Positions 1-57,662 of a DNA stretch of 57,662 bases are shown here, piece after piece (the stretch's first letter is position 1; every line of letters begins with the position of its first letter). The notes under the pieces were generated by a model that worked only from the letters and a program-made list of their open reading frames with translations, did no database searches and was not told the origin of the DNA. Origin of the DNA: a virus. Both the position numbers and the translations under genes were made by a program. Location: the IMG/VR virus record IMGVR_UViG_3300032676_000752, positions 1-57,662 of that record; one strand, 5' to 3'.

Positions 1-285
1 GGGTACGGGGACGGGTACGGGTACGGGTCCGGGTACGGGTCCGGGTCCGGGTCCGGGTCCGGGTCCGGGTACGGGGACGGGTACGGGTCCGGGTCCGGGT
101 CCGGGTCCGGGTACGGGTACGGGTCCGGGTACGGGTCCGGGTACGGGTACGGGGACGGGTACGGGGACGGGTCCGGGGACGGGTCCGGGTACGGGTCCGG
201 GTCCGGGTACGGGTCCGGGTCCGGGTACGGGGACGGGTACGGGTCCGGGTACGGGGACGGGTCCGGGGACGGGTCCGGGTCCGGG
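1..285. repeat. G-rich hexamer array, left end
   Basis: About 47 uninterrupted 6-base units of the form GGG + TAC, TCC or GAC, all in one phase. The array ends where GGGCATTAAAGG begins. Variation is confined to positions 4 (T or G) and 5 (A or C). With a GGG every six bases the + strand fits the G3N1-7 rule for G-quadruplexes many times over. The same array, same strand and type, occurs at the right end of the window, so the two are probably halves of one locus or a terminal repeat. No stop codon occurs in it in any frame, so frames through it are uninformative. Confidence 0.95.
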
Positions 286-386
286 CATTAAAGGCTTCCG
301 GCCATAACCGGGAGGGCGCGGGGCTACCATGGAGGACTAACCGGCCGGCATCGGCAGCCCGCGCCTCACAATTCAGAGGTTATATC

Positions 387-689
387 ATGCCTTGCGAATG
401 GTACAGGATGGCAGACGGGACCGTGGTACACGTCAATCGTGGCCGAGGCGGACGTAAGCAGGAGTGTAAGTTCTGTCACCAGAAGTATTCCGAAGGCAAA
501 ATGTGCGACTTTCCGGTTGGCAACGGAAAGACCTGCGATGCGGAAATGTGCAACGACTGCGCGCGAACACTTGGAAGGCAGCATACTGACGCAGGTTTCG
601 GAATGACGAGACTTGACGATACCATCGACGTTTGCCCTATCCATCGCAATCAGGCAGTCGTCGTTGACGGGAAGATCGAGGGAGAGTGA
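387..689 (+). CDS. Small cysteine-rich (zinc-binding) protein
   Basis: 100 aa, no family recognised. It has a probable zinc site: C27-x2-C30, then a C-x8-C and C-x2-C cluster near residues 39-56, and a further C near residue 83 with a nearby H. The N-terminus is basic ([10 protein letters not shown]). ATG 387 has an AGAGG Shine-Dalgarno site 7 bases upstream. The reading frame remains open upstream into the hexamer array, where it would read alternating Val/Gly-Arg, but that is a property of the array and not evidence of a longer gene. It is the first gene of the left early operon and is followed after one base by the cold-shock gene. A nucleic-acid-binding or host-takeover role is only a guess. 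Confidence 0.7.
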
Positions 690-690
690 C

Positions 691-894
691 ATGAAAGGTA
701 CGGTAGTTTGGTTCAATAACGGCAAGGGATTCGGCTTCATCAAAAGCGAAGACGGGCACGACATTTTCGTGCACTACTCCGCTCTCCAGATGGACGGCTA
801 CAAGCAACTCAAGCAGGACCAGCGTGTCGAGTTCGATATTGTCCAGGGCGCAAAGGGGCAGCAAGCTGACAACGTACGAGTGATTGGAGAATAG
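691..894 (+). CDS. Cold-shock domain protein
   Basis: 67 aa, the normal length of a CspA-type protein. It opens MKGTVVWFN, has RNP1 KGFGFI (residues 12-17) and RNP2 IFVHYS (25-30), and ends with the usual DNVRVI-type strand. Members bind single-stranded RNA or DNA and melt RNA structure. The start is ATG 691: the frame is open further upstream, but only from here does the fold begin, and GGGAG lies just upstream. It sits one base after the preceding stop and two bases before the next gene, so it is co-transcribed early. A phage copy may act as an RNA chaperone or antiterminator during takeover; that role is inference. Confidence 0.95.
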
Positions 895-896
895 TC

Positions 897-1151
897 ATGG
901 CACCTATTACCCAGAAGCAGGCGCGCGAGTATAAGGCGCGCGTTGCGAAGTTGGAGAAGTTGATTGATCGTGTTCGCCGTCACTGGCTAGACGAATGGCC
1001 GTGCAAGGCGACTGTCATTGGGCGCGTAGACGTTACACCGGTTGCTTGCGCTCAGATCGAGACTGCCAAGCGGCTGCGCCACGCTGTCACCGTTACCGTC
1101 GATGATAAGTCGATTGTGTTCTGGGCTGACCCGCTAAGGGATGACGAATGA
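897..1151 (+). CDS. Hypothetical early protein (84 aa)
   Basis: No family recognised. The first half (residues 5-35) is basic and probably helical (KQAREYKARVAKLEKLIDRVRR); the second half looks like a small beta domain ending VDDKSIVFWADP. ATG 897 follows a GGAG site at 886-889 and starts two bases after the cold-shock stop. Its stop overlaps the next start as ATGA. The packing into the operon is the main reason to accept it as real. Confidence 0.65.
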   Translation: MAPITQKQAREYKARVAKLEKLIDRVRRHWLDEWPCKATVIGRVDVTPVACAQIETAKRLRHAVTVTVDDKSIVFWADPLRDDE

Positions 1152-1765
1152 AGCGTCCCGCCGGCGTCGGTGCTCTCTTCGCCAACAAGGCCAAGAGCGG
1201 ATTCCTATCGCTGACGGGCAGCCGGTACGATTCCATGCAGACCCGCATGGAGAAGAAGAAACTCCCGCCGCTGCCGTTTACGAAAGAGGAGTTCCGCGCG
1301 CATATTCTGGCAGCCCTGGGCGGGCACGATGATGGAGCGATGCAGTGCCGTTACTGCCGTGGCTTCTTCACGCTCGGCGACCTGGCGGTAGACCACGCCA
1401 AGCCACTCAGCCGGGGTGGATCGATGGGGCTGGATAACTTGGAGTACCCCTGCAAGTCCTGCAACGACCGCAAGGGCAGCATGTCGCCGGACGAGTACCT
1501 TGCGTTGCTGTCATTTCTGGAGACGATACCGCTGGCGCGCATCGACGTGCTGAAACGACTGGAGCAGAGCGTGAAGTTGGCGGCAGGGGCCCGGCGTAAC
1601 GCGATGCTGCGCGCTGGGAAACTACCACAACGGAAACAGCAACCGGCGGACGATGCGGCTCATCTATCACCTTCGAGGAATGCCAGAACTGCGGCGGCGA
1701 GGGCGTCACCGGCCACGATTGCGGGGAGGATTGCTGCTGCTGCGCTGACCCCGAGGACAACGTAA
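1148..1765 (+). CDS. HNH endonuclease-like protein
   Basis: 205 aa. It has a classic HNH core: C67-x2-C70, then D82-H83 in VDHAKPLSRGG, N97, and C102-x2-C105-N106 in the segment CKSCNDRKG. The paired CxxC sites bind structural zinc and the D-H/N residues form the metal-dependent nuclease site. Phage HNH proteins act as packaging nickases, homing enzymes or host-DNA nucleases; the early position away from terL argues against packaging. It starts by ATGA overlap with the gene before. The last ~50 residues are Ala/Arg/Pro-rich and probably not native: another frame under this stretch encodes a cysteine-rich zinc protein, so a frameshift near 1600-1660 is likely (see the next entry). Confidence 0.75.
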   Translation: MKRPAGVGALFANKAKSGFLSLTGSRYDSMQTRMEKKKLPPLPFTKEEFRAHILAALGGHDDGAMQCRYCRGFFTLGDLAVDHAKPLSRGGSMGLDNLEYPCKSCNDRKGSMSPDEYLALLSFLETIPLARIDVLKRLEQSVKLAAGARRNAMLRAGKLPQRKQQPADDAAHLSPSRNARTAAARASPATIAGRIAAAALTPRTT

Positions 1766-1893
1766 CCTGCGACATTTGCCACGGCAGCGGTTCTTTCTCA
1801 ATTTGCCTGTCGTCACCCATCTGGTGCGAAACGCACCCCTTACCGGGCCGGGAGAAGATACTTCGCTCGACACCCGAGAAGTTCACTTACTGA
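1600..1893 (+). other. Reading frame with CxxCxGxG zinc motifs lacking a start (probable frameshift)
   Basis: The frame in phase with position 1600 is open from after a TAA at 1597 to TGA 1891-1893 and encodes CQNCGGEG, a run of four cysteines, and CDICHGSG, the repeat type of DnaJ zinc fingers. No ATG, GTG or TTG occurs in frame before the motifs. An ATG at 1653 in another frame reads six codons (MRLIYH) and would join this frame if one base near 1669-1672 were absent. Either a small zinc-finger gene starting at 1653 carries a one-base indel (real or sequencing error), or the HNH protein is shifted into it. It ends 10 bases before the ASCH gene, as an operon gene would. Confidence 0.5.
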
Positions 1894-1903
1894 AAGGCAA
1901 GCG

Positions 1904-2302
1904 ATGAAAGCGTTGAGCGTTAGAGCGCCGTGGTGGTGGGCAATTCTTCACGGGAAGCCTATCGAAAATCGGGACTGGTATACCAATGTTCGCGGTCGAG
2001 TGTATCTTCATGCTGGCAAGTGGTGGAATCAGCGCGAGGTCGAGAACGATTGTAATGATGTCGAGATGATGGCATGCGAAGATGGAATTACATTGCCACC
2101 TCCAAACTGGTTTGACATGCGCATGAGCGGAGGATGCCTCATCGGAACCGTAGAAATTGTGGATTGCGTAAAAAACCACCCCTCAGCTTTCTTCCAAGGT
2201 AAATTCGGATTCGTGTTACGGAATCCAATGGCACTTGAGGAGGCGATTCCATTCAAGGGAGCGCTCGGATTCTTTGAGGTTCCAGATAGCATTTTGAATT
2301 GA
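1904..2302 (+). CDS. ASCH domain protein
   Basis: 132 aa. The N-terminus (MKALSVRAPWWWAILHGKP followed by IENRDW) is the diagnostic ASCH pattern (ALSIRxPWAxLIlxGxKxIENR), with strands LIGTVEIVDC and FGFVLRNP in the C-terminal half. ASCH is a PUA-like beta-barrel thought to bind RNA; some bacterial members are amidohydrolases acting on modified cytidines. A single-domain phage copy most likely binds or edits RNA or nucleosides. The Shine-Dalgarno site GAAAGG precedes ATG 1904. The region is slightly more A/T-rich than its neighbours, suggesting recent acquisition. Confidence 0.85.
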   Translation: MKALSVRAPWWWAILHGKPIENRDWYTNVRGRVYLHAGKWWNQREVENDCNDVEMMACEDGITLPPPNWFDMRMSGGCLIGTVEIVDCVKNHPSAFFQGKFGFVLRNPMALEEAIPFKGALGFFEVPDSILN

Positions 2303-2312
2303 AAGGATAGTC

Positions 2313-3143
2313 ATGGCAACGACCCGCGCAACAAAGGAAACACTCTACCTCCGCCGCGAATTCACGACGGAGCAGCGCTTGCAGATGGGATCTGATCTCG
2401 CTCAAGCTCATAACCGCATGGCCGACATAGAGGACGAAGAGGCCGTGATGAAGTCGCAGATCAAGGAGCGGAAGTCGGGCGTCGAGTTGACCATCAATTC
2501 CCTCTCTCGCAACCTCGCCAACGGATTCACCATGGAGAACATCCCATGCGACATTACCTACAATCTGCCCAATGTCGGCGAGGTCACTTACACTGACCCG
2601 CAGGGTGTCGTCGTCAAGACCAGGGCCATGACGCTGAGCGAGCGCCAAGAGGAGTTACCATTTGACGACGCCCTCAACGGTCCGGTAGTCGTGGTCCCGC
2701 CCGAGCAATCGGAGGAGAACATCGCCGAGTTCTTTGGCAAGCAGGACGAGACGGCGACCGACCAGCCGGAGCCCATCGAGGAAGCGGTAGCACAGGAGCC
2801 CGCACTCCCCGAGACGTTTGAATCCGAGGTCCGCGAGTCCATGGGCGTACCAGAGCCGTTCCCTGCCACGCTCAAGGATCAACTCGCCCAGGCCGAGAAC
2901 ACATCCAGCGACGATGCCATCTGGCAGGCGGCACTCAAGACGCTCAAGAACCACCCCAAAGTCACGGCGGGCCTGTTCCAGCGCGAGTTGCGGGTCAGTT
3001 ACGTCCAGGCCGCACACCTGATCGACCGCATGGAAGACGACAAGTTGATTGATAAGACGGGCACCAGGCTGGCGGCGAAGAAGAAGTCGGGTCCGAAGGA
3101 ACTGGCGGACGAGCACAAGAAGCAGATTGACGAGGGCTGGTAG
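2313..3143 (+). CDS. Phage protein with C-terminal FtsK-gamma-like winged helix
   Basis: 276 aa in three parts. Residues 1-115 form a domain opening LYLRREFTTEQR with a long helical stretch and a small beta segment; it looks like a conserved phage module, function unknown. Residues 115-195 are acidic and Pro/Glu-rich, probably a flexible linker. Residues ~198-251 contain VTAGLFQRELRVSYVQAAHL then IDRMEDDKLI, closely resembling the gamma domain of FtsK/SpoIIIE, a winged helix that binds directional DNA motifs. There is no ATPase motor here, so this would be a stand-alone DNA-binding use of the fold. AAAGGA precedes ATG 2313. It lies 9 bases upstream of dnaB, consistent with a replication or segregation role. 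Confidence 0.7.
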   Translation: MATTRATKETLYLRREFTTEQRLQMGSDLAQAHNRMADIEDEEAVMKSQIKERKSGVELTINSLSRNLANGFTMENIPCDITYNLPNVGEVTYTDPQGVVVKTRAMTLSERQEELPFDDALNGPVVVVPPEQSEENIAEFFGKQDETATDQPEPIEEAVAQEPALPETFESEVRESMGVPEPFPATLKDQLAQAENTSSDDAIWQAALKTLKNHPKVTAGLFQRELRVSYVQAAHLIDRMEDDKLIDKTGTRLAAKKKSGPKELADEHKKQIDEGW

Positions 3144-3152
3144 AAAGAACGC

Positions 3153-4463
3153 ATGACCGATCAACTCAATTACGACGATCCTCTCCCCGCCTCAATCGAC
3201 GGGGAGCGGACCATCCTCGGGGCCATCCTTCTCGACAACGAGGCGTTTGCCCAAGCCGAGGAGCACCTCAGGCCGGACGATTTCTCTCACGACAGCCATC
3301 GCCGCATCTTTCAGCGCATAGCCGACCTGATGCACGCATTCCGCGCGGTGGACATTGTTACCCTAGCCAACGAGCTGGACCGCAACAAGGAGCTCGACGC
3401 CATCGGTGGCCGGGCCTATCTCTTTTCGCTGACCGAGGGTTTGCCGCGCCGGCCGGTAATTTCCGACTACATCCGGATTGTCAAGGACAAGTCGCTGCTC
3501 CGCAAGGCAATGCTGATCTGCAACAAGGGCTATGCGCGCGCCGCCGACCAGTTCGAGCCAGGCGAGACGGTCATCACGTCGATCATGCGGGACCTTGAGG
3601 ACGCCGTTGACAGCAACATGCAGGGCGCTGATCTTGAATCGGTGGGCCAATGGCTTGACCATAATGACGTCTTTGCGCCGCGCGTTCCGGGGATCAGGAC
3701 AGGGATTGACGACTACGACGAGATGACGGCGGGCTTGCATCCCGGGGAGTTGACCATCATAGGCGCGCGAACCTCGATGGGGAAGACCTCTCACGCCTGC
3801 ACGATAGCCTGGCAGATAGCAACGCGGGGTAAGTCTGTTTCCGTGTTTCTGAATGAGCAGAGAAAAGCATCTTTTGTCGGTCGAATGCTTTGCGGGTCCG
3901 CAACAGTTTCCTTCAAGGCGTACCAGCGCGGGACGTTGGATTGGGTCGAGAAAGCCTACATCGACGATGCGCTCAAAATCTTCAAGACTCTTCCAATCTT
4001 CTGGGATCAACGGAGTTCGATGAGCATTGCCAGTATCCGAGCAAGATCAGCGAGACTCAAACGCTCTGGCGAGCTGGACGCAATTGTGATCGACCAGCTA
4101 TCGGGACTCTCTAACGAGGGATTCTACGAGAAGGGTAAGCGCTTTGATCTGATCGTCGGAGACAAAGTGCAGGCCCTGAAAGATATGGCGATGGAACTTG
4201 ACGTTCCGGTTGTGGTGTACAGCCAAGTGACCAGGGCCAGCACGAAGAACAAAGACTTCAGGCCAACGCTGGCCGACCTGAAAGAGTCGGGAAACATCGA
4301 GGATAAGGCGGATAACGTAGACTTTCTCCATCGGCCAAAGTATTACGATGGAGCTTCAACGGATGCCGACGAGATCATCCGCGCGAAATGCCGTGACGGA
4401 GAAACGGGAATCGTGAAGTGTGAATTTGTACCTGGATGTTGCCTCTGGAGGAATCGGAAATGA
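3153..4463 (+). CDS. dnaB: DnaB-type replicative DNA helicase
   Basis: 436 aa, typical for DnaB. Residues 1-110 match the N-terminal helical collar (ERTILGAILLDNEAF). The RecA-like motor follows: Walker A GARTSMGKT (204-212), Walker B IVIDQL (311-316), motif-3-like VVVYSQVTR (353-361), and the DLKESGNIEDKAD signature (375-387) of the arginine-finger region. The enzyme is a hexameric ATP-driven 5'-3' helicase that also recruits primase. No phage primase or polymerase was recognised in the window, so it probably couples to the host replisome. The AAAGAA sequence upstream is a weak ribosome site; the stop overlaps the next start as ATGA. Confidence 0.95.
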   Translation: MTDQLNYDDPLPASIDGERTILGAILLDNEAFAQAEEHLRPDDFSHDSHRRIFQRIADLMHAFRAVDIVTLANELDRNKELDAIGGRAYLFSLTEGLPRRPVISDYIRIVKDKSLLRKAMLICNKGYARAADQFEPGETVITSIMRDLEDAVDSNMQGADLESVGQWLDHNDVFAPRVPGIRTGIDDYDEMTAGLHPGELTIIGARTSMGKTSHACTIAWQIATRGKSVSVFLNEQRKASFVGRMLCGSATVSFKAYQRGTLDWVEKAYIDDALKIFKTLPIFWDQRSSMSIASIRARSARLKRSGELDAIVIDQLSGLSNEGFYEKGKRFDLIVGDKVQALKDMAMELDVPVVVYSQVTRASTKNKDFRPTLADLKESGNIEDKADNVDFLHRPKYYDGASTDADEIIRAKCRDGETGIVKCEFVPGCCLWRNRK

Positions 4464-4654
4464 AGTCCGGACGCACAGTTCTCGAATCCCGAATCCACGC
4501 CCGAGTTAGCGCGATGCACGACAGCCCCACCAACGAGCCCGGCTGGATATCGAAAGCCTGCAAGCGCGGCAGGGTTCACACCGGATGCTCGGATTGCTAC
4601 TCGCTCAAATGCGCTTGCGACTGTCACAGAAAGATCAAGGAGAAAACACGATGA
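4460..4654 (+). CDS. Small Cys/His-rich protein
   Basis: 64 aa, unrecognised. The C-terminal third carries C42... with C-x2-C and C-x-C-x3-H spacing (CSDC, CACDCH), a plausible single zinc site, surrounded by lysines and arginines. ATG 4460 is chosen over an in-frame ATG 24 bases earlier because GGAGG (4447-4451) lies 8 bases upstream and the start overlaps the dnaB stop as ATGA. Its own stop overlaps the next gene in the same way. Confidence 0.65.
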   Translation: MKSGRTVLESRIHARVSAMHDSPTNEPGWISKACKRGRVHTGCSDCYSLKCACDCHRKIKEKTR

Positions 4655-5010
4655 CGCATAGCGGCAGAACCTACAGGCAAGCTAGAGCGATAGCATTTCA
4701 GCTTATACTGCATCCCACGCACCACGCGATGGTTGTCTATATCCACGACGCTACCGCCGATTTAATCAAGAGTTACCTGCGCGAATGGGTGCCGAGCTTT
4801 CCGGCACTGGCCGATTGGGAGAAGCGCGTTACATTCCGCAATTTCAACGAGAAGCCGAAGCTCGAAACGCTGCCGAAGATCACGATTGACGAGTGGCCGG
4901 AGGTGCCGAGCATAGCAGAACAGTTTTGGGACGCCAATGAGCGCCTTCAGCGGCAAGCAGAGATACTCTACGGCGCGGACCCTAAGCTTTTCAAGGAGAA
5001 AAAATCATGA
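4651..5010 (+). CDS. Hypothetical early protein (119 aa)
   Basis: No family recognised. It begins MTHSGRTYRQARAIAFQL and has a mixed alpha/beta look with a Pro/Trp-containing middle (EWVPSFPALADWEK). The start at ATG 4651 is supported by the AAGGAG site at 4637-4642 and ATGA overlap; longer frames upstream run through the previous gene. It directly precedes groES and overlaps it by ATGA, so it is expressed with the chaperonin genes; whether it is functionally linked is unknown. Confidence 0.65.
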   Translation: MTHSGRTYRQARAIAFQLILHPTHHAMVVYIHDATADLIKSYLREWVPSFPALADWEKRVTFRNFNEKPKLETLPKITIDEWPEVPSIAEQFWDANERLQRQAEILYGADPKLFKEKKS

Positions 5011-5324
5011 GAACATTCAAGCCCCTCGGAGACCGCCTGCTGGTCCTGCCCGACGCACCAATCGCCAAGAAGACCACAGGGCTGGCTGAGCCGCCCAGCC
5101 AAAAGGAAGCGCCTACAGAGGGAATCGTGGTGGCCGTGGGGCCGAACATTCGTTGTACCTGCGGACTCACTGATTGTCCTGTAGCCGGAGACTATGCGGT
5201 TAAAGTGGGCCAGCGCATCCAGTACACCAAATACGCCGGTCGTGACGTGATGCACAACGGCGTCAAACACAAGCTGCTGCGGCTGGAGGAAGTGGAAGGC
5301 ATCATCGAGGATGACGGCGAATGA
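5007..5324 (+). CDS. groES: GroES-like co-chaperonin
   Basis: 105 aa against ~97 for most GroES. It starts FKPLGDRLLVLPD (family: IRPLxDRVLVKxx), has the EGIVVAVGP strand and VKVGQRIQYTKYAG, and ends LEEVEGIIED as the family does. The mobile loop that contacts GroEL corresponds to residues ~18-34. The unusual part is a cysteine-bearing insertion, residues ~48-63, with C50, C52 and C57 where GroES normally has a short VGxG turn; it might bind metal or form a disulfide. AAGGAG upstream gives a strong ribosome site. It lies two genes before groEL and would cap that GroEL or the host one. Confidence 0.93.
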   Translation: MRTFKPLGDRLLVLPDAPIAKKTTGLAEPPSQKEAPTEGIVVAVGPNIRCTCGLTDCPVAGDYAVKVGQRIQYTKYAGRDVMHNGVKHKLLRLEEVEGIIEDDGE

Positions 5325-5962
5325 TAGGCTACGCATCCAACACAGGAACGAAACGGAACTTAGCGGCGCTCCTCGCTTCTGGATGGCGCATTATGCTGAC
5401 TCCAGATAACCCTATCGAGAGAGAAGGGCTAAAGCATTGTATCGACAATGGTGCGTGGGGTTGCCACCAGAAGGGTATTCCGTTCCAGCCGGAGCCGTTT
5501 GAGCGATTAGTGGATAAGTCGGCTGTTCGCGCGGACTTTATTGTTCTTCCAGATATTGTCGGTGGTGGCGGAAATAGTCTCGCCCTTTCAATTAGTTGGC
5601 TTCCGAGGCTTAGAGGGTATCGCTCACTCTTGCTCCCAGTACAGGACGGAATGGACCCAAAGGCTGTACTTGCGATTCTCCGCGCATGGCCGCATCTTGG
5701 CATATTTCTCGGGGGGTCTACCGAATACAAGTTATCGACCATGCACGATTGGGGCGTTGCGGCGGCGTCCCTTGGTCGCTGGTATCATGTGGCCCGAGTA
5801 AATTCCCGTCGGCGCATCAGGATGGCAGCACATTGTGGCGCGACGAGCTTTGACGGGACCAGCGCAACACGTTTCAGTTGTACACTTCCGCTGCTCGATG
5901 CGGCCAGAAGGCAACCAAACCTTTTCGCGCCGCAAGTATATCGCAAAGGGGGAATCCAATGA
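5321..5962 (+). CDS. Queuine/archaeosine transglycosylase-like (TGT/DpdA-type) protein
   Basis: 213 aa, shorter than tRNA-guanine transglycosylases (~370). Motifs recalling the TGT barrel are DNGAW (42-46), LPDIV (76-80), PVQDGM (106-111), GGSTEYK (131-137), HVARVNSRRR (156-165) and FDGTS (177-181). I recall phage relatives labelled queuine tRNA-ribosyltransferase-like; DpdA, a distant relative, exchanges guanine in DNA for a 7-deazaguanine. The order aspartate, VQDG, GGS and histidine/arginine fits base exchange, but no preQ0 synthesis genes are present, so the modified base would have to come from the host. It sits between groES and groEL, with ATGA overlaps on both sides. It is more A/T-rich than its neighbours. 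Confidence 0.6.
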   Translation: MIGYASNTGTKRNLAALLASGWRIMLTPDNPIEREGLKHCIDNGAWGCHQKGIPFQPEPFERLVDKSAVRADFIVLPDIVGGGGNSLALSISWLPRLRGYRSLLLPVQDGMDPKAVLAILRAWPHLGIFLGGSTEYKLSTMHDWGVAAASLGRWYHVARVNSRRRIRMAAHCGATSFDGTSATRFSCTLPLLDAARRQPNLFAPQVYRKGGIQ

Positions 5963-6162
5963 CCCCGCCAACGCTCCACATGCACATCTCGGAAGCGTAC
6001 CTCTGCCCCTGCGGCATCGTCGGTAACTCGTCAACCCGCTGCGCCTGCGGGAACGAAACGCTGCTCTCGCTGGCCGTGGTGCTCGACCAGGAGCGTAAAC
6101 CGCCAACCAGCGCGCGGGTACTGGCGCTGATCGACACGCTGGATCGGGTTCTGGCGGCATAA
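5959..6162 (+). CDS. Small zinc-ribbon-like protein
   Basis: 67 aa. C18-x-C20 (CPCG) and C30-x-C32 (CACGN) are spaced like a minimal zinc ribbon, followed by a helical segment (LLSLAVVLDQER and ARVLALIDTLDRVL). The start ATG 5959 is chosen because it overlaps the preceding stop (ATGA) with AAAGGGGG upstream; the in-frame upstream extension lies inside the previous gene. Function unknown. It precedes groEL by 19 bases. Confidence 0.65.
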   Translation: MTPPTLHMHISEAYLCPCGIVGNSSTRCACGNETLLSLAVVLDQERKPPTSARVLALIDTLDRVLAA

Positions 6163-6181
6163 CCGAAAGGAAGATCGAAGC

Positions 6182-7786
6182 ATGAGCAGGAAAGTCTTAT
6201 CAGGACCGGAAATCCGCGCGGCACTCTTGCGCGGCGTCAACACGCTGGCCAACACTGTTACGGCAACCCTCGGACCAAAGGGCCGTTGCATCATCCTCGA
6301 ACGTAATCCCATGTGGCCGCCAGTCGTTACAAAGGACGGCGTGACTGTGAGCAAGGAAGTCCGCGACCTAGCCGACCCCTACGAGAACGCCGGCGCGCAG
6401 CTCATCCGTGAGGCAGCCAGCAAGACGAGCGACCAGGCGGGAGACGGCACCACCACGGCTACCCTGCTGGCCCAGCGCATCTACCAGAAGGGTCTGGAGT
6501 GCCTTGACGCAGGAGCCAACCCTGTCGCCCTCAAGCGCGGCATCGACAAAGCCGTAGCTGTCGTGGTCGAGCACATCAAGACTATCGCGCAGCCGGTAGA
6601 GGACAACGAGACCATCGCCCGGGTGGGCACCATCTCGTCAAATGGCGACCGCTCCATAGGCGACCTGATAGCCGACGCCATGCACCGCGTAGGCCGGGAC
6701 GGGGTTATCACCATATCCGACTCGAACGATGCCGATACCACGCTCACCGTGTCCGAGGGAATGCAGATCGACCGCGGCTGGTTCCCGCTGCATCCATTCG
6801 TGACCAATCCTGAGCGCCTGGAGACCGTGCTGCACGATGCCTACATCCTGCTCACTGAGCGCAAGATGTTCACCATGACCGACGAGCTGTCGAACGTGCT
6901 GGCGGAGATTGGCAAGAGCGAGAAAACCGTTCTCTTGATCGTCGGTGACTACGACCAGCCGTTTATCGTGACGCTCATCCACAACAACCAACTTGGCGTG
7001 CTGCGGTCTGTGGTCATCAAGGCGCCGGCATTCGGCGACGACCGGCGGGCAGCGCTTGAGGATCTGGCCGTCGTGACCGGCGGGTACGCCTTCACCGAGA
7101 ACTGCGGGCGGGAGTTGGCCAGCATCACGGTTGACGACCTGGGCCGGGCAAGTCAGATCACGGTCGAGCAGAACAGCACCACCATCGTCGGCGGGTACGG
7201 CGACAAGCACGCCAAGGATGTGCGCATGACCATGCTGCGGTCGCTGATCGAGGCGACTGACAATGACTACCAGCGTGAGTTGCTGCGCAAGCGACTGGCG
7301 CGCCTCGCGTCCGGTGTGGCTGTTATCAAGGTTGGAGCCGTCACTGAGGCGGAGCGGAACGAGCGGAAGGACCGCGTTGACGATGCGGTGTGCGCGACTC
7401 GGGCAGCCGTGATGGAGGGAATCGTACCTGGCGGGGGTATGGCGCTGATCCTGTCGATAGATGCGGTGAGCGTTCTGATGGCTGAGCACAGGGCCACCGA
7501 TGACGAGGCCGATGGGATGGCGATTATCATGGACGTCCTGCGCGAGCCCCTACTCCAGATTTGTTCCAATGCGGGCGAGGATGGGACCGAGATACTCAAT
7601 ACCATCGTTCGCGGCGGGCCGGGGATTGGCTACAACGCGGCGACGGGGGTATTCGAGGATCTGATCCAGGCGGGCGTGATCGATCCTTGCCGGGTAGTTC
7701 GGTGCGCTCTCCAGAATGCGGCAAGCGTGGCAGCGCTGATGCTCACAACCGAAAGTATGGTTTGCACAATTCCTGACAAAAAGTAG
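6182..7786 (+). CDS. groEL: GroEL-like chaperonin
   Basis: 534 aa (E. coli 548). The ATP site is intact: GDGTTT at 87-92 with D88 matching the catalytic Asp87, the LGPKGR loop at 30-35, and the second catalytic Asp in [13 protein letters not shown] just before MEGIVPGGG. The apical domain lies at ~190-375. The C-terminus ends IPDKK and lacks the Gly-Gly-Met tail that normally fills the cavity. Other phage chaperonins of the EL type are known; some work as single or unusual rings. GAAAGGA gives a strong ribosome site. Co-location with groES suggests a self-contained folding machine for capsid or early proteins, or for altering host GroE. Confidence 0.97.
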
Positions 7787-7800
7787 TAGAATGGGGCTGT

Positions 7801-7817
7801 CGGGATTGGAAGTCCCG
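7801..7817 (+). promoter_or_regulatory. Hairpin between groEL and the homing endonuclease
   Basis: CGGGA (7801-7805) pairs with TCCCG (7813-7817) across a 7-base loop, 13 bases before the GGGAGG ribosome site of the endonuclease. There is no following T run, so it is not a clear terminator. It may set a boundary between groEL translation and the intruding gene. Confidence 0.4.
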
Positions 7818-7844
7818 GCAGTCTCTACTCGGGAGGTAGAAACC

Positions 7845-8570
7845 TTGACAACCCCATCGAAACCCATCTTACCACTTTGCATCTGTGGTGACCCGTCGTG
7901 CAGGATTCCCTACGGATTCTGTCACTGCGAATGTGGAAAACTGACTAGAATTGCAGATAAGAATTGCAGCAAGAGGGGAGACGTTAAAGGGTTTCCTCGC
8001 CGCTTTCGTGTTGGTCATGGAAGCAGAACAGTGTGCCGACCCGAATACGCTGTTCCCTTCAAACTAGATGGGGTTTATTGCCGAGTGATACCCCTCGGAG
8101 ATGGTCTTGTGGCCATCGTGAATGAGGATGATTACTATGTGCTCGCATTCTTCAAATGGAGCTACTTTAAATCTCCGCACACAGGTACTTTCTATGCTCA
8201 TCGAGGTATCAAACTTTCCGACCGACGTAACTCTACGTACTCGATGCATCGGCAGGTTATGGGTTTTAAGCGAGGAGATCCTCGCCAGGTAGACCACAAA
8301 GACAACTTGGACACCTTGAACAACACAAGAAACAATCTTCGCGATGCGACCCATGACCAGAACATGCATAACCGTGGAATGCTCGCAACCAACAAGAGCG
8401 GATATAAGGGAGTAAGTTGGAAAGAGAACAATAACTCGTATGTTGCTCAAATTTCATTTCAAGGAAAGAGGATCCACTTGGGCTACCGAAAGACAGCGAG
8501 AGCCGCCCACGAAGAACTGTACGTCCCCGCCGCACTAAAGTACCACCGCAAGTTTGCGAGGGTAGCATGA
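7845..8570 (+). CDS. HNH-AP2 homing endonuclease
   Basis: 241 aa from the preferred TTG start; an in-frame ATG at 7791 would add 18 residues but has no ribosome site, whereas TTG 7845 has GGGAGG (7831-7836) at good spacing. The N-terminus has a Cys-rich segment (CICGDPSC, CHCECGK). The HNH core follows (MHRQVMG, GDPRQVDHKDN, then NLRDATHDQN) and residues ~195-241 form an AP2-type DNA-binding domain (SGYKGVSWKE, YVAQISFQGKRIHLGY). This architecture is typical of free-standing phage homing enzymes, which nick a cognate site and copy themselves there. A hairpin (7801-7817) precedes the start. Lower GC than neighbours supports mobility. Confidence 0.88.
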   Translation: MTTPSKPILPLCICGDPSCRIPYGFCHCECGKLTRIADKNCSKRGDVKGFPRRFRVGHGSRTVCRPEYAVPFKLDGVYCRVIPLGDGLVAIVNEDDYYVLAFFKWSYFKSPHTGTFYAHRGIKLSDRRNSTYSMHRQVMGFKRGDPRQVDHKDNLDTLNNTRNNLRDATHDQNMHNRGMLATNKSGYKGVSWKENNNSYVAQISFQGKRIHLGYRKTARAAHEELYVPAALKYHRKFARVA

Positions 8571-8641
8571 CCGCCGAGCACCTAGCAAACATCTGGAAGC
8601 AAATCGCGCTGATATTGGCGCAGGTGAACAAGAAGAAATGA
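8567..8641 (+). CDS. Tiny ORF (24 aa)
   Basis: Reads MTAEHLANIWKQIALILAQV then NKKK, a single amphipathic helix with a basic tail. It is supported only by position: its ATG overlaps the preceding stop (ATGA) and its own stop overlaps the next ATG the same way. Function unknown; it may merely couple translation across the endonuclease insertion. Confidence 0.4.
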   Translation: MTAEHLANIWKQIALILAQVNKKK

Positions 8642-8772
8642 AAACTCCTCGTCGCAAACGCACACCGTACACGCTGGAGTTCAAGCACGACTGCACGCTG
8701 TACTTCGCGGCCAGCACCGTGTTCGTCAAAAAGGGGTCCAGGGTTCGCGTGGTGGAAAGGAAAGGCAAGTGA
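8638..8772 (+). CDS. Small basic protein (44 aa)
   Basis: Begins MKTPRRKRTPYTLEFKHDC and continues as a probable small beta fold ending SRVRVVERKGK. It is strongly basic (many K and R), suggesting nucleic-acid binding. It starts by ATGA overlap and ends by GTGA overlap with the methyltransferase, so it is probably translated. No family recognised. Confidence 0.5.
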   Translation: MKTPRRKRTPYTLEFKHDCTLYFAASTVFVKKGSRVRVVERKGK

Positions 8773-10013
8773 AAGCGACCGTCTTGGTAGGCGACGTGCT
8801 GACACGGCTGGCGCAGTTAGCTGATAACAGTGTCCAGTGCGTGGTGACGAGTCCACCATACTGGGGCCTTCGCGATTATGGCGTGGACGGCCAGCTCGGC
8901 ATGGAGTCCAGCCCATACGAGTACATCGCCAAGCTGGTCGGAATCTTCCATGAAGTTCGCCGCGTTCTGTGTGGGGATGGAACTTTGTGGTGCAACATGG
9001 GCGACTGCTACGCGAGCGGTGACAAGGGCGGATACGCGCGAAACCGTGTCACGGCTTCAGACTCGATGCAAGCATCGAACTTAGGAGATAACTTCATTGG
9101 AGCGCCTAACAGGCAATGGGGCGGCCTTCCACCTAAGAACCTTATCGGGATGCCTTGGCGTTTAGCTTTTGCACTCCAAGCTGACGGTTGGTATCTGCGC
9201 CAGGACATCGTTTGGGCCAAGCCGAACCCGATGCCGGAGAGCGTCACTGACCGATGCACCAAGAGCCATGAGTACCTGTTTCTGCTGACCAAGAGCGCCC
9301 GGTACTACTACGATCAGAATGCCATTCTCGAAAACTGCAGTCCTGCCACGCACGACCGTCTTTCACAGAACGTTCAAGCGCAAATCGGCTCGGAACGCGC
9401 CCATGCGGGGGGGAAAACTAACGGGAACATGAAAGCCGTTGCGCGCCATCTCCCCGGCAATAAAACTCACAAAGGAACCACAGCCTACGAGAACGGCGAC
9501 AAGCGAATGCGGACCAAGGCAGGACTCGTGGACTATGCCGTGCGGGTTCGCAAGCTGGCCGAGGCGGGCAGCGGGACAAAGAACAACGATAGTTTTGATG
9601 CGGCCATGTCGATCATGCCAGAGAAGCGCAACAAGCGATCTGTCTGGACCATCACGACCCAGCCCTATTCCGAAGCCCACTTTGCAACATTCCCCGAGGC
9701 CCTTGTCGAACCCTGCATTCTCGCCGGAAGTAAAGAGGGAGATATGGTACTTGACCCGTTCTGCGGTTCTGGCACGACAGGGGCCGTGGCGCTCAGGTAT
9801 CAGAGAGAGTTTGTGGGCATCGAACTGAACCCGGCATACGCTGAACTGAGTCGCAAGCGCATCGGAGCAGAAGCGCCAATGTTCAACGATGTATCTGTGC
9901 TCGCCCCAGACTCGGCCTACCCATGGTCACCGGCTGGGCCAACTTCGCCGACGCCTGCTCCATCTTCCACCGTGTCACCGCAATCGAGCGCTGATCGACG
10001 CCAGCCGCAATGA
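8769..10013 (+). CDS. DNA methyltransferase (beta class, N4/N6 amino type)
   Basis: 414 aa. The catalytic motif IV TSPPYWG (27-33) comes first and the SAM-binding motif I DPFCGSGTTGAVAL comes near the C-terminus, the permuted beta-class order. The TSPPY form is commonest in N4-cytosine enzymes, although some N6-adenine enzymes share it. It would modify phage DNA against host restriction; no partner nuclease is adjacent. Start GTG 8769 overlaps the previous stop and has GAAAGGAAAGG upstream. The family usually ends soon after the RIGAEAPMF-like helix; here ~37 more Pro/Ser-rich residues run antisense into the 3' end of terL (131-base tail-to-tail overlap), so the true stop may have been lost by mutation or indel. 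Confidence 0.92.
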   Translation: MKATVLVGDVLTRLAQLADNSVQCVVTSPPYWGLRDYGVDGQLGMESSPYEYIAKLVGIFHEVRRVLCGDGTLWCNMGDCYASGDKGGYARNRVTASDSMQASNLGDNFIGAPNRQWGGLPPKNLIGMPWRLAFALQADGWYLRQDIVWAKPNPMPESVTDRCTKSHEYLFLLTKSARYYYDQNAILENCSPATHDRLSQNVQAQIGSERAHAGGKTNGNMKAVARHLPGNKTHKGTTAYENGDKRMRTKAGLVDYAVRVRKLAEAGSGTKNNDSFDAAMSIMPEKRNKRSVWTITTQPYSEAHFATFPEALVEPCILAGSKEGDMVLDPFCGSGTTGAVALRYQREFVGIELNPAYAELSRKRIGAEAPMFNDVSVLAPDSAYPWSPAGPTSPTPAPSSTVSPQSSADRRQPQ

Positions 10014-11430
10014 GTTGCTGGATCTTCTCCTCGGTGGCTACTTGGTCCGGCTTCCTGTCGCCAGTGAGGAACTGGTTCAGTCCATACAAAGTCTCATCGA
10101 GTACGTCGTCTAACTCGTCACCGGGAACCTTCAAAATAGCGCCCGGCCTGTCCGGGTCTGTCTTCCGACTGGTCAAACTCTCGTATGTCTTGGGACAAAG
10201 GTCGGTGACGATGAATTCTCCCCGACTCAACTTGCCGCTGAGTAGTTGCGCATTGCCTACGCTATCCTTTGCGGCCTTGGTCAGCGTAACTCCGTTGTTG
10301 ATCAGAACATCGTTGATAAGGTCGAGGTTACTCTTGCCTGTCCCTGTGTGCGCGTCCATTGCCGGATCCGCATACCCTGAGACAATCCGGCACTGTTGGC
10401 CGCCAGGCCCTACCCGCTGAATGAACTTGCGGGCGATATGGTGCGCGTACTCCTCCGACTTCATCTTGCGCTCAACGTCCTCGGCAATCTTATAGATGCG
10501 CGTGTTCTCGTGCAGGAAGTATAGGCCTGTCGCCGCCGCTGATCCAGAGTAGCCGTAATCCATCGAAATGAAGTGGGTCATCCACCACTGCTCACCGCAC
10601 TCGGAGTACGGCAGGATGTAACTCTCGTTGAGGAACGGGAAGAAGGCGCCCTCTGTGGCACACCAGCACCCAAACAGTAACTTCTTCTGAATATCAGCGG
10701 TCTGCGACATCAGAGCGGCGACTTTCTCCTCGCCGTACAAGGGGTTATCGGACGCCTTGGCAGGAATGAAGCATGTAGTTTTCATTACTGGCGACTCGTC
10801 TTCTTTCCAGCGAGCCCCAGCGTACACAGCTCCAGGAATAACCGATCTTTCAGGATGGCAGAGAGGACATGCATTGTTGAGGAATATAGACATCAGCCAC
10901 GGAGTAGACGGGTTCGCTGTCAATCTGATTCGATTTCTCAACCCATACTCGGGAGGAGTTGCCACCCATGGGAATAGAGACCGAACACGCTTTTCTGTTT
11001 GAAACTGTGCCTCATCGATGCCTAGCCATGAGATAGGCTTTCCAGTGTACAGCTCAACGTCTGAGTCTTTAGCCATGTATCCCAGACGCATTTGTCCACC
11101 GGCAGGGAAACGCCAGAGGCGACCGCCCTCACTCTTCCGTCCTCCGAGGGGCTCATAGATTTTCTTCATCTCATCCATGATGTTTGCCATCTCAGTGAAC
11201 GACTTACGAAGGAGAATACCGCGAAAGTTGGGGTTATCAAATTCTTGAGCGGAATCTCCTACCAAACTCGATGTTTTTCCTCCGCCTGAACTTCCCCCGA
11301 AAAGCGCTAACTGCGCACGGCAGTTGATGAGTGTCATTTGTGGGGGGCAGTTAGGTGCCCATCCAGACACAGCGTGAACGTCTGCGGGAAGGGGTATGAT
11401 ACCTCTATTTTCAAGAAGGGTTAAGGCCAT
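9883..11430 (-). CDS. terL: Terminase large subunit
   Basis: 515 aa. The ATPase has Walker A GGSSGGGKT (45-53) and Walker B WLGIDEAQ (135-142), followed by a motif-III-like LTANPS. The nuclease half has FISMDYGYSG (RNase H-like first Asp), GYADPAMD (second Asp) and DDVLDETLYGL near the end. It pumps DNA into the prohead through the portal and cuts concatemers. It is the last gene of the leftward late block and overlaps the homing endonuclease upstream by 20 bases. The 3' end overlaps the opposing methyltransferase gene. Terminase last is the T7-like order. Confidence 0.95.
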   Translation of the reverse strand: MALTLLENRGIIPLPADVHAVSGWAPNCPPQMTLINCRAQLALFGGSSGGGKTSSLVGDSAQEFDNPNFRGILLRKSFTEMANIMDEMKKIYEPLGGRKSEGGRLWRFPAGGQMRLGYMAKDSDVELYTGKPISWLGIDEAQFQTEKRVRSLFPWVATPPEYGLRNRIRLTANPSTPWLMSIFLNNACPLCHPERSVIPGAVYAGARWKEDESPVMKTTCFIPAKASDNPLYGEEKVAALMSQTADIQKKLLFGCWCATEGAFFPFLNESYILPYSECGEQWWMTHFISMDYGYSGSAAATGLYFLHENTRIYKIAEDVERKMKSEEYAHHIARKFIQRVGPGGQQCRIVSGYADPAMDAHTGTGKSNLDLINDVLINNGVTLTKAAKDSVGNAQLLSGKLSRGEFIVTDLCPKTYESLTSRKTDPDRPGAILKVPGDELDDVLDETLYGLNQFLTGDRKPDQVATEEKIQQLIAAGVDQRSIAVTRWKMEQASAKLAQPVTMGRPSLGRAQIHR

Positions 11431-11974
11431 AGTCCTCTTTTGGAAAATTCAATCTTGCAAATTGGCCGCGCAGTTCAATTGCTTTCCTGTCGCGGGCTCG
11501 CGCTGCGGACTCTTTTGTCTTGAAGCATCCAATGTAAGTGTGCTTGTTCAAGTGCGATATGACAGCGACAAAACAGTCATTCTGTCTGTGGGCATAAACG
11601 CCAATGAATCCGCTCGTGTTCTTCCGCGTGGCGCGCGCGTTTTGCTTGTTCTCTAAAACAGTCGAGATACGCAGATTAGAGCGTCGATTGTCTAAGGTGT
11701 GGGTGATCTCTTCGTGATCTCCCTGTCTTGGGTCGCCGCGTTTCAATCCGAGAATCTCGCGGTGCATGTAAATCTGGTGACGCCCACCTATCTCTTTTCG
11801 AGACGACGAGCGGACAGCGTAAAAACTCTGGCTGTTCTCGCACCAGGTCGCGTACCACTTGTAAAGAGACAGCCATTCGTAATCAGCGGCGTCAACGATG
11901 GTCGCCTGCCCCTTTGTGAGTTGAATTGTGCGATACTCGGGAGTGGGCTGGGAAGCCAGTTCAAGCTGGTCCAT
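11411..11974 (-). CDS. HNH-AP2 homing endonuclease between terS and terL
   Basis: 187 aa from ATG 11974, chosen because GGAGGG lies 8 bases upstream; an in-frame GTG at 11989 sits inside that ribosome site. Architecture: N-terminal beta segment (TIQLTKGQATIVDAADYEW), HNH core (MHREILGLKRGDPRQGDHEE and LDNRRSNLR), then AP2-like C-terminus (SGFIGVYAHRQNDCF, HTYIGCFKT). The usual DHxNxDxLDN is altered to DHEEITHTLDN, so the second histidine/asparagine of the site is changed and activity is uncertain. It is a paralogue in architecture of the one after groEL. It separates the two terminase genes, a favourite insertion site. Confidence 0.87.
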   Translation of the reverse strand: MDQLELASQPTPEYRTIQLTKGQATIVDAADYEWLSLYKWYATWCENSQSFYAVRSSSRKEIGGRHQIYMHREILGLKRGDPRQGDHEEITHTLDNRRSNLRISTVLENKQNARATRKNTSGFIGVYAHRQNDCFVAVISHLNKHTYIGCFKTKESAARARDRKAIELRGQFARLNFPKEDYGLNPS

Positions 11975-11977
11975 AGA

Positions 11978-11995
11978 AGCGCCCTCCACGGCGCT
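11978..11995 (-). promoter_or_regulatory. Hairpin overlapping the homing endonuclease ribosome site
   Basis: On the minus strand AGCGCC pairs with GGCGCT (6 bp) around a 6-base loop. The GGAGGG Shine-Dalgarno site of the endonuclease (11982-11987) occupies the loop and part of one arm, so folding would hinder ribosome binding. A similar hairpin-blocked ribosome site is known for T4 homing enzymes; its role here is inferred. Confidence 0.5.
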
Positions 11996-12018
11996 TTGAT
12001 CTCAGCCCTTATTTTACC

Positions 12019-12609
12019 TCAAAAGTTGGCCCAGGGATCGTCTTCGACTTGCGCCTCGATCGTTGGCGCGTTTTGAACAGGGGCTTGTGGAACCTGTGGA
12101 GAATAGGTCTGTCCGCTTCGCTGTGTGACCACCTGCCGCGTCTCGGTGATCGAGTGGGTGATGATGGTCTGCTCCGCCGGCCGGTAGATGCGCGGCGCCT
12201 CTTCTTTGGTGGGACCGCTCGACGCGTCGGGTACGAAGTTGTTATCGAGGAGCAGGCCTACCCGCTTGTAGCCCATCTCGATTGCGTTGACCTTTGGGGT
12301 GGCCAGGCTGGGGGTCGCCTCAAGCGTCTTGCGCGGAATCGTGATGACCTGCTTCAAGTTGGCGTCGAGCATCTCGACATTGATAAGCCGCTTCTTGACC
12401 AGGACCGCAGTCACAGCCTTCTCGACGGGCTCCATGCGGCGGGTGATCTCCTCGAATACCGCCTTGCGCCGGTAGAGGCCCATGCCTTCTCTGGACGTAA
12501 AGCCCGCCTCAAGTGCTGCTTTGCCTACATCCCGGCAAGCGCAATAGGCGTCCACGAACTTGAGCAGTTGCGGCTGGAGCGGAATGGGGATGCTGGTATC
12601 GACTTCCAT
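12019..12609 (-). CDS. terS: Probable terminase small subunit
   Basis: 196 aa. Residues ~14-60 (FVDAYCACRDVGKAALEAGF then an arginine-rich helix) resemble the helix-turn-helix of Terminase_2-type small subunits, which bind the packaging site and present DNA to the large subunit. A central helical region (85-140) would form the ring; the C-terminus is Pro/Gln-rich and ends DDPWANF. Position directly upstream of terL, apart from the inserted homing enzyme, supports the call. Sequence similarity alone would leave it tentative. Confidence 0.72.
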   Translation of the reverse strand: MEVDTSIPIPLQPQLLKFVDAYCACRDVGKAALEAGFTSREGMGLYRRKAVFEEITRRMEPVEKAVTAVLVKKRLINVEMLDANLKQVITIPRKTLEATPSLATPKVNAIEMGYKRVGLLLDNNFVPDASSGPTKEEAPRIYRPAEQTIITHSITETRQVVTQRSGQTYSPQVPQAPVQNAPTIEAQVEDDPWANF

Positions 12610-12828
12610 TTAGGTCTGAGGCTCCTTGGGATAGTCTCTCCAGACAATCAAATCGCCTAACTCGCATACAGTAAATGCGTTCATGTGAATCTCTGGACGA
12701 TCTTCTGAAAATGTTACCGGAGCTTCCATCGTTTTCCCGTCCGCGCTTTGGCCGCCGAGATGGACGCAAATTGGAATGCCGCCGATGGTGGGATAACGGG
12801 TTGCGTGGCCAACTGGGTATTCGCTCAT
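12610..12828 (-). CDS. Hypothetical late protein (72 aa)
   Basis: A small, probably all-beta protein (GGIPICVHLGGQSADGKTME, FTVCELGDLIVWRD). No family recognised. It abuts terS with no gap and reads in the late direction. Function unknown; a virion decoration or packaging accessory is possible. Confidence 0.55.
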   Translation of the reverse strand: MSEYPVGHATRYPTIGGIPICVHLGGQSADGKTMEAPVTFSEDRPEIHMNAFTVCELGDLIVWRDYPKEPQT

Positions 12829-12878
12829 TTTAGATCACCCCTGGCAGATATTGTACCGCTTGTTCCATTTAGGTAGCC

Positions 12879-13256
12879 TCAGTCATAGAAGATCATCCCC
12901 GGCAAGGTGTCGAGCCATTGCTTCAATTGGGAGCGTTCGTCTTCTGGCAGTGCGGCCCAGCCTTCGGGGGTGATTAGCTCCAGGTTTCCCCAAACCGCCC
13001 CAGGTCCAGAGATATATCCCCAATGCTCTTTGGCTTTTGGATCGATCCTTCCGACCCGTCGCCACCAGCCGATGAAATCGGATAGAATTTCCCTTCCGTT
13101 ACCCCAGAAAGTGATGGCGCATCGACCAGCCACGGTGCAATTGACGGTGTTGCACCGGAAATCCTTCAAGTAAGCCGGCATAGGCAGATAGCGCCAATGG
13201 CACAGACGCCAGAGATATTCGTCACTTCGGGTACACTTCATCGTTCTGTGTGCCAT
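12879..13256 (-). CDS. Hypothetical late protein (125 aa)
   Basis: Trp/Tyr/Cys-rich protein with a conserved-looking start (MAHRTMKCTRSDEYLW) and an acidic C-terminal helix (ALPEDERSQLKQWLDTLP). No family recognised. Its start overlaps the stop of the small membrane protein gene upstream (TGATG), which supports both genes. Confidence 0.6.
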   Translation of the reverse strand: MAHRTMKCTRSDEYLWRLCHWRYLPMPAYLKDFRCNTVNCTVAGRCAITFWGNGREILSDFIGWWRRVGRIDPKAKEHWGYISGPGAVWGNLELITPEGWAALPEDERSQLKQWLDTLPGMIFYD

Positions 13257-13381
13257 CAGTGCCGCTCTCGATTGAAAATGTCGGAGATGGACACGCCCAC
13301 GGCTGGGATGAGTGCTTTCAGGAGTAGCGCAACGATCACGATGAAGATCAGAGCAGCGAGGTTCAGAGCGAGCGTAATCAT
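13256..13381 (-). CDS. Single-pass small membrane protein (41 aa)
   Basis: Nearly the whole first 28 residues are hydrophobic (ITLALNLAALIFIVIVALLL), followed by a short polar tail ending NRERH. The start is ATGA-coupled to the 669-aa gene upstream and the stop is coupled to the next gene. It could be a holin- or antiholin-like peptide, or help anchor an ejected protein, but no family was recognised. Confidence 0.6.
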   Translation of the reverse strand: MITLALNLAALIFIVIVALLLKALIPAVGVSISDIFNRERH

Positions 13382-15387
13382 GCGACTATTTTACCCGTGT
13401 TTCGCTCGACATGGACTGCGCGATCATCGTAAAACTTTTCCAGAAGATCATCCTTCACGTCCTGCATGGGTAGACTTCTCCCGAACACTTTATAAGTCCA
13501 GGCTTCAAGTGCCGCGCGGTTCAATCCTTTCGGATCATCCGATAGTTTCGCTGTGAAGAGCCGCACATCTTTTCCGTCGGCGATATCCTTTTTGGCTCGT
13601 TCCACCAGCGCCGAAACGGGATTCCCTATTTTGAATGACGGTTGGCCCTTGGTCCAATGAGCAAGAGAACCATCGACATCATATCCAATCCAGTGCAATG
13701 CCGGGTTTGGCTTTGGGGAGTGCGGGATAGGTTGCAATTCACTTCCCTTGAATGTACGCAGACCGCCGGGAGAGAGAACGCTCCAACGGCCTCCATTTGA
13801 GAAGTTGGGATTACCACCGTGGACGATGCCGAAGCTATCCTTTCCGATGATCACGGTGATGCCTTTGGATAACTTGACAGGCTCAACTTTCGATGACTTC
13901 TCGCTATCGTTCCGCTCGTTAAACTTTTCCATTGCAGCATCGTTTATAGCTTTGGCCTGCTTCTCTTTCTTTTCGGCGGTCGCATCCTTGCCCTCTAAGT
14001 CGGCCTCGCGCGCTGCATCGTATACGTCATGCTGATGCGCATTGGCTTCCAAGACCTCCTTGGGCACAATGTGAATCTCGGCTGACAACTGCGGCGTCAC
14101 CCGAGCCTGTAGCTTGTGGACGCGATAGTTCGTCGGTGGTGATCCCCTCTCAAATTCGTCCTCGTCTCGGATCACTTTGAAGTGATTCTTAACTGCGGCA
14201 ACAGTGCGCTCGTGGGCATCGCGGGAGTCCACGCCGATCCTGCCGGCCAGAATATCGGGGATGGTGTGGACCGGCTGGCCCTCTTCCTTGATCTTCTCAT
14301 CAATCCGCTCCGGAGATTTCTCAGGCCGAACGGCATCGAATTTTGCTCCGGCAATGCCGCGGGTAACCGCCTTGAGTCCGTCCTCGAATTGCTGAGCGTG
14401 CGCTTTGGCTTGGCTGACAAGCTGCGCGCGGTCCTTGGATTTGTGGAGTATATCGCGACCGGTGGAGGGATCTTTGGAGGGAAAGTCTCGTTGCTCTAAT
14501 TGAACCTCATCAGCATTGCCGTCACGGTCGGTGATTGAGATGGAGTTGACGGTGAAAGTCTTGCCGTCAGCCTCGGTCATGCCGGTGTAGCGTTTCGCCT
14601 CTTCTGGCTTTACGTAGGCAACCGTGGCGTGTGGCTTGTATTCAGGGAATGACCGCTCGGCAAATGTGCCGTGCTTCTCGATCTCCTTTTCCATCCGGCG
14701 CAGGTCGGCAGACTCAACCGGCACAATGATCGGCGCCGCCCCATCGCTGTGCTCGCTAGGCGGGAATGCCTGAGTCTTGCCGAGGGACGCCTCAAAGGGC
14801 GCTTGCTTCTCCAGATACGCGCGAACGCCTGCGGTGTCGCCGTCGATGCCGTACCGCACGGTGATGTGCGCGTCCTCAATCAAACCATCGCCCATCAGAT
14901 CGGCGGGGTCGATAGCCTTGCGGAGTTTGGCGAGCGCTTTGCCTGCATCGCTGTCGGGAGGAATGTCGGCCTGCGTGTAGCCGTGCTTGTACTTCGGTTT
15001 TACTTCTTCCGCATGATCCTTTTGCCCGCCCGGCTTGGCGCTTTCTCCGGCAGTTTGAGCCCCTTGCTGCTGTCCTGCCACTCCTTCACTCCGCTCGCTC
15101 CCAGTGCCTTCTTTGCGCTCGGGGTGTATAGCCATCTCCTCTGGCTTTCTGACTTCGCTGGCATCTTCTTTTTCTCCTTGTCGATGGTCTGCAATTGAAT
15201 CGATGTTGTTCCGACTGCCGTGATACTCATGGGATATTTCCTCTTTTTCTCCATCGGTTGAGGCGCGGCGCACGATAGGTAGCCCAGTCGCTTCATCGAA
15301 CGCCGTTACCTTTCCAGCGGGATGAACTGATCCGTGAGGCCTGAATCCTGCACTTAGATCGATATCGTCTTCGATTGCAATTGCCAC
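13378..15387 (-). CDS. Three-domain protein: 2H phosphoesterase, RelA/SpoT-like, HAD-like
   Basis: 669 aa. Residues ~140-300 carry two H-x-T motifs, H174-I-T176 and H253-A-T255, ~79 residues apart as in 2H phosphoesterases (LigT, cyclic phosphodiesterases, the phage anti-CBASS enzyme Acb1). Residues ~330-460 resemble a RelA/SpoT nucleotidyltransferase: KSPERIDEKI, D378 in IPDILAGRI, NYRVHK (420-425) and E437 in AEIHI, matching the DIxGxRI, GYRSxH and ExQ signatures. Residues ~565-669 form a small HAD-type phosphatase: D570-x-D572-G-S, FTAK (611-614) and YDDR (653-656). Residues 1-135 are charged and probably disordered. It follows the internal virion protein genes without a gap, so it may be ejected with DNA, like the multi-domain 'polyvalent proteins' described in phages. 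The substrate is unknown. Confidence 0.72.
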   Translation of the reverse strand: MAIAIEDDIDLSAGFRPHGSVHPAGKVTAFDEATGLPIVRRASTDGEKEEISHEYHGSRNNIDSIADHRQGEKEDASEVRKPEEMAIHPERKEGTGSERSEGVAGQQQGAQTAGESAKPGGQKDHAEEVKPKYKHGYTQADIPPDSDAGKALAKLRKAIDPADLMGDGLIEDAHITVRYGIDGDTAGVRAYLEKQAPFEASLGKTQAFPPSEHSDGAAPIIVPVESADLRRMEKEIEKHGTFAERSFPEYKPHATVAYVKPEEAKRYTGMTEADGKTFTVNSISITDRDGNADEVQLEQRDFPSKDPSTGRDILHKSKDRAQLVSQAKAHAQQFEDGLKAVTRGIAGAKFDAVRPEKSPERIDEKIKEEGQPVHTIPDILAGRIGVDSRDAHERTVAAVKNHFKVIRDEDEFERGSPPTNYRVHKLQARVTPQLSAEIHIVPKEVLEANAHQHDVYDAAREADLEGKDATAEKKEKQAKAINDAAMEKFNERNDSEKSSKVEPVKLSKGITVIIGKDSFGIVHGGNPNFSNGGRWSVLSPGGLRTFKGSELQPIPHSPKPNPALHWIGYDVDGSLAHWTKGQPSFKIGNPVSALVERAKKDIADGKDVRLFTAKLSDDPKGLNRAALEAWTYKVFGRSLPMQDVKDDLLEKFYDDRAVHVERNTGKIVA

Positions 15388-17666
15388 TATTCCACCACCT
15401 TATAGCCCAACGCGCGGGCATGTTTCGATGCTGCCGCTAAATCACGTTTTGGATTAGCCGCCCGCCATGCCGATTTGCTCCATTCATGGGTTGCTGGAGA
15501 TGGCAGCGGTTTCGGGGTTGGCAATTGACCCGCTGGGATTCTTTCCGGCAATCCCGCCGGCCCAACCTTGAATCCTGCTGGGGCTGGTGGCGTCGGCACC
15601 GGGTTGGACGCCAGCGGCTGCACCCTCATTCGGCTTGTGGCCTCATTCAAGGGCGGTGCGGTCGGGGGTGATGGTAGTGGCGCTCCCTGCGCCCCTGGAC
15701 TGGCCTGCGCGGGCAACTGGAGCACGGCATCCGGTTCGGGCGTGATGACCGCTGGGGTGACCGGCGCTGGCGATCCTGGGCGCGCTGCGCCTTCCGGCGT
15801 GACGTTGAAGCCGGGAGGCGCCCCCGGTGGCGCTGCGGGTGGCTGTGGCTGTCCTGCTGGCCCAACCTCGGCATTGCCCGGTACGTCTGCGGGGAGTTGC
15901 AACTGTGGGTTGGCTAGTTGTCGCCGAGCGGCGCTGAATTGCGGCGGCGGTTCAGGCGGCGGGGTGCGGTCGGGCAACTTTGAGAAAAATCGCTGCAATC
16001 CCTCTTGCACCTGGCCGAGTGGCGTTACGCCGAGTCCCTTCTCGGCAATGATTCTCGCTGTTCCCGAGATTGGGCCAGCGCCCATCGTTCTTGCGCCCGT
16101 CAGCGCGTCCGCGATAGTCGCCTTGACACCCTTCGGCTCCTGAATCAGCGCCTCTTTGGACGCCAATTGCGGGGCAGCATTGCCGAGCGCCTCCTGAGCC
16201 TTCATGATGCTTGACTCTGTGCGCTTGGCTGCGCTGAAATCCTGCCCGCTGGCCTTTTCTAGTTGGTCGTAATACTCACCACGGAGTTTCGATAGCGCGT
16301 CCGACATGGCCGAGTCGACGGTCCCACTCCGGCCGGCGGCAATTGCGTTCTTGCGGAACTGTGGCGCTAGTTCGCGGTTGAGGTACATCCGGAGTTCGTT
16401 GGCCCCGCCCAACGTATCAACCTTACCTAGCCGATCCTTCAGGTCGGTGATGGCTGCCGCATCTTCCGGCGAGAATCCCTCAAGCGATTCAGGGAATGTC
16501 ACTGCGGCCTGGACTGGACGGGGATCGAACGGAGCATTGGCGACGGGCTGGAGTGCAGCTTGGTGCTGATCGTCAATAATCCCCTTGGCTTTGTCGAGCA
16601 GGTTTTGAGTCGCCGCAAGCGCATCTTCCGGCGCTCCCGAGCGAATCGCCTTGACTATCTCTGGATTATCGGCGGCAACCTGCCGGAGTGGACTGCCAAT
16701 GTCCTGGGCGACCTGCTTTGGGAAGTAGTCTTTCCCCATGCCGGTTCCGCGCGCCAGAACGCCGCTAAGTGACTTGTGCTGCCCCTGGGTGTAGTTCTCG
16801 CCCTCGACTGGGCGGTTGCGCCGGAACTGAGTCAGCGCCTCGTCTGCGGTATCCTGGGCGACAGCACGGACGGCATCAGGGAGCGCCTTGACACCCTCAA
16901 TCACTTTCGGCGCCAACTTTCCAGACGCCATGGTTGCGGCCAGAGGAAGCAGCGCGGCGATAGCGCCTCCAATGTCGCCCGCCGCTACGTGTTCTCCGAT
17001 CTGCTGTCCAGCATCGGCGGCCATAGGTCCGAGACCTGGAATAGTCGCTGCTAGTCCATGACCGAGAGCTAACTCGCGGTGCTCAACCGCTTGCGGTGAG
17101 GGATTCATTGAATACCAGGGAGTTGCAGCATCAGCTTGTTTGAATTCGCTTACCGCTTGAGAGCCCTGATCTATGGCGCCCCGTGCAATTCCCTCAAGAC
17201 CCCTTTCGACAATCGCTCCTCCAGGCACTACGGCATTTGCTGCCGATTCTTGCGGATTAGTCGCGTCGGGATTGATCGACTGCGCAATACCTTTGCCAAG
17301 GTTTGTAAATCCTCGCCGCGCTGTTTCCGAGAACCCTCTCGCCGGACGTGTGGGGTCTTGCGTGAAATCTTGCTGATACGCTTCTTCTGGTTTCAGCCCA
17401 CGCTGTGGGATGGGATTCGTGTCGAACTGGTAGCCGAGTTCCTTAGCCTTCGGGACGGCGCTGTATGGAATCGGTAACTTATGCCCGTTGTCGTTCCACA
17501 TCGGATAAACGCCTTCGCCAGGCTTGCCTGTCAGATCGGGAGGCGCGGCGGGTTGGTTACCAAGCGGAACCTCGGTGAGCCCATCCGGAACGCCTTGCAC
17601 CCCAGACGATATTGGGACTTCGGTCAGTCCTTCCGGCACTCCCTCAATTGCTGGACTGGTAGGCAT
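15387..17666 (-). CDS. Large internal virion (ejection) protein candidate
   Basis: 759 aa. The N-terminus has two copies of a motif, GVPEGLTEVP and GVPDGLTEVP. Residues ~180-290 are Ala/Gly-rich and hydrophobic (GLAATIPGLGPMAADAGQQI, AIAALLPLAATMASG), resembling membrane-interacting segments; residues 300-540 are helical; residues 570-720 are a Pro/Gly/Ala-rich linker; the end is basic and helical. No enzymatic motif was seen. Position and size match the gp15/gp16-type internal core proteins of T7-like phages that form the ejection channel. Assignment rests on context and composition, not homology. Confidence 0.6.
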   Translation of the reverse strand: MPTSPAIEGVPEGLTEVPISSGVQGVPDGLTEVPLGNQPAAPPDLTGKPGEGVYPMWNDNGHKLPIPYSAVPKAKELGYQFDTNPIPQRGLKPEEAYQQDFTQDPTRPARGFSETARRGFTNLGKGIAQSINPDATNPQESAANAVVPGGAIVERGLEGIARGAIDQGSQAVSEFKQADAATPWYSMNPSPQAVEHRELALGHGLAATIPGLGPMAADAGQQIGEHVAAGDIGGAIAALLPLAATMASGKLAPKVIEGVKALPDAVRAVAQDTADEALTQFRRNRPVEGENYTQGQHKSLSGVLARGTGMGKDYFPKQVAQDIGSPLRQVAADNPEIVKAIRSGAPEDALAATQNLLDKAKGIIDDQHQAALQPVANAPFDPRPVQAAVTFPESLEGFSPEDAAAITDLKDRLGKVDTLGGANELRMYLNRELAPQFRKNAIAAGRSGTVDSAMSDALSKLRGEYYDQLEKASGQDFSAAKRTESSIMKAQEALGNAAPQLASKEALIQEPKGVKATIADALTGARTMGAGPISGTARIIAEKGLGVTPLGQVQEGLQRFFSKLPDRTPPPEPPPQFSAARRQLANPQLQLPADVPGNAEVGPAGQPQPPAAPPGAPPGFNVTPEGAARPGSPAPVTPAVITPEPDAVLQLPAQASPGAQGAPLPSPPTAPPLNEATSRMRVQPLASNPVPTPPAPAGFKVGPAGLPERIPAGQLPTPKPLPSPATHEWSKSAWRAANPKRDLAAASKHARALGYKVVE

Positions 17667-19654
17667 TATTTTTTCACCGCCTGATATTTTCCGTTGACCG
17701 CATATCCGACAACCGCGCCACTCTTATCGGTGTAGGCGTGGGTAGCGCCGGGAGGTGGGGAAGGTGCTTTCGGGGTAGATGTGGGAGTAGTTCCGCCACG
17801 CACGTTATGGCCGCCCTTCATCTGCGGCAAACCCTCAGCGAGACGATTGGCGGTCAGGCGAATCTGACCGGTCTGCTTCTTGAGGTAATCGAGGTCCGGA
17901 GTGCTGGCTCCTGGAGCCATTTCCATGAGGCGATTGACTTGAGCATCGGACACGCCACCGCCAGCCGATTGCCTGAGAGCCTGCAAGTTCTCTTTGTACG
18001 CCTTGACGTTGGTAACATAATCGCGCTCCTCCGGTGAGAGCCCGCTCGTTGCAAAAGCACCTTGAGCCCATTGGACCGAAGTACTCTTCGGATCAGCAAT
18101 GGCTGTAGCAACTGCCGGATTGTTGAGTTGTCCGCCAGCCTGCACGAGCCGTTCAGCAGTCTTTTCGATGTTATCGGTCGCGCCAAGGACGTCGTTGAAT
18201 TGCGCCGTCTTGCCTTCCTGCTTGATGTAGGGGGCCGCAAGCGAAGTGCCGATAGGTTTACCTGCTGCCGAAGTGGCCCCGCCTTCGAGTTGGTTTCCTT
18301 CTAAGTCAGTTCCGAGCATCTGTCCCGATGCACGAAGGGCGTAGGAGTTTGCCTTCTTCATCTCGGCGTCTATTTGTTTCTGTTTTTGCTCGAAAGCTGG
18401 AGTTCCTGGGGTGATCTTTTCCCTTTCGATTTCGGCACGTAATTGCTGTGTTTTCTGTATTGAAGCTCGCCAATCGCTGAGAGCCTGTTTTTGCTTTGTG
18501 ATAGGCGAGTCGGGATCTTCTGAGTAAGTCAACTTCCCATCTGGTCCTGTCGTAGATTTAAGGCCTAGCGCGGCAGCCCGTTCGTCAGCATTCAATCCGG
18601 CAATGTCTTTTCTTCCTTGAGTGTTAACCCCCGCCACCGCAACCGTCTTAACGGCAGATGCCGGCAAGGACGTTCCAACGAAGGGCTTTAGCGCTGCATT
18701 CTCTTCACCCATAGCGGCAGTGATTGGAATGGGCTGTTCTGATTCAGTTCTGGCTTGCTCTTCTGCTGTTTTCGTATTTGCTGCGCCCTGTGTGAGTTGC
18801 TGTTGGAGATTCGCAGTCATCCCGGCGTTACGCCTGGCTGCGTCAGAGAACGCGCGAGTCGGTGCGCCGTATGGAGTTGCGCCTACCGCAGCCGGATCGA
18901 CTGCGCCCATGAGAGCGCCAGCTATGCCGTGCTCAGCCAAACCCTCAAGGCCAGCCTTCAAGCCTCTGCCAAACCTCTGCCAGCGCGTCGGGTTGTAGGT
19001 CCCGCTGTTCGGGTCATTGGGGTCACGGAGTTGCGGTACGCCTGTCGGATTCGCTGCGGTGCGTGGTGAGTTCGCCGCCGCCAATCGCGACTCAACGGCG
19101 TTCATATCGACCGGCGCGCTGGTATTGGAAGAATTAGGCTTCAAAGATAGTACGCCGTCTTGGACGTTGTTTGGATTGACGGGATTTTCTTGCCCGGTTG
19201 ATGCTCCGTCCATCGGGAGAACATTTGACGGGACCGCCCGCGCGCCCGTCGAATCAGTTGGCGGATTGGGCGCATTGGTCGTCGGCATCTGGGCCTGCGC
19301 ACCAGCCGCAAGACTCTGCCCGAATCCCTCCATTGGGCTCTTGTTATCGAGTGTCATGCCGTATGGTTTGGAGTCTTGCTCCGCGGGCTGGTTGGTTGCC
19401 GTGCCTGTCGCTGGCGCCGGCGTCGATGCGGGAGCAACCGCGGCTTGCGGCTTTCCTACCGCCGCGGCAAGAGGGCTCGGTGGAGCAACCACCGGTCGCG
19501 CGGCTGTCGGCAGGGGAAACGGTACTCCCGATTGGTGCGCCGCCAAATACCCGGATGGGTCTCCCGACGCAAGCATCTCCTCCCAATCGACGCCGGATGA
19601 CGCAATCGGGGATGCCGATGGAATTAGGCCTTGAAGTCCGTTCGTGTCCGCCAT
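17666..19654 (-). CDS. Internal virion protein candidate (662 aa)
   Basis: 662 aa, rich in Ala, Gly, Pro, Gln and Thr. Residues ~25-45 read DWEEMLASGDPSGYLAAHQ; residues 60-220 are low-complexity. Residues ~330-620 are helical and charged, with coiled-coil character (DWRASIQKTQQLRAEIEREK). The C-terminal ~35 residues form a compact beta motif (ATHAYTDKSGAVVGYAVNGK). It begins a few bases after the 192-aa Ala-rich protein and runs directly into the 759-aa gene. Gene order suggests an ejected internal protein; no enzyme domain was recognised. Confidence 0.6.
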   Translation of the reverse strand: MADTNGLQGLIPSASPIASSGVDWEEMLASGDPSGYLAAHQSGVPFPLPTAARPVVAPPSPLAAAVGKPQAAVAPASTPAPATGTATNQPAEQDSKPYGMTLDNKSPMEGFGQSLAAGAQAQMPTTNAPNPPTDSTGARAVPSNVLPMDGASTGQENPVNPNNVQDGVLSLKPNSSNTSAPVDMNAVESRLAAANSPRTAANPTGVPQLRDPNDPNSGTYNPTRWQRFGRGLKAGLEGLAEHGIAGALMGAVDPAAVGATPYGAPTRAFSDAARRNAGMTANLQQQLTQGAANTKTAEEQARTESEQPIPITAAMGEENAALKPFVGTSLPASAVKTVAVAGVNTQGRKDIAGLNADERAAALGLKSTTGPDGKLTYSEDPDSPITKQKQALSDWRASIQKTQQLRAEIEREKITPGTPAFEQKQKQIDAEMKKANSYALRASGQMLGTDLEGNQLEGGATSAAGKPIGTSLAAPYIKQEGKTAQFNDVLGATDNIEKTAERLVQAGGQLNNPAVATAIADPKSTSVQWAQGAFATSGLSPEERDYVTNVKAYKENLQALRQSAGGGVSDAQVNRLMEMAPGASTPDLDYLKKQTGQIRLTANRLAEGLPQMKGGHNVRGGTTPTSTPKAPSPPPGATHAYTDKSGAVVGYAVNGKYQAVKK

Positions 19655-19663
19655 GCGTTCCCC

Positions 19664-20242
19664 CTACTTCTTTCCCACGTAAGCCGCGCCTATCTGTCCG
19701 GCACCAGTAATAAGCCCCTGCCCCAGTTCATCCATAAAGCTCGGCGTCTGCGCGGCCTGCTCCTCGGTGCTTGCCTGGCCCTGAGCCGTGTTCGATTCCT
19801 GAGAGGCAAGATTCTGCTGCGCCTGCGTGATCTGCCCTTCCGCTCCGAGCACGTCCTGGCCGTACTTTGCCCCCGCCGCAAGCCGGCTCTCGGTCGCCCC
19901 AGCCTCCTGGGTGCCTAGCATACGCTGTGCCGCTTGCTGCTCCGCCTCACCTGCCGCCACGCCGGCCGATGCGTTCTGCCCGGTTCTCTGAGCCTGCGTC
20001 TGGTTCTTGGCCGCCGCCGCCGCCGCTGTCGCATCCGCCGTTCCTGCCAACTGGCGATTCGTCACCGAATCCATCTGGCCGCCCTGGACATAGGGATTAT
20101 TGGCCGCGAACTTGGCGAGTTGGCTCTGCTGTGTGCCAATGTCGGCCTGAGTCGCGGCATCCGACGCCTGCGTTTCCGCTGTGCTTGTCGCGGTATTGGC
20201 CTTCTCGGTATCAACGATGTCACCTTGCTGGGCACGGCTCAT
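19664..20242 (-). CDS. Ala/Gln-rich internal virion protein candidate (192 aa)
   Basis: 192 aa, dominated by Ala, Gln, Thr and Gly, with a long predicted helix (residues ~15-150) and a short Gly/Ala-rich C-terminus (LGQGLITGAGQIGAAYVGKK) that could insert in a membrane. Length, composition and place directly upstream of two ~700-aa proteins match T7 gp14, the ejected outer-membrane pore protein, and gp7-like proteins of P22. Its start overlaps the stop of the acetyltransferase-like gene (ATGA). Confidence 0.6.
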   Translation of the reverse strand: MSRAQQGDIVDTEKANTATSTAETQASDAATQADIGTQQSQLAKFAANNPYVQGGQMDSVTNRQLAGTADATAAAAAAKNQTQAQRTGQNASAGVAAGEAEQQAAQRMLGTQEAGATESRLAAGAKYGQDVLGAEGQITQAQQNLASQESNTAQGQASTEEQAAQTPSFMDELGQGLITGAGQIGAAYVGKK

Positions 20243-20682
20243 TGTGTCTTCTCCCTTAAATCCTTGAAAAAGTGCGCTAAACAGTCATCGTTTCGGCTGA
20301 ATCCCGCCTTGTCGAGCGGCTTGCCGATGGCGTCAGCGAGAGCGATGGGCACATCGCAATGCAGGCCTGAGTAGCCAAGCCATGAGAGCACGCCTGCCAG
20401 ACCGTCAATATCCCGCCGCGCGAATGCCGTAGCCTTCGGGTTATCGCAGCCAGCAAACATCAACTCCGCCCGCCGTTCAACCCAGATCGCCTGTACCGGC
20501 ACATCAGACCCTTCCTCGCAACCCACAAGCGCCACCGGCACACGATCGGTTCCAGCTCCCACCTTGTCAAAGAAAGCAGGCAGCGGGTAGCTGGTCCCGT
20601 CACGCTCATTCTGCTCGTCATGGAAGCGGCGAATATACGGAAGATCGGCGGGGGTCGCTGGACGGAGGATGATCGGCTTCAC
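20239..20682 (-). CDS. GNAT-like acetyltransferase
   Basis: 147 aa. It starts MKPIILRPATPADLPYIRRF, the classic first strand and helix of GNAT N-acetyltransferases. The acetyl-CoA-binding motif (Q/RxxGxG/A) is poorly preserved, so it may be a degenerate or structural relative. Such proteins are frequent in phage late operons, often beside tail or internal protein genes, with unknown substrates. It is coupled at both ends by ATGA overlaps, so its dose tracks the internal virion proteins. Confidence 0.6.
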   Translation of the reverse strand: MKPIILRPATPADLPYIRRFHDEQNERDGTSYPLPAFFDKVGAGTDRVPVALVGCEEGSDVPVQAIWVERRAELMFAGCDNPKATAFARRDIDGLAGVLSWLGYSGLHCDVPIALADAIGKPLDKAGFSRNDDCLAHFFKDLREKTQ

Positions 20683-21047
20683 TTCGTCTCCCGCGGTACG
20701 TGCATCATGCGCCCAAATGGATGCGTCGTGATCTTGTGGCCGGGCGGAACGTGGGAATGTAGGGGCCCAAGGTGAATCGGTACTCCATGTTTTCCGGCGT
20801 ACTCCATGATGGCGTTGTGGTTTCCCATCAGTGATTCAATCGCCGCGTTGATTTCCGCCGCCGGGTCAAGATGCCCAAGATCATCCTGCGCGAACGGCCG
20901 ATGACATTCTCGGCATGTCGGAGCGCCCAAGAGAAGGTCGATGTTGTGCTCTCCGCCTGTAACCTGGTTGAAAAGGTGGATGTGGTGGACGTGCGTGCGC
21001 CCGTCAATGTGATTGTGTTCGTGTCCTGGTCGAATCTGCCATGCCAT
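20679..21047 (-). CDS. His-rich protein with a CxxC site
   Basis: 122 aa from ATG 21047, preferred over an in-frame TTG at 21059 because GGAG of that same segment serves as the ribosome site. Histidines cluster at both ends (GHEHNHIDGRTHVHHIHLF; HLGPLHSHVPPGHKITTH), with CRECHRPF in the middle, so metal binding is likely. No family recognised. Histidine-rich metal sites occur in tail needles and spikes, which is one possible role; a late chaperone is another. Confidence 0.55.
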   Translation of the reverse strand: MAWQIRPGHEHNHIDGRTHVHHIHLFNQVTGGEHNIDLLLGAPTCRECHRPFAQDDLGHLDPAAEINAAIESLMGNHNAIMEYAGKHGVPIHLGPLHSHVPPGHKITTHPFGRMMHVPRETK

Positions 21048-21059
21048 TACGGTCTCCAA

Positions 21060-22133
21060 TCACCCCAAAGTACCATCGTTGACTACCAGCCGCCCGCCAT
21101 TCCCGCCGATGGACTGCCCTCCGCCAAGATTCCCGCCAAAGACACCGCCGCTCACTGTAACTGGCTGGTCACCGGGCGTGTATCCACTGCCAGCCGCCCC
21201 ATTCGCAATCGAGATCAGCACGCCAGCATGGATCGTCTGCGCTCCCGGGGTGGCACCTACTCCCACGTCGGCGATATTGAGCGTCACAGGGTCGCTGAGC
21301 GCGTTGCCGCCGCTAACCACATTCCATCCTGTCACGGTACCAGTCAATCCAACTGTGACCGTTACCACCGGGAGAACAACCGCGCCGCTGCCGACCACGC
21401 TGACGGCGCCAATCGGCGTAGTTCCATCGGTCAGAACCTCGGGCAGTGTTCCACGTGCAACATAGTCCTGGCCCTGAAATCCAACCACCTGCTCTGTCGC
21501 AAACGGCACGTTGATGATCGACGCCGAGGGAAGGATAGTCTCGACACCGCCCTTGACCGATGGAAACTGGGTATTGAATCCAGACTTGCCGTAAACCCTA
21601 ATCACCGCTGCCGTTCCTGCCGTGTCCGATACTGAGTCAACCGTCGCGTAGTTGGTCTGATTCAGCACGATAGCCGCCTCTGCCCCAGCCGACGACCGCA
21701 ACTCGCTCGATACCGCGCCCGGCTGGACCTGATAAGCATTCCATGCGTGCTGGTCGTAGCTCGACCGAAGCCGCCAGAAGACGGTCAAGCCGGGAGCCGG
21801 CACGGTCAACTGTGTCGTTGTCTGGACCGGCAGAGTCGTCACCTGCCCGACAAAGCTGGTCACGGCGCAATAACTCATCTCGTGGTAGATGGTCTTGTTG
21901 ATCGACTGTTTAGGGTTGGTGATCTGTATGTTGAAAGCGGCATTCGCGCCAGTAACCGAGAACGAGGCGGCCGGCGGCGGAGCCGAGGACGGTTGTTGAG
22001 GCGAATTCGTAGGCTCGACAAAGTTTGTCCCTGTCGCGTTGTTGTGGACCTCGAGCTGCGCGTACATCCCGAGCAGAACGGTGCGCAGCCCGAAATCTTT
22101 CACGGCATTTATTTGAGACTTTGAGAGTGCCAT
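21060..22133 (-). CDS. Virion structural protein candidate (357 aa)
   Basis: 357 aa. After a short helical start (SKSQINAVKDFGLRTVLLGM) it is almost entirely beta-rich, with Thr/Val/Gly strands and a fibronectin-like stretch (FSVTGANAAFNIQITNPKQS, LTVFWRLRSSYDQHAWNAY). The last ~60 residues are Gly-rich (GGNLGGGQSIGGNGGRL). It abuts the 1027-aa tail protein gene with no gap. A tail-associated fibre or decoration protein is the best guess. Confidence 0.55.
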   Translation of the reverse strand: MALSKSQINAVKDFGLRTVLLGMYAQLEVHNNATGTNFVEPTNSPQQPSSAPPPAASFSVTGANAAFNIQITNPKQSINKTIYHEMSYCAVTSFVGQVTTLPVQTTTQLTVPAPGLTVFWRLRSSYDQHAWNAYQVQPGAVSSELRSSAGAEAAIVLNQTNYATVDSVSDTAGTAAVIRVYGKSGFNTQFPSVKGGVETILPSASIINVPFATEQVVGFQGQDYVARGTLPEVLTDGTTPIGAVSVVGSGAVVLPVVTVTVGLTGTVTGWNVVSGGNALSDPVTLNIADVGVGATPGAQTIHAGVLISIANGAAGSGYTPGDQPVTVSGGVFGGNLGGGQSIGGNGGRLVVNDGTLG

Positions 22134-25100
22134 CTACTTGCTCTCCCCGGCCAGCCGGCCTGCAAACATCGGCGAGATAAAGACGCAACTGTATTTCATC
22201 GACCACCAGGCGTCGGCGATGCAACCGTTGGTCAGCCGCAACCTCCAGCGCTCATTCAACTTGCTGGGCGTGTTCTTGCTGATTCCCTTGGTCGGATTCA
22301 ATTCAAGCTGAATCGGCTTCATCTTGACCAGCCAGCTCGGCTGCGGTGTATCGGCCTCCCAGTCGGTGATGCGGCGGGCTCCTGCGATGAATTCAACGAA
22401 CAGGCTGCCGTTGCCGCGGGCATTCATATTCAAGCCCTGCAACTTGCACAGCGTCATCATCTGCTGCGCGGCGACGGTCTCATACTGGCAATCAATTCCG
22501 GCCGTGTTGTCGTTGTAGATACCGGGAGTTAGAGCCTGGACTGTTCCGTCCGGAGCCGATGAGGCATAAAGCATCTGCGAGATGTATTGCCGGCTGATCT
22601 CCTCGGTCGTGTCTACCGGACCTTCATCTGGCGTAGGCAAGCCTGTGACTGTCCGGTATGCCCGCATCCCGCAGTAGGCGGTGATGTTGGTCCAGACGCT
22701 GTACTTACGGCATGCCTCAATGGTGATTTCCTTGCCAGAGTAACGCGAGAACAGAAGCGGATTGTTCCACCCCTCCTCATAGTTCAGCACCAAAACAACA
22801 TTGGGAACCGTGCTCGATCCAACCGGGAGGCCGATGTGGACCTCGTGATACTCAACATCGATCGCGCACCAGATAGTCTCCTGAGCCTGCCAGTTGATCG
22901 TGTTCCAGAAGCGATTCAGCTCCTTTGAGACCAACTCCGGCCAGGACGACTCGTACTTGTAGATTCCGCTCGAATGGATGAAAAGCAGGAATTGACCACA
23001 TACATCGACGGCGCGCGGCCCGCACGGCCCCACCTTCGTCCAGCGTTTCGTCACAGTCCATGTGGCTGGATCTGCAGTTGATGGTGACAACTCAAAGCCA
23101 GACCGCTCTCGAAGCGAGTAGGGGACGCCCTGATACTCCCTTACGCACCAGGCACGCTCACCGTCATCGGTTCCAACCTGAATGCCGGACGTGTCACCGT
23201 AGTAGCTCTCAGGGTCGGCGGCCAGCGAGACCCAGTGACCGGAGTAGAATCCCGGCACGCCACTCTGGAATATGCGGTCAGTCGCCTCCGAGTAGTAGAG
23301 ATCAACGCATTGCTGTGGCTGGATCACGCGCAGCCGGTCGGTTGTATTCGTGCCCACGGATGCGATGAGTCCGGCAAGATACTCGTCCGTGAAGTTGACG
23401 GTTGCTGTCGAAGTTCCATTCGGGAAGATAGTCGCCGTGATTTGAATTCCATCAGAGACCAGAGTGGTCGGCGAGTAGGCGTAAGGCCCTGCGCTCACTC
23501 CATCGGCAACCGCGAAGTTGCAGATTACATTCTGGATGTAAGCAGGCCCAGTCGGAAGATTGAAGACGGAAAGCTCCCACCCATTCTCGTCAACGATGTA
23601 GTTGACCGCCGACGCCTGCGTGAATCCGGAGATGGTGTCAAACATATCCTGATAGGCAATCGTCATCCAGCGGTAGCCCTGAGTTCCGTTGGGCCCACCC
23701 TGTGCCGTGTCCTGGGCGATGTTGCCGGCTGTGCCGGTCGTATTGGCCGTGGGCGGGGGCGGGCCAGATACACTGCTTGCGACGGTCACGGTCGCGCCAG
23801 TGCCGTAGGTTCCGATTAAGGCGAAGTCTCCGAATTGAGGGAATGTGCTGCCATCGAATACCGTCCCGGTCGGCACGTCGCATTCATAGAGCCGGATCCC
23901 AGTGACAGCATAGCCTTGTGGAAATTGCGTGGAAATGACGAACGCATCATCGACCAATGTGTTAACCATCGAGTTTGCTGGGCCTGGGAGCGTCTCTCCG
24001 GCGGCGTTGACATATGTCTGGAGGATATAGACATCGCGTCCGGCAGGGAATGTGCCGCCACCTGCGGAGCGCGCCATGACTGGCTCAACGTCGGGCGTCG
24101 GCAACTGACCGCCTGTAATGCGCGCCGTGTTGGTTGTTGGCGGATTCACCGAGCCGCCAAGAGTGGTCACTCCGTAAAGTGTTCCAAGCGCAACCGGGGT
24201 CGCGTTGAATTTTACATAAGTTAAGAGTTGCGGGGCCGGAGATCCGTGTGTTACCTCCGCCACATAGACGTTCGCTCCAGTGGGGACGTAGTTAGCGGGC
24301 AAACCCTGCATCCATCCAGCTAGAGACGCCAACGCGGGGATTTTCACGTTGACCGTCGTACCGCCTGCAATTGGATTGATGAAAACCGGGATAGATGGCA
24401 GTGTCTCGCCGATGCTGTTGACCATCGTGATGGCAATATAGACATCGGCTCCGGTTCCCCATGTCCCGCCGCCGGCCAGAGATAGAACTGGGGATGCCGG
24501 AATAGGAATACGATTAGCCATTACCGGCGTCTGCTCTTTCCAGATAACGCCACCATCGTTGTATATCTGTCCCTCGACGGCGGTCCAAACTGGCTGCACA
24601 TTGCCGCAAGTTCCAGCCTGCGTGCAGATGTAGAGATGGCCATTCCCGACGGCAACCGTAACGCCGTACCGAATATCAGACAGCGTGCAGCACTCGCCGA
24701 CAAGAACCTGGGCGCCGGCGTACCAGCCAAAGCCGACCGGTTTCATGCCGTAGGGGTAGAGGTTTTGGGTGAAGAGATCGTATGCGGCAGGGAATTCTGT
24801 GGGAGTGAGAAGGTTTGAGAATGCCATCCATGCCCGGTTGTAGGCCTGGGTTCCGATCATGTAGGATTGGGCGGGCAGGTTCACCAGCGGGGAGCTGATG
24901 GGTGTTGTGCGGCCCGTCCCGGTGGGGTTCTCTATCTGGAGCGCGCCGGAATAGTCGTAGAGCAGGATGGTTTGAAAGTAGTCCTGAGTCGCACTCTCCG
25001 GCGTGTAGGCGCACGGCAAGAGACCTGCGATGGGACTTTGGTTGATTCCTTGGATGGCAGTTTGGACGCCATACCTTGTTCCCACTTCAGTCAAATTGAA

Positions 25101-25217
25101 TCGGCAGTTCAGCGATAAGGCAGCACACCCCATCGGGAGATTGGTGGGGTCGTCCTCATCGACCAACCCCAACCAGCGACTAAATTCAACCTTAGTGGCC
25201 CCGCCGTAATTGGCCAT
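22134..25217 (-). CDS. Large tail protein, tail-nozzle candidate
   Basis: 1027 aa, beta-rich throughout. The start MANYGGATKVEFSRWLGLVD and CRFNLTEVGTRYGVQ resemble the opening of large podovirus tail proteins. It has repeated modules around residues 240-330 and 375-450 (SLAGGGTWGTGADVYIAITM and RSAGGGTFPAGRDVYILQTY), apparently duplicated beta domains. Size and position after an adaptor-like gene parallel T7 gp12, the tail nozzle. No enzymatic motif seen. Confidence 0.62.
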   Translation of the reverse strand: MANYGGATKVEFSRWLGLVDEDDPTNLPMGCAALSLNCRFNLTEVGTRYGVQTAIQGINQSPIAGLLPCAYTPESATQDYFQTILLYDYSGALQIENPTGTGRTTPISSPLVNLPAQSYMIGTQAYNRAWMAFSNLLTPTEFPAAYDLFTQNLYPYGMKPVGFGWYAGAQVLVGECCTLSDIRYGVTVAVGNGHLYICTQAGTCGNVQPVWTAVEGQIYNDGGVIWKEQTPVMANRIPIPASPVLSLAGGGTWGTGADVYIAITMVNSIGETLPSIPVFINPIAGGTTVNVKIPALASLAGWMQGLPANYVPTGANVYVAEVTHGSPAPQLLTYVKFNATPVALGTLYGVTTLGGSVNPPTTNTARITGGQLPTPDVEPVMARSAGGGTFPAGRDVYILQTYVNAAGETLPGPANSMVNTLVDDAFVISTQFPQGYAVTGIRLYECDVPTGTVFDGSTFPQFGDFALIGTYGTGATVTVASSVSGPPPPTANTTGTAGNIAQDTAQGGPNGTQGYRWMTIAYQDMFDTISGFTQASAVNYIVDENGWELSVFNLPTGPAYIQNVICNFAVADGVSAGPYAYSPTTLVSDGIQITATIFPNGTSTATVNFTDEYLAGLIASVGTNTTDRLRVIQPQQCVDLYYSEATDRIFQSGVPGFYSGHWVSLAADPESYYGDTSGIQVGTDDGERAWCVREYQGVPYSLRERSGFELSPSTADPATWTVTKRWTKVGPCGPRAVDVCGQFLLFIHSSGIYKYESSWPELVSKELNRFWNTINWQAQETIWCAIDVEYHEVHIGLPVGSSTVPNVVLVLNYEEGWNNPLLFSRYSGKEITIEACRKYSVWTNITAYCGMRAYRTVTGLPTPDEGPVDTTEEISRQYISQMLYASSAPDGTVQALTPGIYNDNTAGIDCQYETVAAQQMMTLCKLQGLNMNARGNGSLFVEFIAGARRITDWEADTPQPSWLVKMKPIQLELNPTKGISKNTPSKLNERWRLRLTNGCIADAWWSMKYSCVFISPMFAGRLAGESK

Positions 25218-25226
25218 TTACCTGCC

Positions 25227-25574
25227 TTACAGTTCCTGCATGGCGTGGTCGATTTCGACAGTGATGTTCGCACCGGCAGCATAGGCCCCAGCGAATGCGG
25301 CAGCAGCGGCAGCTAGCGTCAGGTTGTACTGTCCCGCCGTGGCCGTGGCAACAAGGTTGGGCACATAGCCAGATACGTTGTTCGACGTGATGCGCGGAGG
25401 CAGCATTGCCGCTCCCGAGGGCCCGGTCACGGTATGGGCGGCCGGGTTGGATGCAGCGCTGGTGAGCGTCACGACCTCGGGCGCCGCGTAGTTTCCGCTG
25501 AGCGCAATGTTGAATACGGTGGACTTGAAGTTGACGCCATGCTTCTGGTAGAGAATAGTAACTGCGTTTGCCAT
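25227..25574 (-). CDS. Small virion structural protein candidate
   Basis: 115 aa, begins MANAVTILYQKHGVNFKSTV and is otherwise Ala/Thr/Val-rich beta sequence (ITSNNVSGYVPNLVATATAG). AAGGAG precedes the start. It lies between the adaptor-like and nozzle-like genes. Possibly a head decoration or connector protein; no family recognised. Confidence 0.55.
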   Translation of the reverse strand: MANAVTILYQKHGVNFKSTVFNIALSGNYAAPEVVTLTSAASNPAAHTVTGPSGAAMLPPRITSNNVSGYVPNLVATATAGQYNLTLAAAAAAFAGAYAAGANITVEIDHAMQEL

Positions 25575-25599
25575 GGTGAATGCTCCTTGGTTGAATTGT

Positions 25600-26319
25600 T
25601 TAGACCATCTGGACGTACAGGCCGAACGAACGCCATTCGAAACCTATGTTTCCTTGTAGATTCCAGTTCCACCCGCCGCGCTGTCGGGTATTGTGATTCG
25701 GTGAACCGAGCCGGAATGTTTGCCGCTGCATCTGCTGGGTGAGCTTTGCAGAGATCACATCCCAAGAGGCTTTGGCCTGCTTGCCGTAGTTCTCCGCCCA
25801 CGCATCATTGGGCCGCTCCAGTCCAATCAGCGCACCAATCGAATACGCCAGGGCATGCGCCGCGAGCGGGTGAAGCTCGACCACGCTATCATCGGTTGTG
25901 AGATCGTCGGGCCGGAAGTCTCCGCGCACGCGAAAGTCGAATATCCCTTGTTGCACTTGTGGCGGCGTATCCGGCAGGATGGTGCAGTCCTGGCAGGGCT
26001 TCCACGGTCCAGTCTGCCCGGTAACTCGGAAGTCAACGAAACGGGGTTCAACGAGATTCTTGAGCGGATAAGTCTGATTGTTTCCCTGTCCAACTGCAAA
26101 CGGAGTGAGGTTGTTCTCATCCACGCCAACCGGCACGGCGGGAATGATGACCACCTTTTCGATATACGGCGAGCAAGAAAGCTCCAAATACATGATGCTC
26201 TGCTCGTAAGCCGTATTGCATTTCGGGGCGAGATACTCCTGAGTGAGCCAGTCATCATCGGGGTAGGTGACCCCAACGAGGCCACCTACCTGGGAGAAAA
26301 CATCCCCTCTATTTTGCAT
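25600..26319 (-). CDS. Head-tail adaptor candidate
   Basis: 239 aa. The N-terminal half is a mixed fold beginning VFSQVGGLVGVTYPDDDWLT; the C-terminal half has helices typical of connector proteins (HPLAAHALAYSIGALIGLER, AKASWDVISAKLTQQMQRQ). Size and place before the very large tail protein match a T7 gp11- or P22 gp4-type adaptor bound under the portal. The assignment is contextual. Confidence 0.55.
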   Translation of the reverse strand: MQNRGDVFSQVGGLVGVTYPDDDWLTQEYLAPKCNTAYEQSIMYLELSCSPYIEKVVIIPAVPVGVDENNLTPFAVGQGNNQTYPLKNLVEPRFVDFRVTGQTGPWKPCQDCTILPDTPPQVQQGIFDFRVRGDFRPDDLTTDDSVVELHPLAAHALAYSIGALIGLERPNDAWAENYGKQAKASWDVISAKLTQQMQRQTFRLGSPNHNTRQRGGWNWNLQGNIGFEWRSFGLYVQMV

Positions 26320-26322
26320 GGA

Positions 26323-27261
26323 CTATTCCCTCAACTTAATGCGCCGGTCCTGCTCAGCCTTGGCTTTCTTCCACGCCTCACCGGTCAGTGTGTTCATTCG
26401 GACATTCTCGAATTCGATTTCACCGCTCATGAATGCGAGCAGCGGATCGACCACGTAAGAGCACTTGCACATGCCTGTTTTCGACACGTACTGCGCGTTG
26501 CATCGCGGGCAGCAATCCTCGGCCTTGAACTGGACTTCGCGCCAGGATGGGGCTTTCTGAATCTGCTTCTGCTGCAACATGAAGTCAGCCACGGTGTGCT
26601 GGTACTTCTGAATGTTCTTGCGCTTCTGCGGGTCGTCGGCATCGTGTCCCGCCTCAATCAGCACCGCATGGCAATGGTTGTAAAGTTGCTCCCTTGCCTG
26701 GGCGATGCAGTCTTTCAGTGGACGGTCGATGAAGCGTAAATAGCGGCGTCCCTTTTTGAAGACGTATTCCGGAACGCGAACAACGGTGTCCGGCTTCACG
26801 CCGTCCATGTCGCCCTCGAAGACCACAACGCCGCCCGACTTCACGAGTTTGTCCTCGTCGGTCTCGCCAATGTACCAGTGCTTGAATTCCATCAACTGTT
26901 CGACCGGGAGCAGAATCTTGACGTCGTAGCGAGCCCGGAGGCTCTTGTCCGACATCTCCTGATTGCCGCGGTAGATGGGAAAGCTGCGGGTTCCAATGAC
27001 GGTGAGAACGCCAAACGGCTTGTCACTGGGCTTTGCGGGAACCGTGTAGTCCCAGAGGCCAGTTTCGACCTTGAGCGGGAACGGCGAAAGGTTGATGATC
27101 GTTGCCGGCTTGATTTCGCCGCGGAGTTCCAGTTCGGTGAGTTTCTGTTCGCGGATTGCAAGCCGCTCCTGGGCTGCATGACCGAGGCTTGCGGTGTCGG
27201 GACGGCCGCCGGATGAAAGCATTGAGTCGGCGCCGATGATTGGGGCTGGGATAGTTGCCAT
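26323..27261 (-). CDS. Late protein with zinc ribbon (312 aa)
   Basis: 312 aa. A start helix (LAIREQKLTELELRGEIKP) is followed by a beta domain (NLSPFPLKVETGLWDYTVP, GVLTVIGTRSFPIYRGNQEM) and, near residues 258-278, a zinc site CCPRCNAQYVSKTGMCKCS. The C-terminus is helical and charged. AAGGAG is well placed before ATG 27261. No family recognised. It lies between capsid and adaptor genes and may be a minor head or assembly protein. Confidence 0.6.
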   Translation of the reverse strand: MATIPAPIIGADSMLSSGGRPDTASLGHAAQERLAIREQKLTELELRGEIKPATIINLSPFPLKVETGLWDYTVPAKPSDKPFGVLTVIGTRSFPIYRGNQEMSDKSLRARYDVKILLPVEQLMEFKHWYIGETDEDKLVKSGGVVVFEGDMDGVKPDTVVRVPEYVFKKGRRYLRFIDRPLKDCIAQAREQLYNHCHAVLIEAGHDADDPQKRKNIQKYQHTVADFMLQQKQIQKAPSWREVQFKAEDCCPRCNAQYVSKTGMCKCSYVVDPLLAFMSGEIEFENVRMNTLTGEAWKKAKAEQDRRIKLRE

Positions 27262-27307
27262 GGTGATACGCTCCTTCTGTTGCGCTCCGAGAACTTGTCC
27301 CGCGAGG

Positions 27308-28003
27308 TTAGAGGTGACTCATCAAGCCTTGCTTGTTGACGAGCCGGTTGCGGAAGCCCGAGAGTGCCGGATTTCCCTTGATGAATTCCAGATGCGTCTC
27401 GCGCATGTAGGTGACTTCGCGCAGGAAAGCGTCATACTGGGCCGCTTCCTTTGCGTCAGCCTCCTCCATGTCCTTCTGCATCGCGCGGGCAATTTCCTTC
27501 TCGTCAACAATGCCATGACAGTGCGATGAGTTTTCCCATTGCGCGATGGCCTGGTGAATGTCCTCGAGCAGCGGTATCTGCGGCCATGGACCACCGCCGG
27601 ATAGCATGAAGTAGCCGCCGCGCTCGGGATATGGGCCCATCATCGGCGTCACGTTGTCCTGAGAGAGAGCCGACTCCCACTGCTGCCTGGACCCATAAGC
27701 CGATGGCGGAAACCACCGCTCAAGAATCCAGCCGGTGCAGGGATACTTGGGAACCCAGAACATGCCGACTCGAATAGCGTCCGGCGCGATCTGGCGGGTC
27801 TGGTAGCGAACGTCCTTGCCGACCGTCTCAAAGTGCACCTGCTCGGTGTCCTCTGCGAATTCCGTCCACATGCCGGCGCGCTGGACGAGATGGTTTTCAG
27901 CAAGGATGATGCGCCAATTCGGCTGATTGAATTCATTCTTGCCACCCCATGCGAGTAGTTTGGCGGTTACTTCATGGGGCGTGTCGCGGAGAGGATCGAG
28001 CAT
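27308..28003 (-). CDS. Late protein (231 aa), unknown
   Basis: 231 aa, mostly alpha/beta with many Trp and Pro residues (WILERWFPPSAYGSRQQWES) and an acidic helical region near residues 150-190 (KEIARAMQKDMEEADAKEAA). No family recognised. It starts one base within the stop of the 105-aa gene upstream and belongs to the capsid-to-tail cluster. A minor head protein is possible. Confidence 0.55.
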   Translation of the reverse strand: MLDPLRDTPHEVTAKLLAWGGKNEFNQPNWRIILAENHLVQRAGMWTEFAEDTEQVHFETVGKDVRYQTRQIAPDAIRVGMFWVPKYPCTGWILERWFPPSAYGSRQQWESALSQDNVTPMMGPYPERGGYFMLSGGGPWPQIPLLEDIHQAIAQWENSSHCHGIVDEKEIARAMQKDMEEADAKEAAQYDAFLREVTYMRETHLEFIKGNPALSGFRNRLVNKQGLMSHL

Positions 28004-28320
28004 TAGCGACCAAACCTATCGAGCGGAGTGAAGTAGCGCCGCCAAGAATACCACGGATGCAAAGCGCGACGGATGGACCTCTTGTAAGCCTTGGTGCGCC
28101 AGCGGTACTCGTCGTAGCCCCGCATGAGCGCGTTTGCAAACCAAGTGGTCAACGTGGCCTCATCAAGCCCAATGTGATAAGCCAGGTTATGCTTCACGAA
28201 TTCCTTCGCCCAAACTTGAGCGTCGAAAGACCCAATCAACTCGCCCTCGGGAATCATGCTCTCTCGTGCTTCCCGTTCAACTCGCTCCTTGACTGTTTCA
28301 CCGTTGCAGGGTGGTGTCAT
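28003..28320 (-). CDS. Late protein (105 aa), unknown
   Basis: 105 aa, helical and basic at the C-terminus (RTKAYKRSIRRALHPWYSWRR). The central FVKHNLAYHIGLDEATLTTW resembles a short helical domain. No family recognised. It is the first gene after the capsid gene in the direction of transcription, about 100 bases downstream of it. Confidence 0.55.
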   Translation of the reverse strand: MTPPCNGETVKERVEREARESMIPEGELIGSFDAQVWAKEFVKHNLAYHIGLDEATLTTWFANALMRGYDEYRWRTKAYKRSIRRALHPWYSWRRYFTPLDRFGR

Positions 28321-28421
28321 GCTTCCTCCAAACTGAAGCGGGCCGCCGAAGCAGCCCGCCGAGGTTACGTGTCGGGGTTGAATTGGAAGGACATAGAATT
28401 AATCTAAGTCCTTACAATTCA

Positions 28422-29726
28422 CTAATTTGAAAAGCTGGTCTGAATGGACAAGCCATAGATAACGCCGCTCGTCCAGTTATTACGCGAGGCGTAGTTTACG
28501 GCGTCGTAGAGCCAGGCATCCTTGTAGCTCGACGTGTTGTTGCCGCTCGGCCGCTGGAACCAGATGCCCTCGATCTGACCGGGGACAAACTGGGGCGCAT
28601 CATTGAAGCGGCAGCGGATCATACTGGAGCGATCCATGAAGTAGAGTTTGTCGATGGCCGCCACGGTGTCCAGAAGCCACTCGACGCCGGCAATCATCTC
28701 CATGGTGAACGTGTCGGGCACGCCGTCAAACTTGGGAGCCTTGCCGGTCGGCATGGTCACTTGCTGGATGGCAAATCCCAACTGGTTCCACGATGCCCTT
28801 TGCGCGTTGTGTCCGTACCAAAAGTTCTTGGGCCGGTCGCGATTATAGGTCGTGTTGCCCATGGCCTGCTGCATCCGGGTCAGGAACGTCTCGACGATAC
28901 CCAGGGTGAGCAGGGAGTTGGCATTGTAGGCCGGGCTCTGGACGTAGGAGAGGCTACGGTCCATCCCCAGATACTCGCCGGTCGTGTTCGGGCTGACGAT
29001 GTACTGGATGCCGTTGAAGAACAGCGGGGATCCAGACGCCACGTTGTTGACCATCACGTAATCGCCGGCGACCACGCCAGGGGGCACATTGTCAACAGTG
29101 ATCTGGTTGCCAGTGCCGATGCCGTTCTTGGGAGCATCGACCACAACAGCCGCGCCGCGGAGAGTGTAGTTTCCGTCGCCCGACATGAACTGAACGGTGT
29201 CCTGAATGTCGATCAGGCGGGAACCGAAGGGCGAGGATGCCAGAGCGATGGGGTTGGCGCCTCCGCCGGCGTAGGTGGCCGAGACGGTTGCGATCTGGCC
29301 GGTGTTGAATCCCTGAAGCGACTGATTCCGCTTCTTGGGCATCTTGGTGTGAGCGTCGGCCACGAGCTTGTCGACGGGGTTGACGGCGATAACTGTCTTG
29401 CCGGAATTGCCGATGCGCTTCTGGAGATCGGTGCAGGTGATGGCGAGCAGGATTTCGACGGGGGTCATAATCCCCTCGTTGTAGGCCCCGCCAGTGCCGG
29501 TCGGGTAGTTGCCGCCATCGGTCGAGCCGGCGCCGAAGCTGCCACCGTACTCGTACTGCAGCATGACGCGGAATTCCTGGAGGCTGGTGATGGTCTGCGG
29601 GCCCATGGTCGAGAACCGGCGGTCAAGCTCCGACTCCATGTTCTCAATGACTTCCTTGGGGGGCGTGTAGGTCTGCAGCATGATGACGGAATCAGCAGAT
29701 GCGGTGGTGAAATTAGGTGCGGGCAT
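28422..29726 (-). CDS. Major capsid protein candidate
   Basis: 434 aa. Helical start with SELDRRFSTMGPQTITSLQEF, an insertion rich in Gly/Thr (residues 60-80), a spine-helix-like segment (VETFLTRMQQAMGNTTYNR), and a beta-rich end (KLYFMDRSSMIRCRF, GIWFQRPSGNNTSSYKDAW). The size, absence of signal or enzyme motifs, strong AAGGAG ribosome site, and position just after the scaffold gene support the capsid assignment with an HK97-type fold. No direct family match can be claimed from sequence reading alone. Confidence 0.75.
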   Translation of the reverse strand: MPAPNFTTASADSVIMLQTYTPPKEVIENMESELDRRFSTMGPQTITSLQEFRVMLQYEYGGSFGAGSTDGGNYPTGTGGAYNEGIMTPVEILLAITCTDLQKRIGNSGKTVIAVNPVDKLVADAHTKMPKKRNQSLQGFNTGQIATVSATYAGGGANPIALASSPFGSRLIDIQDTVQFMSGDGNYTLRGAAVVVDAPKNGIGTGNQITVDNVPPGVVAGDYVMVNNVASGSPLFFNGIQYIVSPNTTGEYLGMDRSLSYVQSPAYNANSLLTLGIVETFLTRMQQAMGNTTYNRDRPKNFWYGHNAQRASWNQLGFAIQQVTMPTGKAPKFDGVPDTFTMEMIAGVEWLLDTVAAIDKLYFMDRSSMIRCRFNDAPQFVPGQIEGIWFQRPSGNNTSSYKDAWLYDAVNYASRNNWTSGVIYGLSIQTSFSN

Positions 29727-29864
29727 GATGAAACACTCCTTCGCTCACGTTCCATGTGGGGAGCGTGTCGCGGCATTGCTCGGTTAGGAGTGGGCGGTGC
29801 GCCTCGGGACGATGCCAGGGGCGGCTTGGGGCGGTGAGGGCTTAGCCCTACGCGCGGCGAAAGG

Positions 29865-30389
29865 TTACTGAATCACTAAGGTTTTCGAATCGATCGTCCC
29901 GTCGGCGGAAGCGGATGATACGCCGATATTTGGTACGTCTGGATCGTTCTTACCCTTACGAACAGCCAACTCTTCTCGAACCGCTTGTGAGGCTAGGCCT
30001 CTATTCTTTCCGTTATCTTCCAGGTTGTTGACTTCTAACCACACTCGCATGAGCTGCATGAACAAACGCTCTGGTTTGACCCGGCGAGGCTTCGGTTGGG
30101 CGACATCTATGCGCTCGGCAAACAACGGCAAATTCTGATCCTCGATCAATACTTCCAGATCAGGACCATTAAAATGGAACCATTCCCCGTTAAGTCTCTG
30201 CGCGGCGTATCGCTTATGCAGGTAGGTTTCCAGTTCCACGCAGTTTACGGTTTTCCAGACAGCAAAAATCTCCAACTCAAAAGGGAGCAAGATTCCTAAT
30301 TCCCTCACGCGAACGCGCGGACTCAAGGCTCTTCCTATCTTGTACCAACTATGCCTTTTAGAGCCAATCAAGTAAACGAACCCGCGCAT
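29865..30389 (-). CDS. T5orf172/GIY-YIG-type endonuclease
   Basis: 174 aa. Residues 4-70 have the T5orf172 / MUG113 form of the GIY-YIG fold: VYLIGS (5-10), YKIG (16-19), an arginine-rich helix (SPRVRVREL), the glutamate helix ELETYLHKRY and GEWFHF. The C-terminal ~100 residues are unrelated. Single GIY-YIG proteins between phage structural genes are usually free-standing homing endonucleases. Here it sits between scaffold and capsid genes, preceded by a structured spacer. GAGGAA precedes ATG 30389. It is more A/T-rich than its neighbours, consistent with insertion. Confidence 0.82.
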   Translation of the reverse strand: MRGFVYLIGSKRHSWYKIGRALSPRVRVRELGILLPFELEIFAVWKTVNCVELETYLHKRYAAQRLNGEWFHFNGPDLEVLIEDQNLPLFAERIDVAQPKPRRVKPERLFMQLMRVWLEVNNLEDNGKNRGLASQAVREELAVRKGKNDPDVPNIGVSSASADGTIDSKTLVIQ

Positions 30390-30409
30390 ATCGTTTTTCC
30401 TCGAACTCT

Positions 30410-30505
30410 TTTGCTCCGCCCCCGGACTCTTTCCCTTGCGGGAACCAATGCCAATGTAGGGCCGGTTAGACCCAAGAGGGGACCGTTTTCGCGCTGCGGA
30501 GCAAA
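30410..30505 (-). promoter_or_regulatory. Structured spacer ahead of the GIY-YIG gene
   Basis: Perfect 10-base arms TTTGCTCCGC (30410-30419) and GCGGAGCAAA (30496-30505) enclose 76 bases. Inside, on the minus strand, are TTCCC-GCAA-GGGAA, a 5-bp stem closed by a GNRA tetraloop, and a weaker CGGT/ACCG helix containing CCC/GGG. The region lies between the scaffold stop and the endonuclease ribosome site. It may be a structured RNA leader or a remnant of the mobile element's border. Confidence 0.5.
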
Positions 30506-30509
30506 CTTA

Positions 30510-32225
30510 CTACCTGCCAACCAGCAATCGCCGTTGGCGTGCGAGCGTTTGGCTCATTTGCTCGCTTGCACCTAAAGAATGCCAGTCTTTTACCTCGGAT
30601 GCAAGTTGTTTTGTTGCCTCTCTGTATGCGTCGTCGGGGCTCATCTGCTGCGGGCGGGCTGCCGGGCCTGCCTTCGGCTCGACGCTGGCCGCGGGAGCCT
30701 TGTCTGCTCCCGCTGCGGCTGTCGCTGCGGTCGATGCCTGCTGGCCGTACTGGCGAACCAGCTTGGTCACGATCCGGTTGAGCAGGCTCTTGCCGCTATC
30801 ATCTCTCGACTGCAACATGGCGTCGAAGGCGGAAAGACGTGCCTGGAGGTTTTCGGGGGTTGGGTTGGCGATGTACTGCAACTCAAGCTGCATTTGCTTG
30901 TTGCTCTCGTAGGGGTCGGCTTTGATGTGCGTCTCAATAGCCTTGCCTACTTCGTTGTCGAATGCGGTGTAGTTCTGGCCGGGAACTTTGGCGTCCAACT
31001 GCCACTGCGGAATGACGGCGCCAGCCGCGCGGAGCTTCTCGACCATGCCGCGGGCTTGATCGAATGTCCGCTTGCCGGCATCGGCAAAGAACTTGGCATT
31101 TCCCTCAGTCCGGGCCTGTTCCCGGTTCTGCTTCTTGCTGCCAGCCTTGGCCGCAGCATTCTCGCTCTCGATCCGCTTGGCCTCGTCAAGCCGGGCCTGA
31201 ACATCCTTGCGGGTATTCTCGTCAAGGTGCGACAGGTCGGGATCTTGCTTTACGGCTGGATCTGCCGGGTGCAAGTCATCCTTGATGATTGAGAGCGCGA
31301 GCTTGAGATCATTATCCCGCTCCCGCTGGGCATCATCGGTATACTGGTTGGCGGCAATGCGCGCCTCGACCTCGGCAAGCGTTGAATCCGCATAACGGTC
31401 AACCACGTGCTCGCCAAAGAGGTACAGGTCGTCGCCGTAGACCGGCTGGCCTGTTTCGTCTATGACCTGCTTGCCATCGGCGCCGACAACCGCAAACTCC
31501 TGCATGAACGAGTCGAATGCCTTGGACATTCCCTCCGGCGTCTCGGCCATCTGGAACTGGCTGCGCAGGCCGATGGTGCGATTGGCGGTGTCGCGGGCAA
31601 AGGTGGCAGCATCTTTGTTCGGGAAAATGCCCTTGAATTGCGACAGTTCCGCGTTCTCGCGCGCCATCTTGAATAATGCGCCCTTGGCAGCAGGGTTAGC
31701 CTCGACTGCAGCTTTGAGCGCTTCATCGCCCTTGAGCAGATCGTTGAGCGCCTGGGGCGTCAGCGGGGCCGGTCCATCGTCCATTGTGAACGGCTCGGCG
31801 TCGGCGGCCGTTTCAGTCTCGGCCGGTTTCGTCTCACCTTCTACTGGTTGCGCCTCCGGTTCGGCGGCCGGCGTCTCGGTTGCAGGCGCTTCCGTTCCTT
31901 CCCACGGCGATTCGTCAGTTACCGGGACATTGGGGTTCGCTTCCTTGAATGCGGCCAGGTCCTGCTTCCATTGAACCTCGGCCATGTAGGAGTCGGTGGC
32001 GTTGCCGTACTCGCCGGGGTTGAGTTTGGCGGGCGGCTGCGGAGTGGTCGAGGACGGCGAGACGCCAGCGGCGGGTGTTGCTGTTGTTGCCGCTGGCGCG
32101 GGGGTGGACGGGGCCGCCGAAGCGGGGGATGCTGCCGGAGGAGCAGCGGCGGGCGCTGGAGCCGGGGCCGGTGCGGGCGCGGCGGCGGCTGGTGCTGAGA
32201 TCGGGATTACAGGGGTTGTTGCCAT
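30510..32225 (-). CDS. Scaffold protein candidate
   Basis: 571 aa. The first ~70 residues are Ala/Pro/Ser/Thr-rich and the next ~100 are acidic; the rest is helical and charged (ARLDEAKRIESENAAAKAGS, coiled-coil-like), ending with a helical basic tail (GASEQMSQTLARQRRLLVGR), as scaffold proteins that bind capsid do. It lies between portal and capsid genes, the usual place, with only the homing endonuclease intervening. The long disordered N-terminus is unusual. Confidence 0.72.
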   Translation of the reverse strand: MATTPVIPISAPAAAAPAPAPAPAPAAAPPAASPASAAPSTPAPAATTATPAAGVSPSSTTPQPPAKLNPGEYGNATDSYMAEVQWKQDLAAFKEANPNVPVTDESPWEGTEAPATETPAAEPEAQPVEGETKPAETETAADAEPFTMDDGPAPLTPQALNDLLKGDEALKAAVEANPAAKGALFKMARENAELSQFKGIFPNKDAATFARDTANRTIGLRSQFQMAETPEGMSKAFDSFMQEFAVVGADGKQVIDETGQPVYGDDLYLFGEHVVDRYADSTLAEVEARIAANQYTDDAQRERDNDLKLALSIIKDDLHPADPAVKQDPDLSHLDENTRKDVQARLDEAKRIESENAAAKAGSKKQNREQARTEGNAKFFADAGKRTFDQARGMVEKLRAAGAVIPQWQLDAKVPGQNYTAFDNEVGKAIETHIKADPYESNKQMQLELQYIANPTPENLQARLSAFDAMLQSRDDSGKSLLNRIVTKLVRQYGQQASTAATAAAGADKAPAASVEPKAGPAARPQQMSPDDAYREATKQLASEVKDWHSLGASEQMSQTLARQRRLLVGR

Positions 32226-32306
32226 GGGTGATGCTCCTTCAAAAGACTGCGAGAACTTGTCCCGTCAGGTTGTCAGGTTGTGGTTGACACGATGGCGAAG
32301 TGACTT

Positions 32307-32825
32307 TTAGCCGGGGAGCGGGTTGTCTGAGGTTGATCCTGGTTCGCCTTCGACCAATGGAACTTCCGGGGCGATGGTGATGCCTTCGGGGATGGTGCCG
32401 ACGCCGTGCCCAAACTCTCCGCCGTCGGGATTCTCTGCGCCCTGATGGCCACCTGCCTGCTCGATCGCGTGCGGCGACTCGGGCGCGCCGGGCGTGACCG
32501 GGCCTTGAGCCTCGTCGAGTTGCTCGGGGGCTCTGTCGGGGATAGCAGTTGGAGTCTGAGGAACAGGAACCGGCTCAACTGGTGCCACTTCGCCCCATGG
32601 CCTCCACCCAAACACATTCCCCTCGACAAATGGCTGTACCGCCTGTTGCACCTGCGCAATACCGCGCGTGGTGCCCTGGGCGAGCAGCGTGGGGCCAATC
32701 TCAGGCTGTGCGTAGAGCAGGGTGAGCAGTTCGCCCTTATCGGACTGGAGCGACGAGAGCACGATTGCCGGAATGGGTTTGCCGTTCCGGACATAAATTA
32801 CTGAGTCATTGAAGACGTGAGACAT
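32307..32825 (-). CDS. Hypothetical protein between portal and scaffold genes
   Basis: 172 aa. Residues 1-70 form a small ordered domain (MSHVFNDSVIYVRNGKPIPA, then QSDKGELLTLLYAQPEIGPT); the remaining ~100 residues are Pro/Glu/Gly-rich and probably disordered. No family recognised. The location suggests a head-assembly accessory protein. Confidence 0.55.
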   Translation of the reverse strand: MSHVFNDSVIYVRNGKPIPAIVLSSLQSDKGELLTLLYAQPEIGPTLLAQGTTRGIAQVQQAVQPFVEGNVFGWRPWGEVAPVEPVPVPQTPTAIPDRAPEQLDEAQGPVTPGAPESPHAIEQAGGHQGAENPDGGEFGHGVGTIPEGITIAPEVPLVEGEPGSTSDNPLPG

Positions 32826-32836
32826 GCCAATTCTCC

Positions 32837-35422
32837 TTATGCTGAAATGAACTTTGAGACCTTATCAACCAACTCTTTTGCCGCCTGTACGGGTGCTCCA
32901 CTGAGTTTAGGTGTCGTGATCGGGACTGCGGCTTGCTGCCGAAGGTTGGCGAGTGCGGCCATGGCATCATCAAGTGCTGCGGCTTCAAGTTGCTGCACGG
33001 TCGGATTGGGTTGTGGCGGAGGCGGCGCACCTGCCCGGCCAATCTCGCCTTTGAGTTTTTCCTTATAGCTGGCAACCTGTGCCTCGTAATCGAGCGCCAG
33101 CCTCTTGAACGCGATGATATTCTGCCAGCCGAGCGGATTCTGCTGCTTGACGTCGCAGTTCTCAGCGCAGAACTGGTCGATTGTCGGGAGCAGAATGGTG
33201 TAATCCTCAACCCACTTGTTCGGAGCGATCGACGGATTGAACATGGGCGTCCCGTCGTCGGGGTCGGTCATCTGCATCCCGTTGGGGCCAATCTTCGGTG
33301 TAGGGGGCGTCTGGAGCAGCCGGCGGATGTCCTGAAGCGTCTTTGAACGCTGTGCGGCGCCAGGGGCAACCGAGCCCGGCAGACCCCAGTAATCGTTGAG
33401 GAGTTGCTGGTTAGCTGTCTCGTCAAGCCAGGCCAGGGCTGCCGGGTTCTGCTTCTCGGCCATCTCCATGATGGTCTCGCACCATTGCCGCTTTTGCTCG
33501 GGCGTCATTGGCAGGCCTTCGTCAGTGTTGGCCTTCACCCTCACCCGTCCCTGCATCTCGTCAAGGTGGACGTAGTTGTTGCGGAACTCGCTGCCGTTCT
33601 CCTCAATTACCTGCCAAAGTGAGCCAGTGTACTTCATGTTGACCTGAAGGCACTCAATGGCGTTCTGGCCGGCGGCGGCATGTTCATCCTTGATCGAATC
33701 GTAGATGTCGCCCAGCGGTCCCATGGCCTGATCGAGCATCTGCTTCTGACCCTTGCCGGTCTCGACGCCGGGTGTGGTCCCGGTACCGGATACCTGGGGC
33801 GGTATGCCGGAGATGATCTGGCAGTAGTTCCAGAGCCGGTCGAGGTAGTTCATCAGGCCGGGGTCCATCTGGAACTGGAAGTGGTAGATTGCATTCGACA
33901 GAGGCTGGGTGACTCCCTCGCCGATTGACGGGGTTGGATTGAGCACTCCGCCAGTCAGCGGCTTGCCGCTCATCTCCCGAATGTCGATGCGCCTGGGGTC
34001 AACCAGCGTGATGCCAGTCGAGCAGCGCTCCATGTAGTCGTCGAGGATGTTGTTGATGGCATTGAACCGCTCGTTGAACGGAACTACGTTGTCGGCCACG
34101 CTCGGCGGATATAGGCCGTAACCGTGGTGAAGTTTGCAGGCCGACCACTCTTTGATCAGCACGGCCGGCTCGATGTTGAGGATCACCGGGCCCCACATGC
34201 TCAACTTTAGACCGTAGGGGAATAGCTGCTGCAACTTCTGGACAAAAGGCTTGTCCGCAGCGATGCGGTAGTAGGAATTTGGCTGGACCCAGACGAGCGA
34301 GTACGTCCCGCGCGCCGCGAAGATGTCGGCCGTGACCGAGAACGAGGACGAGAATACCATCGTCCGGACCAGCCGCTCATAACTTGCGTTGTCGTTTGTC
34401 GCGCTCTCGACCCCCTCGGTTATCTCATCGGCCATGTCAGGGAAGGTTGCGCGAATGTCCGAGGCGTCAACTTCCCACTCAAGCGCCAGAAGCGGAACAT
34501 CGGCGAGAAACTCTTTGGTTGGATCGGTGTCGACCTGGAGCGGAGAATAGATAGACCACTTCGGCAGCCCGTTCGGCTTCTTCTTCGTCCCGGTCTGGCC
34601 AATGACCGAGGATGTCTCGCCAGGTTGGAAGTCTTGGGGGCTGAGCTGCGCACCGCAGTGCACGCAGTTCATGCCGCCAGATTGGGCCATCTCCGTTTCA
34701 GAGGAGTCTTGCCCGCAGGTGGTGCAATGGAAATGGTCGTCAGAGATTTTGGCATCGACGTCGCCATACTGCGGAACGTCCTTATAGCCTACCCATGTCC
34801 CATCGATGACGAACCGAGTCCACTTGAAGTAGACACCGTAGAGGAATAGGTATTGGGATTCCAGTCCGAGCAAGCCCTTGACCGCATTCGCCTCTTCGAT
34901 GATCGAGATTGCTTCCTGGGCAGCCTTGGCGGTCGTCATGTCGGCCAGGTTCTCAGCGTTCTCAGGACGAACAACGACGGGGGGCACGGCGCGCGCCACG
35001 GCCGCGGCAAAGTTGCGCCGGCAGGTCTGAGTGATGTTGTTGACATACTTCTCGAGGTAGCTGTAATCGGACTCCTGATTGTTCTGGCGATACCAGGCGA
35101 CCGCATCAAAGTAAGTCCGGCTGATCGGATCCCATCCAAGAATCTGCTTGCCCTTGTCGTACTCGGTGCTCTTGAGCCAGTTCGGCATCTTCATGATGCG
35201 GTCGGTTGCCCACTGGGTCCGGAATGGCTGAATGATCTCGCCGACGATGCGCTGACCCTCCTCCTTGGTCAGTCCACACATGCGCTCGAGCTGCTCAGAG
35301 TCGCCGCGGAGAGGGTTCTGTGGGTTGTGCTCGACGTTGGGCGAGGGTTGCGGTTGCTGCTGCCCTTGATCTGGCGGCATCGCGCCGGATTGCATGGTCA
35401 GAACTGGAGGACTAGCCGCCAT
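32837..35422 (-). CDS. Portal protein with inserted zinc ribbon
   Basis: 861 aa, at the large end for podovirus-type portals. Supporting features are a Gln/Pro-rich start, the segment FDAVAWYRQNNQESDYSYLE, a long helical middle (INNILDDYMERCSTGITLVD; YLDRLWNYCQIISGIPPQVS), and the helical DQAMGPLGDIYDSIKDEHAA. These resemble the wing and stem of large portals. Residues 231-258 contain C233-x2-C236 and C253-x2-C256, a zinc ribbon not usual in this family. The portal is the dodecameric DNA channel on which the head is built. The Ala-rich C-terminus (ALANLRQQAAVPITTPKLSG) may be the barrel. Confidence 0.78.
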   Translation of the reverse strand: MAASPPVLTMQSGAMPPDQGQQQPQPSPNVEHNPQNPLRGDSEQLERMCGLTKEEGQRIVGEIIQPFRTQWATDRIMKMPNWLKSTEYDKGKQILGWDPISRTYFDAVAWYRQNNQESDYSYLEKYVNNITQTCRRNFAAAVARAVPPVVVRPENAENLADMTTAKAAQEAISIIEEANAVKGLLGLESQYLFLYGVYFKWTRFVIDGTWVGYKDVPQYGDVDAKISDDHFHCTTCGQDSSETEMAQSGGMNCVHCGAQLSPQDFQPGETSSVIGQTGTKKKPNGLPKWSIYSPLQVDTDPTKEFLADVPLLALEWEVDASDIRATFPDMADEITEGVESATNDNASYERLVRTMVFSSSFSVTADIFAARGTYSLVWVQPNSYYRIAADKPFVQKLQQLFPYGLKLSMWGPVILNIEPAVLIKEWSACKLHHGYGLYPPSVADNVVPFNERFNAINNILDDYMERCSTGITLVDPRRIDIREMSGKPLTGGVLNPTPSIGEGVTQPLSNAIYHFQFQMDPGLMNYLDRLWNYCQIISGIPPQVSGTGTTPGVETGKGQKQMLDQAMGPLGDIYDSIKDEHAAAGQNAIECLQVNMKYTGSLWQVIEENGSEFRNNYVHLDEMQGRVRVKANTDEGLPMTPEQKRQWCETIMEMAEKQNPAALAWLDETANQQLLNDYWGLPGSVAPGAAQRSKTLQDIRRLLQTPPTPKIGPNGMQMTDPDDGTPMFNPSIAPNKWVEDYTILLPTIDQFCAENCDVKQQNPLGWQNIIAFKRLALDYEAQVASYKEKLKGEIGRAGAPPPPQPNPTVQQLEAAALDDAMAALANLRQQAAVPITTPKLSGAPVQAAKELVDKVSKFISA

Positions 35423-35738
35423 TTGCTTCCCTCTTTATGCGGAGTAATCTAGCCCGCATTTCGTCGAGCTGCGCCGCTACACCCTTGGCGCCGGGGACCT
35501 GGGCCGCGGCGTAAGCGCTCTGATTGGCAAAGCCGATGACGTTGGCGATGGTGGGACGGCCCTGGATTGGCTGAATCTTCGACAAGTCTGTCTCCGCTCC
35601 AATCACAGGCAGCGCCGCTGGGTGCCGCTCCAGATAGTCGAGGAATTTGGTGCGCAGCGCTTCGAGCGCATCTTCAGCCTTCTGCGCGCGAGTGCGTTCC
35701 TCGTTGAAGCGTTCGCGGGAGACCCAAGGGAATCGCAT
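35412..35738 (-). CDS. Hypothetical protein upstream of portal (108 aa)
   Basis: 108 aa, with an N-terminal charged coiled coil (RERFNEERTRAQKAEDALEA) and a C-terminal helix (QLDEMRARLLRIKREANGG). It overlaps the portal start by 11 bases, so translation is coupled. Function unknown; a small head-assembly protein or an adaptor for the portal is possible. Confidence 0.55.
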   Translation of the reverse strand: MRFPWVSRERFNEERTRAQKAEDALEALRTKFLDYLERHPAALPVIGAETDLSKIQPIQGRPTIANVIGFANQSAYAAAQVPGAKGVAAQLDEMRARLLRIKREANGG

Positions 35739-36184
35739 TAGTTGTACTCGATGACCATGACACTGGTCCCTGTCGCAGTGCCAGAGCGCAATTGGATCAT
35801 CGTAGTAGCCGCTTGTGCCGCCTGCTGTGCGGCGGGCATGCCCACGATTGGCTGTGCGAGTTGGCCGATGATCTCGCCCATCTCCAGGTGCTGTGTTCGG
35901 TCCCCGCCAAGGACAATCTCCGCCTCAGTGATGTTTCCCTGAGCGGTTACGTCGTTCGCGCCGGCCTCGGTGAAGATGGTCGTAAACCCATTGGCTGTGT
36001 TGTCGTTTGGAACTCTGTATTGGAGCAGGCCTTGAAGCGTGTTTGCTCCCCCAGCGGCTGTAAGTGTGCTTTCTTTGATGATGAGCCGGCGGACGGTGGA
36101 CTTGGCTAGGACGGAAACAAATGCACCGCCGCTGCCGTTGATGTCGAGGACGTACTGGCTTCCAGCGTATCCCGGTGCACTCAT
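35738..36184 (-). CDS. Hypothetical structural protein (148 aa)
   Basis: 148 aa, beta-rich (YVLDINGSGGAFVSVLAKST, VRRLIIKESTLTAAGGA, then EIVLGGDRTQHLEMGEIIGQ) with an Ala/Gln-rich segment near the end. It overlaps neighbours by one base on each side. Probably a small virion protein, such as head decoration; no family recognised. Confidence 0.55.
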   Translation of the reverse strand: MSAPGYAGSQYVLDINGSGGAFVSVLAKSTVRRLIIKESTLTAAGGANTLQGLLQYRVPNDNTANGFTTIFTEAGANDVTAQGNITEAEIVLGGDRTQHLEMGEIIGQLAQPIVGMPAAQQAAQAATTMIQLRSGTATGTSVMVIEYN

Positions 36185-36366
36185 TAGCAGCCCGCTTTCT
36201 TGCCAAAGATGCGCTGACCGGCTCTCTTCGGCTTGAGATTCGACGGTTTCTCTGCGGCGCCGTTGTTGAGCGGCTCCTCTTGCTTCATGTGGAACTTCTC
36301 GTTGCCAGGCAGCGGGATCTTCTTTGCCCGAAACATCGACTTGCCTTTTGAGTGATTGATGTCCAT
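36184..36366 (-). CDS. Small basic protein (60 aa)
   Basis: 60 aa, rich in Lys, Arg and Gly (MDINHSKGKSMFRAKKIPLP, ending KPKRAGQRIFGKKAGC). ATG 36366 is chosen because AGGA precedes it and because upstream in-frame codons run through a hairpin and a terminator-like element. Basic composition suggests DNA or RNA binding. It is TAATG-coupled to the next gene. Confidence 0.55.
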   Translation of the reverse strand: MDINHSKGKSMFRAKKIPLPGNEKFHMKQEEPLNNGAAEKPSNLKPKRAGQRIFGKKAGC

Positions 36367-36395
36367 GGTTTCCTCGACTCTTGAATTTGTGTTGC

Positions 36396-36430
36396 CGCGG
36401 GCTCTACCGCCGCTCTGCTTCGAGCCCGCG
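36396..36430 (-). promoter_or_regulatory. Stem-loop in the leader of the portal block
   Basis: Perfect 9-bp arms CGCGGGCTC (36396-36404) and GAGCCCGCG (36422-36430) around a 17-base loop, 30 bases before the start of the 60-aa gene that opens the portal-scaffold-capsid block. It could stabilise a processed 5' end of the structural mRNA. Confidence 0.45.
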
Positions 36431-36478
36431 TGATCCCCGGGAAGCGGCAGAAACCGGAGAGGCAACATCTTGAAATGG

Positions 36479-36501
36479 AAAGGGCCCCTTTCGAGGCCCC
36501 T
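36479..36501 (-). terminator. Terminator-like hairpin between lysis-type genes and the portal block
   Basis: On the minus strand AGGGGCC pairs with GGCCCTT across an 8-base loop, followed by only a short pyrimidine tract (TTCC). The stem is strong but the U tract is weak, so it may be partial. It sits between the lipoprotein-like gene and the 60-aa gene, where the leftward transcript could be attenuated. Confidence 0.45.
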
Positions 36502-36562
36502 CCTGCTCTGGCAACTGCCGCGACATCCTTTCAACGACAAAGGTTGCGGCCTCCAGGGGAAT

Positions 36563-37177
36563 TTACAGCCCAACTGCGGAAAGCTGCTGCTGCGCAAAGG
36601 TAATCTGAATCTGCGCCTGCTTCTCAGATGTCCCGTAGTGCGCAGCGATCATTCTGATCTGCTCTTGCTGGTTCATCAGCGGCTCGACCATGGATACCTT
36701 GATAGGTGCGGCGATGACCCCAACAGAGAGCGTATTGCCTTTGATAGTAGAGATCAGCGCCAGAACCGCCGTTAGTGCTGTGGCCAGCCCTTGAATCGCC
36801 AGCATGATACGTTGCTGACTGGCGGGGTTGACGATCTTCACCGCTTGTAAGAGTGCAGCGTTGACATTCTGCTGAAATCCGAGTATCTGAGCTTGAAGTT
36901 GCTGCAATGCACTTGCGGTCGGGTTGGCGAGATAGGTTTTTGCCTGGTTAGAAAATAGATCGGCAGCCGCGACAAAACCGGTTGTGGCAGCGGCAATAAT
37001 TGTTGCCTCCGCGGGGTCAAGGCTGGCAACGACCTGGCCGATAGTGGTAGCGGTTGAAACAACGGTCGGGGTCCAGTTTACGATGTCCTGAGCGATGGTG
37101 ACTCCAGAGCATGCGCTCATCCAGCAAACCGACGCCCAGAGCGCGACGGCGGCGACTACTGCGGTGATTCGTTTCAT
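36563..37177 (-). CDS. Exported or lipoprotein-like protein
   Basis: 204 aa. It starts MKRITAVVAAVALWASVCWM and then SACSG: a basic n-region, hydrophobic core and Cys23 in a near-lipobox context, so it may be a lipoprotein or have a type I signal. The rest is helical and Ala/Val/Thr-rich, with a second hydrophobic stretch (IQGLATALTAVLALISTI). It lies beside membrane-protein genes typical of a lysis cluster, so an envelope role such as a spanin-like or superinfection-exclusion protein is plausible. No family recognised. Confidence 0.6.
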   Translation of the reverse strand: MKRITAVVAAVALWASVCWMSACSGVTIAQDIVNWTPTVVSTATTIGQVVASLDPAEATIIAAATTGFVAAADLFSNQAKTYLANPTASALQQLQAQILGFQQNVNAALLQAVKIVNPASQQRIMLAIQGLATALTAVLALISTIKGNTLSVGVIAAPIKVSMVEPLMNQQEQIRMIAAHYGTSEKQAQIQITFAQQQLSAVGL

Positions 37178-37185
37178 GGTCCTCC

Positions 37186-37428
37186 TTACTGCTTGGTTGC
37201 GTTTGGGTTAGTGCCCGGCGCGGGACGGTATAGATGCACCAGGGCGGCGATTGCAGCGGTCAGGGCATAGCCGGTCAGCTTGTTCAGACCAGCGCGCGTC
37301 CAGTCGATCTTTCCGGATGCAAGCTCATCTTGAATCGCTGAGACCACCGCACCCACGGCAGCACTGGAAGTGGTGACGAAAATAGGGTTGCTCTTAATCG
37401 AGGCCCACAGTTGTTTGAGGAATTGCAT
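37186..37428 (-). CDS. Holin-like small membrane protein
   Basis: 80 aa with two hydrophobic stretches, FVTTSSAAVGAVVSAI (residues 17-32) and GYALTAAIAALVHLY (53-67), separated by a polar loop and followed by a short Pro/Asn-rich tail. Size and topology suit a class II holin, the inner-membrane pore that triggers lysis. No endolysin was recognised anywhere nearby, so the assignment rests on topology alone. Confidence 0.5.
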   Translation of the reverse strand: MQFLKQLWASIKSNPIFVTTSSAAVGAVVSAIQDELASGKIDWTRAGLNKLTGYALTAAIAALVHLYRPAPGTNPNATKQ

Positions 37429-37430
37429 GG

Positions 37431-37637
37431 CTACTCCTTTGCTGTCAGTTTGGCGATGACGCTCTCCAGCCGGATCACGTCTTCGCGCCAGATTCGCGCC
37501 TGTTTCTGCGCCGGAACTGGGTCATCCCATACCTGATCCGGCTCTGTGACGGGCGCTTCCACGCATGGGTCTGGCGGTTTCGGCATTGGTTGACCGGGAG
37601 GAGGAAGTGGGTTCGGTTTGTTCGGCCACGTGCTCAT
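37431..37637 (-). CDS. Pro-rich small protein (68 aa)
   Basis: 68 aa: a Pro/Lys-rich first half (WPNKPNPLPPPGQPMPKPPD) and a helical charged second half (QARIWREDVIRLESVIAKLT). No signal or membrane segment. It is ATGA-coupled to the coiled-coil membrane protein upstream. Function unknown. Confidence 0.5.
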   Translation of the reverse strand: MSTWPNKPNPLPPPGQPMPKPPDPCVEAPVTEPDQVWDDPVPAQKQARIWREDVIRLESVIAKLTAKE

Positions 37638-38086
37638 TGACTTATCCTTTCGCTAGTCACCGTTTGCGGTGCTGTTCCCTGTGACGATGATATGCCCGGA
37701 ATCGGGATGCTGATGCTTATTTTGCGCATCGAGTCGCGGTAGGTAAGCCAGAGCATCAGGCCAGCGATAATCACTCCGGCAATAGAGAGTCGAATTGTCT
37801 GCTTTCGGTTTGTTGCCTCAAGGTGATCCTTGATTCCCTGGTCGCGCTTGTTTTGGTGTATTTCGTGGTCCTTTTCGTGCGCTCTGTGATCGGTAAAGAA
37901 CTCGTGGGCTTCTTTCTGAAAGTTAGCCATTTCCCGAAAGAATCCTGGGTTACCATTGCCGCGTAGATCGTGAACAAGGTCTTCAAGCATCTTCTTCTGT
38001 GTTCCTACCTCTCCGCGCAAATTTGCGAGCGCGAGACACTCAGTTTGGCATTGCAGATCGTATTCATGCTCTCGTCCCTGCGCCAT
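37634..38086 (-). CDS. Coiled-coil protein with one membrane segment
   Basis: 150 aa. Residues 20-95 are charged and helical, rich in His, Lys and Glu (KEAHEFFTDHRAHEKDHEIH). Residues ~99-116 are a membrane segment (LSIAGVIIAGLMLWLTY), followed by a short Ser/Pro-rich tail. The topology suggests a cytoplasmic coiled coil anchored near its C-terminus. It belongs to the membrane-protein cluster and might regulate the holin or join in spanin-like function; neither is demonstrated. Confidence 0.58.
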   Translation of the reverse strand: MAQGREHEYDLQCQTECLALANLRGEVGTQKKMLEDLVHDLRGNGNPGFFREMANFQKEAHEFFTDHRAHEKDHEIHQNKRDQGIKDHLEATNRKQTIRLSIAGVIIAGLMLWLTYRDSMRKISISIPIPGISSSQGTAPQTVTSERISQ

Positions 38087-38166
38087 GTCATCTCCTGGCC
38101 CTCGATCTCTGTCTACCCCGGCCTTCCTATTTACTGGAGCCTCGCCGGTACTGCATTGCCCATCGC

Positions 38167-38247
38167 TTAATTACCTGTCCCCCATCCCGGCCAGAGGCGC
38201 CGGAGGCTGAGCCCTGCTGCAAGAATCAGTGCAAGTGCGAGGGTCAT
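38167..38247 (-). CDS. Tiny membrane peptide (26 aa)
   Basis: Begins MTLALALILAAGLSLRRLWP: a hydrophobic segment then arginines. Its ATG overlaps the preceding stop (ATGA) with AGGTG upstream. Supported only by coupling and composition; possibly a lysis-regulating peptide. The 80 bases downstream (38087-38166) hold no gene I can support. Confidence 0.4.
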   Translation of the reverse strand: MTLALALILAAGLSLRRLWPGWGTGN

Positions 38248-38516
38248 GGAAACACCTGATAAGTCACGGTGTAGGTTGCACAACAGGACGGCACTGCGGC
38301 AGAGTGTATCCATGTGATGCCTGTCTTCGTGACCGTAGGTGCACTCCATGTCGTATCTGCTCCCGCATACTGCGTCATCACCAACGGCGCTGACGTAAAT
38401 GGAACAGCGAACGTGTAGGAAATTGTGTTGCCTGAGGCCGAGCCACCAACACTGGAGAGCGAGATGATGCCCCGCGAATCGTTCGGTCTTTCGCCGCGCT
38501 GCCTACGGCCGCACAA
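38244..38516 (-). CDS. Small beta-rich protein, possible fibre tip
   Basis: 90 aa. Residues 25-90 read as beta strands (GNTISYTFAVPFTSAPLVMT, TWIHSAAVPSCCATYTVTY), resembling the C-terminal domains of tail fibres in which TFxxPFxSAP is common. It starts 14 bases inside the 3' end of the 1204-aa fibre gene, in another frame, so it could be a detached tip or chaperone for that fibre. If the overlap hides a frameshift, the two might be one protein. Confidence 0.55.
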   Translation of the reverse strand: MCGRRQRGERPNDSRGIISLSSVGGSASGNTISYTFAVPFTSAPLVMTQYAGADTTWSAPTVTKTGITWIHSAAVPSCCATYTVTYQVFP

Positions 38517-41500
38517 TCACGCCGATATTCACGTTCACATTTCCTCCAGTTATCGCATTAATGTTCGCAACAGTGGAGATGAAATTAAGCTGAACCACGC
38601 CGTTTGACGACGCAAAAGTCGGTGGAGATGCAATCGTGGTACCCGTGGCCATCAGATTCGTTGGCGCGAGATATTGTGTTGCCGTCCCCGTACTGTCGCC
38701 GATACTCATCGTCAGCGTCGTAGGCCCTGTATAAGCTGTGGTGACGTTGACACTCAGCGAACAAACCTGCCAGCCGGGAAAGAGCTGAAGTACGGGAAGA
38801 GTCAGCGTCGTGGCTGGAGTTCCCACTCCCGCCACAGCAGGGACTTGCCAAGGAATCTGCTTTTTGATGAGCGTGCAGGTGTTCAATGCGCCCTGTGCGG
38901 CAAGCATCGAAACATTGTCCTGTGTAGAGAGTTCCTGATAGAGTGCTGGCCCCTCATGCGTCCCATCGACGTACCAGTTCCCATTTGTGACCCATGTCGC
39001 TGTTCCCGTAGTCACTCCAGGATTCGAGGCCACTGGAAAGACCACTGTGCTCCCTGTGCAACTGGTCAGAGTTTTGTTGCCGTTTACCTGACTTGCAGCG
39101 CCAGCGAACAGCAAGACAGACCCCGCGTAGCACTCATAACTAGGTAACGGACTCGATAAAGTGCACGTCTCGTTGGGGCTGGAATAAGAGCATGAACTTA
39201 CAGAGATCGCGGATTGATTGGGCAGATAAGCAGTCGGAGCCGTCTGCGTGGCTGCAATCGGGTCGGTGGCAATGTCATCCACGCCCTGATAGTTCAGCGT
39301 TCCCGCGATTGCGCCAGCGACGACTAGAGCGTTTGTACCCTGCCTGATTGTTTCCCTTGCACTGGTCATCTGACCAAAAGGGAGCGCCGTCGCGTATACC
39401 TTCGTCATATTCGGCACTTGGCCGTAGTGGGTGCTATCCGCCGATGCCTGAATTGTTGCGAAGCAGGCTGCGGCGCTTGTGCAAATCCCCTGGTAGATGT
39501 CGTTGATGATAGCGTCCAGGTGCAGGATTTGGAAATTATTTGTTTCCGTCAGCATCGTACCCAGGCCGCCTAACTGCCCGTTGATTAGTGATAGTTCTGT
39601 TCCCGACAAGCCAATGGCCTGATATGCAGACAGCGCGGAGTTGACCTTTGCGACATAGTACCCACGCGACGTATTCAGTGCGAACGACGACCCGAAATTA
39701 ACGCTCCTGGAATCACCCTGATACCAAACCTTCGTAGCCTGTGGGGGCTTGGCGAAGGTCACTCCGTTGTAGGCTTGAATCTGCTGAGTTGCATACGATA
39801 ACGCTTGCTCTACCTGAGCTTGAGTTAAAGTCTGCGTAAAGCCAATAAGAGCTTGCAGCGATCCGGCAAACCCGGATGATCCGGCTATCCCCGCATTGTG
39901 GCCAATGTAGGTATTCCCGCTTCCGCAGTACAGGGAAAAGCTGTTACTTTGATAAACCGTGCTGGTCTGGTTGACCCCATATATGTAGTCGTTTCCCGCT
40001 GTCGTGAACCCAAAGGCGATGTTCCCGTACATCAGATCTGTCGGCGCATTTTGAGAGTGAGCGCCTGACGCTGGAAAAACCCCGCCATACGAGTTCTGAA
40101 TCATGATCCCGTTCGATCCAGGGTCCGCAAGCAGCCATTGAGTACCGTTCGCATCTACCGGATTGGGCGAGGCTGGTGTAAAAAGCGCAATAACCGTGTT
40201 TACTCCACAGGTGGCCGCAGCCGGTATGGTTATCCACCCCTCATAAGTGTAGGACGGGGCGAAGACAAATCCATCCCCGTTGTTGAAATGCGAGGGCTTG
40301 TGAAATCCATCCGTCGCGCCAGTCGTTCCGTTGTAGCCGTTGCCGCTGGAGTCAATAAGTGTGACAAGCGGGTACGCAAGAGGCGTATTCGGCGCAAGGT
40401 ACGCAAAGTGGGGTTGGTACGGCCATCCCGATGCAACCCCGGAGTCAATAGCATTGCCGCTGGCATCGAACTTCAAAAGGTCGTTAACCGTGGCCGTTCC
40501 GGTAGAATGCTGCACCAAAGTCCCGTTACCTTGATTCGCATTCATGGCGGTACCAGCGTTGACTTGCAATGCGCCGTCTGCTTCAGTGCCCGGCACATTC
40601 AAGTTGTTTCCCGTCGCGTCCGTGGTGATGTTCGTACCTTGAGCAACCGCACCCGCAGAAGATGGGCCGCTAAGTATCTTGTAGCCACTCGTTGAATTAA
40701 TTGTCCCGCTACCCGTCGCCGCCGTGTGCCACGCGCCATCAGCCCCGCAATACTGCGTAGACGTGCCGCCGGGGGCGCAAGTGACTGCCTGACTGGTTGC
40801 GCTGCTCGTGGAGGTTATCGGGGTACTGCCGTTAATTGCCAATGAAGAAACAGCTGCTTTGCCGCTACCGTCATCAAGAGTGTTATGGGTAGTTGTCACC
40901 TTGCCACTGTCGAATACGATTAAAGGGGTATTTGTCCCCGCAGCATTAAACACTTGAAGATCATAGAAGGCGCCCGCACCACCCTGTACGCCCACACCGT
41001 TAGCCGAAGAACCTTGCAGACCAGACCCCAAGGAAACGACAATAGGCCCGGACATGGTGCCGCCCGCAAGCGGAAGGAAAGCTCCCGTGCTCCCTCCTAC
41101 CGAATTCCAAGTGTAGCTCCCGCTTACGTTGCTGCATTGGTACAGAGTCAACGCAGCACTCGTGTAAAACGTGCCATTGTTTACCAACGAGGAGCACGTT
41201 GCCGAGGGAGCGTTCGATCCTGTTGACCACCCAGCCGCGCCCAGGTTCGCTAGTGCTCCTGCGGCGGTGGTCGCGCCGGTGCCACCCGCCGTCACCGGGA
41301 CGCTCGTTTCTCCACTTATCGCTGTACCGTTGGTTAAGTAGTAGGCAATCTGTCCGGTTGTGCCAGGGTTGATGGGGCCGGTGGTGCATGGAGTAGTGAT
41401 TGTAGTCAGCAAACCGCCGGCCCCCGCCTGCACGCAATCGCCAGATGTCAGAGCCGAATCAACGACATTTGCCGATGCGATGGTCCCAGTGCAGGTGATG

Positions 41501-42117
41501 CTCCCCACTCCCACAGACGTACATCCGGCAAAGGACAGCGAGGAGGCGACGTAAGCCGAGCCGTTCCAGAGGTAAGGCACAATCACCGATGATCGCCAGT
41601 CAAAAATGGGTACGTTTGTACTTCCCATGGCTGACGTAATCATGGCTGTTGTACCGCCCAGCCGCGTCCAGTCCGGCGTCAGAATCACCTGGTAGGGCAG
41701 GCCGTGCGCGTAGTTTATCGCCTCTTGCAATCCAGCGGTTGCCGAGCCGAGGGTGAAGCTGGAGTGATGGTTGACCGGACTGACCGTGATTGAGCATCCC
41801 GACCCGCTTACCCTGACCGCCGAGGGAGTCACGATCTCGCTATTGGCTGAAACCTGATCCCTGATGTAGATTGGCGTGCCAACGGCGAAAACTGGATTCA
41901 GAGGAATATTCGAGGCTGTCACGGTGCAGAATGATGGAACAGACCAAGCGAATTGACCAGTATTTCCCTGGGGCACCTGCCACTGGCCGAAGTTAGACGC
42001 ATAAAGCAGGCCTGCGTCATTGCCAGGGCCAGTCGTTACGGTGCCGGGACTCTGAGCGCAGATCAACTGTCCTGCGCTCAAGATCATCGTCGAAAGCAAA
42101 GTAGAGAGTCTTTTCAT
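38503..42117 (-). CDS. Exported tail-fibre-like protein with LamG and SGNH-hydrolase domains
   Basis: 1204 aa. Residues 1-21 look like a Sec signal peptide (MKRLSTLLSTMILSAGQLIC, then AQ). Residues ~35-175 form a domain shared with two neighbours (GLLYASNFGQW, NSEIVTPSA, NHHSSFTLGS, TAGLQEA). Residues 274-295 hold the tail-fibre motif PVTAGGTGATTAAGALANLG. Residues ~575-785 look like a LamG/concanavalin sugar-binding domain. Residues ~795-1065 look like an SGNH esterase: GDS (801-803), N872 in INDI, and D1051-x2-H1054 in VDGTHEGP. It would bind and de-esterify surface polysaccharide. A cleavable signal on a cytoplasmically assembled fibre is unexpected. AAGGGA precedes ATG 42117. Confidence 0.75.
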   Translation of the reverse strand: MKRLSTLLSTMILSAGQLICAQSPGTVTTGPGNDAGLLYASNFGQWQVPQGNTGQFAWSVPSFCTVTASNIPLNPVFAVGTPIYIRDQVSANSEIVTPSAVRVSGSGCSITVSPVNHHSSFTLGSATAGLQEAINYAHGLPYQVILTPDWTRLGGTTAMITSAMGSTNVPIFDWRSSVIVPYLWNGSAYVASSLSFAGCTSVGVGSITCTGTIASANVVDSALTSGDCVQAGAGGLLTTITTPCTTGPINPGTTGQIAYYLTNGTAISGETSVPVTAGGTGATTAAGALANLGAAGWSTGSNAPSATCSSLVNNGTFYTSAALTLYQCSNVSGSYTWNSVGGSTGAFLPLAGGTMSGPIVVSLGSGLQGSSANGVGVQGGAGAFYDLQVFNAAGTNTPLIVFDSGKVTTTHNTLDDGSGKAAVSSLAINGSTPITSTSSATSQAVTCAPGGTSTQYCGADGAWHTAATGSGTINSTSGYKILSGPSSAGAVAQGTNITTDATGNNLNVPGTEADGALQVNAGTAMNANQGNGTLVQHSTGTATVNDLLKFDASGNAIDSGVASGWPYQPHFAYLAPNTPLAYPLVTLIDSSGNGYNGTTGATDGFHKPSHFNNGDGFVFAPSYTYEGWITIPAAATCGVNTVIALFTPASPNPVDANGTQWLLADPGSNGIMIQNSYGGVFPASGAHSQNAPTDLMYGNIAFGFTTAGNDYIYGVNQTSTVYQSNSFSLYCGSGNTYIGHNAGIAGSSGFAGSLQALIGFTQTLTQAQVEQALSYATQQIQAYNGVTFAKPPQATKVWYQGDSRSVNFGSSFALNTSRGYYVAKVNSALSAYQAIGLSGTELSLINGQLGGLGTMLTETNNFQILHLDAIINDIYQGICTSAAACFATIQASADSTHYGQVPNMTKVYATALPFGQMTSARETIRQGTNALVVAGAIAGTLNYQGVDDIATDPIAATQTAPTAYLPNQSAISVSSCSYSSPNETCTLSSPLPSYECYAGSVLLFAGAASQVNGNKTLTSCTGSTVVFPVASNPGVTTGTATWVTNGNWYVDGTHEGPALYQELSTQDNVSMLAAQGALNTCTLIKKQIPWQVPAVAGVGTPATTLTLPVLQLFPGWQVCSLSVNVTTAYTGPTTLTMSIGDSTGTATQYLAPTNLMATGTTIASPPTFASSNGVVQLNFISTVANINAITGGNVNVNIGVIVRP

Positions 42118-42124
42118 CGGTCCC

Positions 42125-43093
42125 TTAATTGACTATTAAGTACGAAAAGCAGCGAGGGTTTGTGGTTGGGGTCGTCGTGGTGATGGTGAAGCTGGTTGCC
42201 GCGGTGCGCGCGCTGACGGTCGAGGGTGCACTTGCCGGGGTCGCGTTGCATGTCACACTCAGAGCCGTCCCAAGAGATGAATCCTCCTGCAGCACGATCA
42301 CGCTGTTAGCTGTTACCGCTGTCGTATTGACCACAACCGTTGTGCCTGAAGCCGCCACAACAACGAATCCAGCTGGTGCCGCGGCGCAAACCGCTGGAGA
42401 TGCCGACGACGCGCACTTGGTAGCCGACGTGAGGCTGGTAAACGTGGCCGCGCCGAGGGTTGGAGTTACGAGAGTTGGGCTGGTTGCCAGAACCTGCTTG
42501 CCACTTCCAGTTGCATTTGACGCTGGCGTGGTTCCGGTGTAGGCAATCGCGGTCGAATTGCGCTGATCGAGAATGGTGGTATTCGTCCCGGCCGTCGCTG
42601 CGGTAATCATCCCGCTAGTGCCGCCCATGGCAACCCAGTCCGGAGTTACCACAACGACTCCATATCCTGAGCCGATCCAGTTCAGTGCCTCCTGGAGCCC
42701 CAGAGTCCCACTTTTCAGGTAGTAATTCGAATGCGCATGGGTCGCCGGGAGGGAGACAGAGCAGCCGCCGCCGTTGTAGCTTGCCAGGCTGGGCGTTACG
42801 GTCTCGGTATTCGACGGCACGCCATTATCAACGATGGTAATGGGCGCCGTGGTTGAGAACATCGGGAAGACGATGCCGCCAGAAGTGGCATAACACTGAC
42901 CTGGATTGTCCCACCGTGTGCCACTTGGGGTTGGTGAGGCAGTCCAATGGGCAAAGTTTGAGGCGTAGAGCAGTCCGGCGACATCGGCGGGACCGTTGGC
43001 CGGCTGCATCACGGTTGCTGTTGGGTTGGTGGTTTGGGCAGCGAGCGCCAATGGCAATGCCAGAAACGCTGCGAGCAAAGCTGATCTTTTCAT
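42125..43093 (-). CDS. Exported paralogue of the fibre N-terminal domain (322 aa)
   Basis: 322 aa from ATG 43093, chosen because AAGGAG lies upstream and a clean signal peptide begins there (MKRSALLAAFLALPLALAAQ). Residues ~35-170 match the neighbouring 1204-aa protein: GLLYASNFAHW, NTETVTPS, GGCSVSLP, SGTLGLQEALNW, TPDWVAMGGTSGMIT, ILDQR. The C-terminal half is Thr/Ala/Ser-rich beta sequence ending NPRCFSYLIVN. It ends 8 bases before the fibre gene. Probably a second surface or fibre component. Confidence 0.68.
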   Translation of the reverse strand: MKRSALLAAFLALPLALAAQTTNPTATVMQPANGPADVAGLLYASNFAHWTASPTPSGTRWDNPGQCYATSGGIVFPMFSTTAPITIVDNGVPSNTETVTPSLASYNGGGCSVSLPATHAHSNYYLKSGTLGLQEALNWIGSGYGVVVVTPDWVAMGGTSGMITAATAGTNTTILDQRNSTAIAYTGTTPASNATGSGKQVLATSPTLVTPTLGAATFTSLTSATKCASSASPAVCAAAPAGFVVVAASGTTVVVNTTAVTANSVIVLQEDSSLGTALSVTCNATPASAPSTVSARTAATSFTITTTTPTTNPRCFSYLIVN

Positions 43094-43193
43094 GGCAATG
43101 ATGCTCCTTTTGAAATCGAATCGAGCGGGCCGCGGGCTCAAGTGCCCTCAGTAATCAATGGGCGGCACGGTTGCGCAGCCCGCGCGAAGTCGG

Positions 43194-44147
43194 TTACTTG
43201 CAGGTCCAGGTGAAATAATACTGAGTGGCCGCAACCTGGGGCGCTGTTGCCTCGGCCACAGTCATGATGCGCTGGAATGTGGTGCCTGAGCCGGTGTCGC
43301 TCATGGTCACAGTGAACGTGGTGTACGGGTTGGTTCCGCTCGACTTGACTGTGCAGGTGCCATCGTACTGCGGGCCGCCCGCGCTCACCGCCGGCCATGT
43401 CTCGGTAAAGATGGTCCCGGTTGTTGGCGATGTGCCTGTCAGCACATTCGCAGTCCCGACGATTCCGGTTGCTCCGTTGACATTCGAGCAGGTCGGGCTG
43501 CCGCCGGCTGCCGCTCCACACGCCATGGTCGGCGCCGTGTTCTTCAAATTTGCGTTGGTTGCGGTGTAGGCACTCCCAGACCACACATAGAATGTGGCCG
43601 GCGATGTCGTGATGTCCTCGAGCAGTACGGTGTAGTCGCCCTTAGCCGCCCCGAGGATCGCTGTCGCATAGGTACTCGGGATGTTATTGGCCAGCGACCA
43701 CCAGTTTTTGTCGAGGATCAGCAGAGTTGGCCAGGCGCCCTGTCCATCGAGAGCGTCAATGCCCTCCTGGAGCCCCGCGGTGCCAGATCTCAACTGGAAG
43801 TTGTAGTGATTGTTGCTCGGCGCGATGGTCACACCGCAACTGCCGGCCGTGTTGACGATGGCTGATGGCGTCTTGACCTCACTGTTCGCCGTGTTGGCGT
43901 CTGCAATCCACACCGGGGCGTTGGTGTTGAAGTCAAAGAACGGCACATTCTGGCCCTGGGAACTGCAAAGACTGCGGCCCTGGAAGATGTACGTATTAGG
44001 ACTTTGGGCGTTGATTGACCAGAGCTGGAAGCTGGTGGCCAAGTACCAGGGTGACGTGTAGGGGGTGGTGGCAGTTTGCGCAAAGCTCATCCCGCACGGG
44101 GCGAGGACTGCAAGCGCGCAGAGAAGGGCACGGAAGATTTTGCGCAT
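43194..44147 (-). CDS. Exported paralogue of the fibre N-terminal domain (317 aa)
   Basis: 317 aa. Signal peptide MRKIFRALLCALAVLAPCGM then SFAQ. The shared domain is recognisable but diverged: LATSFQLW, NSEVKTPSAIV, CGVTIAPSNNHYNF and RSGTAGLQEGIDAL. The C-terminal half (residues ~205-317) is beta-rich and ends QVAATQYYFTWTCK. AAGGAG precedes ATG 44147. It is one of four consecutive signal-bearing genes. Confidence 0.66.
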   Translation of the reverse strand: MRKIFRALLCALAVLAPCGMSFAQTATTPYTSPWYLATSFQLWSINAQSPNTYIFQGRSLCSSQGQNVPFFDFNTNAPVWIADANTANSEVKTPSAIVNTAGSCGVTIAPSNNHYNFQLRSGTAGLQEGIDALDGQGAWPTLLILDKNWWSLANNIPSTYATAILGAAKGDYTVLLEDITTSPATFYVWSGSAYTATNANLKNTAPTMACGAAAGGSPTCSNVNGATGIVGTANVLTGTSPTTGTIFTETWPAVSAGGPQYDGTCTVKSSGTNPYTTFTVTMSDTGSGTTFQRIMTVAEATAPQVAATQYYFTWTCK

Positions 44148-44183
44148 GGCGATGTGACTCCTTTAGGTTGTGAAGAGTTGAGG

Positions 44184-45770
44184 TTATTGGATGGCGATGC
44201 AGGTCACCGAGGGAACGGTATAACCGCGCCCCGCAGATAATCCCGACATTTCAACGCCGTAGCTAAAAGTGGTGCCACTTATCGGAGTTCCGAATGCGGT
44301 TACTCCGGCCCGTTGACCGATGGTTGATCCGCTCGGGAAACCGGTCGTGAAACAGTTGACGTAGTAGGTTCCTGTGATCGTGGTTCCCCAACTGATAGCC
44401 CCGCTCAGATAGCCCGATCCAGATTCGCTGTCGTCTACCATGACGCCCGATGCACCGTTCCAAAGAGCAACGGTCTTGCGCGGCGCCACGGTTCCGGCGG
44501 TGCAGCTCGTGATTCGGCCATAGGCGTCGTAAACAACGCTGGATGGGTTAGCGCATGTTGCAGGAGTGACCGTGGTGGCCAGATCTACCGTGCTCCGGGA
44601 TGGACTTGCAGAGTCTGTAAGCGCAAACGCGCTCGAGAAGTTGAGATTGGAGCGCTGTGTTTGGTTGGTGCCGTTCGATTGCACCGTCTGGTAGTAGATC
44701 GTCGGGAGTGATGTCAGGAACGTGCAGAAAGCATCAAGATATGTCCCATCGGAGCACAAGGCCTGGCCGAGCGTGCCGCCTGAGCCATTGACCCGATAGC
44801 CGGTATTGGCATTCACAGCCCCATTCGCCGCGGCACCCTCGACATCTAGTCCCCATGCCGGCGTCGATGTGCCCACTCCGACCCTGCCAGTATTGTAGAG
44901 GAAGTATCCGGACAGGTTGAGCCCACCCGAGATCGACTGCGTGCCATGGTTGGCGGGCTGCGACAGGACTGGCACCGGATAGAAAACGACGCCGTGGTAG
45001 TACGGCAGCCCATCCGAGAGGTTGATCGTGGTCCCGGCGCCCAATAACTGCCATTGCATTGGATAGTTGGGCACTGGATTGCCGCGGGAGTCGGTCAGGT
45101 TGACGTTGTATCCGGTGCCGGTGGGCCAGATGGTGTCATTGGCGATGACTTGGCAGAGTGTGGTGTTGGTCGACGCGGGGGATGCGCCGGAAGTCAGGGC
45201 CGCGGCTTGGACGAATGACGCTGAGCCGGTTGTTTGGCCCTGGAGCGTCTCTCCACCGGAGGAGGTGCCGATGAATACGTCCATGCCTATGGCAAGTGAT
45301 GGCATCCCGGATGCTGGAGGGTTGACCACGAGGGATCCTGACCCGCTGAGCGATGCGATGGTCTCAGGACTGGCCAGCGTAACGTGGCCGGCGGCGTCAT
45401 ACCACTCGTATACGGTGTAGTAGACGCCCGATCCGAGCGATCCTGAGCCCGTTGATGTGTTGATTGTCGCTGTCAGAGGATTGGGCAGACCTACAACAGA
45501 GCCATCGGTCGAGGTTGCGCATGCGCTCGAGATGCCGAGGTTGACACCGCAGCCCGCAATATAGCCCTGCTGGGTCGGCGTCAGCGTCATGTTGTAGTTC
45601 TTGGCGGGCAGGCCGTTCGATAATCTGAGGTTGCCGGCCAGTGTGACCTGCGCATTGGTTACGCAGGTCTGGCAATGTCCAATGCTGGAGAGCAGGAGCA
45701 CAAGCAGTGCGAGGATTAGAGCGCTGACGACTACCTGTGCGTCCCACACCCAACTGCGGTAGCGGATCAC
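44184..45770 (-). CDS. Signal-anchored tail-fibre-like protein (528 aa)
   Basis: 528 aa from GTG 45770, which overlaps the previous stop (GTGA). Residues ~12-33 are a long hydrophobic signal or anchor (VVVSALILALLVLLLSSIGH, then CQ). The rest is beta-rich with fibre signatures: GRVGVGTSTPAWGLDVEG (residues ~295-312), AYGRITSCTAG, then a C-terminal GXX-like beta domain ending VPSVTCIAIQ. It is not clearly homologous to the three shorter-signal neighbours but is in the same operon. A structural fibre or exported adhesin. Confidence 0.66.
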   Translation of the reverse strand: MIRYRSWVWDAQVVVSALILALLVLLLSSIGHCQTCVTNAQVTLAGNLRLSNGLPAKNYNMTLTPTQQGYIAGCGVNLGISSACATSTDGSVVGLPNPLTATINTSTGSGSLGSGVYYTVYEWYDAAGHVTLASPETIASLSGSGSLVVNPPASGMPSLAIGMDVFIGTSSGGETLQGQTTGSASFVQAAALTSGASPASTNTTLCQVIANDTIWPTGTGYNVNLTDSRGNPVPNYPMQWQLLGAGTTINLSDGLPYYHGVVFYPVPVLSQPANHGTQSISGGLNLSGYFLYNTGRVGVGTSTPAWGLDVEGAAANGAVNANTGYRVNGSGGTLGQALCSDGTYLDAFCTFLTSLPTIYYQTVQSNGTNQTQRSNLNFSSAFALTDSASPSRSTVDLATTVTPATCANPSSVVYDAYGRITSCTAGTVAPRKTVALWNGASGVMVDDSESGSGYLSGAISWGTTITGTYYVNCFTTGFPSGSTIGQRAGVTAFGTPISGTTFSYGVEMSGLSAGRGYTVPSVTCIAIQ

Positions 45771-46129
45771 TGGACTGGTCCACCAGCTGCGGGGCCGCCT
45801 ACCATCGCCAGCTTGGGTTTGTTGGCCGCGGCAATCTCAGCCTGCTCCGCCTCGAGCTTGGCGTTAGCCTCAGCCGCGGCCGCCTCACGCCTGATCTGCT
45901 CCTGGTGCTGGTACTCGGAGATCGCGTTCTTGGTCTCATCCTGCCGCAGCTGGAATTCAGTTTGAAGCATGTTGAGCACTGAGCCGTGGACCTGGATTGA
46001 CAGCGCGCGCAGCCGCTTGCCAATGGCCAGATACTCGGCCTGGAGGTTGGAGATCGACGTTGCAACCGGCTCGTTGGCGATTGCCGCGACCTTCTCTTGC
46101 AGGGTTTCTGCTTGGTTCTTGCTGTTCAT
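45767..46129 (-). CDS. Coiled-coil protein (120 aa)
   Basis: 120 aa. Residues ~5-105 are one long charged, Ala-rich coiled coil (RREAAAAEANAKLEAEQAEI), with a short Gly/Pro tail. No membrane segment. It is coupled at both ends by ATGA/GTGA overlaps. It could be a fibre chaperone or an assembly factor for the exported proteins downstream; no family recognised. Confidence 0.58.
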   Translation of the reverse strand: MNSKNQAETLQEKVAAIANEPVATSISNLQAEYLAIGKRLRALSIQVHGSVLNMLQTEFQLRQDETKNAISEYQHQEQIRREAAAAEANAKLEAEQAEIAAANKPKLAMVGGPAAGGPVQ

Positions 46130-46620
46130 ACTGCTTTGTCCTTTCGTTTGTACGTTAGATGTGCACCACCTGGCCCACGTCCATTAGGTTTGCAGTCGAG
46201 GTTGCAGGCTGGCCCATACTCGTAATGCCAGTGTCGCACCGTCCCCAACTGTTTGAGCCGATACTCGTGCGCCTCCGGTCCCAACAACAGCCGACCGCAC
46301 ACCGCGCAGTGCCGATACTCAACCGGGTACATCGTGCCGGCCCCACCCATCGCCTGATCGTGCTCGACCAGGGCTCGTGCACGCCGCCGGCTGCGTATCC
46401 AGAACTCTCGGCTGGTTGCCGTCAGTGTCGCCGACCGCTCGCACCTGCCGAGCTCCTCGGGGTCAATCTCGGTCGCCGTCAGCGTCACAAACCACATTCG
46501 CCTCGCCACCTGGACCGCCCGATACCCCCGCATCCTGCCCAGCCGGATCCGCCGATTGCGCCGGTAGAGCCTCGGCTCGCGGTCTGGCTCATCCCATCGC
46601 GGGTAGTCTTTGAGATTCAT
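46126..46620 (-). CDS. Arg-rich zinc-binding protein (164 aa)
   Basis: 164 aa, very basic at the start (EPRLYRRNRRIRLGRMRGYR). A likely zinc finger lies at residues ~104-143: CAVCGRLLLGPEAHEYRL followed by H and ACNLDC. Between them, residues 40-90 are a mixed domain. The composition suggests nucleic-acid binding. It is the second or third gene of the leftward transcript, so it may regulate late expression. Confidence 0.55.
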   Translation of the reverse strand: MNLKDYPRWDEPDREPRLYRRNRRIRLGRMRGYRAVQVARRMWFVTLTATEIDPEELGRCERSATLTATSREFWIRSRRRARALVEHDQAMGGAGTMYPVEYRHCAVCGRLLLGPEAHEYRLKQLGTVRHWHYEYGPACNLDCKPNGRGPGGAHLTYKRKDKAV

Positions 46621-46623
46621 TGA

Positions 46624-46896
46624 TTACGTGACCGACATGCTCACATTCTGAAATGCGCCCGTCTTTGTATCCCAATCCACAAATCCCATGTGTCCGTGTG
46701 CAGAAACGGTGACAGGTCTCTCTGGGTCGATGGTTGAGAGTATCTGTTCAATCAACTCCGAAACGAGTTGAACGCTTTGGCGTTCTCCATCGTCACTTAA
46801 GCCCGCCGGCTTCTCGGCCAATGGACCCTTAAATTGCTCGGACAACCGCCCACGAACCTCTGCCGGCGTTCCTGAACTGCTCACATTCCAACTCAT
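46624..46896 (-). CDS. Hypothetical protein (90 aa)
   Basis: 90 aa, with a helical centre (SVQLVSELIEQILSTIDPER) and a beta end (PVTVSAHGHMGFVDWDTKTG). GAGGAA precedes ATG 46896. No family recognised. Near the start of the long leftward block. Confidence 0.55.
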   Translation of the reverse strand: MSWNVSSSGTPAEVRGRLSEQFKGPLAEKPAGLSDDGERQSVQLVSELIEQILSTIDPERPVTVSAHGHMGFVDWDTKTGAFQNVSMSVT

Positions 46897-47042
46897 AAAT
46901 GTTCCTCATTTCTGCCATGTAGTAGCCCCACCAACCTGTCAGCGATCGCTCTACGGGGCTTGTAGGGCCTAGTTTTTTGCCAATAAACGTGTTTTATGGG
47001 TGTCTTGCCGTAAGTGACCTTAAAGTGAGCACGTTGCAACCA
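46897..47042 (-). promoter_or_regulatory. Leader between the first two leftward genes
   Basis: 146 bases without a gene. On the minus strand AGCCCC pairs with GGGGCT over ~25 bases containing the palindrome GCGATCGC, and CATAAAA-like and TTTAAG-like stretches lie upstream, so a promoter or attenuator is possible. No convincing -35/-10 pair was found. Confidence 0.35.
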
Positions 47043-47399
47043 TCAAACTAATTGCATGGTTCTCATGGCTGATTTACCCCCCGGCCCGCTCGGCATCCCA
47101 CGCCAAACCCTGCCATACGAGTACGTCGCCACATTGCGGCCAGTCCCGATGTACTCCAGCACCCCATCGCGCACCAGCACGTCGACAGCCTCGCGCGTCT
47201 GGTGCTCATGTGTACACCTGGGACCATGGCACGGCTGGTCAACTCCCCACCTGTCCAGCATGGCGCCTGCCCAGCTCGACAGCACGCACACCCGCCGGCG
47301 CTCCTTGCTCTTGGGCGCCACTGGCTTATACCTGAACACACGGCCGCGCACCTCGGTCTTGACCGCTTTGCCTGTCTGAGTTGTCTGGATTGTCGCCAT
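47043..47399 (-). CDS. Winged-helix-like regulator candidate
   Basis: 118 aa. Residues ~65-110 look like a small winged helix (HQTREAVDVLVRDGVLEYIG followed by a basic beta hairpin, RNVATYSYGRVWRG), preceded by a basic region (RYKPVAPKSKERRR). The opposite strand is also open here, but this strand fits better: it is the first leftward gene after the divergent control region and has AGGA before ATG 47399. A transcriptional regulator of the late block is a reasonable guess. Confidence 0.5.
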   Translation of the reverse strand: MATIQTTQTGKAVKTEVRGRVFRYKPVAPKSKERRRVCVLSSWAGAMLDRWGVDQPCHGPRCTHEHQTREAVDVLVRDGVLEYIGTGRNVATYSYGRVWRGMPSGPGGKSAMRTMQLV

Positions 47400-47477
47400 A
47401 GTCCTCGTGGATTGAAGATAGCTGTGGCTAAAGGGAAGCCTGTTGGGGATCCGATATTCAGTGCCTCGGACCAGGGC

Positions 47478-47635
47478 AGTTGACAGGTAAGCGGCTCGAC
47501 TTTCAGCCTGTCAACTCATAAACTTCGGTGGCTACATTGGAACCGCTGGCGGGTCACTCGGAGTACAGCCCCACCTTTCCTCCCCTGTGGTTTGACACTA
47601 ATTTGCACGGTAACCGGTGCTTTTGATCGTGTCAA
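47478..47635. promoter_or_regulatory. Divergent control region with two TTGACA inverted repeats
   Basis: The 381 bases from 47400 to 47780 hold no gene and separate the leftward and rightward operons. Inverted repeat 1 has perfect 10-base arms AGTTGACAGG (47478-47487) and CCTGTCAACT (47507-47516), 19 bases apart. Inverted repeat 2 has arms TTGACAC (47592-47598) and GTGTCAA (47629-47635), with a nested GCAC/GTGC pair. Each arm contains TTGACA, the sigma-70 -35 consensus, on both strands. No clear -10 partner stands out; TACCGT is the best at 17-base spacing on the minus strand. Regulators binding these repeats, or paired promoters, are likely. Confidence 0.55.
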
Positions 47636-47780
47636 GTGAGCAGTTGAGTACGCTTATGCTTTCGGCTGTTGTTTAGTATGCTTTGCAATCAATAGTTTAG
47701 ATCGGTTTTGTGATGGATGTCACGTTATTTTGTGGTGCCTATTGTAATTGTGATGAGGATAGTATTATCATTGCAACACT

Positions 47781-48251
47781 ATGACCAAGCAATGTAACCG
47801 ATGCCACCATGAATGGGAATCGCGAGTTGATGGCAGACCGAAGAATTGTCCCCACTGTAAAAGTCCTCTTTGGGACCGCCCAAGGGTGCGCAAATCTATC
47901 CAAACCAACGCTCATGCTCTCGTTGGAAAAGCATTGGCTAGTGGGCGGTTGAGACGTGAGCCATGCTCTGTTTGTGGCACAACCGAGAGGGTGCTTGCCC
48001 ATCACGAGGATTACAGCAAGCCTCTCGACGTGGTGTGGCATTGTCCGACGCATCATGGTCAACGTCATGCCGAGATAGGTGGCTCACTGGCTGAGGGTGT
48101 GGATATTCGCATCACACTGCCAGCGCAATTTCATCGGGAGTTAAGGAAATCCGCTATCGATGCCGATAAGACATTGATCCAACACGTCAACTCAATTCTC
48201 ACCGAATACATCACCCACGAGAAAGAAACCAAAGGAGAGCGCCATGCGTGA
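47781..48251 (+). CDS. Zinc ribbon / HNH-like / ribbon-helix-helix protein
   Basis: 156 aa in three parts. An N-terminal zinc ribbon has C5-x2-C8 and C23-x2-C26. A second zinc site C62-x2-C65, H74-H75, C88 and H91-H92 is arranged like the core of HNH-family phage proteins (LAHHEDYSKPLDVVWHCPTH). Residues ~108-150 (DIRITLPAQFHRELRKSAID then LIQHVNSILTEYI) are a ribbon-helix-helix DNA-binding domain. It is the first gene rightward of the divergent control region and so a good candidate for binding the inverted repeats there. Confidence 0.65.
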   Translation: MTKQCNRCHHEWESRVDGRPKNCPHCKSPLWDRPRVRKSIQTNAHALVGKALASGRLRREPCSVCGTTERVLAHHEDYSKPLDVVWHCPTHHGQRHAEIGGSLAEGVDIRITLPAQFHRELRKSAIDADKTLIQHVNSILTEYITHEKETKGERHA

Positions 48252-48483
48252 AACTCTCGATGATCTCGCGCACGAAATTGCCGAGCAAGTCTCAAAAGAA
48301 CTGATCGATTCAACCAGCCTCAGCGTGAGGGATTCTGTTTTAGTTTTCTGGCGCGATATCAGCGCGCCTAACCCAACGGAAGCTGAGGCGCTGAAACAGG
48401 CGGTAAAGTATCTTGACCTCGCTGGCATCCTCAAGCGCTCACCTGAAAACCCTGAATGGGTTGGATGGGATGAGGACAACTAA
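48244..48483 (+). CDS. Hypothetical early protein (79 aa)
   Basis: 79 aa, helical and acidic at first (TLDDLAHEIAEQVSKELIDS) with a central helix (EAEALKQAVKYLDLAGILKR) and an acidic Trp-containing end. AAGGAG lies before ATG 48244, which overlaps the previous gene by 8 bases. No family recognised. Confidence 0.6.
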   Translation: MRETLDDLAHEIAEQVSKELIDSTSLSVRDSVLVFWRDISAPNPTEAEALKQAVKYLDLAGILKRSPENPEWVGWDEDN

Positions 48484-48528
48484 CACCCCACGGCCCGCCG
48501 GAGCCTATCCGGCTGAAAGGCTAGACCG

Positions 48529-48744
48529 ATGATTCTCACTCCCGCTCAAATCAAAGCAGCATCCGACCGTGGCATCGACATCGACGCGCAGGGTTGCGGG
48601 TTTGACTACCGCAATCAGGCGTGGATTATCTCCGGCAAGTATCACCCTTGCGGCCATGCCGGAACTGAGCACACCTGCAACTGCTACGGTCGCATCCACG
48701 CTGGCGAATCGGCTAACCTGCAATCTGAAAGCGTGACCGCATGA
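48529..48744 (+). CDS. Small Cys/His protein (71 aa)
   Basis: 71 aa with a Cys/His cluster, CGF at 23, CGHAGTEHTCNCYGRIH at ~41-57, suggesting one zinc site. GAAAGG precedes ATG 48529; its stop overlaps the next start (ATGA). Function unknown. Confidence 0.58.
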   Translation: MILTPAQIKAASDRGIDIDAQGCGFDYRNQAWIISGKYHPCGHAGTEHTCNCYGRIHAGESANLQSESVTA

Positions 48745-49151
48745 AGAAAACCACGTATATCGAAGGCCTGACGCTGCGCTATTCGTGCGAGGTAATCGAC
48801 CGCACCGGCGTGGACGCCGCCAATGCCCAGGACCGCGCCGAGGCCCAGGCCATCATCCGCGACATGCGGGATGCGCTCCAAGTCACAGATGAGGAGTGGG
48901 ACGAAACATGCTATGAGATGGCCGCGGAGCTCATGCACACCGGCGCCGACCAGACCGGCCGCGTGCGCTCTGGCAATCCAGACACCCTCTGTGCGGACTC
49001 GACCGGCGCGCGCGGCGCGCGGCATCGGCCCGACAATCGGCAGCACGGGACCGGCATAGTCCGCGCCGTGGCCCTCTCGCTGTTGTTCTGGATTCCGGCT
49101 GTTATTTGGGCCATCGTGCATTACACCCAGAAAGCAGGTTTACCGTGGTAG
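48741..49151 (+). CDS. Protein with C-terminal membrane anchor (136 aa)
   Basis: 136 aa. The first ~70 residues are acidic and helical (DAANAQDRAEAQAIIRDMRD; EEWDETCYEMAAELMHTG). The middle is Arg/Gly/Pro-rich. Residues ~107-127 form one membrane helix (IVRAVALSLLFWIPAVIWAI). Tail-anchored topology in an early operon suggests a host-membrane-acting or exclusion protein. It overlaps the next small membrane gene. Confidence 0.58.
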   Translation: MKKTTYIEGLTLRYSCEVIDRTGVDAANAQDRAEAQAIIRDMRDALQVTDEEWDETCYEMAAELMHTGADQTGRVRSGNPDTLCADSTGARGARHRPDNRQHGTGIVRAVALSLLFWIPAVIWAIVHYTQKAGLPW

Positions 49152-49279
49152 ACCCGCTATCCTCCCAGCTTGGCTGTGCGTTCGGCGCCCTGCTCACCTT
49201 ACTCGCCTGTGTGTTTGTCGCAGGCCTACACGCCCGCAGCGGCCTGAAACGGCTCCCGGCGGGAGATAGGAGAAAGTAA
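49145..49279 (+). CDS. Small membrane protein (44 aa)
   Basis: 44 aa from GTG 49145, the only start codon available, overlapping the previous gene by 7 bases and ending in TAATG overlap with the next. Residues ~8-28 are hydrophobic (LGCAFGALLTLLACVFVAGL), followed by a basic tail (RSGLKRLPAGDRRK). Supported by coupling and composition only. Confidence 0.5.
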   Translation: MVDPLSSQLGCAFGALLTLLACVFVAGLHARSGLKRLPAGDRRK

Positions 49280-50097
49280 TGGACATTAAGAATCTGTACG
49301 ATGTAGTCATTTTCACGTCTGCCGCGCTGACCATCAAGGACGCGGTAATTGATGCAATTGCCAAACGTGCCAACCTGCGCGATGCCAACCTGCGCGGTGC
49401 CGACCTGCGCGGTGCCAACCTGAGCGGTGCCGACCTGCGCGAGGCCAACCTGAGCGGTGCCTACCTGATCGGTGCCAACCTGCGCGATGCCGACCTGAGC
49501 GGTGCCAACCTGCGCGATGCCAACCTGCGCGGTGCCGACCTGCGCGGTGCCAACCTGAGCGGTGCCGACCTGCGCGATGCCAACCTGCGCGGTGCCGACC
49601 TGCGCGGTGCCAACCTGCGCGATGCCGACCTGAGCGGTGCCTACCTGATCGGTGCCAACCTGCGCGATGCCAACCTGCGCGGTGCCAACCTGCGCGATGC
49701 CAACCTGCGCGGTGCCGACCTGCGCGGTGCCAACCTGAGCGGTGCCGACCTGCGCGAGGCCAACCTGAGCGGTGCCTACCTGATCGGTGCCAACCTGAGC
49801 GGTGCCAACCTGCGCGATGCCGACCTGATCGGTAAAAAAATTGAGGCATTGCACGTCTTTACTGGACTCTATCGCTATACCGTGTGGGTTGTTTTGTTTC
49901 AGGATGGCTCACGTTGGGTGCGTATGGGATGCCTCTGGAATTCGCTTGACGATTGGGGAAAAATTGGTATTCGCAACAGTAACCTGAAAGAATTTCCAGA
50001 CGACGGATCAGACGAAAGCGAGGAGCGCGTCTCGGCGTTTCAGTTTGCCAAAGCGGCGGCGCTGCGATTGAAGGCGGACGGAAAGGATGCCAAATGA
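49279..50097 (+). CDS. Pentapeptide-repeat protein
   Basis: 272 aa. Residues 31-185 are 31 uninterrupted pentapeptides of type A(N/D/Y)L(R/S/I)(D/G/E), giving a right-handed four-sided beta helix of nearly eight turns. The first 30 residues are a small helical cap (VIFTSAALTIKDAVIDAIAK). Residues ~188-272 form a separate domain (LHVFTGLYRYTVWVVLFQDG, WVRMGCLWNSLDDW). MfpA and Qnr proteins with such helices mimic DNA and bind gyrase, but this repeat is much more regular than those and the cap and C-terminal domains differ. A DNA-mimic or protein-binding role is possible. AGGAGAAAG precedes ATG 49279. Confidence 0.88.
   Translation: MDIKNLYDVVIFTSAALTIKDAVIDAIAKRANLRDANLRGADLRGANLSGADLREANLSGAYLIGANLRDADLSGANLRDANLRGADLRGANLSGADLRDANLRGADLRGANLRDADLSGAYLIGANLRDANLRGANLRDANLRGADLRGANLSGADLREANLSGAYLIGANLSGANLRDADLIGKKIEALHVFTGLYRYTVWVVLFQDGSRWVRMGCLWNSLDDWGKIGIRNSNLKEFPDDGSDESEERVSAFQFAKAAALRLKADGKDAK
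49369..49833 (+). repeat. 31-unit 15-bp coding repeat
   Basis: Tandem 15-base units differing at few positions (GGTGCCAACCTGCGC and close variants such as GATGCC, GACCTG, AGC). Larger blocks of units also recur, as in the block around 49428-49485 that appears again near 49738-49785, indicating past internal duplication. The near-identity makes length change by slippage or recombination likely. The repeats also keep the opposite strand open, producing a false reading frame there. Confidence 0.9.
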
Positions 50098-50285
50098 ATC
50101 ACCATTTCCGCGCCCCGTCCGCGTCCGAGATGCCCGACCAGCCTAACCCGTGGGCCACTGTGCGCCTGCGCCCTGAGCCCCGCACGCTGCCCCGTAGGGC
50201 GCGCATTGCGCTCAAAGTAGGCATCGCCCTGTTTCTTTCCTGGTGGCTGCTCACGTGGGCGCTGGCGCTCGTGGGAGGATTATGA
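50094..50285 (+). CDS. Membrane-anchored small protein (63 aa)
   Basis: 63 aa, polar and Pro/Arg-rich N-terminal two-thirds, then a membrane helix at residues ~41-61 (VGIALFLSWWLLTWALALVG). ATGA-coupled to the pentapeptide gene before it and to the next small gene. Function unknown. Confidence 0.55.
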   Translation: MNHHFRAPSASEMPDQPNPWATVRLRPEPRTLPRRARIALKVGIALFLSWWLLTWALALVGGL

Positions 50286-50389
50286 GCCTCTTATGCGTGC
50301 TCGGCATTCCTGCAGCCATTGAAGTGCTTTTCATGGCCGCAATATTTACCCGCCTGACGTGGATTGGCGGGCAAAACTGGAAACCATAA
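50282..50389 (+). CDS. Small hydrophobic protein (35 aa)
   Basis: 35 aa, begins MSLLCVLGIPAAIEVLFMAA, hydrophobic throughout with a polar end (GGQNWKP). ATGA-coupled to the previous gene. Supported by coupling and composition. The 156 bases that follow (50390-50545) contain a hairpin (GCACCCGC 50502-50509 with GCGGGTGC 50520-50527) and no gene I can support. Confidence 0.45.
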   Translation: MSLLCVLGIPAAIEVLFMAAIFTRLTWIGGQNWKP

Positions 50390-50545
50390 AGCTTCACAGC
50401 AAACGCTTCGCCACAACCACCCCGTCGCACCCACCCACCGCCACCTGTCCATCAATGGCGTCCAGGAATGAACGCGCGGATCCGATGGACAAGGCCACAC
50501 AGCACCCGCTCAGAGATGGGCGGGTGCGCCACATGAAAGGGAATC

Positions 50546-50686
50546 ATGCCCGACATTCGTATCTCAATCTCAAAGGACCTGCACACGACCATGAAAAAGG
50601 CAGCTATCGACGCCGGCTTGACACTGGCCGATCTCGTGCGCAAGACGTTGGCGCTAAAGTTTCTGCGCGACAAGGCGGCGCTATGA
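50546..50686 (+). CDS. Ribbon-helix-helix protein (46 aa)
   Basis: 46 aa, the size of an Arc- or CopG-type repressor: a short strand RISISKDLHTTMKKAAIDAG, then a helix-turn-helix segment LTLADLVRKTLALKFLRDKA. It would bind DNA as a dimer through its N-terminal strand. AAAGGGA precedes ATG 50546, and the stop overlaps the next start (ATGA). It is a likely regulator of early genes. Confidence 0.7.
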   Translation: MPDIRISISKDLHTTMKKAAIDAGLTLADLVRKTLALKFLRDKAAL

Positions 50687-50871
50687 CCCGCTGCCAGGCT
50701 TGCGAGGGGACCGGCTGGCTACGGCGCATGGTTGACGTGTCGACGATCTATGGCAGGCCGATGATCAATAGCTACTCGCGCATCTGCCCGCGGTGCGGCG
50801 GCGAAGGGACTGTGGTGGTGACGGCCGAGCCGACCATCGCGCAGGACTACCCGGGGTGGGTGACGCCGTAG
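50683..50871 (+). CDS. DnaJ-type zinc-finger small protein
   Basis: 62 aa from ATG 50683 (ATGA overlap with the ribbon-helix-helix gene). It has two CxxCxGxG motifs: CQACEGTG (C4, C7) and CPRCGGEG (C35, C38), together one zinc centre like half of the DnaJ central domain, with no J domain. Comparable stand-alone fingers bind zinc and may support protein folding or RNA binding. A similar motif pair lies in the interrupted frame at 1600-1893. Confidence 0.72.
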   Translation: MTRCQACEGTGWLRRMVDVSTIYGRPMINSYSRICPRCGGEGTVVVTAEPTIAQDYPGWVTP

Positions 50872-50891
50872 AAAAATAGTTGTGCGATTTC

Positions 50892-51036
50892 GCCCGGCGG
50901 GCGTATGGTGAATGTGTCCGGCGCGCCCAGCGATGGACTCAAGGTGACCCCGGCGACGGTCGGGGGCCGAAAGAGCGGTAACGCTCCAGTGGTGGGGAGA
51001 GTCCCTAAGCTCTCCCTGCCGGCCTCACTTAGGGGA
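50892..51036 (+). ncRNA. Structured leader with possible pseudoknot ahead of the replication gene
   Basis: Four hairpins in 125 bases: GCCC/GGGC (50892-50902); CCCCG/CGGGG (50948-50965); GAGCG-GTAA-CGCTC with a GNRA loop (50973-50986); and GGGAGAG/CTCTCCC (50995-51016) with loop TCCCTAAG. That loop contains CCCTAAG (51003-51009), complementary to CTTAGGG (51028-51034), which overlaps the Shine-Dalgarno segment AGGGGAAGG (51031-51039) of the gene at 51045. The pairing would form a pseudoknot and mask the ribosome site. This suggests translational control by ligand or protein; no known riboswitch class was recognised. Confidence 0.5.
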
Positions 51037-51044
51037 AGGCTGAA

Positions 51045-51893
51045 ATGACGAAGCTACCAGCTATTCAATTTTATCCAGGCGATTGGCGCAAGGATGTCGG
51101 GGTTCAATCCCTCAACTTCCATGATCGCGGTGTCTGGTTTGAAATGCTGATGCTCATGCACGAAAGCGAAGTTCGCGGAAAACTTATGCTCGGCGGACGG
51201 GCCATGACCGACGAAGTGCTCGCAAGTGTTCTAAGGATTGACCTAGCGAACCTAAATGTAACCATACAGACACTCATTGACCGTGGGGTTACAGAGCGTG
51301 ACAAGCGCACCGGATCACTCATAAATCGGCGCATGTTGCGAGATGAAGATTTGCGAGCGGAGAATAGAGAGAAGTTGCATAATTGGCGTAAATCTAAGAA
51401 ATTAAAAGGAAATGGAAACCAAGATGTAACCACCGATGTAACTGAAATGAAACCTCTTTCTTCATCTTCTACTTCGGTAAAGAAGCGCGTGCCCGCTGTT
51501 TCTCTCCCTGAGTGGCTGCCTGAGTCTCTCTGGTTTGACTACGAGGATATGCGGAAGAAGAAGCGCGCGGCGATGACGGATGGGATACGTTTCAGGATCA
51601 TCAAAAAGCTTGCTGAATTCAAAGAGCGAGGATCAGACCCGGTTAAATCGCTCGAAGCCTCGGTAAGAAGTTCATGGACAGATGTTTACGAACGACCAGA
51701 GCAGGGAGGCAACGGCAATGGCAAAGCAAACGGAAGACAATCGCAATCCGTACAGGAAGTGCTTCGAGAACTCGGAGCCACTGGCGGTCCAGATAGCGGC
51801 GGCGGTGGCGGAGTTACTCCAGGCGCTCGACAAGCCGGAGAATCCACGCCTGATGAAGTCGTGGGCACAGCACCTTACACCCTTCTCTGGTGA
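51045..51893 (+). CDS. Replisome-organiser-like replication initiator candidate
   Basis: 282 aa. Residues 5-110 match the pattern of phage replisome-organiser or DUF1376-like N-terminal domains (AIQFYPGDWRKDVGVQSLNF, DRGVWFEMLMLMHES, ASVLRID), a winged helix that binds origin DNA. A Lys-rich linker and a second domain (residues ~150-220: LPESLWFDYEDMRKKKRAAM) follow. The last ~60 residues are Gly-rich. Such proteins load DnaB. The gene overlaps the next by 176 bases in another frame, so either the Gly-rich tail is an artefact of frameshift or the overlap is real. Leader structure suggests regulated translation. Confidence 0.65.
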   Translation: MTKLPAIQFYPGDWRKDVGVQSLNFHDRGVWFEMLMLMHESEVRGKLMLGGRAMTDEVLASVLRIDLANLNVTIQTLIDRGVTERDKRTGSLINRRMLRDEDLRAENREKLHNWRKSKKLKGNGNQDVTTDVTEMKPLSSSSTSVKKRVPAVSLPEWLPESLWFDYEDMRKKKRAAMTDGIRFRIIKKLAEFKERGSDPVKSLEASVRSSWTDVYERPEQGGNGNGKANGRQSQSVQEVLRELGATGGPDSGGGGGVTPGARQAGESTPDEVVGTAPYTLLW

Positions 51894-52359
51894 CCAGCTC
51901 GCCGCCGCATTCAACACGGTAGCGCTGACCAGCAAAGGCTGGCCGACTCTTGGCGACATCACCGAGCCGATCCTCGAGGCCGAGTACGCCGCGGATCTCG
52001 CGTGGCTGCTCCTGGGGCTCAAGCGGCACAAGAAGACCTGGCAGGACCGGGGGCCGATCTACGGGCCGGACATTCGCGTGCGCAATGACGCCGAGCGTCA
52101 CTTCGACTTTGTGCGGGGTGAAATGCTCGAGGATGCCATCCCGGCGCCGCCGATTCCGCCGCGGCTGATGCATGCGCTGCAGGTGATGGGGGCTGGCACC
52201 GTGGCCGACGGCCTGGCGGAGCTGAGCCGGCACCCCATGACCGGTGCGTTCTCGTGGGACGCGGCCGAGGCGGGTAAGGTCAAGTTTCAGACCGAGAGGG
52301 ATTTCAAAGCAGCGTGGACGATCGCGCGCCGACGGGAATTGGCGGGGGGCACGCAATGA
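51718..52359 (+). CDS. Hypothetical replication-linked protein (213 aa)
   Basis: 213 aa from ATG 51718, chosen for the GGGAGG site 8 bases upstream; an ATG 36 bases earlier lacks one. Helical throughout (EPLAVQIAAAVAELLQALDK; FSGDQLAAAFNTVALTSKGW). No known family; it resembles helicase-loader-type proteins in size and position after an initiator gene, which is inference. Start lies deep inside the preceding gene's C-terminal frame (176-base overlap). Confidence 0.6.
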   Translation: MAKQTEDNRNPYRKCFENSEPLAVQIAAAVAELLQALDKPENPRLMKSWAQHLTPFSGDQLAAAFNTVALTSKGWPTLGDITEPILEAEYAADLAWLLLGLKRHKKTWQDRGPIYGPDIRVRNDAERHFDFVRGEMLEDAIPAPPIPPRLMHALQVMGAGTVADGLAELSRHPMTGAFSWDAAEAGKVKFQTERDFKAAWTIARRRELAGGTQ

Positions 52360-52598
52360 CGGTCAACTCTTTCGACATCCTCAAGCAAATGTGTGCAGAC
52401 AACGCCGATATTCGCCTTGCGCCTGCTGAGAACATCACCTATTTGAGAAAAGTGAAGGCAGGCACGCAAGTTACCATCGGCGTTGCAGGAGATGTGGTTG
52501 GAGGCATCTACTCTGGCCAACTAACGGCGTTTCTGTTGGTCTACGACGTGAAGCAATTCCAAGCAACCAAAGCCAAGATAGAGTTGGCGGGACAATGA
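52356..52598 (+). CDS. Hypothetical early protein (80 aa)
   Basis: 80 aa from ATG 52356 (ATGA overlap). Mixed fold (NSFDILKQMCADNADIRLAP then KVKAGTQVTIGVAGDVVGG). No family recognised. Coupled to both neighbours. Confidence 0.55.
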   Translation: MTVNSFDILKQMCADNADIRLAPAENITYLRKVKAGTQVTIGVAGDVVGGIYSGQLTAFLLVYDVKQFQATKAKIELAGQ

Positions 52599-52825
52599 CC
52601 ACCTACCTCCAAGTCTGGACGTTACAGCGCGGAGTTATCAACCCACCCGAGAAGTTATCGGATGCGGACCAGTATCTCGCCGAGCGCGCCGCGGTGCAGG
52701 CGGGGTTAGAGCGCGATCCGCAACTAACCCAACGTCAGCGCTGGCAGGAAGAGATTACACGGGCGACGCGGTTCTCGATAAGCGCGACCAGCGAGCGCCG
52801 GAATGAGCACGAGGCCGCGAGATGA
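52595..52825 (+). CDS. Hypothetical early protein (76 aa)
   Basis: 76 aa, short beta start (TTYLQVWTLQRGVINPPEK) and a helical, Arg/Glu-rich remainder. ATGA-coupled on both sides. No family recognised. Confidence 0.55.
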   Translation: MTTYLQVWTLQRGVINPPEKLSDADQYLAERAAVQAGLERDPQLTQRQRWQEEITRATRFSISATSERRNEHEAAR

Positions 52826-53055
52826 GCGATAAGTGGGCGTCAGCGTGTCGTGGCAAGCGACACTACAACTCCGAGCGTCGGGCGGACGAGGCGGCCAAGG
52901 CGTCCCAGGTGGTGTACGGGGTTGAGATGAACAGCTACCCCTGCCCATTCTGCCCTGGTAAATGGGTGGTCGGTAACAGATTCGCGCGGAACGGCAAGAA
53001 GGCGCGGATGGAGTCGGAAATACACCTGCTTGACAACACCGCAAACATAGGATAA
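52822..53055 (+). CDS. Small zinc-finger-like protein (77 aa)
   Basis: 77 aa. C9 and a later CPFCPGKW form a C/H zinc arrangement common in small phage proteins of the CGKxxYxSxxxA type, with basic flanks (RGKRHYNSERRADEAAKASQ). Probably nucleic-acid binding. ATGA-coupled to the previous gene. Confidence 0.6.
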   Translation: MSDKWASACRGKRHYNSERRADEAAKASQVVYGVEMNSYPCPFCPGKWVVGNRFARNGKKARMESEIHLLDNTANIG

Positions 53056-53079
53056 CGTGGTAAGCGTCGAGGTAGACCA

Positions 53080-53256
53080 ATGGGAGTTTTAGGAAAAAGG
53101 GAAGCGAATCGCAAGCCGGCAATCCATCGGACGGTGGTAATCGGGATTCGCCTCACGCCGAAAGACGCGAACAAGCTGCGCGCTGAAGCGGAGGCGATGG
53201 GCCGGACACTGGCCGGGCATGTGGTGTATTTGCTCAGGAAAGGTGGGGCACTGTAA
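53080..53256 (+). CDS. Ribbon-helix-helix protein (58 aa)
   Basis: 58 aa: basic N-terminus (KREANRKPAIHRTV), strand VVIGIRLTPKDANKLRAEAE, then a second helix (LAGHVVYLLRKGG), the layout of small ribbon-helix-helix DNA-binding proteins. GAGG precedes ATG 53080. Its stop overlaps the exonuclease start (TAATG), so it may autoregulate the recombination genes. Confidence 0.65.
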   Translation: MGVLGKREANRKPAIHRTVVIGIRLTPKDANKLRAEAEAMGRTLAGHVVYLLRKGGAL

Positions 53257-54242
53257 TGGCGGTATACGAAGCGAAAGAGAGTTACGCGACATCACGCGCT
53301 GGCGGGATCGGCGGAACGGACGCCAGTGCTATCTTGGGATTGAGCCCATGGAAGCGCCCCATCGACATTTACGCCGGCAAGGTCAACCCTGGCGCCCAGC
53401 CCGAGTTAGACAAAGAGTGCCTCTACTGGGGAAGCGCTCTTGAGCCAATCGTGCGCGGTCGTTACGCTGAGCGGTTTGGTGTAGCTGTCACCGCACCGGC
53501 AGACCTTGCGCCCATCTTCCCCAAGTCCCGGCCCTGGCGCGATTCAACGCTGATCGAGGGGTCGGAGCCGTGGATGCTTGGCGCGCCGGATGGGTGGATG
53601 CCATCGGTCAACACTGGGCTCGAAATCAAATGTGCCTCACGCAAAAGCGACGAGTGGGGGCCGGAAGGATCGGACGAAGTTCCGGCGCATTACTTGGTTC
53701 AGGCCGCCTGGTATACCGCCGTCTGCAATGCGCGCGGCTGGAACTTTGGCGTCCTGTTCTCCGGTAACACCTTGGCGCAGTACCGCATCGAGCGCGATCT
53801 AGAGCTTGAGAAGAACATGATCGAGGCTTGCCGGTCGTTTTGGTTTGATAACGTACTCAAGCAGGTCGAGCCGGACATCGACGAGAGCGAGAGCTACGGC
53901 AAGTATCTCGCGCGCAAGTTCAGCCTCAACACCGGCAAGGTACTCAGCCCGACTCCCGATATACTCCACTGGGCCAGCGAGATGAAGGCCGCCGACGACG
54001 AGGAGAAGGAAGCGGCGGAGCGGAAGCAGTTGGCGAACAACCATCTCCGGGCACTGCTTGGCGACGCTCAAAAATGCGTGACGCCTCTCGGTTCGATAGG
54101 CTGGGTGCGGCCGGAGACCAAAGACGCGACCAATTGGAGCGAGGTTGGCAAGAAGGTTGGCCCACTACATCCCGATGTGGTCAAGGAATTCACGGCGCCG
54201 AAAGAGATCACGGCTTACTTGCGGGCGTGGTGGAAGAAGTAA
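53256..54242 (+). CDS. YqaJ-type viral recombinase exonuclease
   Basis: 328 aa. Motifs of the YqaJ/lambda-exonuclease fold: GIGGTDASAILGLSPW (17-32), E63 in LYWGSALEPIVRGRY, and the catalytic core APDGWMPSVNTGLEIKC (D and E-x-K). A helical C-terminal half with acidic segments follows. It would resect one strand from double-strand ends, feeding RecT. The two-gene pair with recT is the standard phage recombination module. Metal residues D, E and K are visible. Confidence 0.9.
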   Translation: MAVYEAKESYATSRAGGIGGTDASAILGLSPWKRPIDIYAGKVNPGAQPELDKECLYWGSALEPIVRGRYAERFGVAVTAPADLAPIFPKSRPWRDSTLIEGSEPWMLGAPDGWMPSVNTGLEIKCASRKSDEWGPEGSDEVPAHYLVQAAWYTAVCNARGWNFGVLFSGNTLAQYRIERDLELEKNMIEACRSFWFDNVLKQVEPDIDESESYGKYLARKFSLNTGKVLSPTPDILHWASEMKAADDEEKEAAERKQLANNHLRALLGDAQKCVTPLGSIGWVRPETKDATNWSEVGKKVGPLHPDVVKEFTAPKEITAYLRAWWKK

Positions 54243-54269
54243 CCGACATCCCAATGCCGATAGAGGCAA

Positions 54270-54338
54270 AGTGCCGCTTGTAAAGGGCAAGGGTGAGGCG
54301 GCACTCTGGTTTAGCTGGGCGATCCGCATATGTCGCCC
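54270..54338 (+). promoter_or_regulatory. Two hairpins ahead of recT
   Basis: In the 118-base gap between exonuclease and recT, AGTGCCGC (54270-54277) pairs with GCGGCACT (54298-54305), and GGGCGA (54317-54322) pairs with TCGCCC (54333-54338). Neither is followed by a T run. Possible RNA processing site, attenuator or expression buffer. No clear promoter seen. Confidence 0.4.
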
Positions 54339-54360
54339 AACACTTTAAGAAAGGCATGTC

Positions 54361-55185
54361 ATGGCAGACCAGCAGCAGCAGTTAGCAACCATCCCCCCGC
54401 GTCAAGGTATCATCGCCAAGTTTGGCGAGCGGTACGACCTGGAACCCAACAAAGTCCTAGCTATCGTAGCTCAGACTGTTTTCAAGGGCAGCGACAAAGA
54501 ACCTCCCTTGTCGAACGAGGAAGTTGCGGCGGCCCTGATCGTCTGCAATGCCTACAACCTCAATCCATTCACCAAGGAAATCTACGCCTTTCGCTCCAAG
54601 GGCAAGCTCCTGATCGTCGTCGGCGTGGACGGATGGGCGGCAATCGTCAACCGGCATCAGGAACTGAACGGCATCGAGTTCGAGGAACACTTCGACGACA
54701 AGGGCAACATTCGCGCCGTCACATGCAAGATCCACCGCAAGGACTGTGCGCTCCCGGTTGTCGTCACTGAGTACACCCACGAGTGCCGGCGTGAGTCGAT
54801 CCCCTGGCAGACGATGCCAATCCGCATGACGCGCAACCGGGCATTCGTGCAGTGCGCACGTGTGGCATTCTCGGTCTCTGGCATCATCGACAATGACGAG
54901 GCGCAGACCATCGAGGGAAGCCCTGAGTTTGTTTCGAGCCAAACCAAGGCGATCATCGACCAGTCGATCAGCAAGACCGAGGCGGTCAAGGCTGTGATCC
55001 AAAAGCGGGCGCAGTCGGCGGGCAAGAGGCAGCAGGAGGCGCCGCAGGTTGAGCCACAGCCCGAGGCGCAGCCCGCGCAGGAAGCGCAGCAGGCCGAACC
55101 GGCGCAGGAGCAGAAGCCCGCGCAGGAAACCCAACAAGCTCAGCCGGAGTACCCCTACGCAGGCGAGGATAAGGGGCTCTGGTAA
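54361..55185 (+). CDS. recT: RecT-type single-strand annealing protein
   Basis: 274 aa. It has the RecT pattern: PPLSNEEVAAALIVCNAYNL then NPFTKEIYAFRSKGKLLIVV and DGWAAIVNRH, followed by MPIRMTRNRAFVQCARVAFS. RecT binds single-stranded DNA and anneals complementary strands. The last ~45 residues are Gln/Ala/Pro/Glu-rich and disordered. It is preceded by GAAAGG and forms a recombination pair with the upstream YqaJ exonuclease. Confidence 0.93.
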   Translation: MADQQQQLATIPPRQGIIAKFGERYDLEPNKVLAIVAQTVFKGSDKEPPLSNEEVAAALIVCNAYNLNPFTKEIYAFRSKGKLLIVVGVDGWAAIVNRHQELNGIEFEEHFDDKGNIRAVTCKIHRKDCALPVVVTEYTHECRRESIPWQTMPIRMTRNRAFVQCARVAFSVSGIIDNDEAQTIEGSPEFVSSQTKAIIDQSISKTEAVKAVIQKRAQSAGKRQQEAPQVEPQPEAQPAQEAQQAEPAQEQKPAQETQQAQPEYPYAGEDKGLW

Positions 55186-55279
55186 ACAAGTTTCCCGCCG
55201 TCGCGCCCTGGTATTGTGCTCTGCGATGCACGTAAACCTGAAGAGGCGGCGGGAATTCAAACGAAAGGAAAGGTACGGC

Positions 55280-57169
55280 ATGAAATTCAAGTCTCTACAC
55301 CTCTACAACTGGCTCTCCCACAAAGACAGCATGATGCCGCTGGATACGCTCTCCTGCTTCCGTGGCGAAAACGGTGCCGGGAAAAGCAGCGTCGAGCAGG
55401 CCATCGAGATGCTCCTCACTGGCCGCAGCGCTTCAACCGATGATAAAGGCACCGGCTCACGCGACCTGATCCGCCGCGGCACCGAGAAGTCAGCCATTAC
55501 CGCTGAGATCGAAGACGGCGGCAGACTGATAAAAATGCGTTGCAGTGTCACCGAGAAGTCGGGCCGCACCGTCACCATCAAAGATCCCGCCGACGAATCG
55601 TGGACCGGCAGCGATTACCTGGCCGGGCTGGCGATGAAGCGGGAAGTGCTTGACTGTCTCTGCAATGGACGGTACGCCCTCGACATGGACGATGCGCGGC
55701 TGAAGAAGTTCCTCGCCGGCATCATCCTGCCCACGTCGGTAGTCTGGGACGATTGGGTGGAAGGAGCGGTCAACCAGTGCGGGCTGCAGGTGGACTGGAG
55801 CCTCAAGGCATTCGACGTGATCGTTCTCGCCTACGATCAGGCCTACAACGAGCGCAAGGCCATCAACCGCACGCTCAAGGACTGGCGGGAGCCGGATCCG
55901 GTCGCCGTGCAGGAGATGGACCCGCAGTCGATACGTTCCAGGCTGAATGAGCGGCAGGACCAGCGCACCAAGTTGGCGTTGCAGCGTCAGAAGGTGCTCG
56001 ACGGCTGGCAGCGGGCCAATGATGCGCGCGGCAAGCTGGCCGGTAAGGTGCAGGGCCTGGAGTTCAAGATCGCCACCGAGCAGGAGCGGCGCGCGGTGGT
56101 CGCCAAGGAACTACTCTCAGCCAAGGCGCTCAAGGAGGCCGAGAAGCTGGCGGCTGGCGCGGAGAAGGGCAAGAAGCTCGAGGCTGAGATGCAGCAGAAC
56201 GCCGGCGCATTGGCTGAGGTCCGCCGAACGCTGGCTAAATTGAATGATCTTGGCGAGGCGGGGGTCTGCCCAACTTGCAGCCAAGCTATCACGCCAGAAG
56301 TATTCGCTGTTATCGAAGTTCCGATAGCGGAAAAGTGTGAATTTCTTACAGACCAAGCGCTCGACCTGCAGGATGCCCGCAAGCTCTTGGGCGACTACGA
56401 GGGTGCCGAGCGGGTACTGGCTGCCCACGCGCAGGCCGTCAAGAACCTGGCGCTAGTAGACGAGCACATCGCCGGCGTCGAGAAGGACATCGCCGAACTG
56501 AAAGCGGAGATTGCCGAGAACCAGGAGACGGCCCAGCCCGACACAACCGACGTGGATCTCCAGATTGCCGACCTTGACAGCCGCATCGAGAAGGGGAATG
56601 CCGCGCTGACGGCAGCCATTCAGGCCGACGACGCCCGCAAAGCCTACGCGCAGGCATTGGACGCCAAGGCGCGACTCGACGCCAAGCAGGGACTACTGGA
56701 GCGGCTGGTTGAGTATTTCGGCGCCAAGGGCATCCAGGCCAAACTCCTCGACGAGCACGTAGGCGGGTTTGAGCGCAGCATGAACAAGGTGCTGGCAACC
56801 TGGGGCTACGCCTGTCACCTGCAGTTCGATCCGTTCGCCTTCAGCCTGTCATTCGCCGGCAAGGATGCGGTCTACAACCTGCGGACGATCAGCAAGAGCC
56901 AGAAGCATGCTTTCTCGATTGCGTTTCAGGTGGCTCTAGCCAAGGTGAGCGGGTTTGGCTTTGTGGTTATCGACGAGGCTGATATGTTCCTCGACGCCAA
57001 CCGGGGCCAGATGTACCGGGCGCTGATGGGGGCCGGGCTGGACCAGGTGATCGTGCTGCAATCTGACCTGCGCCGGGAGATTCCGAAGGCTGCAAACAGT
57101 GTGTTCTATCTCTTGACGCTCGACCGCAGCGGCGACGTGCCGGTGACGAAGGTGGAGCGGCTGACGTAA
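55280..57169 (+). CDS. Rad50/SbcC-like ATPase
   Basis: 629 aa from ATG 55280 (GAAAGG site; in-frame upstream codons only run through recT). Walker A GENGAGKSS (29-37) lies near the N-terminus and Walker B FVVIDEADMFLD (571-582) near the C-terminus, flanking a coiled-coil arm with a CPTC zinc-hook motif (330-333) at its tip. This is the SMC/Rad50 plan. The ABC signature appears as SKSQKHAFSIAF. The normal partner, an Mre11/SbcD nuclease, was not found nearby. It may use the host SbcD, or YqaJ. A role in end processing or concatemer replication is expected. Confidence 0.88.
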   Translation: MKFKSLHLYNWLSHKDSMMPLDTLSCFRGENGAGKSSVEQAIEMLLTGRSASTDDKGTGSRDLIRRGTEKSAITAEIEDGGRLIKMRCSVTEKSGRTVTIKDPADESWTGSDYLAGLAMKREVLDCLCNGRYALDMDDARLKKFLAGIILPTSVVWDDWVEGAVNQCGLQVDWSLKAFDVIVLAYDQAYNERKAINRTLKDWREPDPVAVQEMDPQSIRSRLNERQDQRTKLALQRQKVLDGWQRANDARGKLAGKVQGLEFKIATEQERRAVVAKELLSAKALKEAEKLAAGAEKGKKLEAEMQQNAGALAEVRRTLAKLNDLGEAGVCPTCSQAITPEVFAVIEVPIAEKCEFLTDQALDLQDARKLLGDYEGAERVLAAHAQAVKNLALVDEHIAGVEKDIAELKAEIAENQETAQPDTTDVDLQIADLDSRIEKGNAALTAAIQADDARKAYAQALDAKARLDAKQGLLERLVEYFGAKGIQAKLLDEHVGGFERSMNKVLATWGYACHLQFDPFAFSLSFAGKDAVYNLRTISKSQKHAFSIAFQVALAKVSGFGFVVIDEADMFLDANRGQMYRALMGAGLDQVIVLQSDLRREIPKAANSVFYLLTLDRSGDVPVTKVERLT

Positions 57170-57193
57170 ACCATTTAACAGAAAGGAAAGGCA

Positions 57194-57484
57194 ATGCCGA
57201 AACTGAAGTACGTTATCGTGCGAACTTACTCCGCTGGAGTCTTCGCGGGCAATCTCAAATCGCGTGACGGCAAAGAAGTTACGCTAACCAATGCGCGGCG
57301 GCTGTGGTACTGGTCGGGCGCAGCTTCCCTGTCACAGCTTGCGGTGGCGGGAACGTCGAAACCAAAGGAATGTAAATTTCCTGTGGCTGTCCCGTCAGTC
57401 ACCCTCACCGAAGCAGTTGAAATTCTCGAAGTAACTCCCGAAGCGGAGACCTCAATCAAAGCCGTTCCTGAATGGAAAGCGTAA
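57194..57484 (+). CDS. Conserved phage protein, DUF6948-like
   Basis: 96 aa with the pattern I recall for DUF6948: KYVIVRTYSAGVFAGNLKSR, NARRLWYWSGAASLSQLAV, KPKECKFP then LTEAVEILEVT. Function not established. GAAAGG precedes ATG 57194. It is the last complete gene before the right hexamer array. Recall of the family name is from memory; the pattern itself is visible. Confidence 0.8.
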   Translation: MPKLKYVIVRTYSAGVFAGNLKSRDGKEVTLTNARRLWYWSGAASLSQLAVAGTSKPKECKFPVAVPSVTLTEAVEILEVTPEAETSIKAVPEWKA

Positions 57485-57492
57485 AACCTTCC

Positions 57493-57662
57493 GGGTACGG
57501 GTACGGGTACGGGGACGGGTACGGGTACGGGTCCGGGTACGGGTCCGGGTCCGGGTACGGGTCCGGGTCCGGGTACGGGGACGGGTACGGGTCCGGGTCC
57601 GGGTCCGGGTCCGGGTCCGGGTCCGGGTCCGGGTACGGGGCCGGGGCCGGGGACGGCGCCGG
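57493..57662. repeat. G-rich hexamer array, right end
   Basis: At least 27 units of the same hexamer family as the left end, in the same strand orientation, with GGGGCC units near the end and a phase break in the last ~8 bases (GGCGCCGG), probably low-quality read end. The contig appears to stop inside the array. A frame starting at ATG 57472 inside the last gene reads into it as Gly-Tyr/Ser/Asp repeats. Confidence 0.93.

Follow-up and report, generated by a model that had tools for sequence, protein, structure and literature searches.

A single gene in the window (the whole stretch of viral DNA analysed, 57,662 nucleotides) encodes a 669-aa protein that joins a 2H phosphoesterase, a RelA/SpoT-type synthetase fold and a HAD phosphatase, and these three domains recur together in other phage proteins. 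As a recurrent set, the combination is new here. The source phage is known from metagenome sequence alone. As a single chain that unites at least two dissimilar activities, the protein belongs, as judged from its sequence, to the described class of polyvalent proteins, in a compact version of the large multi-enzyme proteins proposed to be injected along with phage DNA. It is proposed, with somewhat better than even confidence, that this protein is a compact polyvalent effector, packaged in the virion and ejected, whose three enzymes would blunt nucleotide-signalled or RNase defence.

Domain architecture of the 669-aa protein

The 669-aa ORF and the stop codon of the upstream gene share one base, in a TAGTG junction. 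From the N-terminus, the protein comprises a disordered segment, the 2H domain, the RelA/SpoT-type fold, a small beta-rich linker and the HAD domain:

13378..15387, minus strand: gene for the three-enzyme polyvalent protein, GTG start, 669 aa
15007..15387, minus strand: residues 1–127, disordered N-terminal part by pLDDT, with the conserved stretch HPAGKVTAFDEATGLPIVRR
14488..15006, minus strand: residues 128–300, 2H phosphoesterase with H174xT and H253xT, by PF13563 and fold match
13882..14436, minus strand: residues 318–502, RelA/SpoT-type synthetase with C-terminal helices, by fold match and a sub-cut-off PF04607 match
13720..13872, minus strand: residues 506–556, small beta-rich linker domain, SH3-like by eye
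13381..13713, minus strand: residues 559–669, HAD phosphatase with D570/D572/T612/K645/D654/D655, by motifs, tblastn and fold model

The original prediction had placed three folds in this one ORF, and the residues that it named (H174xT176, H253xT255, D378, Y421, E437, D570 and D572) are all found at those positions. Residues 1–129 have pLDDT values below 50 in the predicted structure; the HPAGKVTAFDEATGLPIVRR stretch within them is kept in the relatives L002 and L006, which together with L008 are close homologues. For the whole protein, PADLOC returned no match, NCBIfam returned only TIGR02258 (E 0.027, far under cut-off) and the Pfam search returned no DarB, methylase, helicase, MuF or metallopeptidase match.

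The 2H assignment was borne out by profile and by structure. PF13563 matches at E 1.9e-9, over its gathering score, and residues 134–300 align with 2H enzymes in VIA-align 2 (1iuh, Z 15.2), with which Foldseek concurs. Two HxT motifs lie in an internally duplicated fold, as is characteristic of the 2H superfamily, both are invariant among the 13 aligned 2H sequences, and the domain has a dN/dS of 0.114 against L002. The earlier placement of this domain in the class that degrades cyclic oligonucleotides proved too narrow. Its nearest solved folds are TT0787, LigT and Usb1 (RNA/cyclic-nucleotide phosphodiesterases) as much as the anti-CBASS nuclease Acb1 (7t26; VIA Z 13.1, 134 aligned), and the modelled domain resembles RNA 2′,3′-cyclic phosphodiesterases as much as Acb1. 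The Acb1 Pfam model PF23474 scores 18.9 bits in the 669-aa protein against a cut-off of 27, which is also missed in all eight relatives with an Acb1 match (highest L018, 24.9 bits). Searches of PDB sequences by phmmer of the 2H domain gave chance-level hits only. Of three alignment profiles, that of A6 likewise gave chance-level hits only and that of A3 no match, while that of A5 had ribosomal mL44 as its top row (E 0.012), with Acb1 further down (E 0.59).

For the RelA/SpoT-type domain, the predicted fold was upheld but the Pfam cut-off was not reached. Residues 318–502 align with SAS1 (5dec) in VIA-align 2 at Z 15.9 (rmsd 3.4, 175 aligned), Foldseek concurs, and the fold matches also include Tas1 and the tRNA pyrophosphokinase CapRel (Z 12.7). 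PF04607 (RelA_SpoT) scores 21.3 bits (E 3.3e-4), below its gathering score of 27; a single-genome scan gave 24.8 bits against the same cut-off, which is missed in every relative showing a match (highest L021, 24.7 bits). Residues R354, K357, K365, D378 and E437, which are ATP-site or catalytic residues, are invariant in all 14 RelA-like sequences. K357, K365, D378 and E437 line up with Escherichia coli RelA and SpoT, at weak scores and with these two targets only; R354 pairs with an Arg of SpoT across a gap and is off by one residue in RelA. The G-loop Tyr for the acceptor base, Y421, is Tyr in 10 of the 14 sequences and F, F, A or L in the others, so that this acceptor-side position varies within the family. 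The domain has a dN/dS of 0.064 against L002. A RelA-family profile run against the PDB gave Thermus thermophilus Rel as its top row (E 0.087), and tblastn of the RelA part in phage and plasmid collections, run to E 1, gave nothing. Entries of uncultured phages in BFVD, under the names 'RelA/SpoT' and '2′-5′ RNA ligase superfamily', give alignments several hundred columns long, and UniProt may contain the trio under other names.

The linker is predicted to form strands at residues 511–514, 519–525, 534–539, 542–547 and 551–554, and has tblastn matches in L002, L006, L008, L013, L027 and L028. Beyond it, the predicted HAD phosphatase is recognised by its motifs; a Pfam match is absent from the 669-aa protein and the fold match is weak. 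All 15 sequences compared carry motifs I–IV (DxD, T/S, K, DD) unchanged, and D570, D572, T612, K645, D654 and D655 are kept in 6 of 6 sequences of the alignment that also gave the 2H and RelA counts. The fold model (pLDDT 78.9) has HAD enzymes as its top matches, at Z 6.9 at most, led in both programs by the T4 Pnkp 3′-phosphatase, itself a weak match (Z 6.9; Foldseek E 6e-3). As this best match is a nucleic-acid 3′-phosphatase, it opens a reading at RNA ends that was absent from the original prediction. The 'phosphoheptose isomerase' family phrog_1238 matches all 15 HAD sequences (best E 1.1e-14), and the 'polynucleotide kinase' family phrog_415 matches 13 (best 2.2e-11), the HAD of the 669-aa protein not among them; since phrog_1238 outscores phrog_415, a sugar-phosphate substrate is possible. 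Against phage records, tblastn of the HAD region reaches E values down to 4e-11, and homologues of the domain occur as stand-alone phage genes of 104–134 aa. Comparison by phmmer with PDB sequences gave chance-level hits only, and dS against L002 is saturated, so that no dN/dS ratio is given.

Chance similarity is ruled out for the three-domain assignment, because the folds, the invariant residues and (for 2H and RelA) selection concur.

Recurrence of the trio and its genomic slot

All three domains are present in eight of 14 distinct RelA-like proteins, in three domain orders, and HAD is present in 13 of the 14, seven of these 13 being apparently circularly permuted. The combination was unknown to the original prediction. 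No description of it was found in the paper listings and passages covered, for Iyer 2017 (PMC5512222) the text only; yet seven further distinct phage proteins carry the trio, which rules out that it is unique to this phage. From its recurrence and re-ordering, it follows that the three domains tend to be kept together.

Identities differ from domain to domain. Against L002, RelA is 82% and 2H 83% identical, with HAD at 50%; against L006, the values are 86%, 62% and 41%, respectively. L013 shares 2H (82%) and TerL (71%), with no tblastn match to RelA at E 1e-3. The RelA-like domain is present and 2H absent in L008 and L028, the 2H ORFs of L014, L018, L019 and L025 show no RelA-like domain, and in L027 2H is reduced to a piece of 44–48 residues. 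Three orders, presence or absence of domains and unequal domain identities amount to shuffling of the polyvalent kind, and by these sequence comparisons the 2H, RelA-like and HAD domains evolve as exchangeable modules. The more distant trio-bearing relatives reach about 2000 residues or more. Short-pattern scans of genome contigs gave no relative, a weak negative, and TerL identities in the phage collection were about 25–30% among the 12 of 160 matches listed, none of which represents a close named phage.

The genes around the 669-aa gene are as follows:

9883..11430, minus strand: large terminase subunit (TerL), phrog_979, E 1.3e-27
12019..12609, minus strand: small terminase subunit (TerS), anchor of the slot, phrog_51, E 9.8e-6
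15387..17666, minus strand: upstream 759-aa gene, no significant Pfam or PHROG match
17666..19654, minus strand: 662-aa gene, possible internal or ejection protein by position only
19664..20242, minus strand: 192-aa gene, possible virion or ejection gene by position only

The 669-aa gene adjoins TerS/TerL in a conserved slot, close to late or virion genes as is typical of polyvalent proteins, and TerS adjoins the effector gene in L002, L006, L008, L013, L027 and L028. It had been described as lying beside ejection-protein genes: the virion-gene setting stands, but the ejection identity of the neighbours comes from position only, with no family match (for 15387–17666, 17666–19654 and 19664–20242, PHROG gave nothing and Pfam only chance-level rows, none better than E 0.09). 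Homologues of the 759-aa gene encode 1512 aa in L008 and have a different C-terminus in L002. For the 662-aa gene, tblastn gives partial matches that lie upstream of the effector ORF in L008, L023, L027, L028 and L029; the 192-aa gene is matched by tblastn, with gene order retained, in L015, L021, L023, L027–L031 and L034. In L027 and L028, the slot upstream of TerS is a single ORF of 2689 or 2828 aa. The phage collection yielded no match to a 1027-aa protein of virion type. ART and GNAT parts noted by eye in genes next to the L008 and L002 effectors had no Pfam match and were dropped.

Since the 669-aa protein has no DarB-type domain, its packaging is argued via relatives. A DarB-like part, as in the antirestriction proteins P1 DarB and JC1 gp69 (Bcep22-like; PMC9144972), is found in L021, L034 and L025. 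L021 carries the full trio near the N-terminal end of its DarB-like fusion protein, which is 33.6% identical to JC1 gp69 over 1632 aa and matches phrog_10089 at 1476.9 bits; L034, with RelA and HAD in its available part, is 32.1% identical over 1890 aa. The DarB methylase–helicase dyad is absent from the 669-aa protein and present in L021. JC1 gp69 is listed as virion-associated by mass spectrometry (PMC9144972), and Iyer 2017 (PMC5512222) counts DarB among the structural components of P1 heads. No match at E 0.01 was found by blastp between 21 window proteins and eight JC1 proteins, and the slot shared with JC1 is therefore a positional analogy only. Because giant relatives occupy the same slot and two of them are DarB-like fusions whose JC1 homologue occurs in virions, we infer with good reason that the 669-aa protein is packaged and ejected.

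Proposed mechanism and its alternatives

In the proposed mechanism, the effector would be made with the virion genes of a tailed phage, packaged alongside the internal proteins of the particle and, together with the DNA, ejected into the host cell. All three enzymes would act on ribose-linked phosphates. The 2H domain would cut cyclic or 2′,3′-cyclic phosphodiesters, either second-messenger oligonucleotides or RNA ends left by defence RNases or both, and the HAD domain would strip an exposed terminal phosphate. The RelA-like domain would take ATP as pyrophosphate donor, and its 3′-OH acceptor would be a nucleotide (yielding an alarmone) or RNA, such as a tRNA CCA end. Within the first minutes, nucleotide-signalled or RNase defence would be blunted and host metabolism reset. 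We infer the packaging, ejection, substrates and counter-defence role of the trio protein from the comparisons above, and the disabling of signalling defence is one of two readings in contention. For the 2H and RelA/SpoT domains of polyvalent proteins, Iyer 2017 (PMC5512222) proposes a role of this kind.

An unlikely but credible alternative is the healing or sealing-off of RNA ends, in particular of tRNA: 2H would open a 2′,3′-cyclic phosphate, a Pnkp-like HAD would dephosphorylate, and the RelA-like domain would act on tRNA 3′ ends as a toxSAS does. The lead of T4 Pnkp among the HAD fold matches in both programs, the 13 of 15 HADs matched by phrog_415, the LigT and Usb1 matches of 2H and the CapRel match (Z 12.7) of the RelA part all point this way. 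Against it, the HAD of the 669-aa protein is one of the two without phrog_415, while phrog_1238 matches all 15; RNA ligase PF09414 is absent from the window and from 16 records, possibly fragments, that contain the loci compared (a set in which L001 is a copy of the window and to which L002 and L006 do not belong); and 2H of the polyvalent type was never seen with RNA ligases, according to the text of Iyer 2017 (PMC5512222).

It is doubtful that the three activities form a single pathway at the ribose 2′/3′ position, in which virion-delivered 2H would open the cyclic phosphodiester of a host defence signal or cleaved RNA end to a 3′(2′)-phosphate, a Pnkp-like HAD would leave a 3′-OH and the RelA-like domain would pyrophosphorylate it to an inert or phage-favouring 3′-pyrophosphate. 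A toxin for host attack or superinfection is likewise improbable; here, the RelA-like domain would be the main weapon, a toxSAS whose product is (p)ppApp/(p)ppGpp or tRNA-PP. 2H and HAD would be accessory or regulatory, and the outcome would be host shutdown or the exclusion of rival phages. The RelA domain is kept at least as well as 2H and better than HAD in L002 and L006, has the dN/dS of 0.064 against L002, occurs without 2H in L008 and L028 and counts Tas1 and CapRel among its fold matches, and the text of Iyer 2017 (PMC5512222) suggests an alarmone-like shutdown for RelA/SpoT in polyvalent proteins; however, the four other 2H ORFs without a RelA-like domain indicate that RelA is not the sole valued module. 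It is hardly credible that the three domains have lost catalysis or are structural remnants carried by a virion protein, as the sub-threshold RelA_SpoT score, the variable acceptor-loop residues and the residual 2H piece of L027 might suggest, since 2H and RelA are under purifying selection and the active-site sets are invariant (HxT pairs 13/13, R/K/K/D/E donor site 14/14, HAD motifs 15/15).

Relation to known systems

The preferred reading, of a packaged effector, aligns the 669-aa protein with the polyvalent proteins described in the text of Iyer 2017 (PMC5512222), which it resembles in having several unrelated catalytic domains per polypeptide, a virion-gene setting and shuffling. That text reports 2H and RelA/SpoT among phage-type polyvalent domains, separately; with its figures and supplements set apart, it does not describe the HAD, the trio, the compact 669-aa form or the permuted HAD. 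Acb1 (PMC9117128) has the same 2H fold and HxT/HxT tetrad and a phage counter-signalling role. Unlike Acb1, the 2H of the 669-aa protein fits PF13563 better and is joined to other enzymes. The small alarmone synthetases and toxSAS enzymes SAS1, RelP, FaRel2, CapRel and Tas1 have the same fold and donor-site residues as the RelA-like domain, in which the K357/K365 spacing equals that of K66/K74 in FaRel2 (PMC11782079). In contrast to these enzymes, it has a divergent acceptor loop and lies in a multi-enzyme protein, with HAD alongside in 13 of 14 cases. HAD motifs are shared with the T4 Pnkp phosphatase and with phage HAD genes (phrog_415, phrog_1238), but unlike T4 Pnkp, the HAD of the trio protein is short and has no kinase part.

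At 669 aa and with three well-predicted domains, the protein is a small, expressible form of the polyvalent type. It thereby opens to direct test the 2017 prediction that injected enzymes rewrite nucleotide signals of the host. If the proposal is true, phages would deliver a ready-made set of alarmone and RNA-end enzymes ahead of any gene expression.

Domain composition and predicted structure

The original prediction described a 669-residue protein joining 2H phosphoesterase, RelA/SpoT-like and HAD domains. The observation is real and the domain reading held; the proposed function, rewriting of host signalling nucleotides on entry, was somewhat too specific.

13378-15387, minus strand: trio-protein ORF, 669 aa, GTG start, 1-base overlap with the upstream gene's stop

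The coding part is identical in nucleotide sequence in contig L001, a copy of the window. In Pfam, PF13563 (2H) matches residues 172-291 above cut-off (E 1.9e-9), PF04607 (RelA_SpoT) matches residues 356-428 below cut-off (E 3.3e-4; 21.3 bits vs 27), and the Acb1 and LigT_PEase matches are weaker and under cut-off. Among PHROG families, phrog_755 ('RNA ligase') matches the 2H part and phrog_1238 weakly matches the HAD part (E 0.011). The whole protein matched 17 of 50,697 phage records by tblastn, with the best place in the HAD part in 15 and the 2H part in two; no single place in these 17 spanned 80% of the protein. The RelA part alone gave no tblastn match in phage or plasmid records at E up to 1.

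In an AlphaFold2 model (mean pLDDT 75) built on 25 aligned rows from the window and IMG/VR, residues 1-129 are disordered, and pLDDT is near 90 for most of 2H and RelA and in the 70s-80s for most of the linker and HAD. In VIA-align 2, the structures superposed on residues 318-502 include B. subtilis SAS1 (5dec; Z 15.9, rmsd 3.4, 175 aligned), other SAS/RelP proteins, Tas1 (Z 12.3) and CapRel (Z 12.7). For residues ~130-300, they include T. thermophilus TT0787 (Z 15.2), LigT (13.9), Usb1 (13.9) and Acb1 (Z 13.1, rmsd 2.6, 134 aligned). For the separately modelled HAD (111 aa, 15 rows, pLDDT 78.9), the top row was T4 Pnkp (Foldseek E 6e-3; a modest VIA Z of 6.9, 97 aligned). The putative HAD assignment rests mainly on motifs and tblastn matches to phage HAD genes.

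Active sites and selection

Residues R354, K357, K365, D378, G415, E437 and Y456 are invariant in all 14 RelA-like sequences of A11, the alignment used for active-site counts; Y421 is present in 10 (F, F, A and L in the others) and H424 in six. All 13 2H sequences retain both HxT motifs; the six residues of the HAD motifs are conserved in 6/6 sequences there and in 15/15 of a wider HAD alignment. A family profile, with weak scores and two targets only, aligned K357, K365, D378 and E437 with matching residues of E. coli RelA and SpoT; Y421 fell on RelA's G-loop Tyr, whereas R354 was one residue off in RelA and could be paired with SpoT's Arg only by crossing a gap. In FaRel2, residues K66 and K74 contact ATP phosphates (PMC11782079); their spacing equals that of K357 and K365. 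The RelA-like ATP-donor site thus looks intact and the acceptor site variable.

The dN/dS ratio was 0.114 (vs L002) and 0.125 (vs L006) for 2H, 0.064 (vs L002) and 0.107 (vs L008) for RelA. The N-terminus gave 0.35-0.53, and HAD had saturated dS in all three comparisons.

Relatives, domain order and apparent HAD permutation

Scanning IMG/VR with the whole protein, RelA part and 2H part gave 14 distinct RelA-like ORFs, the window counted. Copies (same contig or same protein) were left out: L001/L005/L012, L007, L016, L017, L020, L024, L026, L031, L032 and L033, with copy status checked for L016, L017, L024 and L032. Thirteen carry HAD (all but L029, truncated by its contig end) and nine a complete 2H, with a 44-48-residue 2H piece left in L027; where ORFs run off the locus or contig (e.g. 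L021, L022, L029, L030, L034), a missing domain is not proven absence. Eight carry the full trio (window, L002, L006, L013, L015, L021, L022, L023), ordered 2H-RelA-HAD (3), RelA-HAD-2H (4) or RelA-2H-HAD (1). The 2H scan, with a query profile (window, L002, L006, Tunturi_5) biased to near relatives, found RelA and HAD in seven of 11 other distinct 2H ORFs (L002, L006, L013, L014, L015, L018, L019, L021, L022, L023, L025), of which L018 and L019 are mutually close over their first 330 residues.

The modules evolve separately. L006 shares 62% identity with the window in 2H but 86% in RelA; L013 shares 82% in 2H and 71% in TerL, with no RelA match at E 1e-3. A single common ancestor, then shuffling, could account for the recurrent trio; recurrence is therefore evidence that the set is retained rather than that it arose many times independently. 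A candidate for another pairing of a signal-degrading with a signal-making fold is:

L018:4954-7116: 2H joined with a GGDEF-like domain (20.7 bits against Pfam GGDEF, under cut-off 23.8); L025 likewise by eye

The motif-I string follows the rest of the HAD domain in 7/13 HAD-bearing sequences. In four of these, each of the two swapped segments matches the HAD profile at i-E < 0.01:

L008:5896-7122: ORF with apparently permuted HAD
L013:3-6476: ORF with apparently permuted HAD
L027:6942-15011: ORF with apparently permuted HAD
L028:6666-15152: ORF with apparently permuted HAD

In the weaker cases, L015, L023 and L030, the motif-I segment matched at i-E 0.27 to 3.4, and a motif-IV pattern search found nothing in L030. 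In these polyvalent phage proteins, the HAD domain is apparently circularly permuted, with motif I (DxDxTL) last.

Genomic slot, known kinds and proposed mechanism

In the window, genes of 1027, 357, 126, 147, 192 and 662 aa are followed by the 759- and 669-aa genes, a 125-aa ORF, TerS, an HNH-type ORF and TerL. One ORF of 2689 (L027) or 2828 aa (L028) fills the slot between virion-side gene homologues and TerS. In L021, homologues of the 126-, 147- and 192-aa genes precede an ORF of at least 3197 aa, with SNF2 and methylase parts and a DarB-like rear half (phrog_10089, 1476.9 bits) sharing 33.6% identity over 1632 aa with JC1 gp69, a virion protein detected by mass spectrometry (PMC9144972). 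No similarity was detected between window genes and eight JC1 proteins, gp67 and gp68 among them, so for the window's own genes the JC1 comparison is an analogy of position only. Other window genes are:

15387-17666, minus strand: upstream gene, a second variable gene adjoining the trio gene; 759 aa vs 1512 aa in L008 (L008:1358-5896), other C-terminus in L002 (L002:1-570)
11411-11989, minus strand: HNH-type gene (by eye) between TerS and TerL, 97% identical in L002 (vs TerS 83%, TerL 75%), no match in L006 or L008; looks like a recently mobile homing endonuclease
6182-7786, plus strand: phage GroEL-type chaperonin (phrog_5725, E 4e-145)
53256-54242, plus strand: RecE-like exonuclease
55049-57169, plus strand: SbcC-like subunit
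29865-30389, minus strand: small protein, GIY-YIG/T5orf172-type resemblance by eye

The text of Iyer et al. 2017 (PMC5512222) defines polyvalent proteins, lists 2H and RelA/SpoT among their phage-type domains and predicts virion packaging; the window protein is a variant form of this established class. Tunturi_5, an Acidobacteriota jumbo phage, encodes two large proteins, one with 2H, ART-PolyVal and GNAT (gp321) and one with HAD (found with the profile of alignment A3), NUDIX, ART-PolyVal and GNAT (gp273). No description of the exact trio, its recurrence or permuted HAD was found in the passages of text searched, those of Iyer et al. included.

Iyer et al. proposed alarmone-like shutdown for RelA/SpoT, and either RNA cleavage or breakdown of defence nucleotides for 2H; passages of later reviews retain both counter-signalling and RNA-repair readings for 2H (PMC7824862, PMC9503650). 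An RNA-end role, in which 2H would open 2',3'-cyclic phosphates on cut RNA, HAD would remove the phosphate and a toxSAS-like part would act on tRNA 3' ends, is less likely and is retained because the HAD may be Pnkp-like, T4 Pnkp leading both Foldseek and VIA. Although phrog_415 matches 13/15 HAD sequences, the window's own HAD lacks this match, and phrog_1238 matches 15/15. Repair by ligation is mildly disfavoured, as no RNA ligase (PF09414) was found in the window and 16 locus records, possibly fragments.

The domains, folds, residues, slot and recurrence were observed; packaging, ejection, substrates and benefit are inferred. Most likely, the protein would enter the host ejected together with phage DNA. 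There, 2H and HAD would take apart phosphates in cyclic or terminal form, and the RelA-like domain would use ATP to pyrophosphorylate an acceptor.

Follow-up and report, generated by a model that had tools for sequence, protein, structure and literature searches.

The late region of an uncultured virus contains a cluster of genes for fibre-like proteins whose N-termini resemble Sec export signals, which raises the question of why a phage would send such proteins out of the cytoplasm and where they would act. To our knowledge, described tail fibres and receptor-binding proteins are synthesized in the cytoplasm and carry no Sec signals. We analysed a stretch of 57,662 nucleotides (the window) from IMG/VR record IMGVR_UViG_3300032676_000752, together with homologous loci.

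Signal-bearing genes of the late block

An initial sequence-only reading had described four back-to-back late genes with Sec signals or anchors. All four are present on one strand, each with a signal, upstream of the portal-like gene and inside the late virion/lysis block (Table 1). The start of gene 3 was set at the ATG at 43093, since this codon is preceded by AAAAGGAG; a longer, TTG-start frame runs from 43141. Gene 1 lacks the domain common to the other three, yet it carries a signal. By eye its repeat region is FN3-like, with 10 Cys downstream of the predicted cleavage site; its relatives occur at about 30 loci, and signals were called heuristically among their clusters as well.

Table 1 Features of the window. 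Signal peptides were called heuristically, and their cleavage sites (^) are predicted.
Feature	Position	Strand	Description
Terminase large subunit	9883..11430	-	PHROG 979, E 1e-27
Major-capsid-like protein	28422..29726	-	434 aa; name assigned from gene order and homology across loci
Portal-like protein	32837..35422	-	861 aa; homologous to the large portal-position gene of the TerL-fibre-portal-MCP clade; name assigned from size and gene order
Small membrane protein	37186..37428	-	holin-like by eye, downstream of the cluster; from sequence
Gene 4	38503..42117	-	1204 aa; signal followed by the shared domain, fibre repeats and regions resembling LamG and SGNH
Shared N-terminal domain, copy 3 (gene 4)	41539..42054	-	profile match
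Gene 4 signal peptide	42055..42117	-	MKRLSTLLSTMILSAGQLICA^Q; heuristic prefers an earlier site within the same signal
Gene 3	42125..43093	-	322 aa; signal followed by the shared domain and a tip domain
Gene 3 C-terminal region	42170..42349	-	weakly K1-lyase_C-like; Pfam E 8e-4, under the curated cut-off
Shared N-terminal domain, copy 2 (gene 3)	42506..43018	-	profile match
Gene 3 signal peptide	43037..43093	-	MKRSALLAAFLALPLALAA^Q
Gene 2	43194..44147	-	317 aa; signal, shared domain, C-terminal beta domain of about 110 aa
Shared N-terminal domain, copy 1 (gene 2)	43554..44078	-	profile match; C61/C104 pair from Cys columns
Gene 2 signal peptide	44079..44147	-	MRKIFRALLCALAVLAPCGMSFA^Q
Gene 1	44184..45770	-	528 aa, GTG start; signal peptide and Cys-rich repeat region
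Gene 1 signal peptide	45672..45770	-	33 aa, VIRYRSWVWDAQVVVSALILALLVLLLSSIGHC^Q (GHC^Q end)

The signals, called with a heuristic and not SignalP, show the pattern of signal peptidase I substrates: a positive n-region, a hydrophobic core and small residues at -3/-1 at a consistent site. The heuristic flagged 64 of the 68 untruncated domain genes of the first set, the signal ending just before the domain. The same rule flagged 2/70 TerL, 0/69 portal and 0/38 MCP proteins (together 2/177), and 15% of composition-shuffled N-termini. Signals are more frequent among the domain genes than expected by chance, and they are retained among members that are only about 25% identical. One member (L119) was counted as unexported after manual correction, and another (L027, 601 aa) as signal-bearing by eye.

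Shared domain and fibre architecture

That three of the four proteins have an N-terminal domain in common was confirmed for genes 2–4 by profile matches with E values of 6e-72 to 7e-79, obtained with a model built partly from the window's own copies. A tblastn comparison of genes 2 and 4 gave 33% identity (E 1e-17). The domain, of about 170 aa, follows the signal directly. About 140 metagenomic virus genes contain it; a signal ends right before it in 98 and is lacking in about 44. Misannotated starts in the unexported members were rejected as an explanation, as 10 residues or fewer separate the upstream stop from the domain. The domain was not found in Pfam, PHROGs, INPHARED or PDB; its profile matched no PDB sequence, and tblastn of the domain, gene 1 and three divergent domain members gave no match in 50,697 phage genomes. 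The possibility that it is a host surface domain was also rejected: among 396 Acidobacteriota genomes only one was positive, and there the domain lies inside a prophage. This prophage (L048) is flanked by LigA, AsnS, Rho and IF-2 in an Acidobacteriota chromosome. At least one phage of this soil group thus infects Acidobacteriota, and we therefore regard the host as diderm.

Comparing the four proteins with Pfam and PHROG yielded nothing usable and named no tail-fibre family. The fibre-like character proposed earlier has no database assignment, but it is supported by the repeats GGTGATTAAGALANLGA and LPLAGGTMSGPI of gene 4, by the weak K1-lyase_C tip of gene 3 and by the modular architecture. 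K1-lyase_C is a tip domain of phage polysaccharide lyases. In the 1204-aa protein the N-terminal domain is common to about 90 loci and the final 400 aa to 1–5. Its LamG-like and SGNH-like regions were assigned by eye and had no Pfam match; the SGNH part had none in PDB either, and its GDSR/IND/DGTH pattern was read as that of an enzyme by eye. The AlphaFold2 model of the 317-aa protein (pLDDT 90) had no PDB match in Foldseek at E<=1e-3, and matched two uncultured-phage proteins in BFVD. The model of the 507-aa arm gave legume-lectin-like matches (probability 0.9–0.98, TM about 0.3), which weakly suggest a lectin-like sandwich. A likeness of this arm to a birnavirus capsid (Foldseek, E<=1e-3) was judged meaningless, with TM-scores of about 0.15.

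Cysteine pairs and the export route

A positioned Cys pair was present in the domain of all 94 members with a signal and in none of the 36 without one. The total number of Cys was even in 86/88 mature exported proteins versus 19/34 unexported relatives. Even counts were found in 27/65 TerL, 31/60 portal and 15/31 MCP controls; in the unexported relatives and in all three controls, parity is at chance level. The mature proteins of genes 2 and 3 have 6 Cys each, and gene 4 has 20 beyond LICA^Q. In the arm of full-length homologues, 4–10 Cys, always an even number, occur with a signal and 0–4 without. Because Cys pairing and a bias to even counts are confined to signal-bearing members, Sec export into an oxidising compartment is very likely real, and the proposal of export is strongly supported. 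Every signal call being heuristic, the N-terminal segments might instead be unused and uncleaved, with folding and assembly in the cytoplasm as for ordinary tail fibres. This explanation appears very improbable: the low false-flag rate and the persistence of signals at about 25% identity argue against it, and the Cys pattern would be difficult to account for if no oxidising compartment were involved. The even-Cys test may serve as a simple check of true export, requiring only sequence, for any phage protein family.

Signal and Cys traits co-vary on the tree, with 8 changes each, at least 4 of them on well-supported branches. Four of four independent pairs were concordant for the two traits, a number with which a sign test cannot reach 0.05. 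Among 59 loci with the order TerL-domain gene-portal, 30 carry a signal and 29 do not. These data suggest that export can be switched on or off within one fibre family. Matched exported and unexported versions at one genomic site would constitute a natural experiment on the compartments in which virion parts can form.

Candidate role at lysis

Since sister phages carry an unsigned version at the same locus, the function must be compatible with either compartment, that is, be exerted at or after lysis. Among the roles raised by the sequence-only reading, the best fits are therefore attachment to virions beyond the cytoplasm and a role at lysis. Surface decoration and the blocking of superinfection fit less well, because the host is diderm, the four proteins show no visible surface anchor, barrel or lipobox, and the cluster belongs to the late virion/lysis block. 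Attachment of the cluster products to virions is favoured by the conserved base with exchanged tips and by the unexported homologues found at the corresponding virion locus. The proximity of the late block to a lysis gene, a GH108 endolysin downstream in L027, is in keeping with this.

We propose that a podovirus-like phage makes receptor- or carbohydrate-binding fibres as Sec precursors. These would be exported to the periplasm of a diderm host, cut at A/C^Q and folded with disulfides, a step for which support is strong. The fibres may then be stored in the periplasm until lysis, when they would meet the virions; the conserved N-terminal domain would dock each fibre onto the particle, and the variable lectin- or esterase-like C-terminal part would bind or trim host polysaccharide. 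Sister phages would use an older or alternative route of cytoplasmic synthesis, with neither signal nor Cys pairs. We give this account as a whole about an even chance. A fibre diluted at lysis would require high affinity or local concentration, and up to seven exported proteins per cluster exceed the obvious needs of a podovirus tail. In the open-access literature we found no earlier case of a tailed phage that adds exported fibres to its particles.

The products could instead be free enzymes or adhesins that, held in the periplasm, digest or cap polysaccharide and debris at lysis so that progeny escape re-adsorption. Exported partner proteins include beta-helix/K1-lyase_C, chitobiase-C/DUF2961 and InlB-repeat types and, at one locus (L042), a GDSL esterase; some clusters hold 4–7 exported genes, a GH108 endolysin gene lies downstream in L027, and the by-eye enzyme pattern of the 1204-aa protein points the same way. 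Soil viruses carry auxiliary genes for exported carbohydrate-active or -binding proteins, which these products resemble; however, a structural role, not a metabolic one, is indicated by the N-terminal domain, the portal synteny and the unexported orthologues. With unexported forms at a fixed terminase-portal site, as for a virion gene, and a constant base with exchanged tips typical of virion receptor-binding proteins, we consider free effectors unlikely, though a serious alternative.

Display or retention on the envelope of the infected cell, with receptors occupied or modified against superinfection, would also account for the export signals, as known superinfection-exclusion proteins are exported. 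One such case is lambda Lom, an exported outer-membrane protein whose gene lies between those for the tail tip and the tail fibre (PMC12309495). Lom is a small outer-membrane barrel, whereas the window proteins are large beta proteins of several domains, one of them conserved and docking-like. Inspection of the four sequences (317–1204 aa) revealed no lipobox, outer-membrane barrel or visible anchor; in a diderm host Sec alone leads only to the periplasm, the genes are in the late block, and same-locus unexported orthologues could not act in this way before lysis. We consider such a role improbable.

Under the most far-reaching reading, a tailed dsDNA phage lineage would oxidise Sec-exported fibres in the periplasm, add them to finished particles at lysis, and have switched route several times, gaining or losing disulfides each time; we put this claim slightly short of even. 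The prevailing view is that tailed phages assemble wholly in the cytoplasm, and exported fibres, if true, would represent a second assembly compartment. Extracytoplasmic assembly can be tested directly in this family, which also draws attention to disulfide-stabilised phage adhesins among abundant, little-cultured soil bacteria.

Mosaic adhesive trimer (MAT) fibres of Bdellovibrio are bacterial proteins on the predator surface, with a terminal S74 domain in 13/21 (PMC10769870). The window proteins share with them the order of signal peptide, conserved beta-rich domain (about 130 aa in MAT) and variable fibre (PMC10769870), but they are encoded by phage genes in late operons, the proteins scanned gave no match to S74, and the likeness is one of description. 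They resemble tailed-phage fibres and receptor-binding proteins in the constant N-terminal part, the exchangeable lectin- or enzyme-like C-terminal part, the virion-gene position and the repeat motifs, and differ in their Sec signals and in the lack of a PHROG or Pfam fibre family match for the four proteins. In filamentous phages, the virion proteins pIII and pVIII are synthesized as Sec precursors, and their export precedes incorporation into the particle. The four products are likewise predicted exported Sec precursors and are candidate virion components. Whereas assembly of filamentous phages takes place at the membrane and involves no lysis, the phage of the window is a podovirus-like dsDNA phage that encodes a terminase together with portal- and MCP-like proteins.

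Four signal-bearing genes in the window

The sequence-only reading described four consecutive signal-bearing late genes, three of which share an N-terminal domain, and both points were borne out. The genes encode proteins of 528, 317, 322, and 1204 aa (genes 1–4), and each N-terminus opens with basic residues, continues into a hydrophobic core, and has a site of small residues just before Q. Gene 3 starts at the ATG at 43093, preceded by AAAAGGAG, and the upstream TTG is not used. A domain of approximately 170 aa, located directly after the signal, is common to genes 2–4 (33% identity between the 317- and 1204-aa proteins). The window, an IMG/VR virus record, also has portal-, scaffold-, and capsid-like genes, assigned from homology and gene order; portal, MCP, holin-like, and SGNH are names that we infer.

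The four proteins had no match in Pfam or PHROGs. The AlphaFold2 model of the mature 317-aa protein was beta-rich (pLDDT 90), with no PDB match at E ≤ 1e-3 and two BFVD matches at this threshold, to uncultured-phage proteins. The arm of the approximately 510-aa full-length homologues has a terminal beta sandwich with weak legume-lectin-like matches, and the gene 3 tip gave a sub-threshold K1-lyase_C match. In gene 4, fibre repeats, a LamG-like stretch, and a GDSR/IND/DGTH pattern were recognized by eye only. Across relatives of gene 4, the N-terminal domain is common to approximately 90 loci and the C-terminal third to 1–5; as judged from sequence, gene 4 is a constant base with swapped tips. 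The nearest architecture, likened as such, is that of the Bdellovibrio MAT fibres: a signal peptide, a conserved beta-rich domain, and then a variable phage-like fibre (PMC10769870).

The small ORF that runs across the end of gene 4 could encode a tip protein of its own or represent an extension displaced by a frameshift. Three small genes upstream, one with a CxxC...C zinc-finger-like pattern, are kept alongside the cluster in 8–15 loci and are possible dedicated regulators or chaperones.

Positions of features in the window and in related loci
Feature	Sequence	Position	Strand	Similarity
Terminase	window	9883-11430
669-aa protein	window	13378-15387	-	2'-5' RNA ligase/phosphoesterase (Pfam E 2e-9); Acb1, anti-CBASS, weak (E 1e-3); RelA_SpoT-like stretch (E 3e-4)
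ORF between scaffold-like and MCP-like genes	window	29865-30389	-	HNH/homing endonuclease
Small ORF	window	38244-38516	-	H-type lectin, tail fibre (PHROG 1396), weak
Genes 1–4	window	45770-38503	-
Small upstream gene	window	45767-46129	-
Small upstream gene	window	46126-46620	-
Small upstream gene	window	47043-47399	-
Unexported domain gene	L106	2869-3774
Exported domain gene	L106	3711-4769
Signal-bearing protein	L042	656-1894		GDSL esterase (Pfam E 7e-8)
Signal-bearing protein	L069	3685-5505

Putatively exported and unexported forms of the domain gene

In the first set, a simple heuristic n/h/c-region rule flagged signals in 64/68 domain genes that were not truncated, with the site almost always immediately before the domain. 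The same rule flagged 2/70 TerL, 0/69 portal, and 0/38 MCP controls, and 15% of composition-shuffled N-termini. The predicted signal peptides of domain genes are not due to chance. Signals were also present on adjacent cluster genes, one phage having up to seven putatively exported proteins of up to approximately 1,870 aa.

Among 142 untruncated members of the wider family, about 98 carried a signal and 44 none (two labels were corrected by hand). Unexported members begin MALSRFSG..., and at most 10 residues separate the preceding stop from the domain; therefore, they cannot conceal a signal. The order TerL, domain gene, portal was found in 30 loci with a signal and 29 without, and sequence comparison showed that the putatively exported and unexported forms sit at the same locus. 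Relatives with a signal (L050, L052) and without (L042, L051) were 50–56% identical over the domain. On a quick tree of approximately 180 columns, with cysteine columns left out, the signal state switches 8 times, at least 4 of them on well-supported branches. In locus L106 the two forms are adjacent, the exported copy having a cysteine pair. Loci L042 and L069 have another signal-bearing protein before the terminase despite an unexported domain gene; that of L042 also has a carbohydrate-binding-like part.

Cysteine pairing and probable export

A positioned cysteine pair (hairpin C-x5-20-C or, as in the window proteins, C61/C104 type), defined after seeing the data, was found in 94/94 signal-bearing versus 0/36 other non-identical members. 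The non-positional count is fairer: any two cysteines in the domain occurred in 98/99 members with a signal versus 13/43 without. The hairpin reads SAVSNSTPLVYGSSTLSATF in unexported and SAVSCSTPLVYQSCSFTASF in exported members. The arm contained 4–10 cysteines, always even, with a signal and 0–4 without, and its pairs occupy matched positions.

The cysteine number was even in 86/88 complete mature exported members (maximum 36 in one protein); controls were at chance (unexported 19/34, TerL 27/65, portal 31/60, MCP 15/31). Mature genes 1–4 contain 10, 6, 6, and 20 cysteines, the last if cut at LICA^Q; the 1204-aa protein is otherwise one of the two odd-count exceptions. Signal and cysteine switches were concordant in 4/4 independent cases, too few for significance alone. 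These statistics showed that predicted signals go with cysteine pairing. The rows are related and the p-values thus overstated, but independent switches repeat the same pattern. That the proteins reach an oxidising compartment by export is considered very likely.

Host and proposed role

At tblastn sensitivity, none of 50,697 phage genomes yielded a relative, and profile-guided scans of IMG/VR yielded 40, later 80, domain loci. Scanning 84,980 species genomes gave five loci, all of them in Acidobacteriota MAGs. The domain was present in 1/396 sampled Acidobacteriota genomes, where its locus lies near portal and MCP homologues within a 112-kb contig whose outer parts are host genes (LigA, AsnS, Rho, IF-2, GalT), indicating a prophage and a diderm host. 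The loci are contig fragments, and the host was read from this one prophage. In this prophage, L048 (contig G021:C36), a signal-bearing 1306-aa gene immediately follows the MCP-like gene on an Acidobacteriota chromosome; it is a possible source of inducible phage.

Filamentous phages export virion proteins; tailed phages are not known to, and no precedent was found in the open-access literature that was searched. The precursors would pass through Sec, be cut at ^Q, and be oxidised in the periplasm. No route over the outer membrane is visible in the four proteins, and therefore they should be held in the periplasm until lysis. A function common to exported and unexported forms would have to be exerted at lysis or later. 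In L027, a GH108 endolysin is encoded downstream of the cluster. Docking on the virion is the favoured candidate role, given the gene's fixed position within the packaging/portal block and its modular base and tips; the chief alternative is that free proteins act on polysaccharide in the lysate. Elsewhere in the window, the 669-aa protein is possibly a counter-defence or packaged enzyme.
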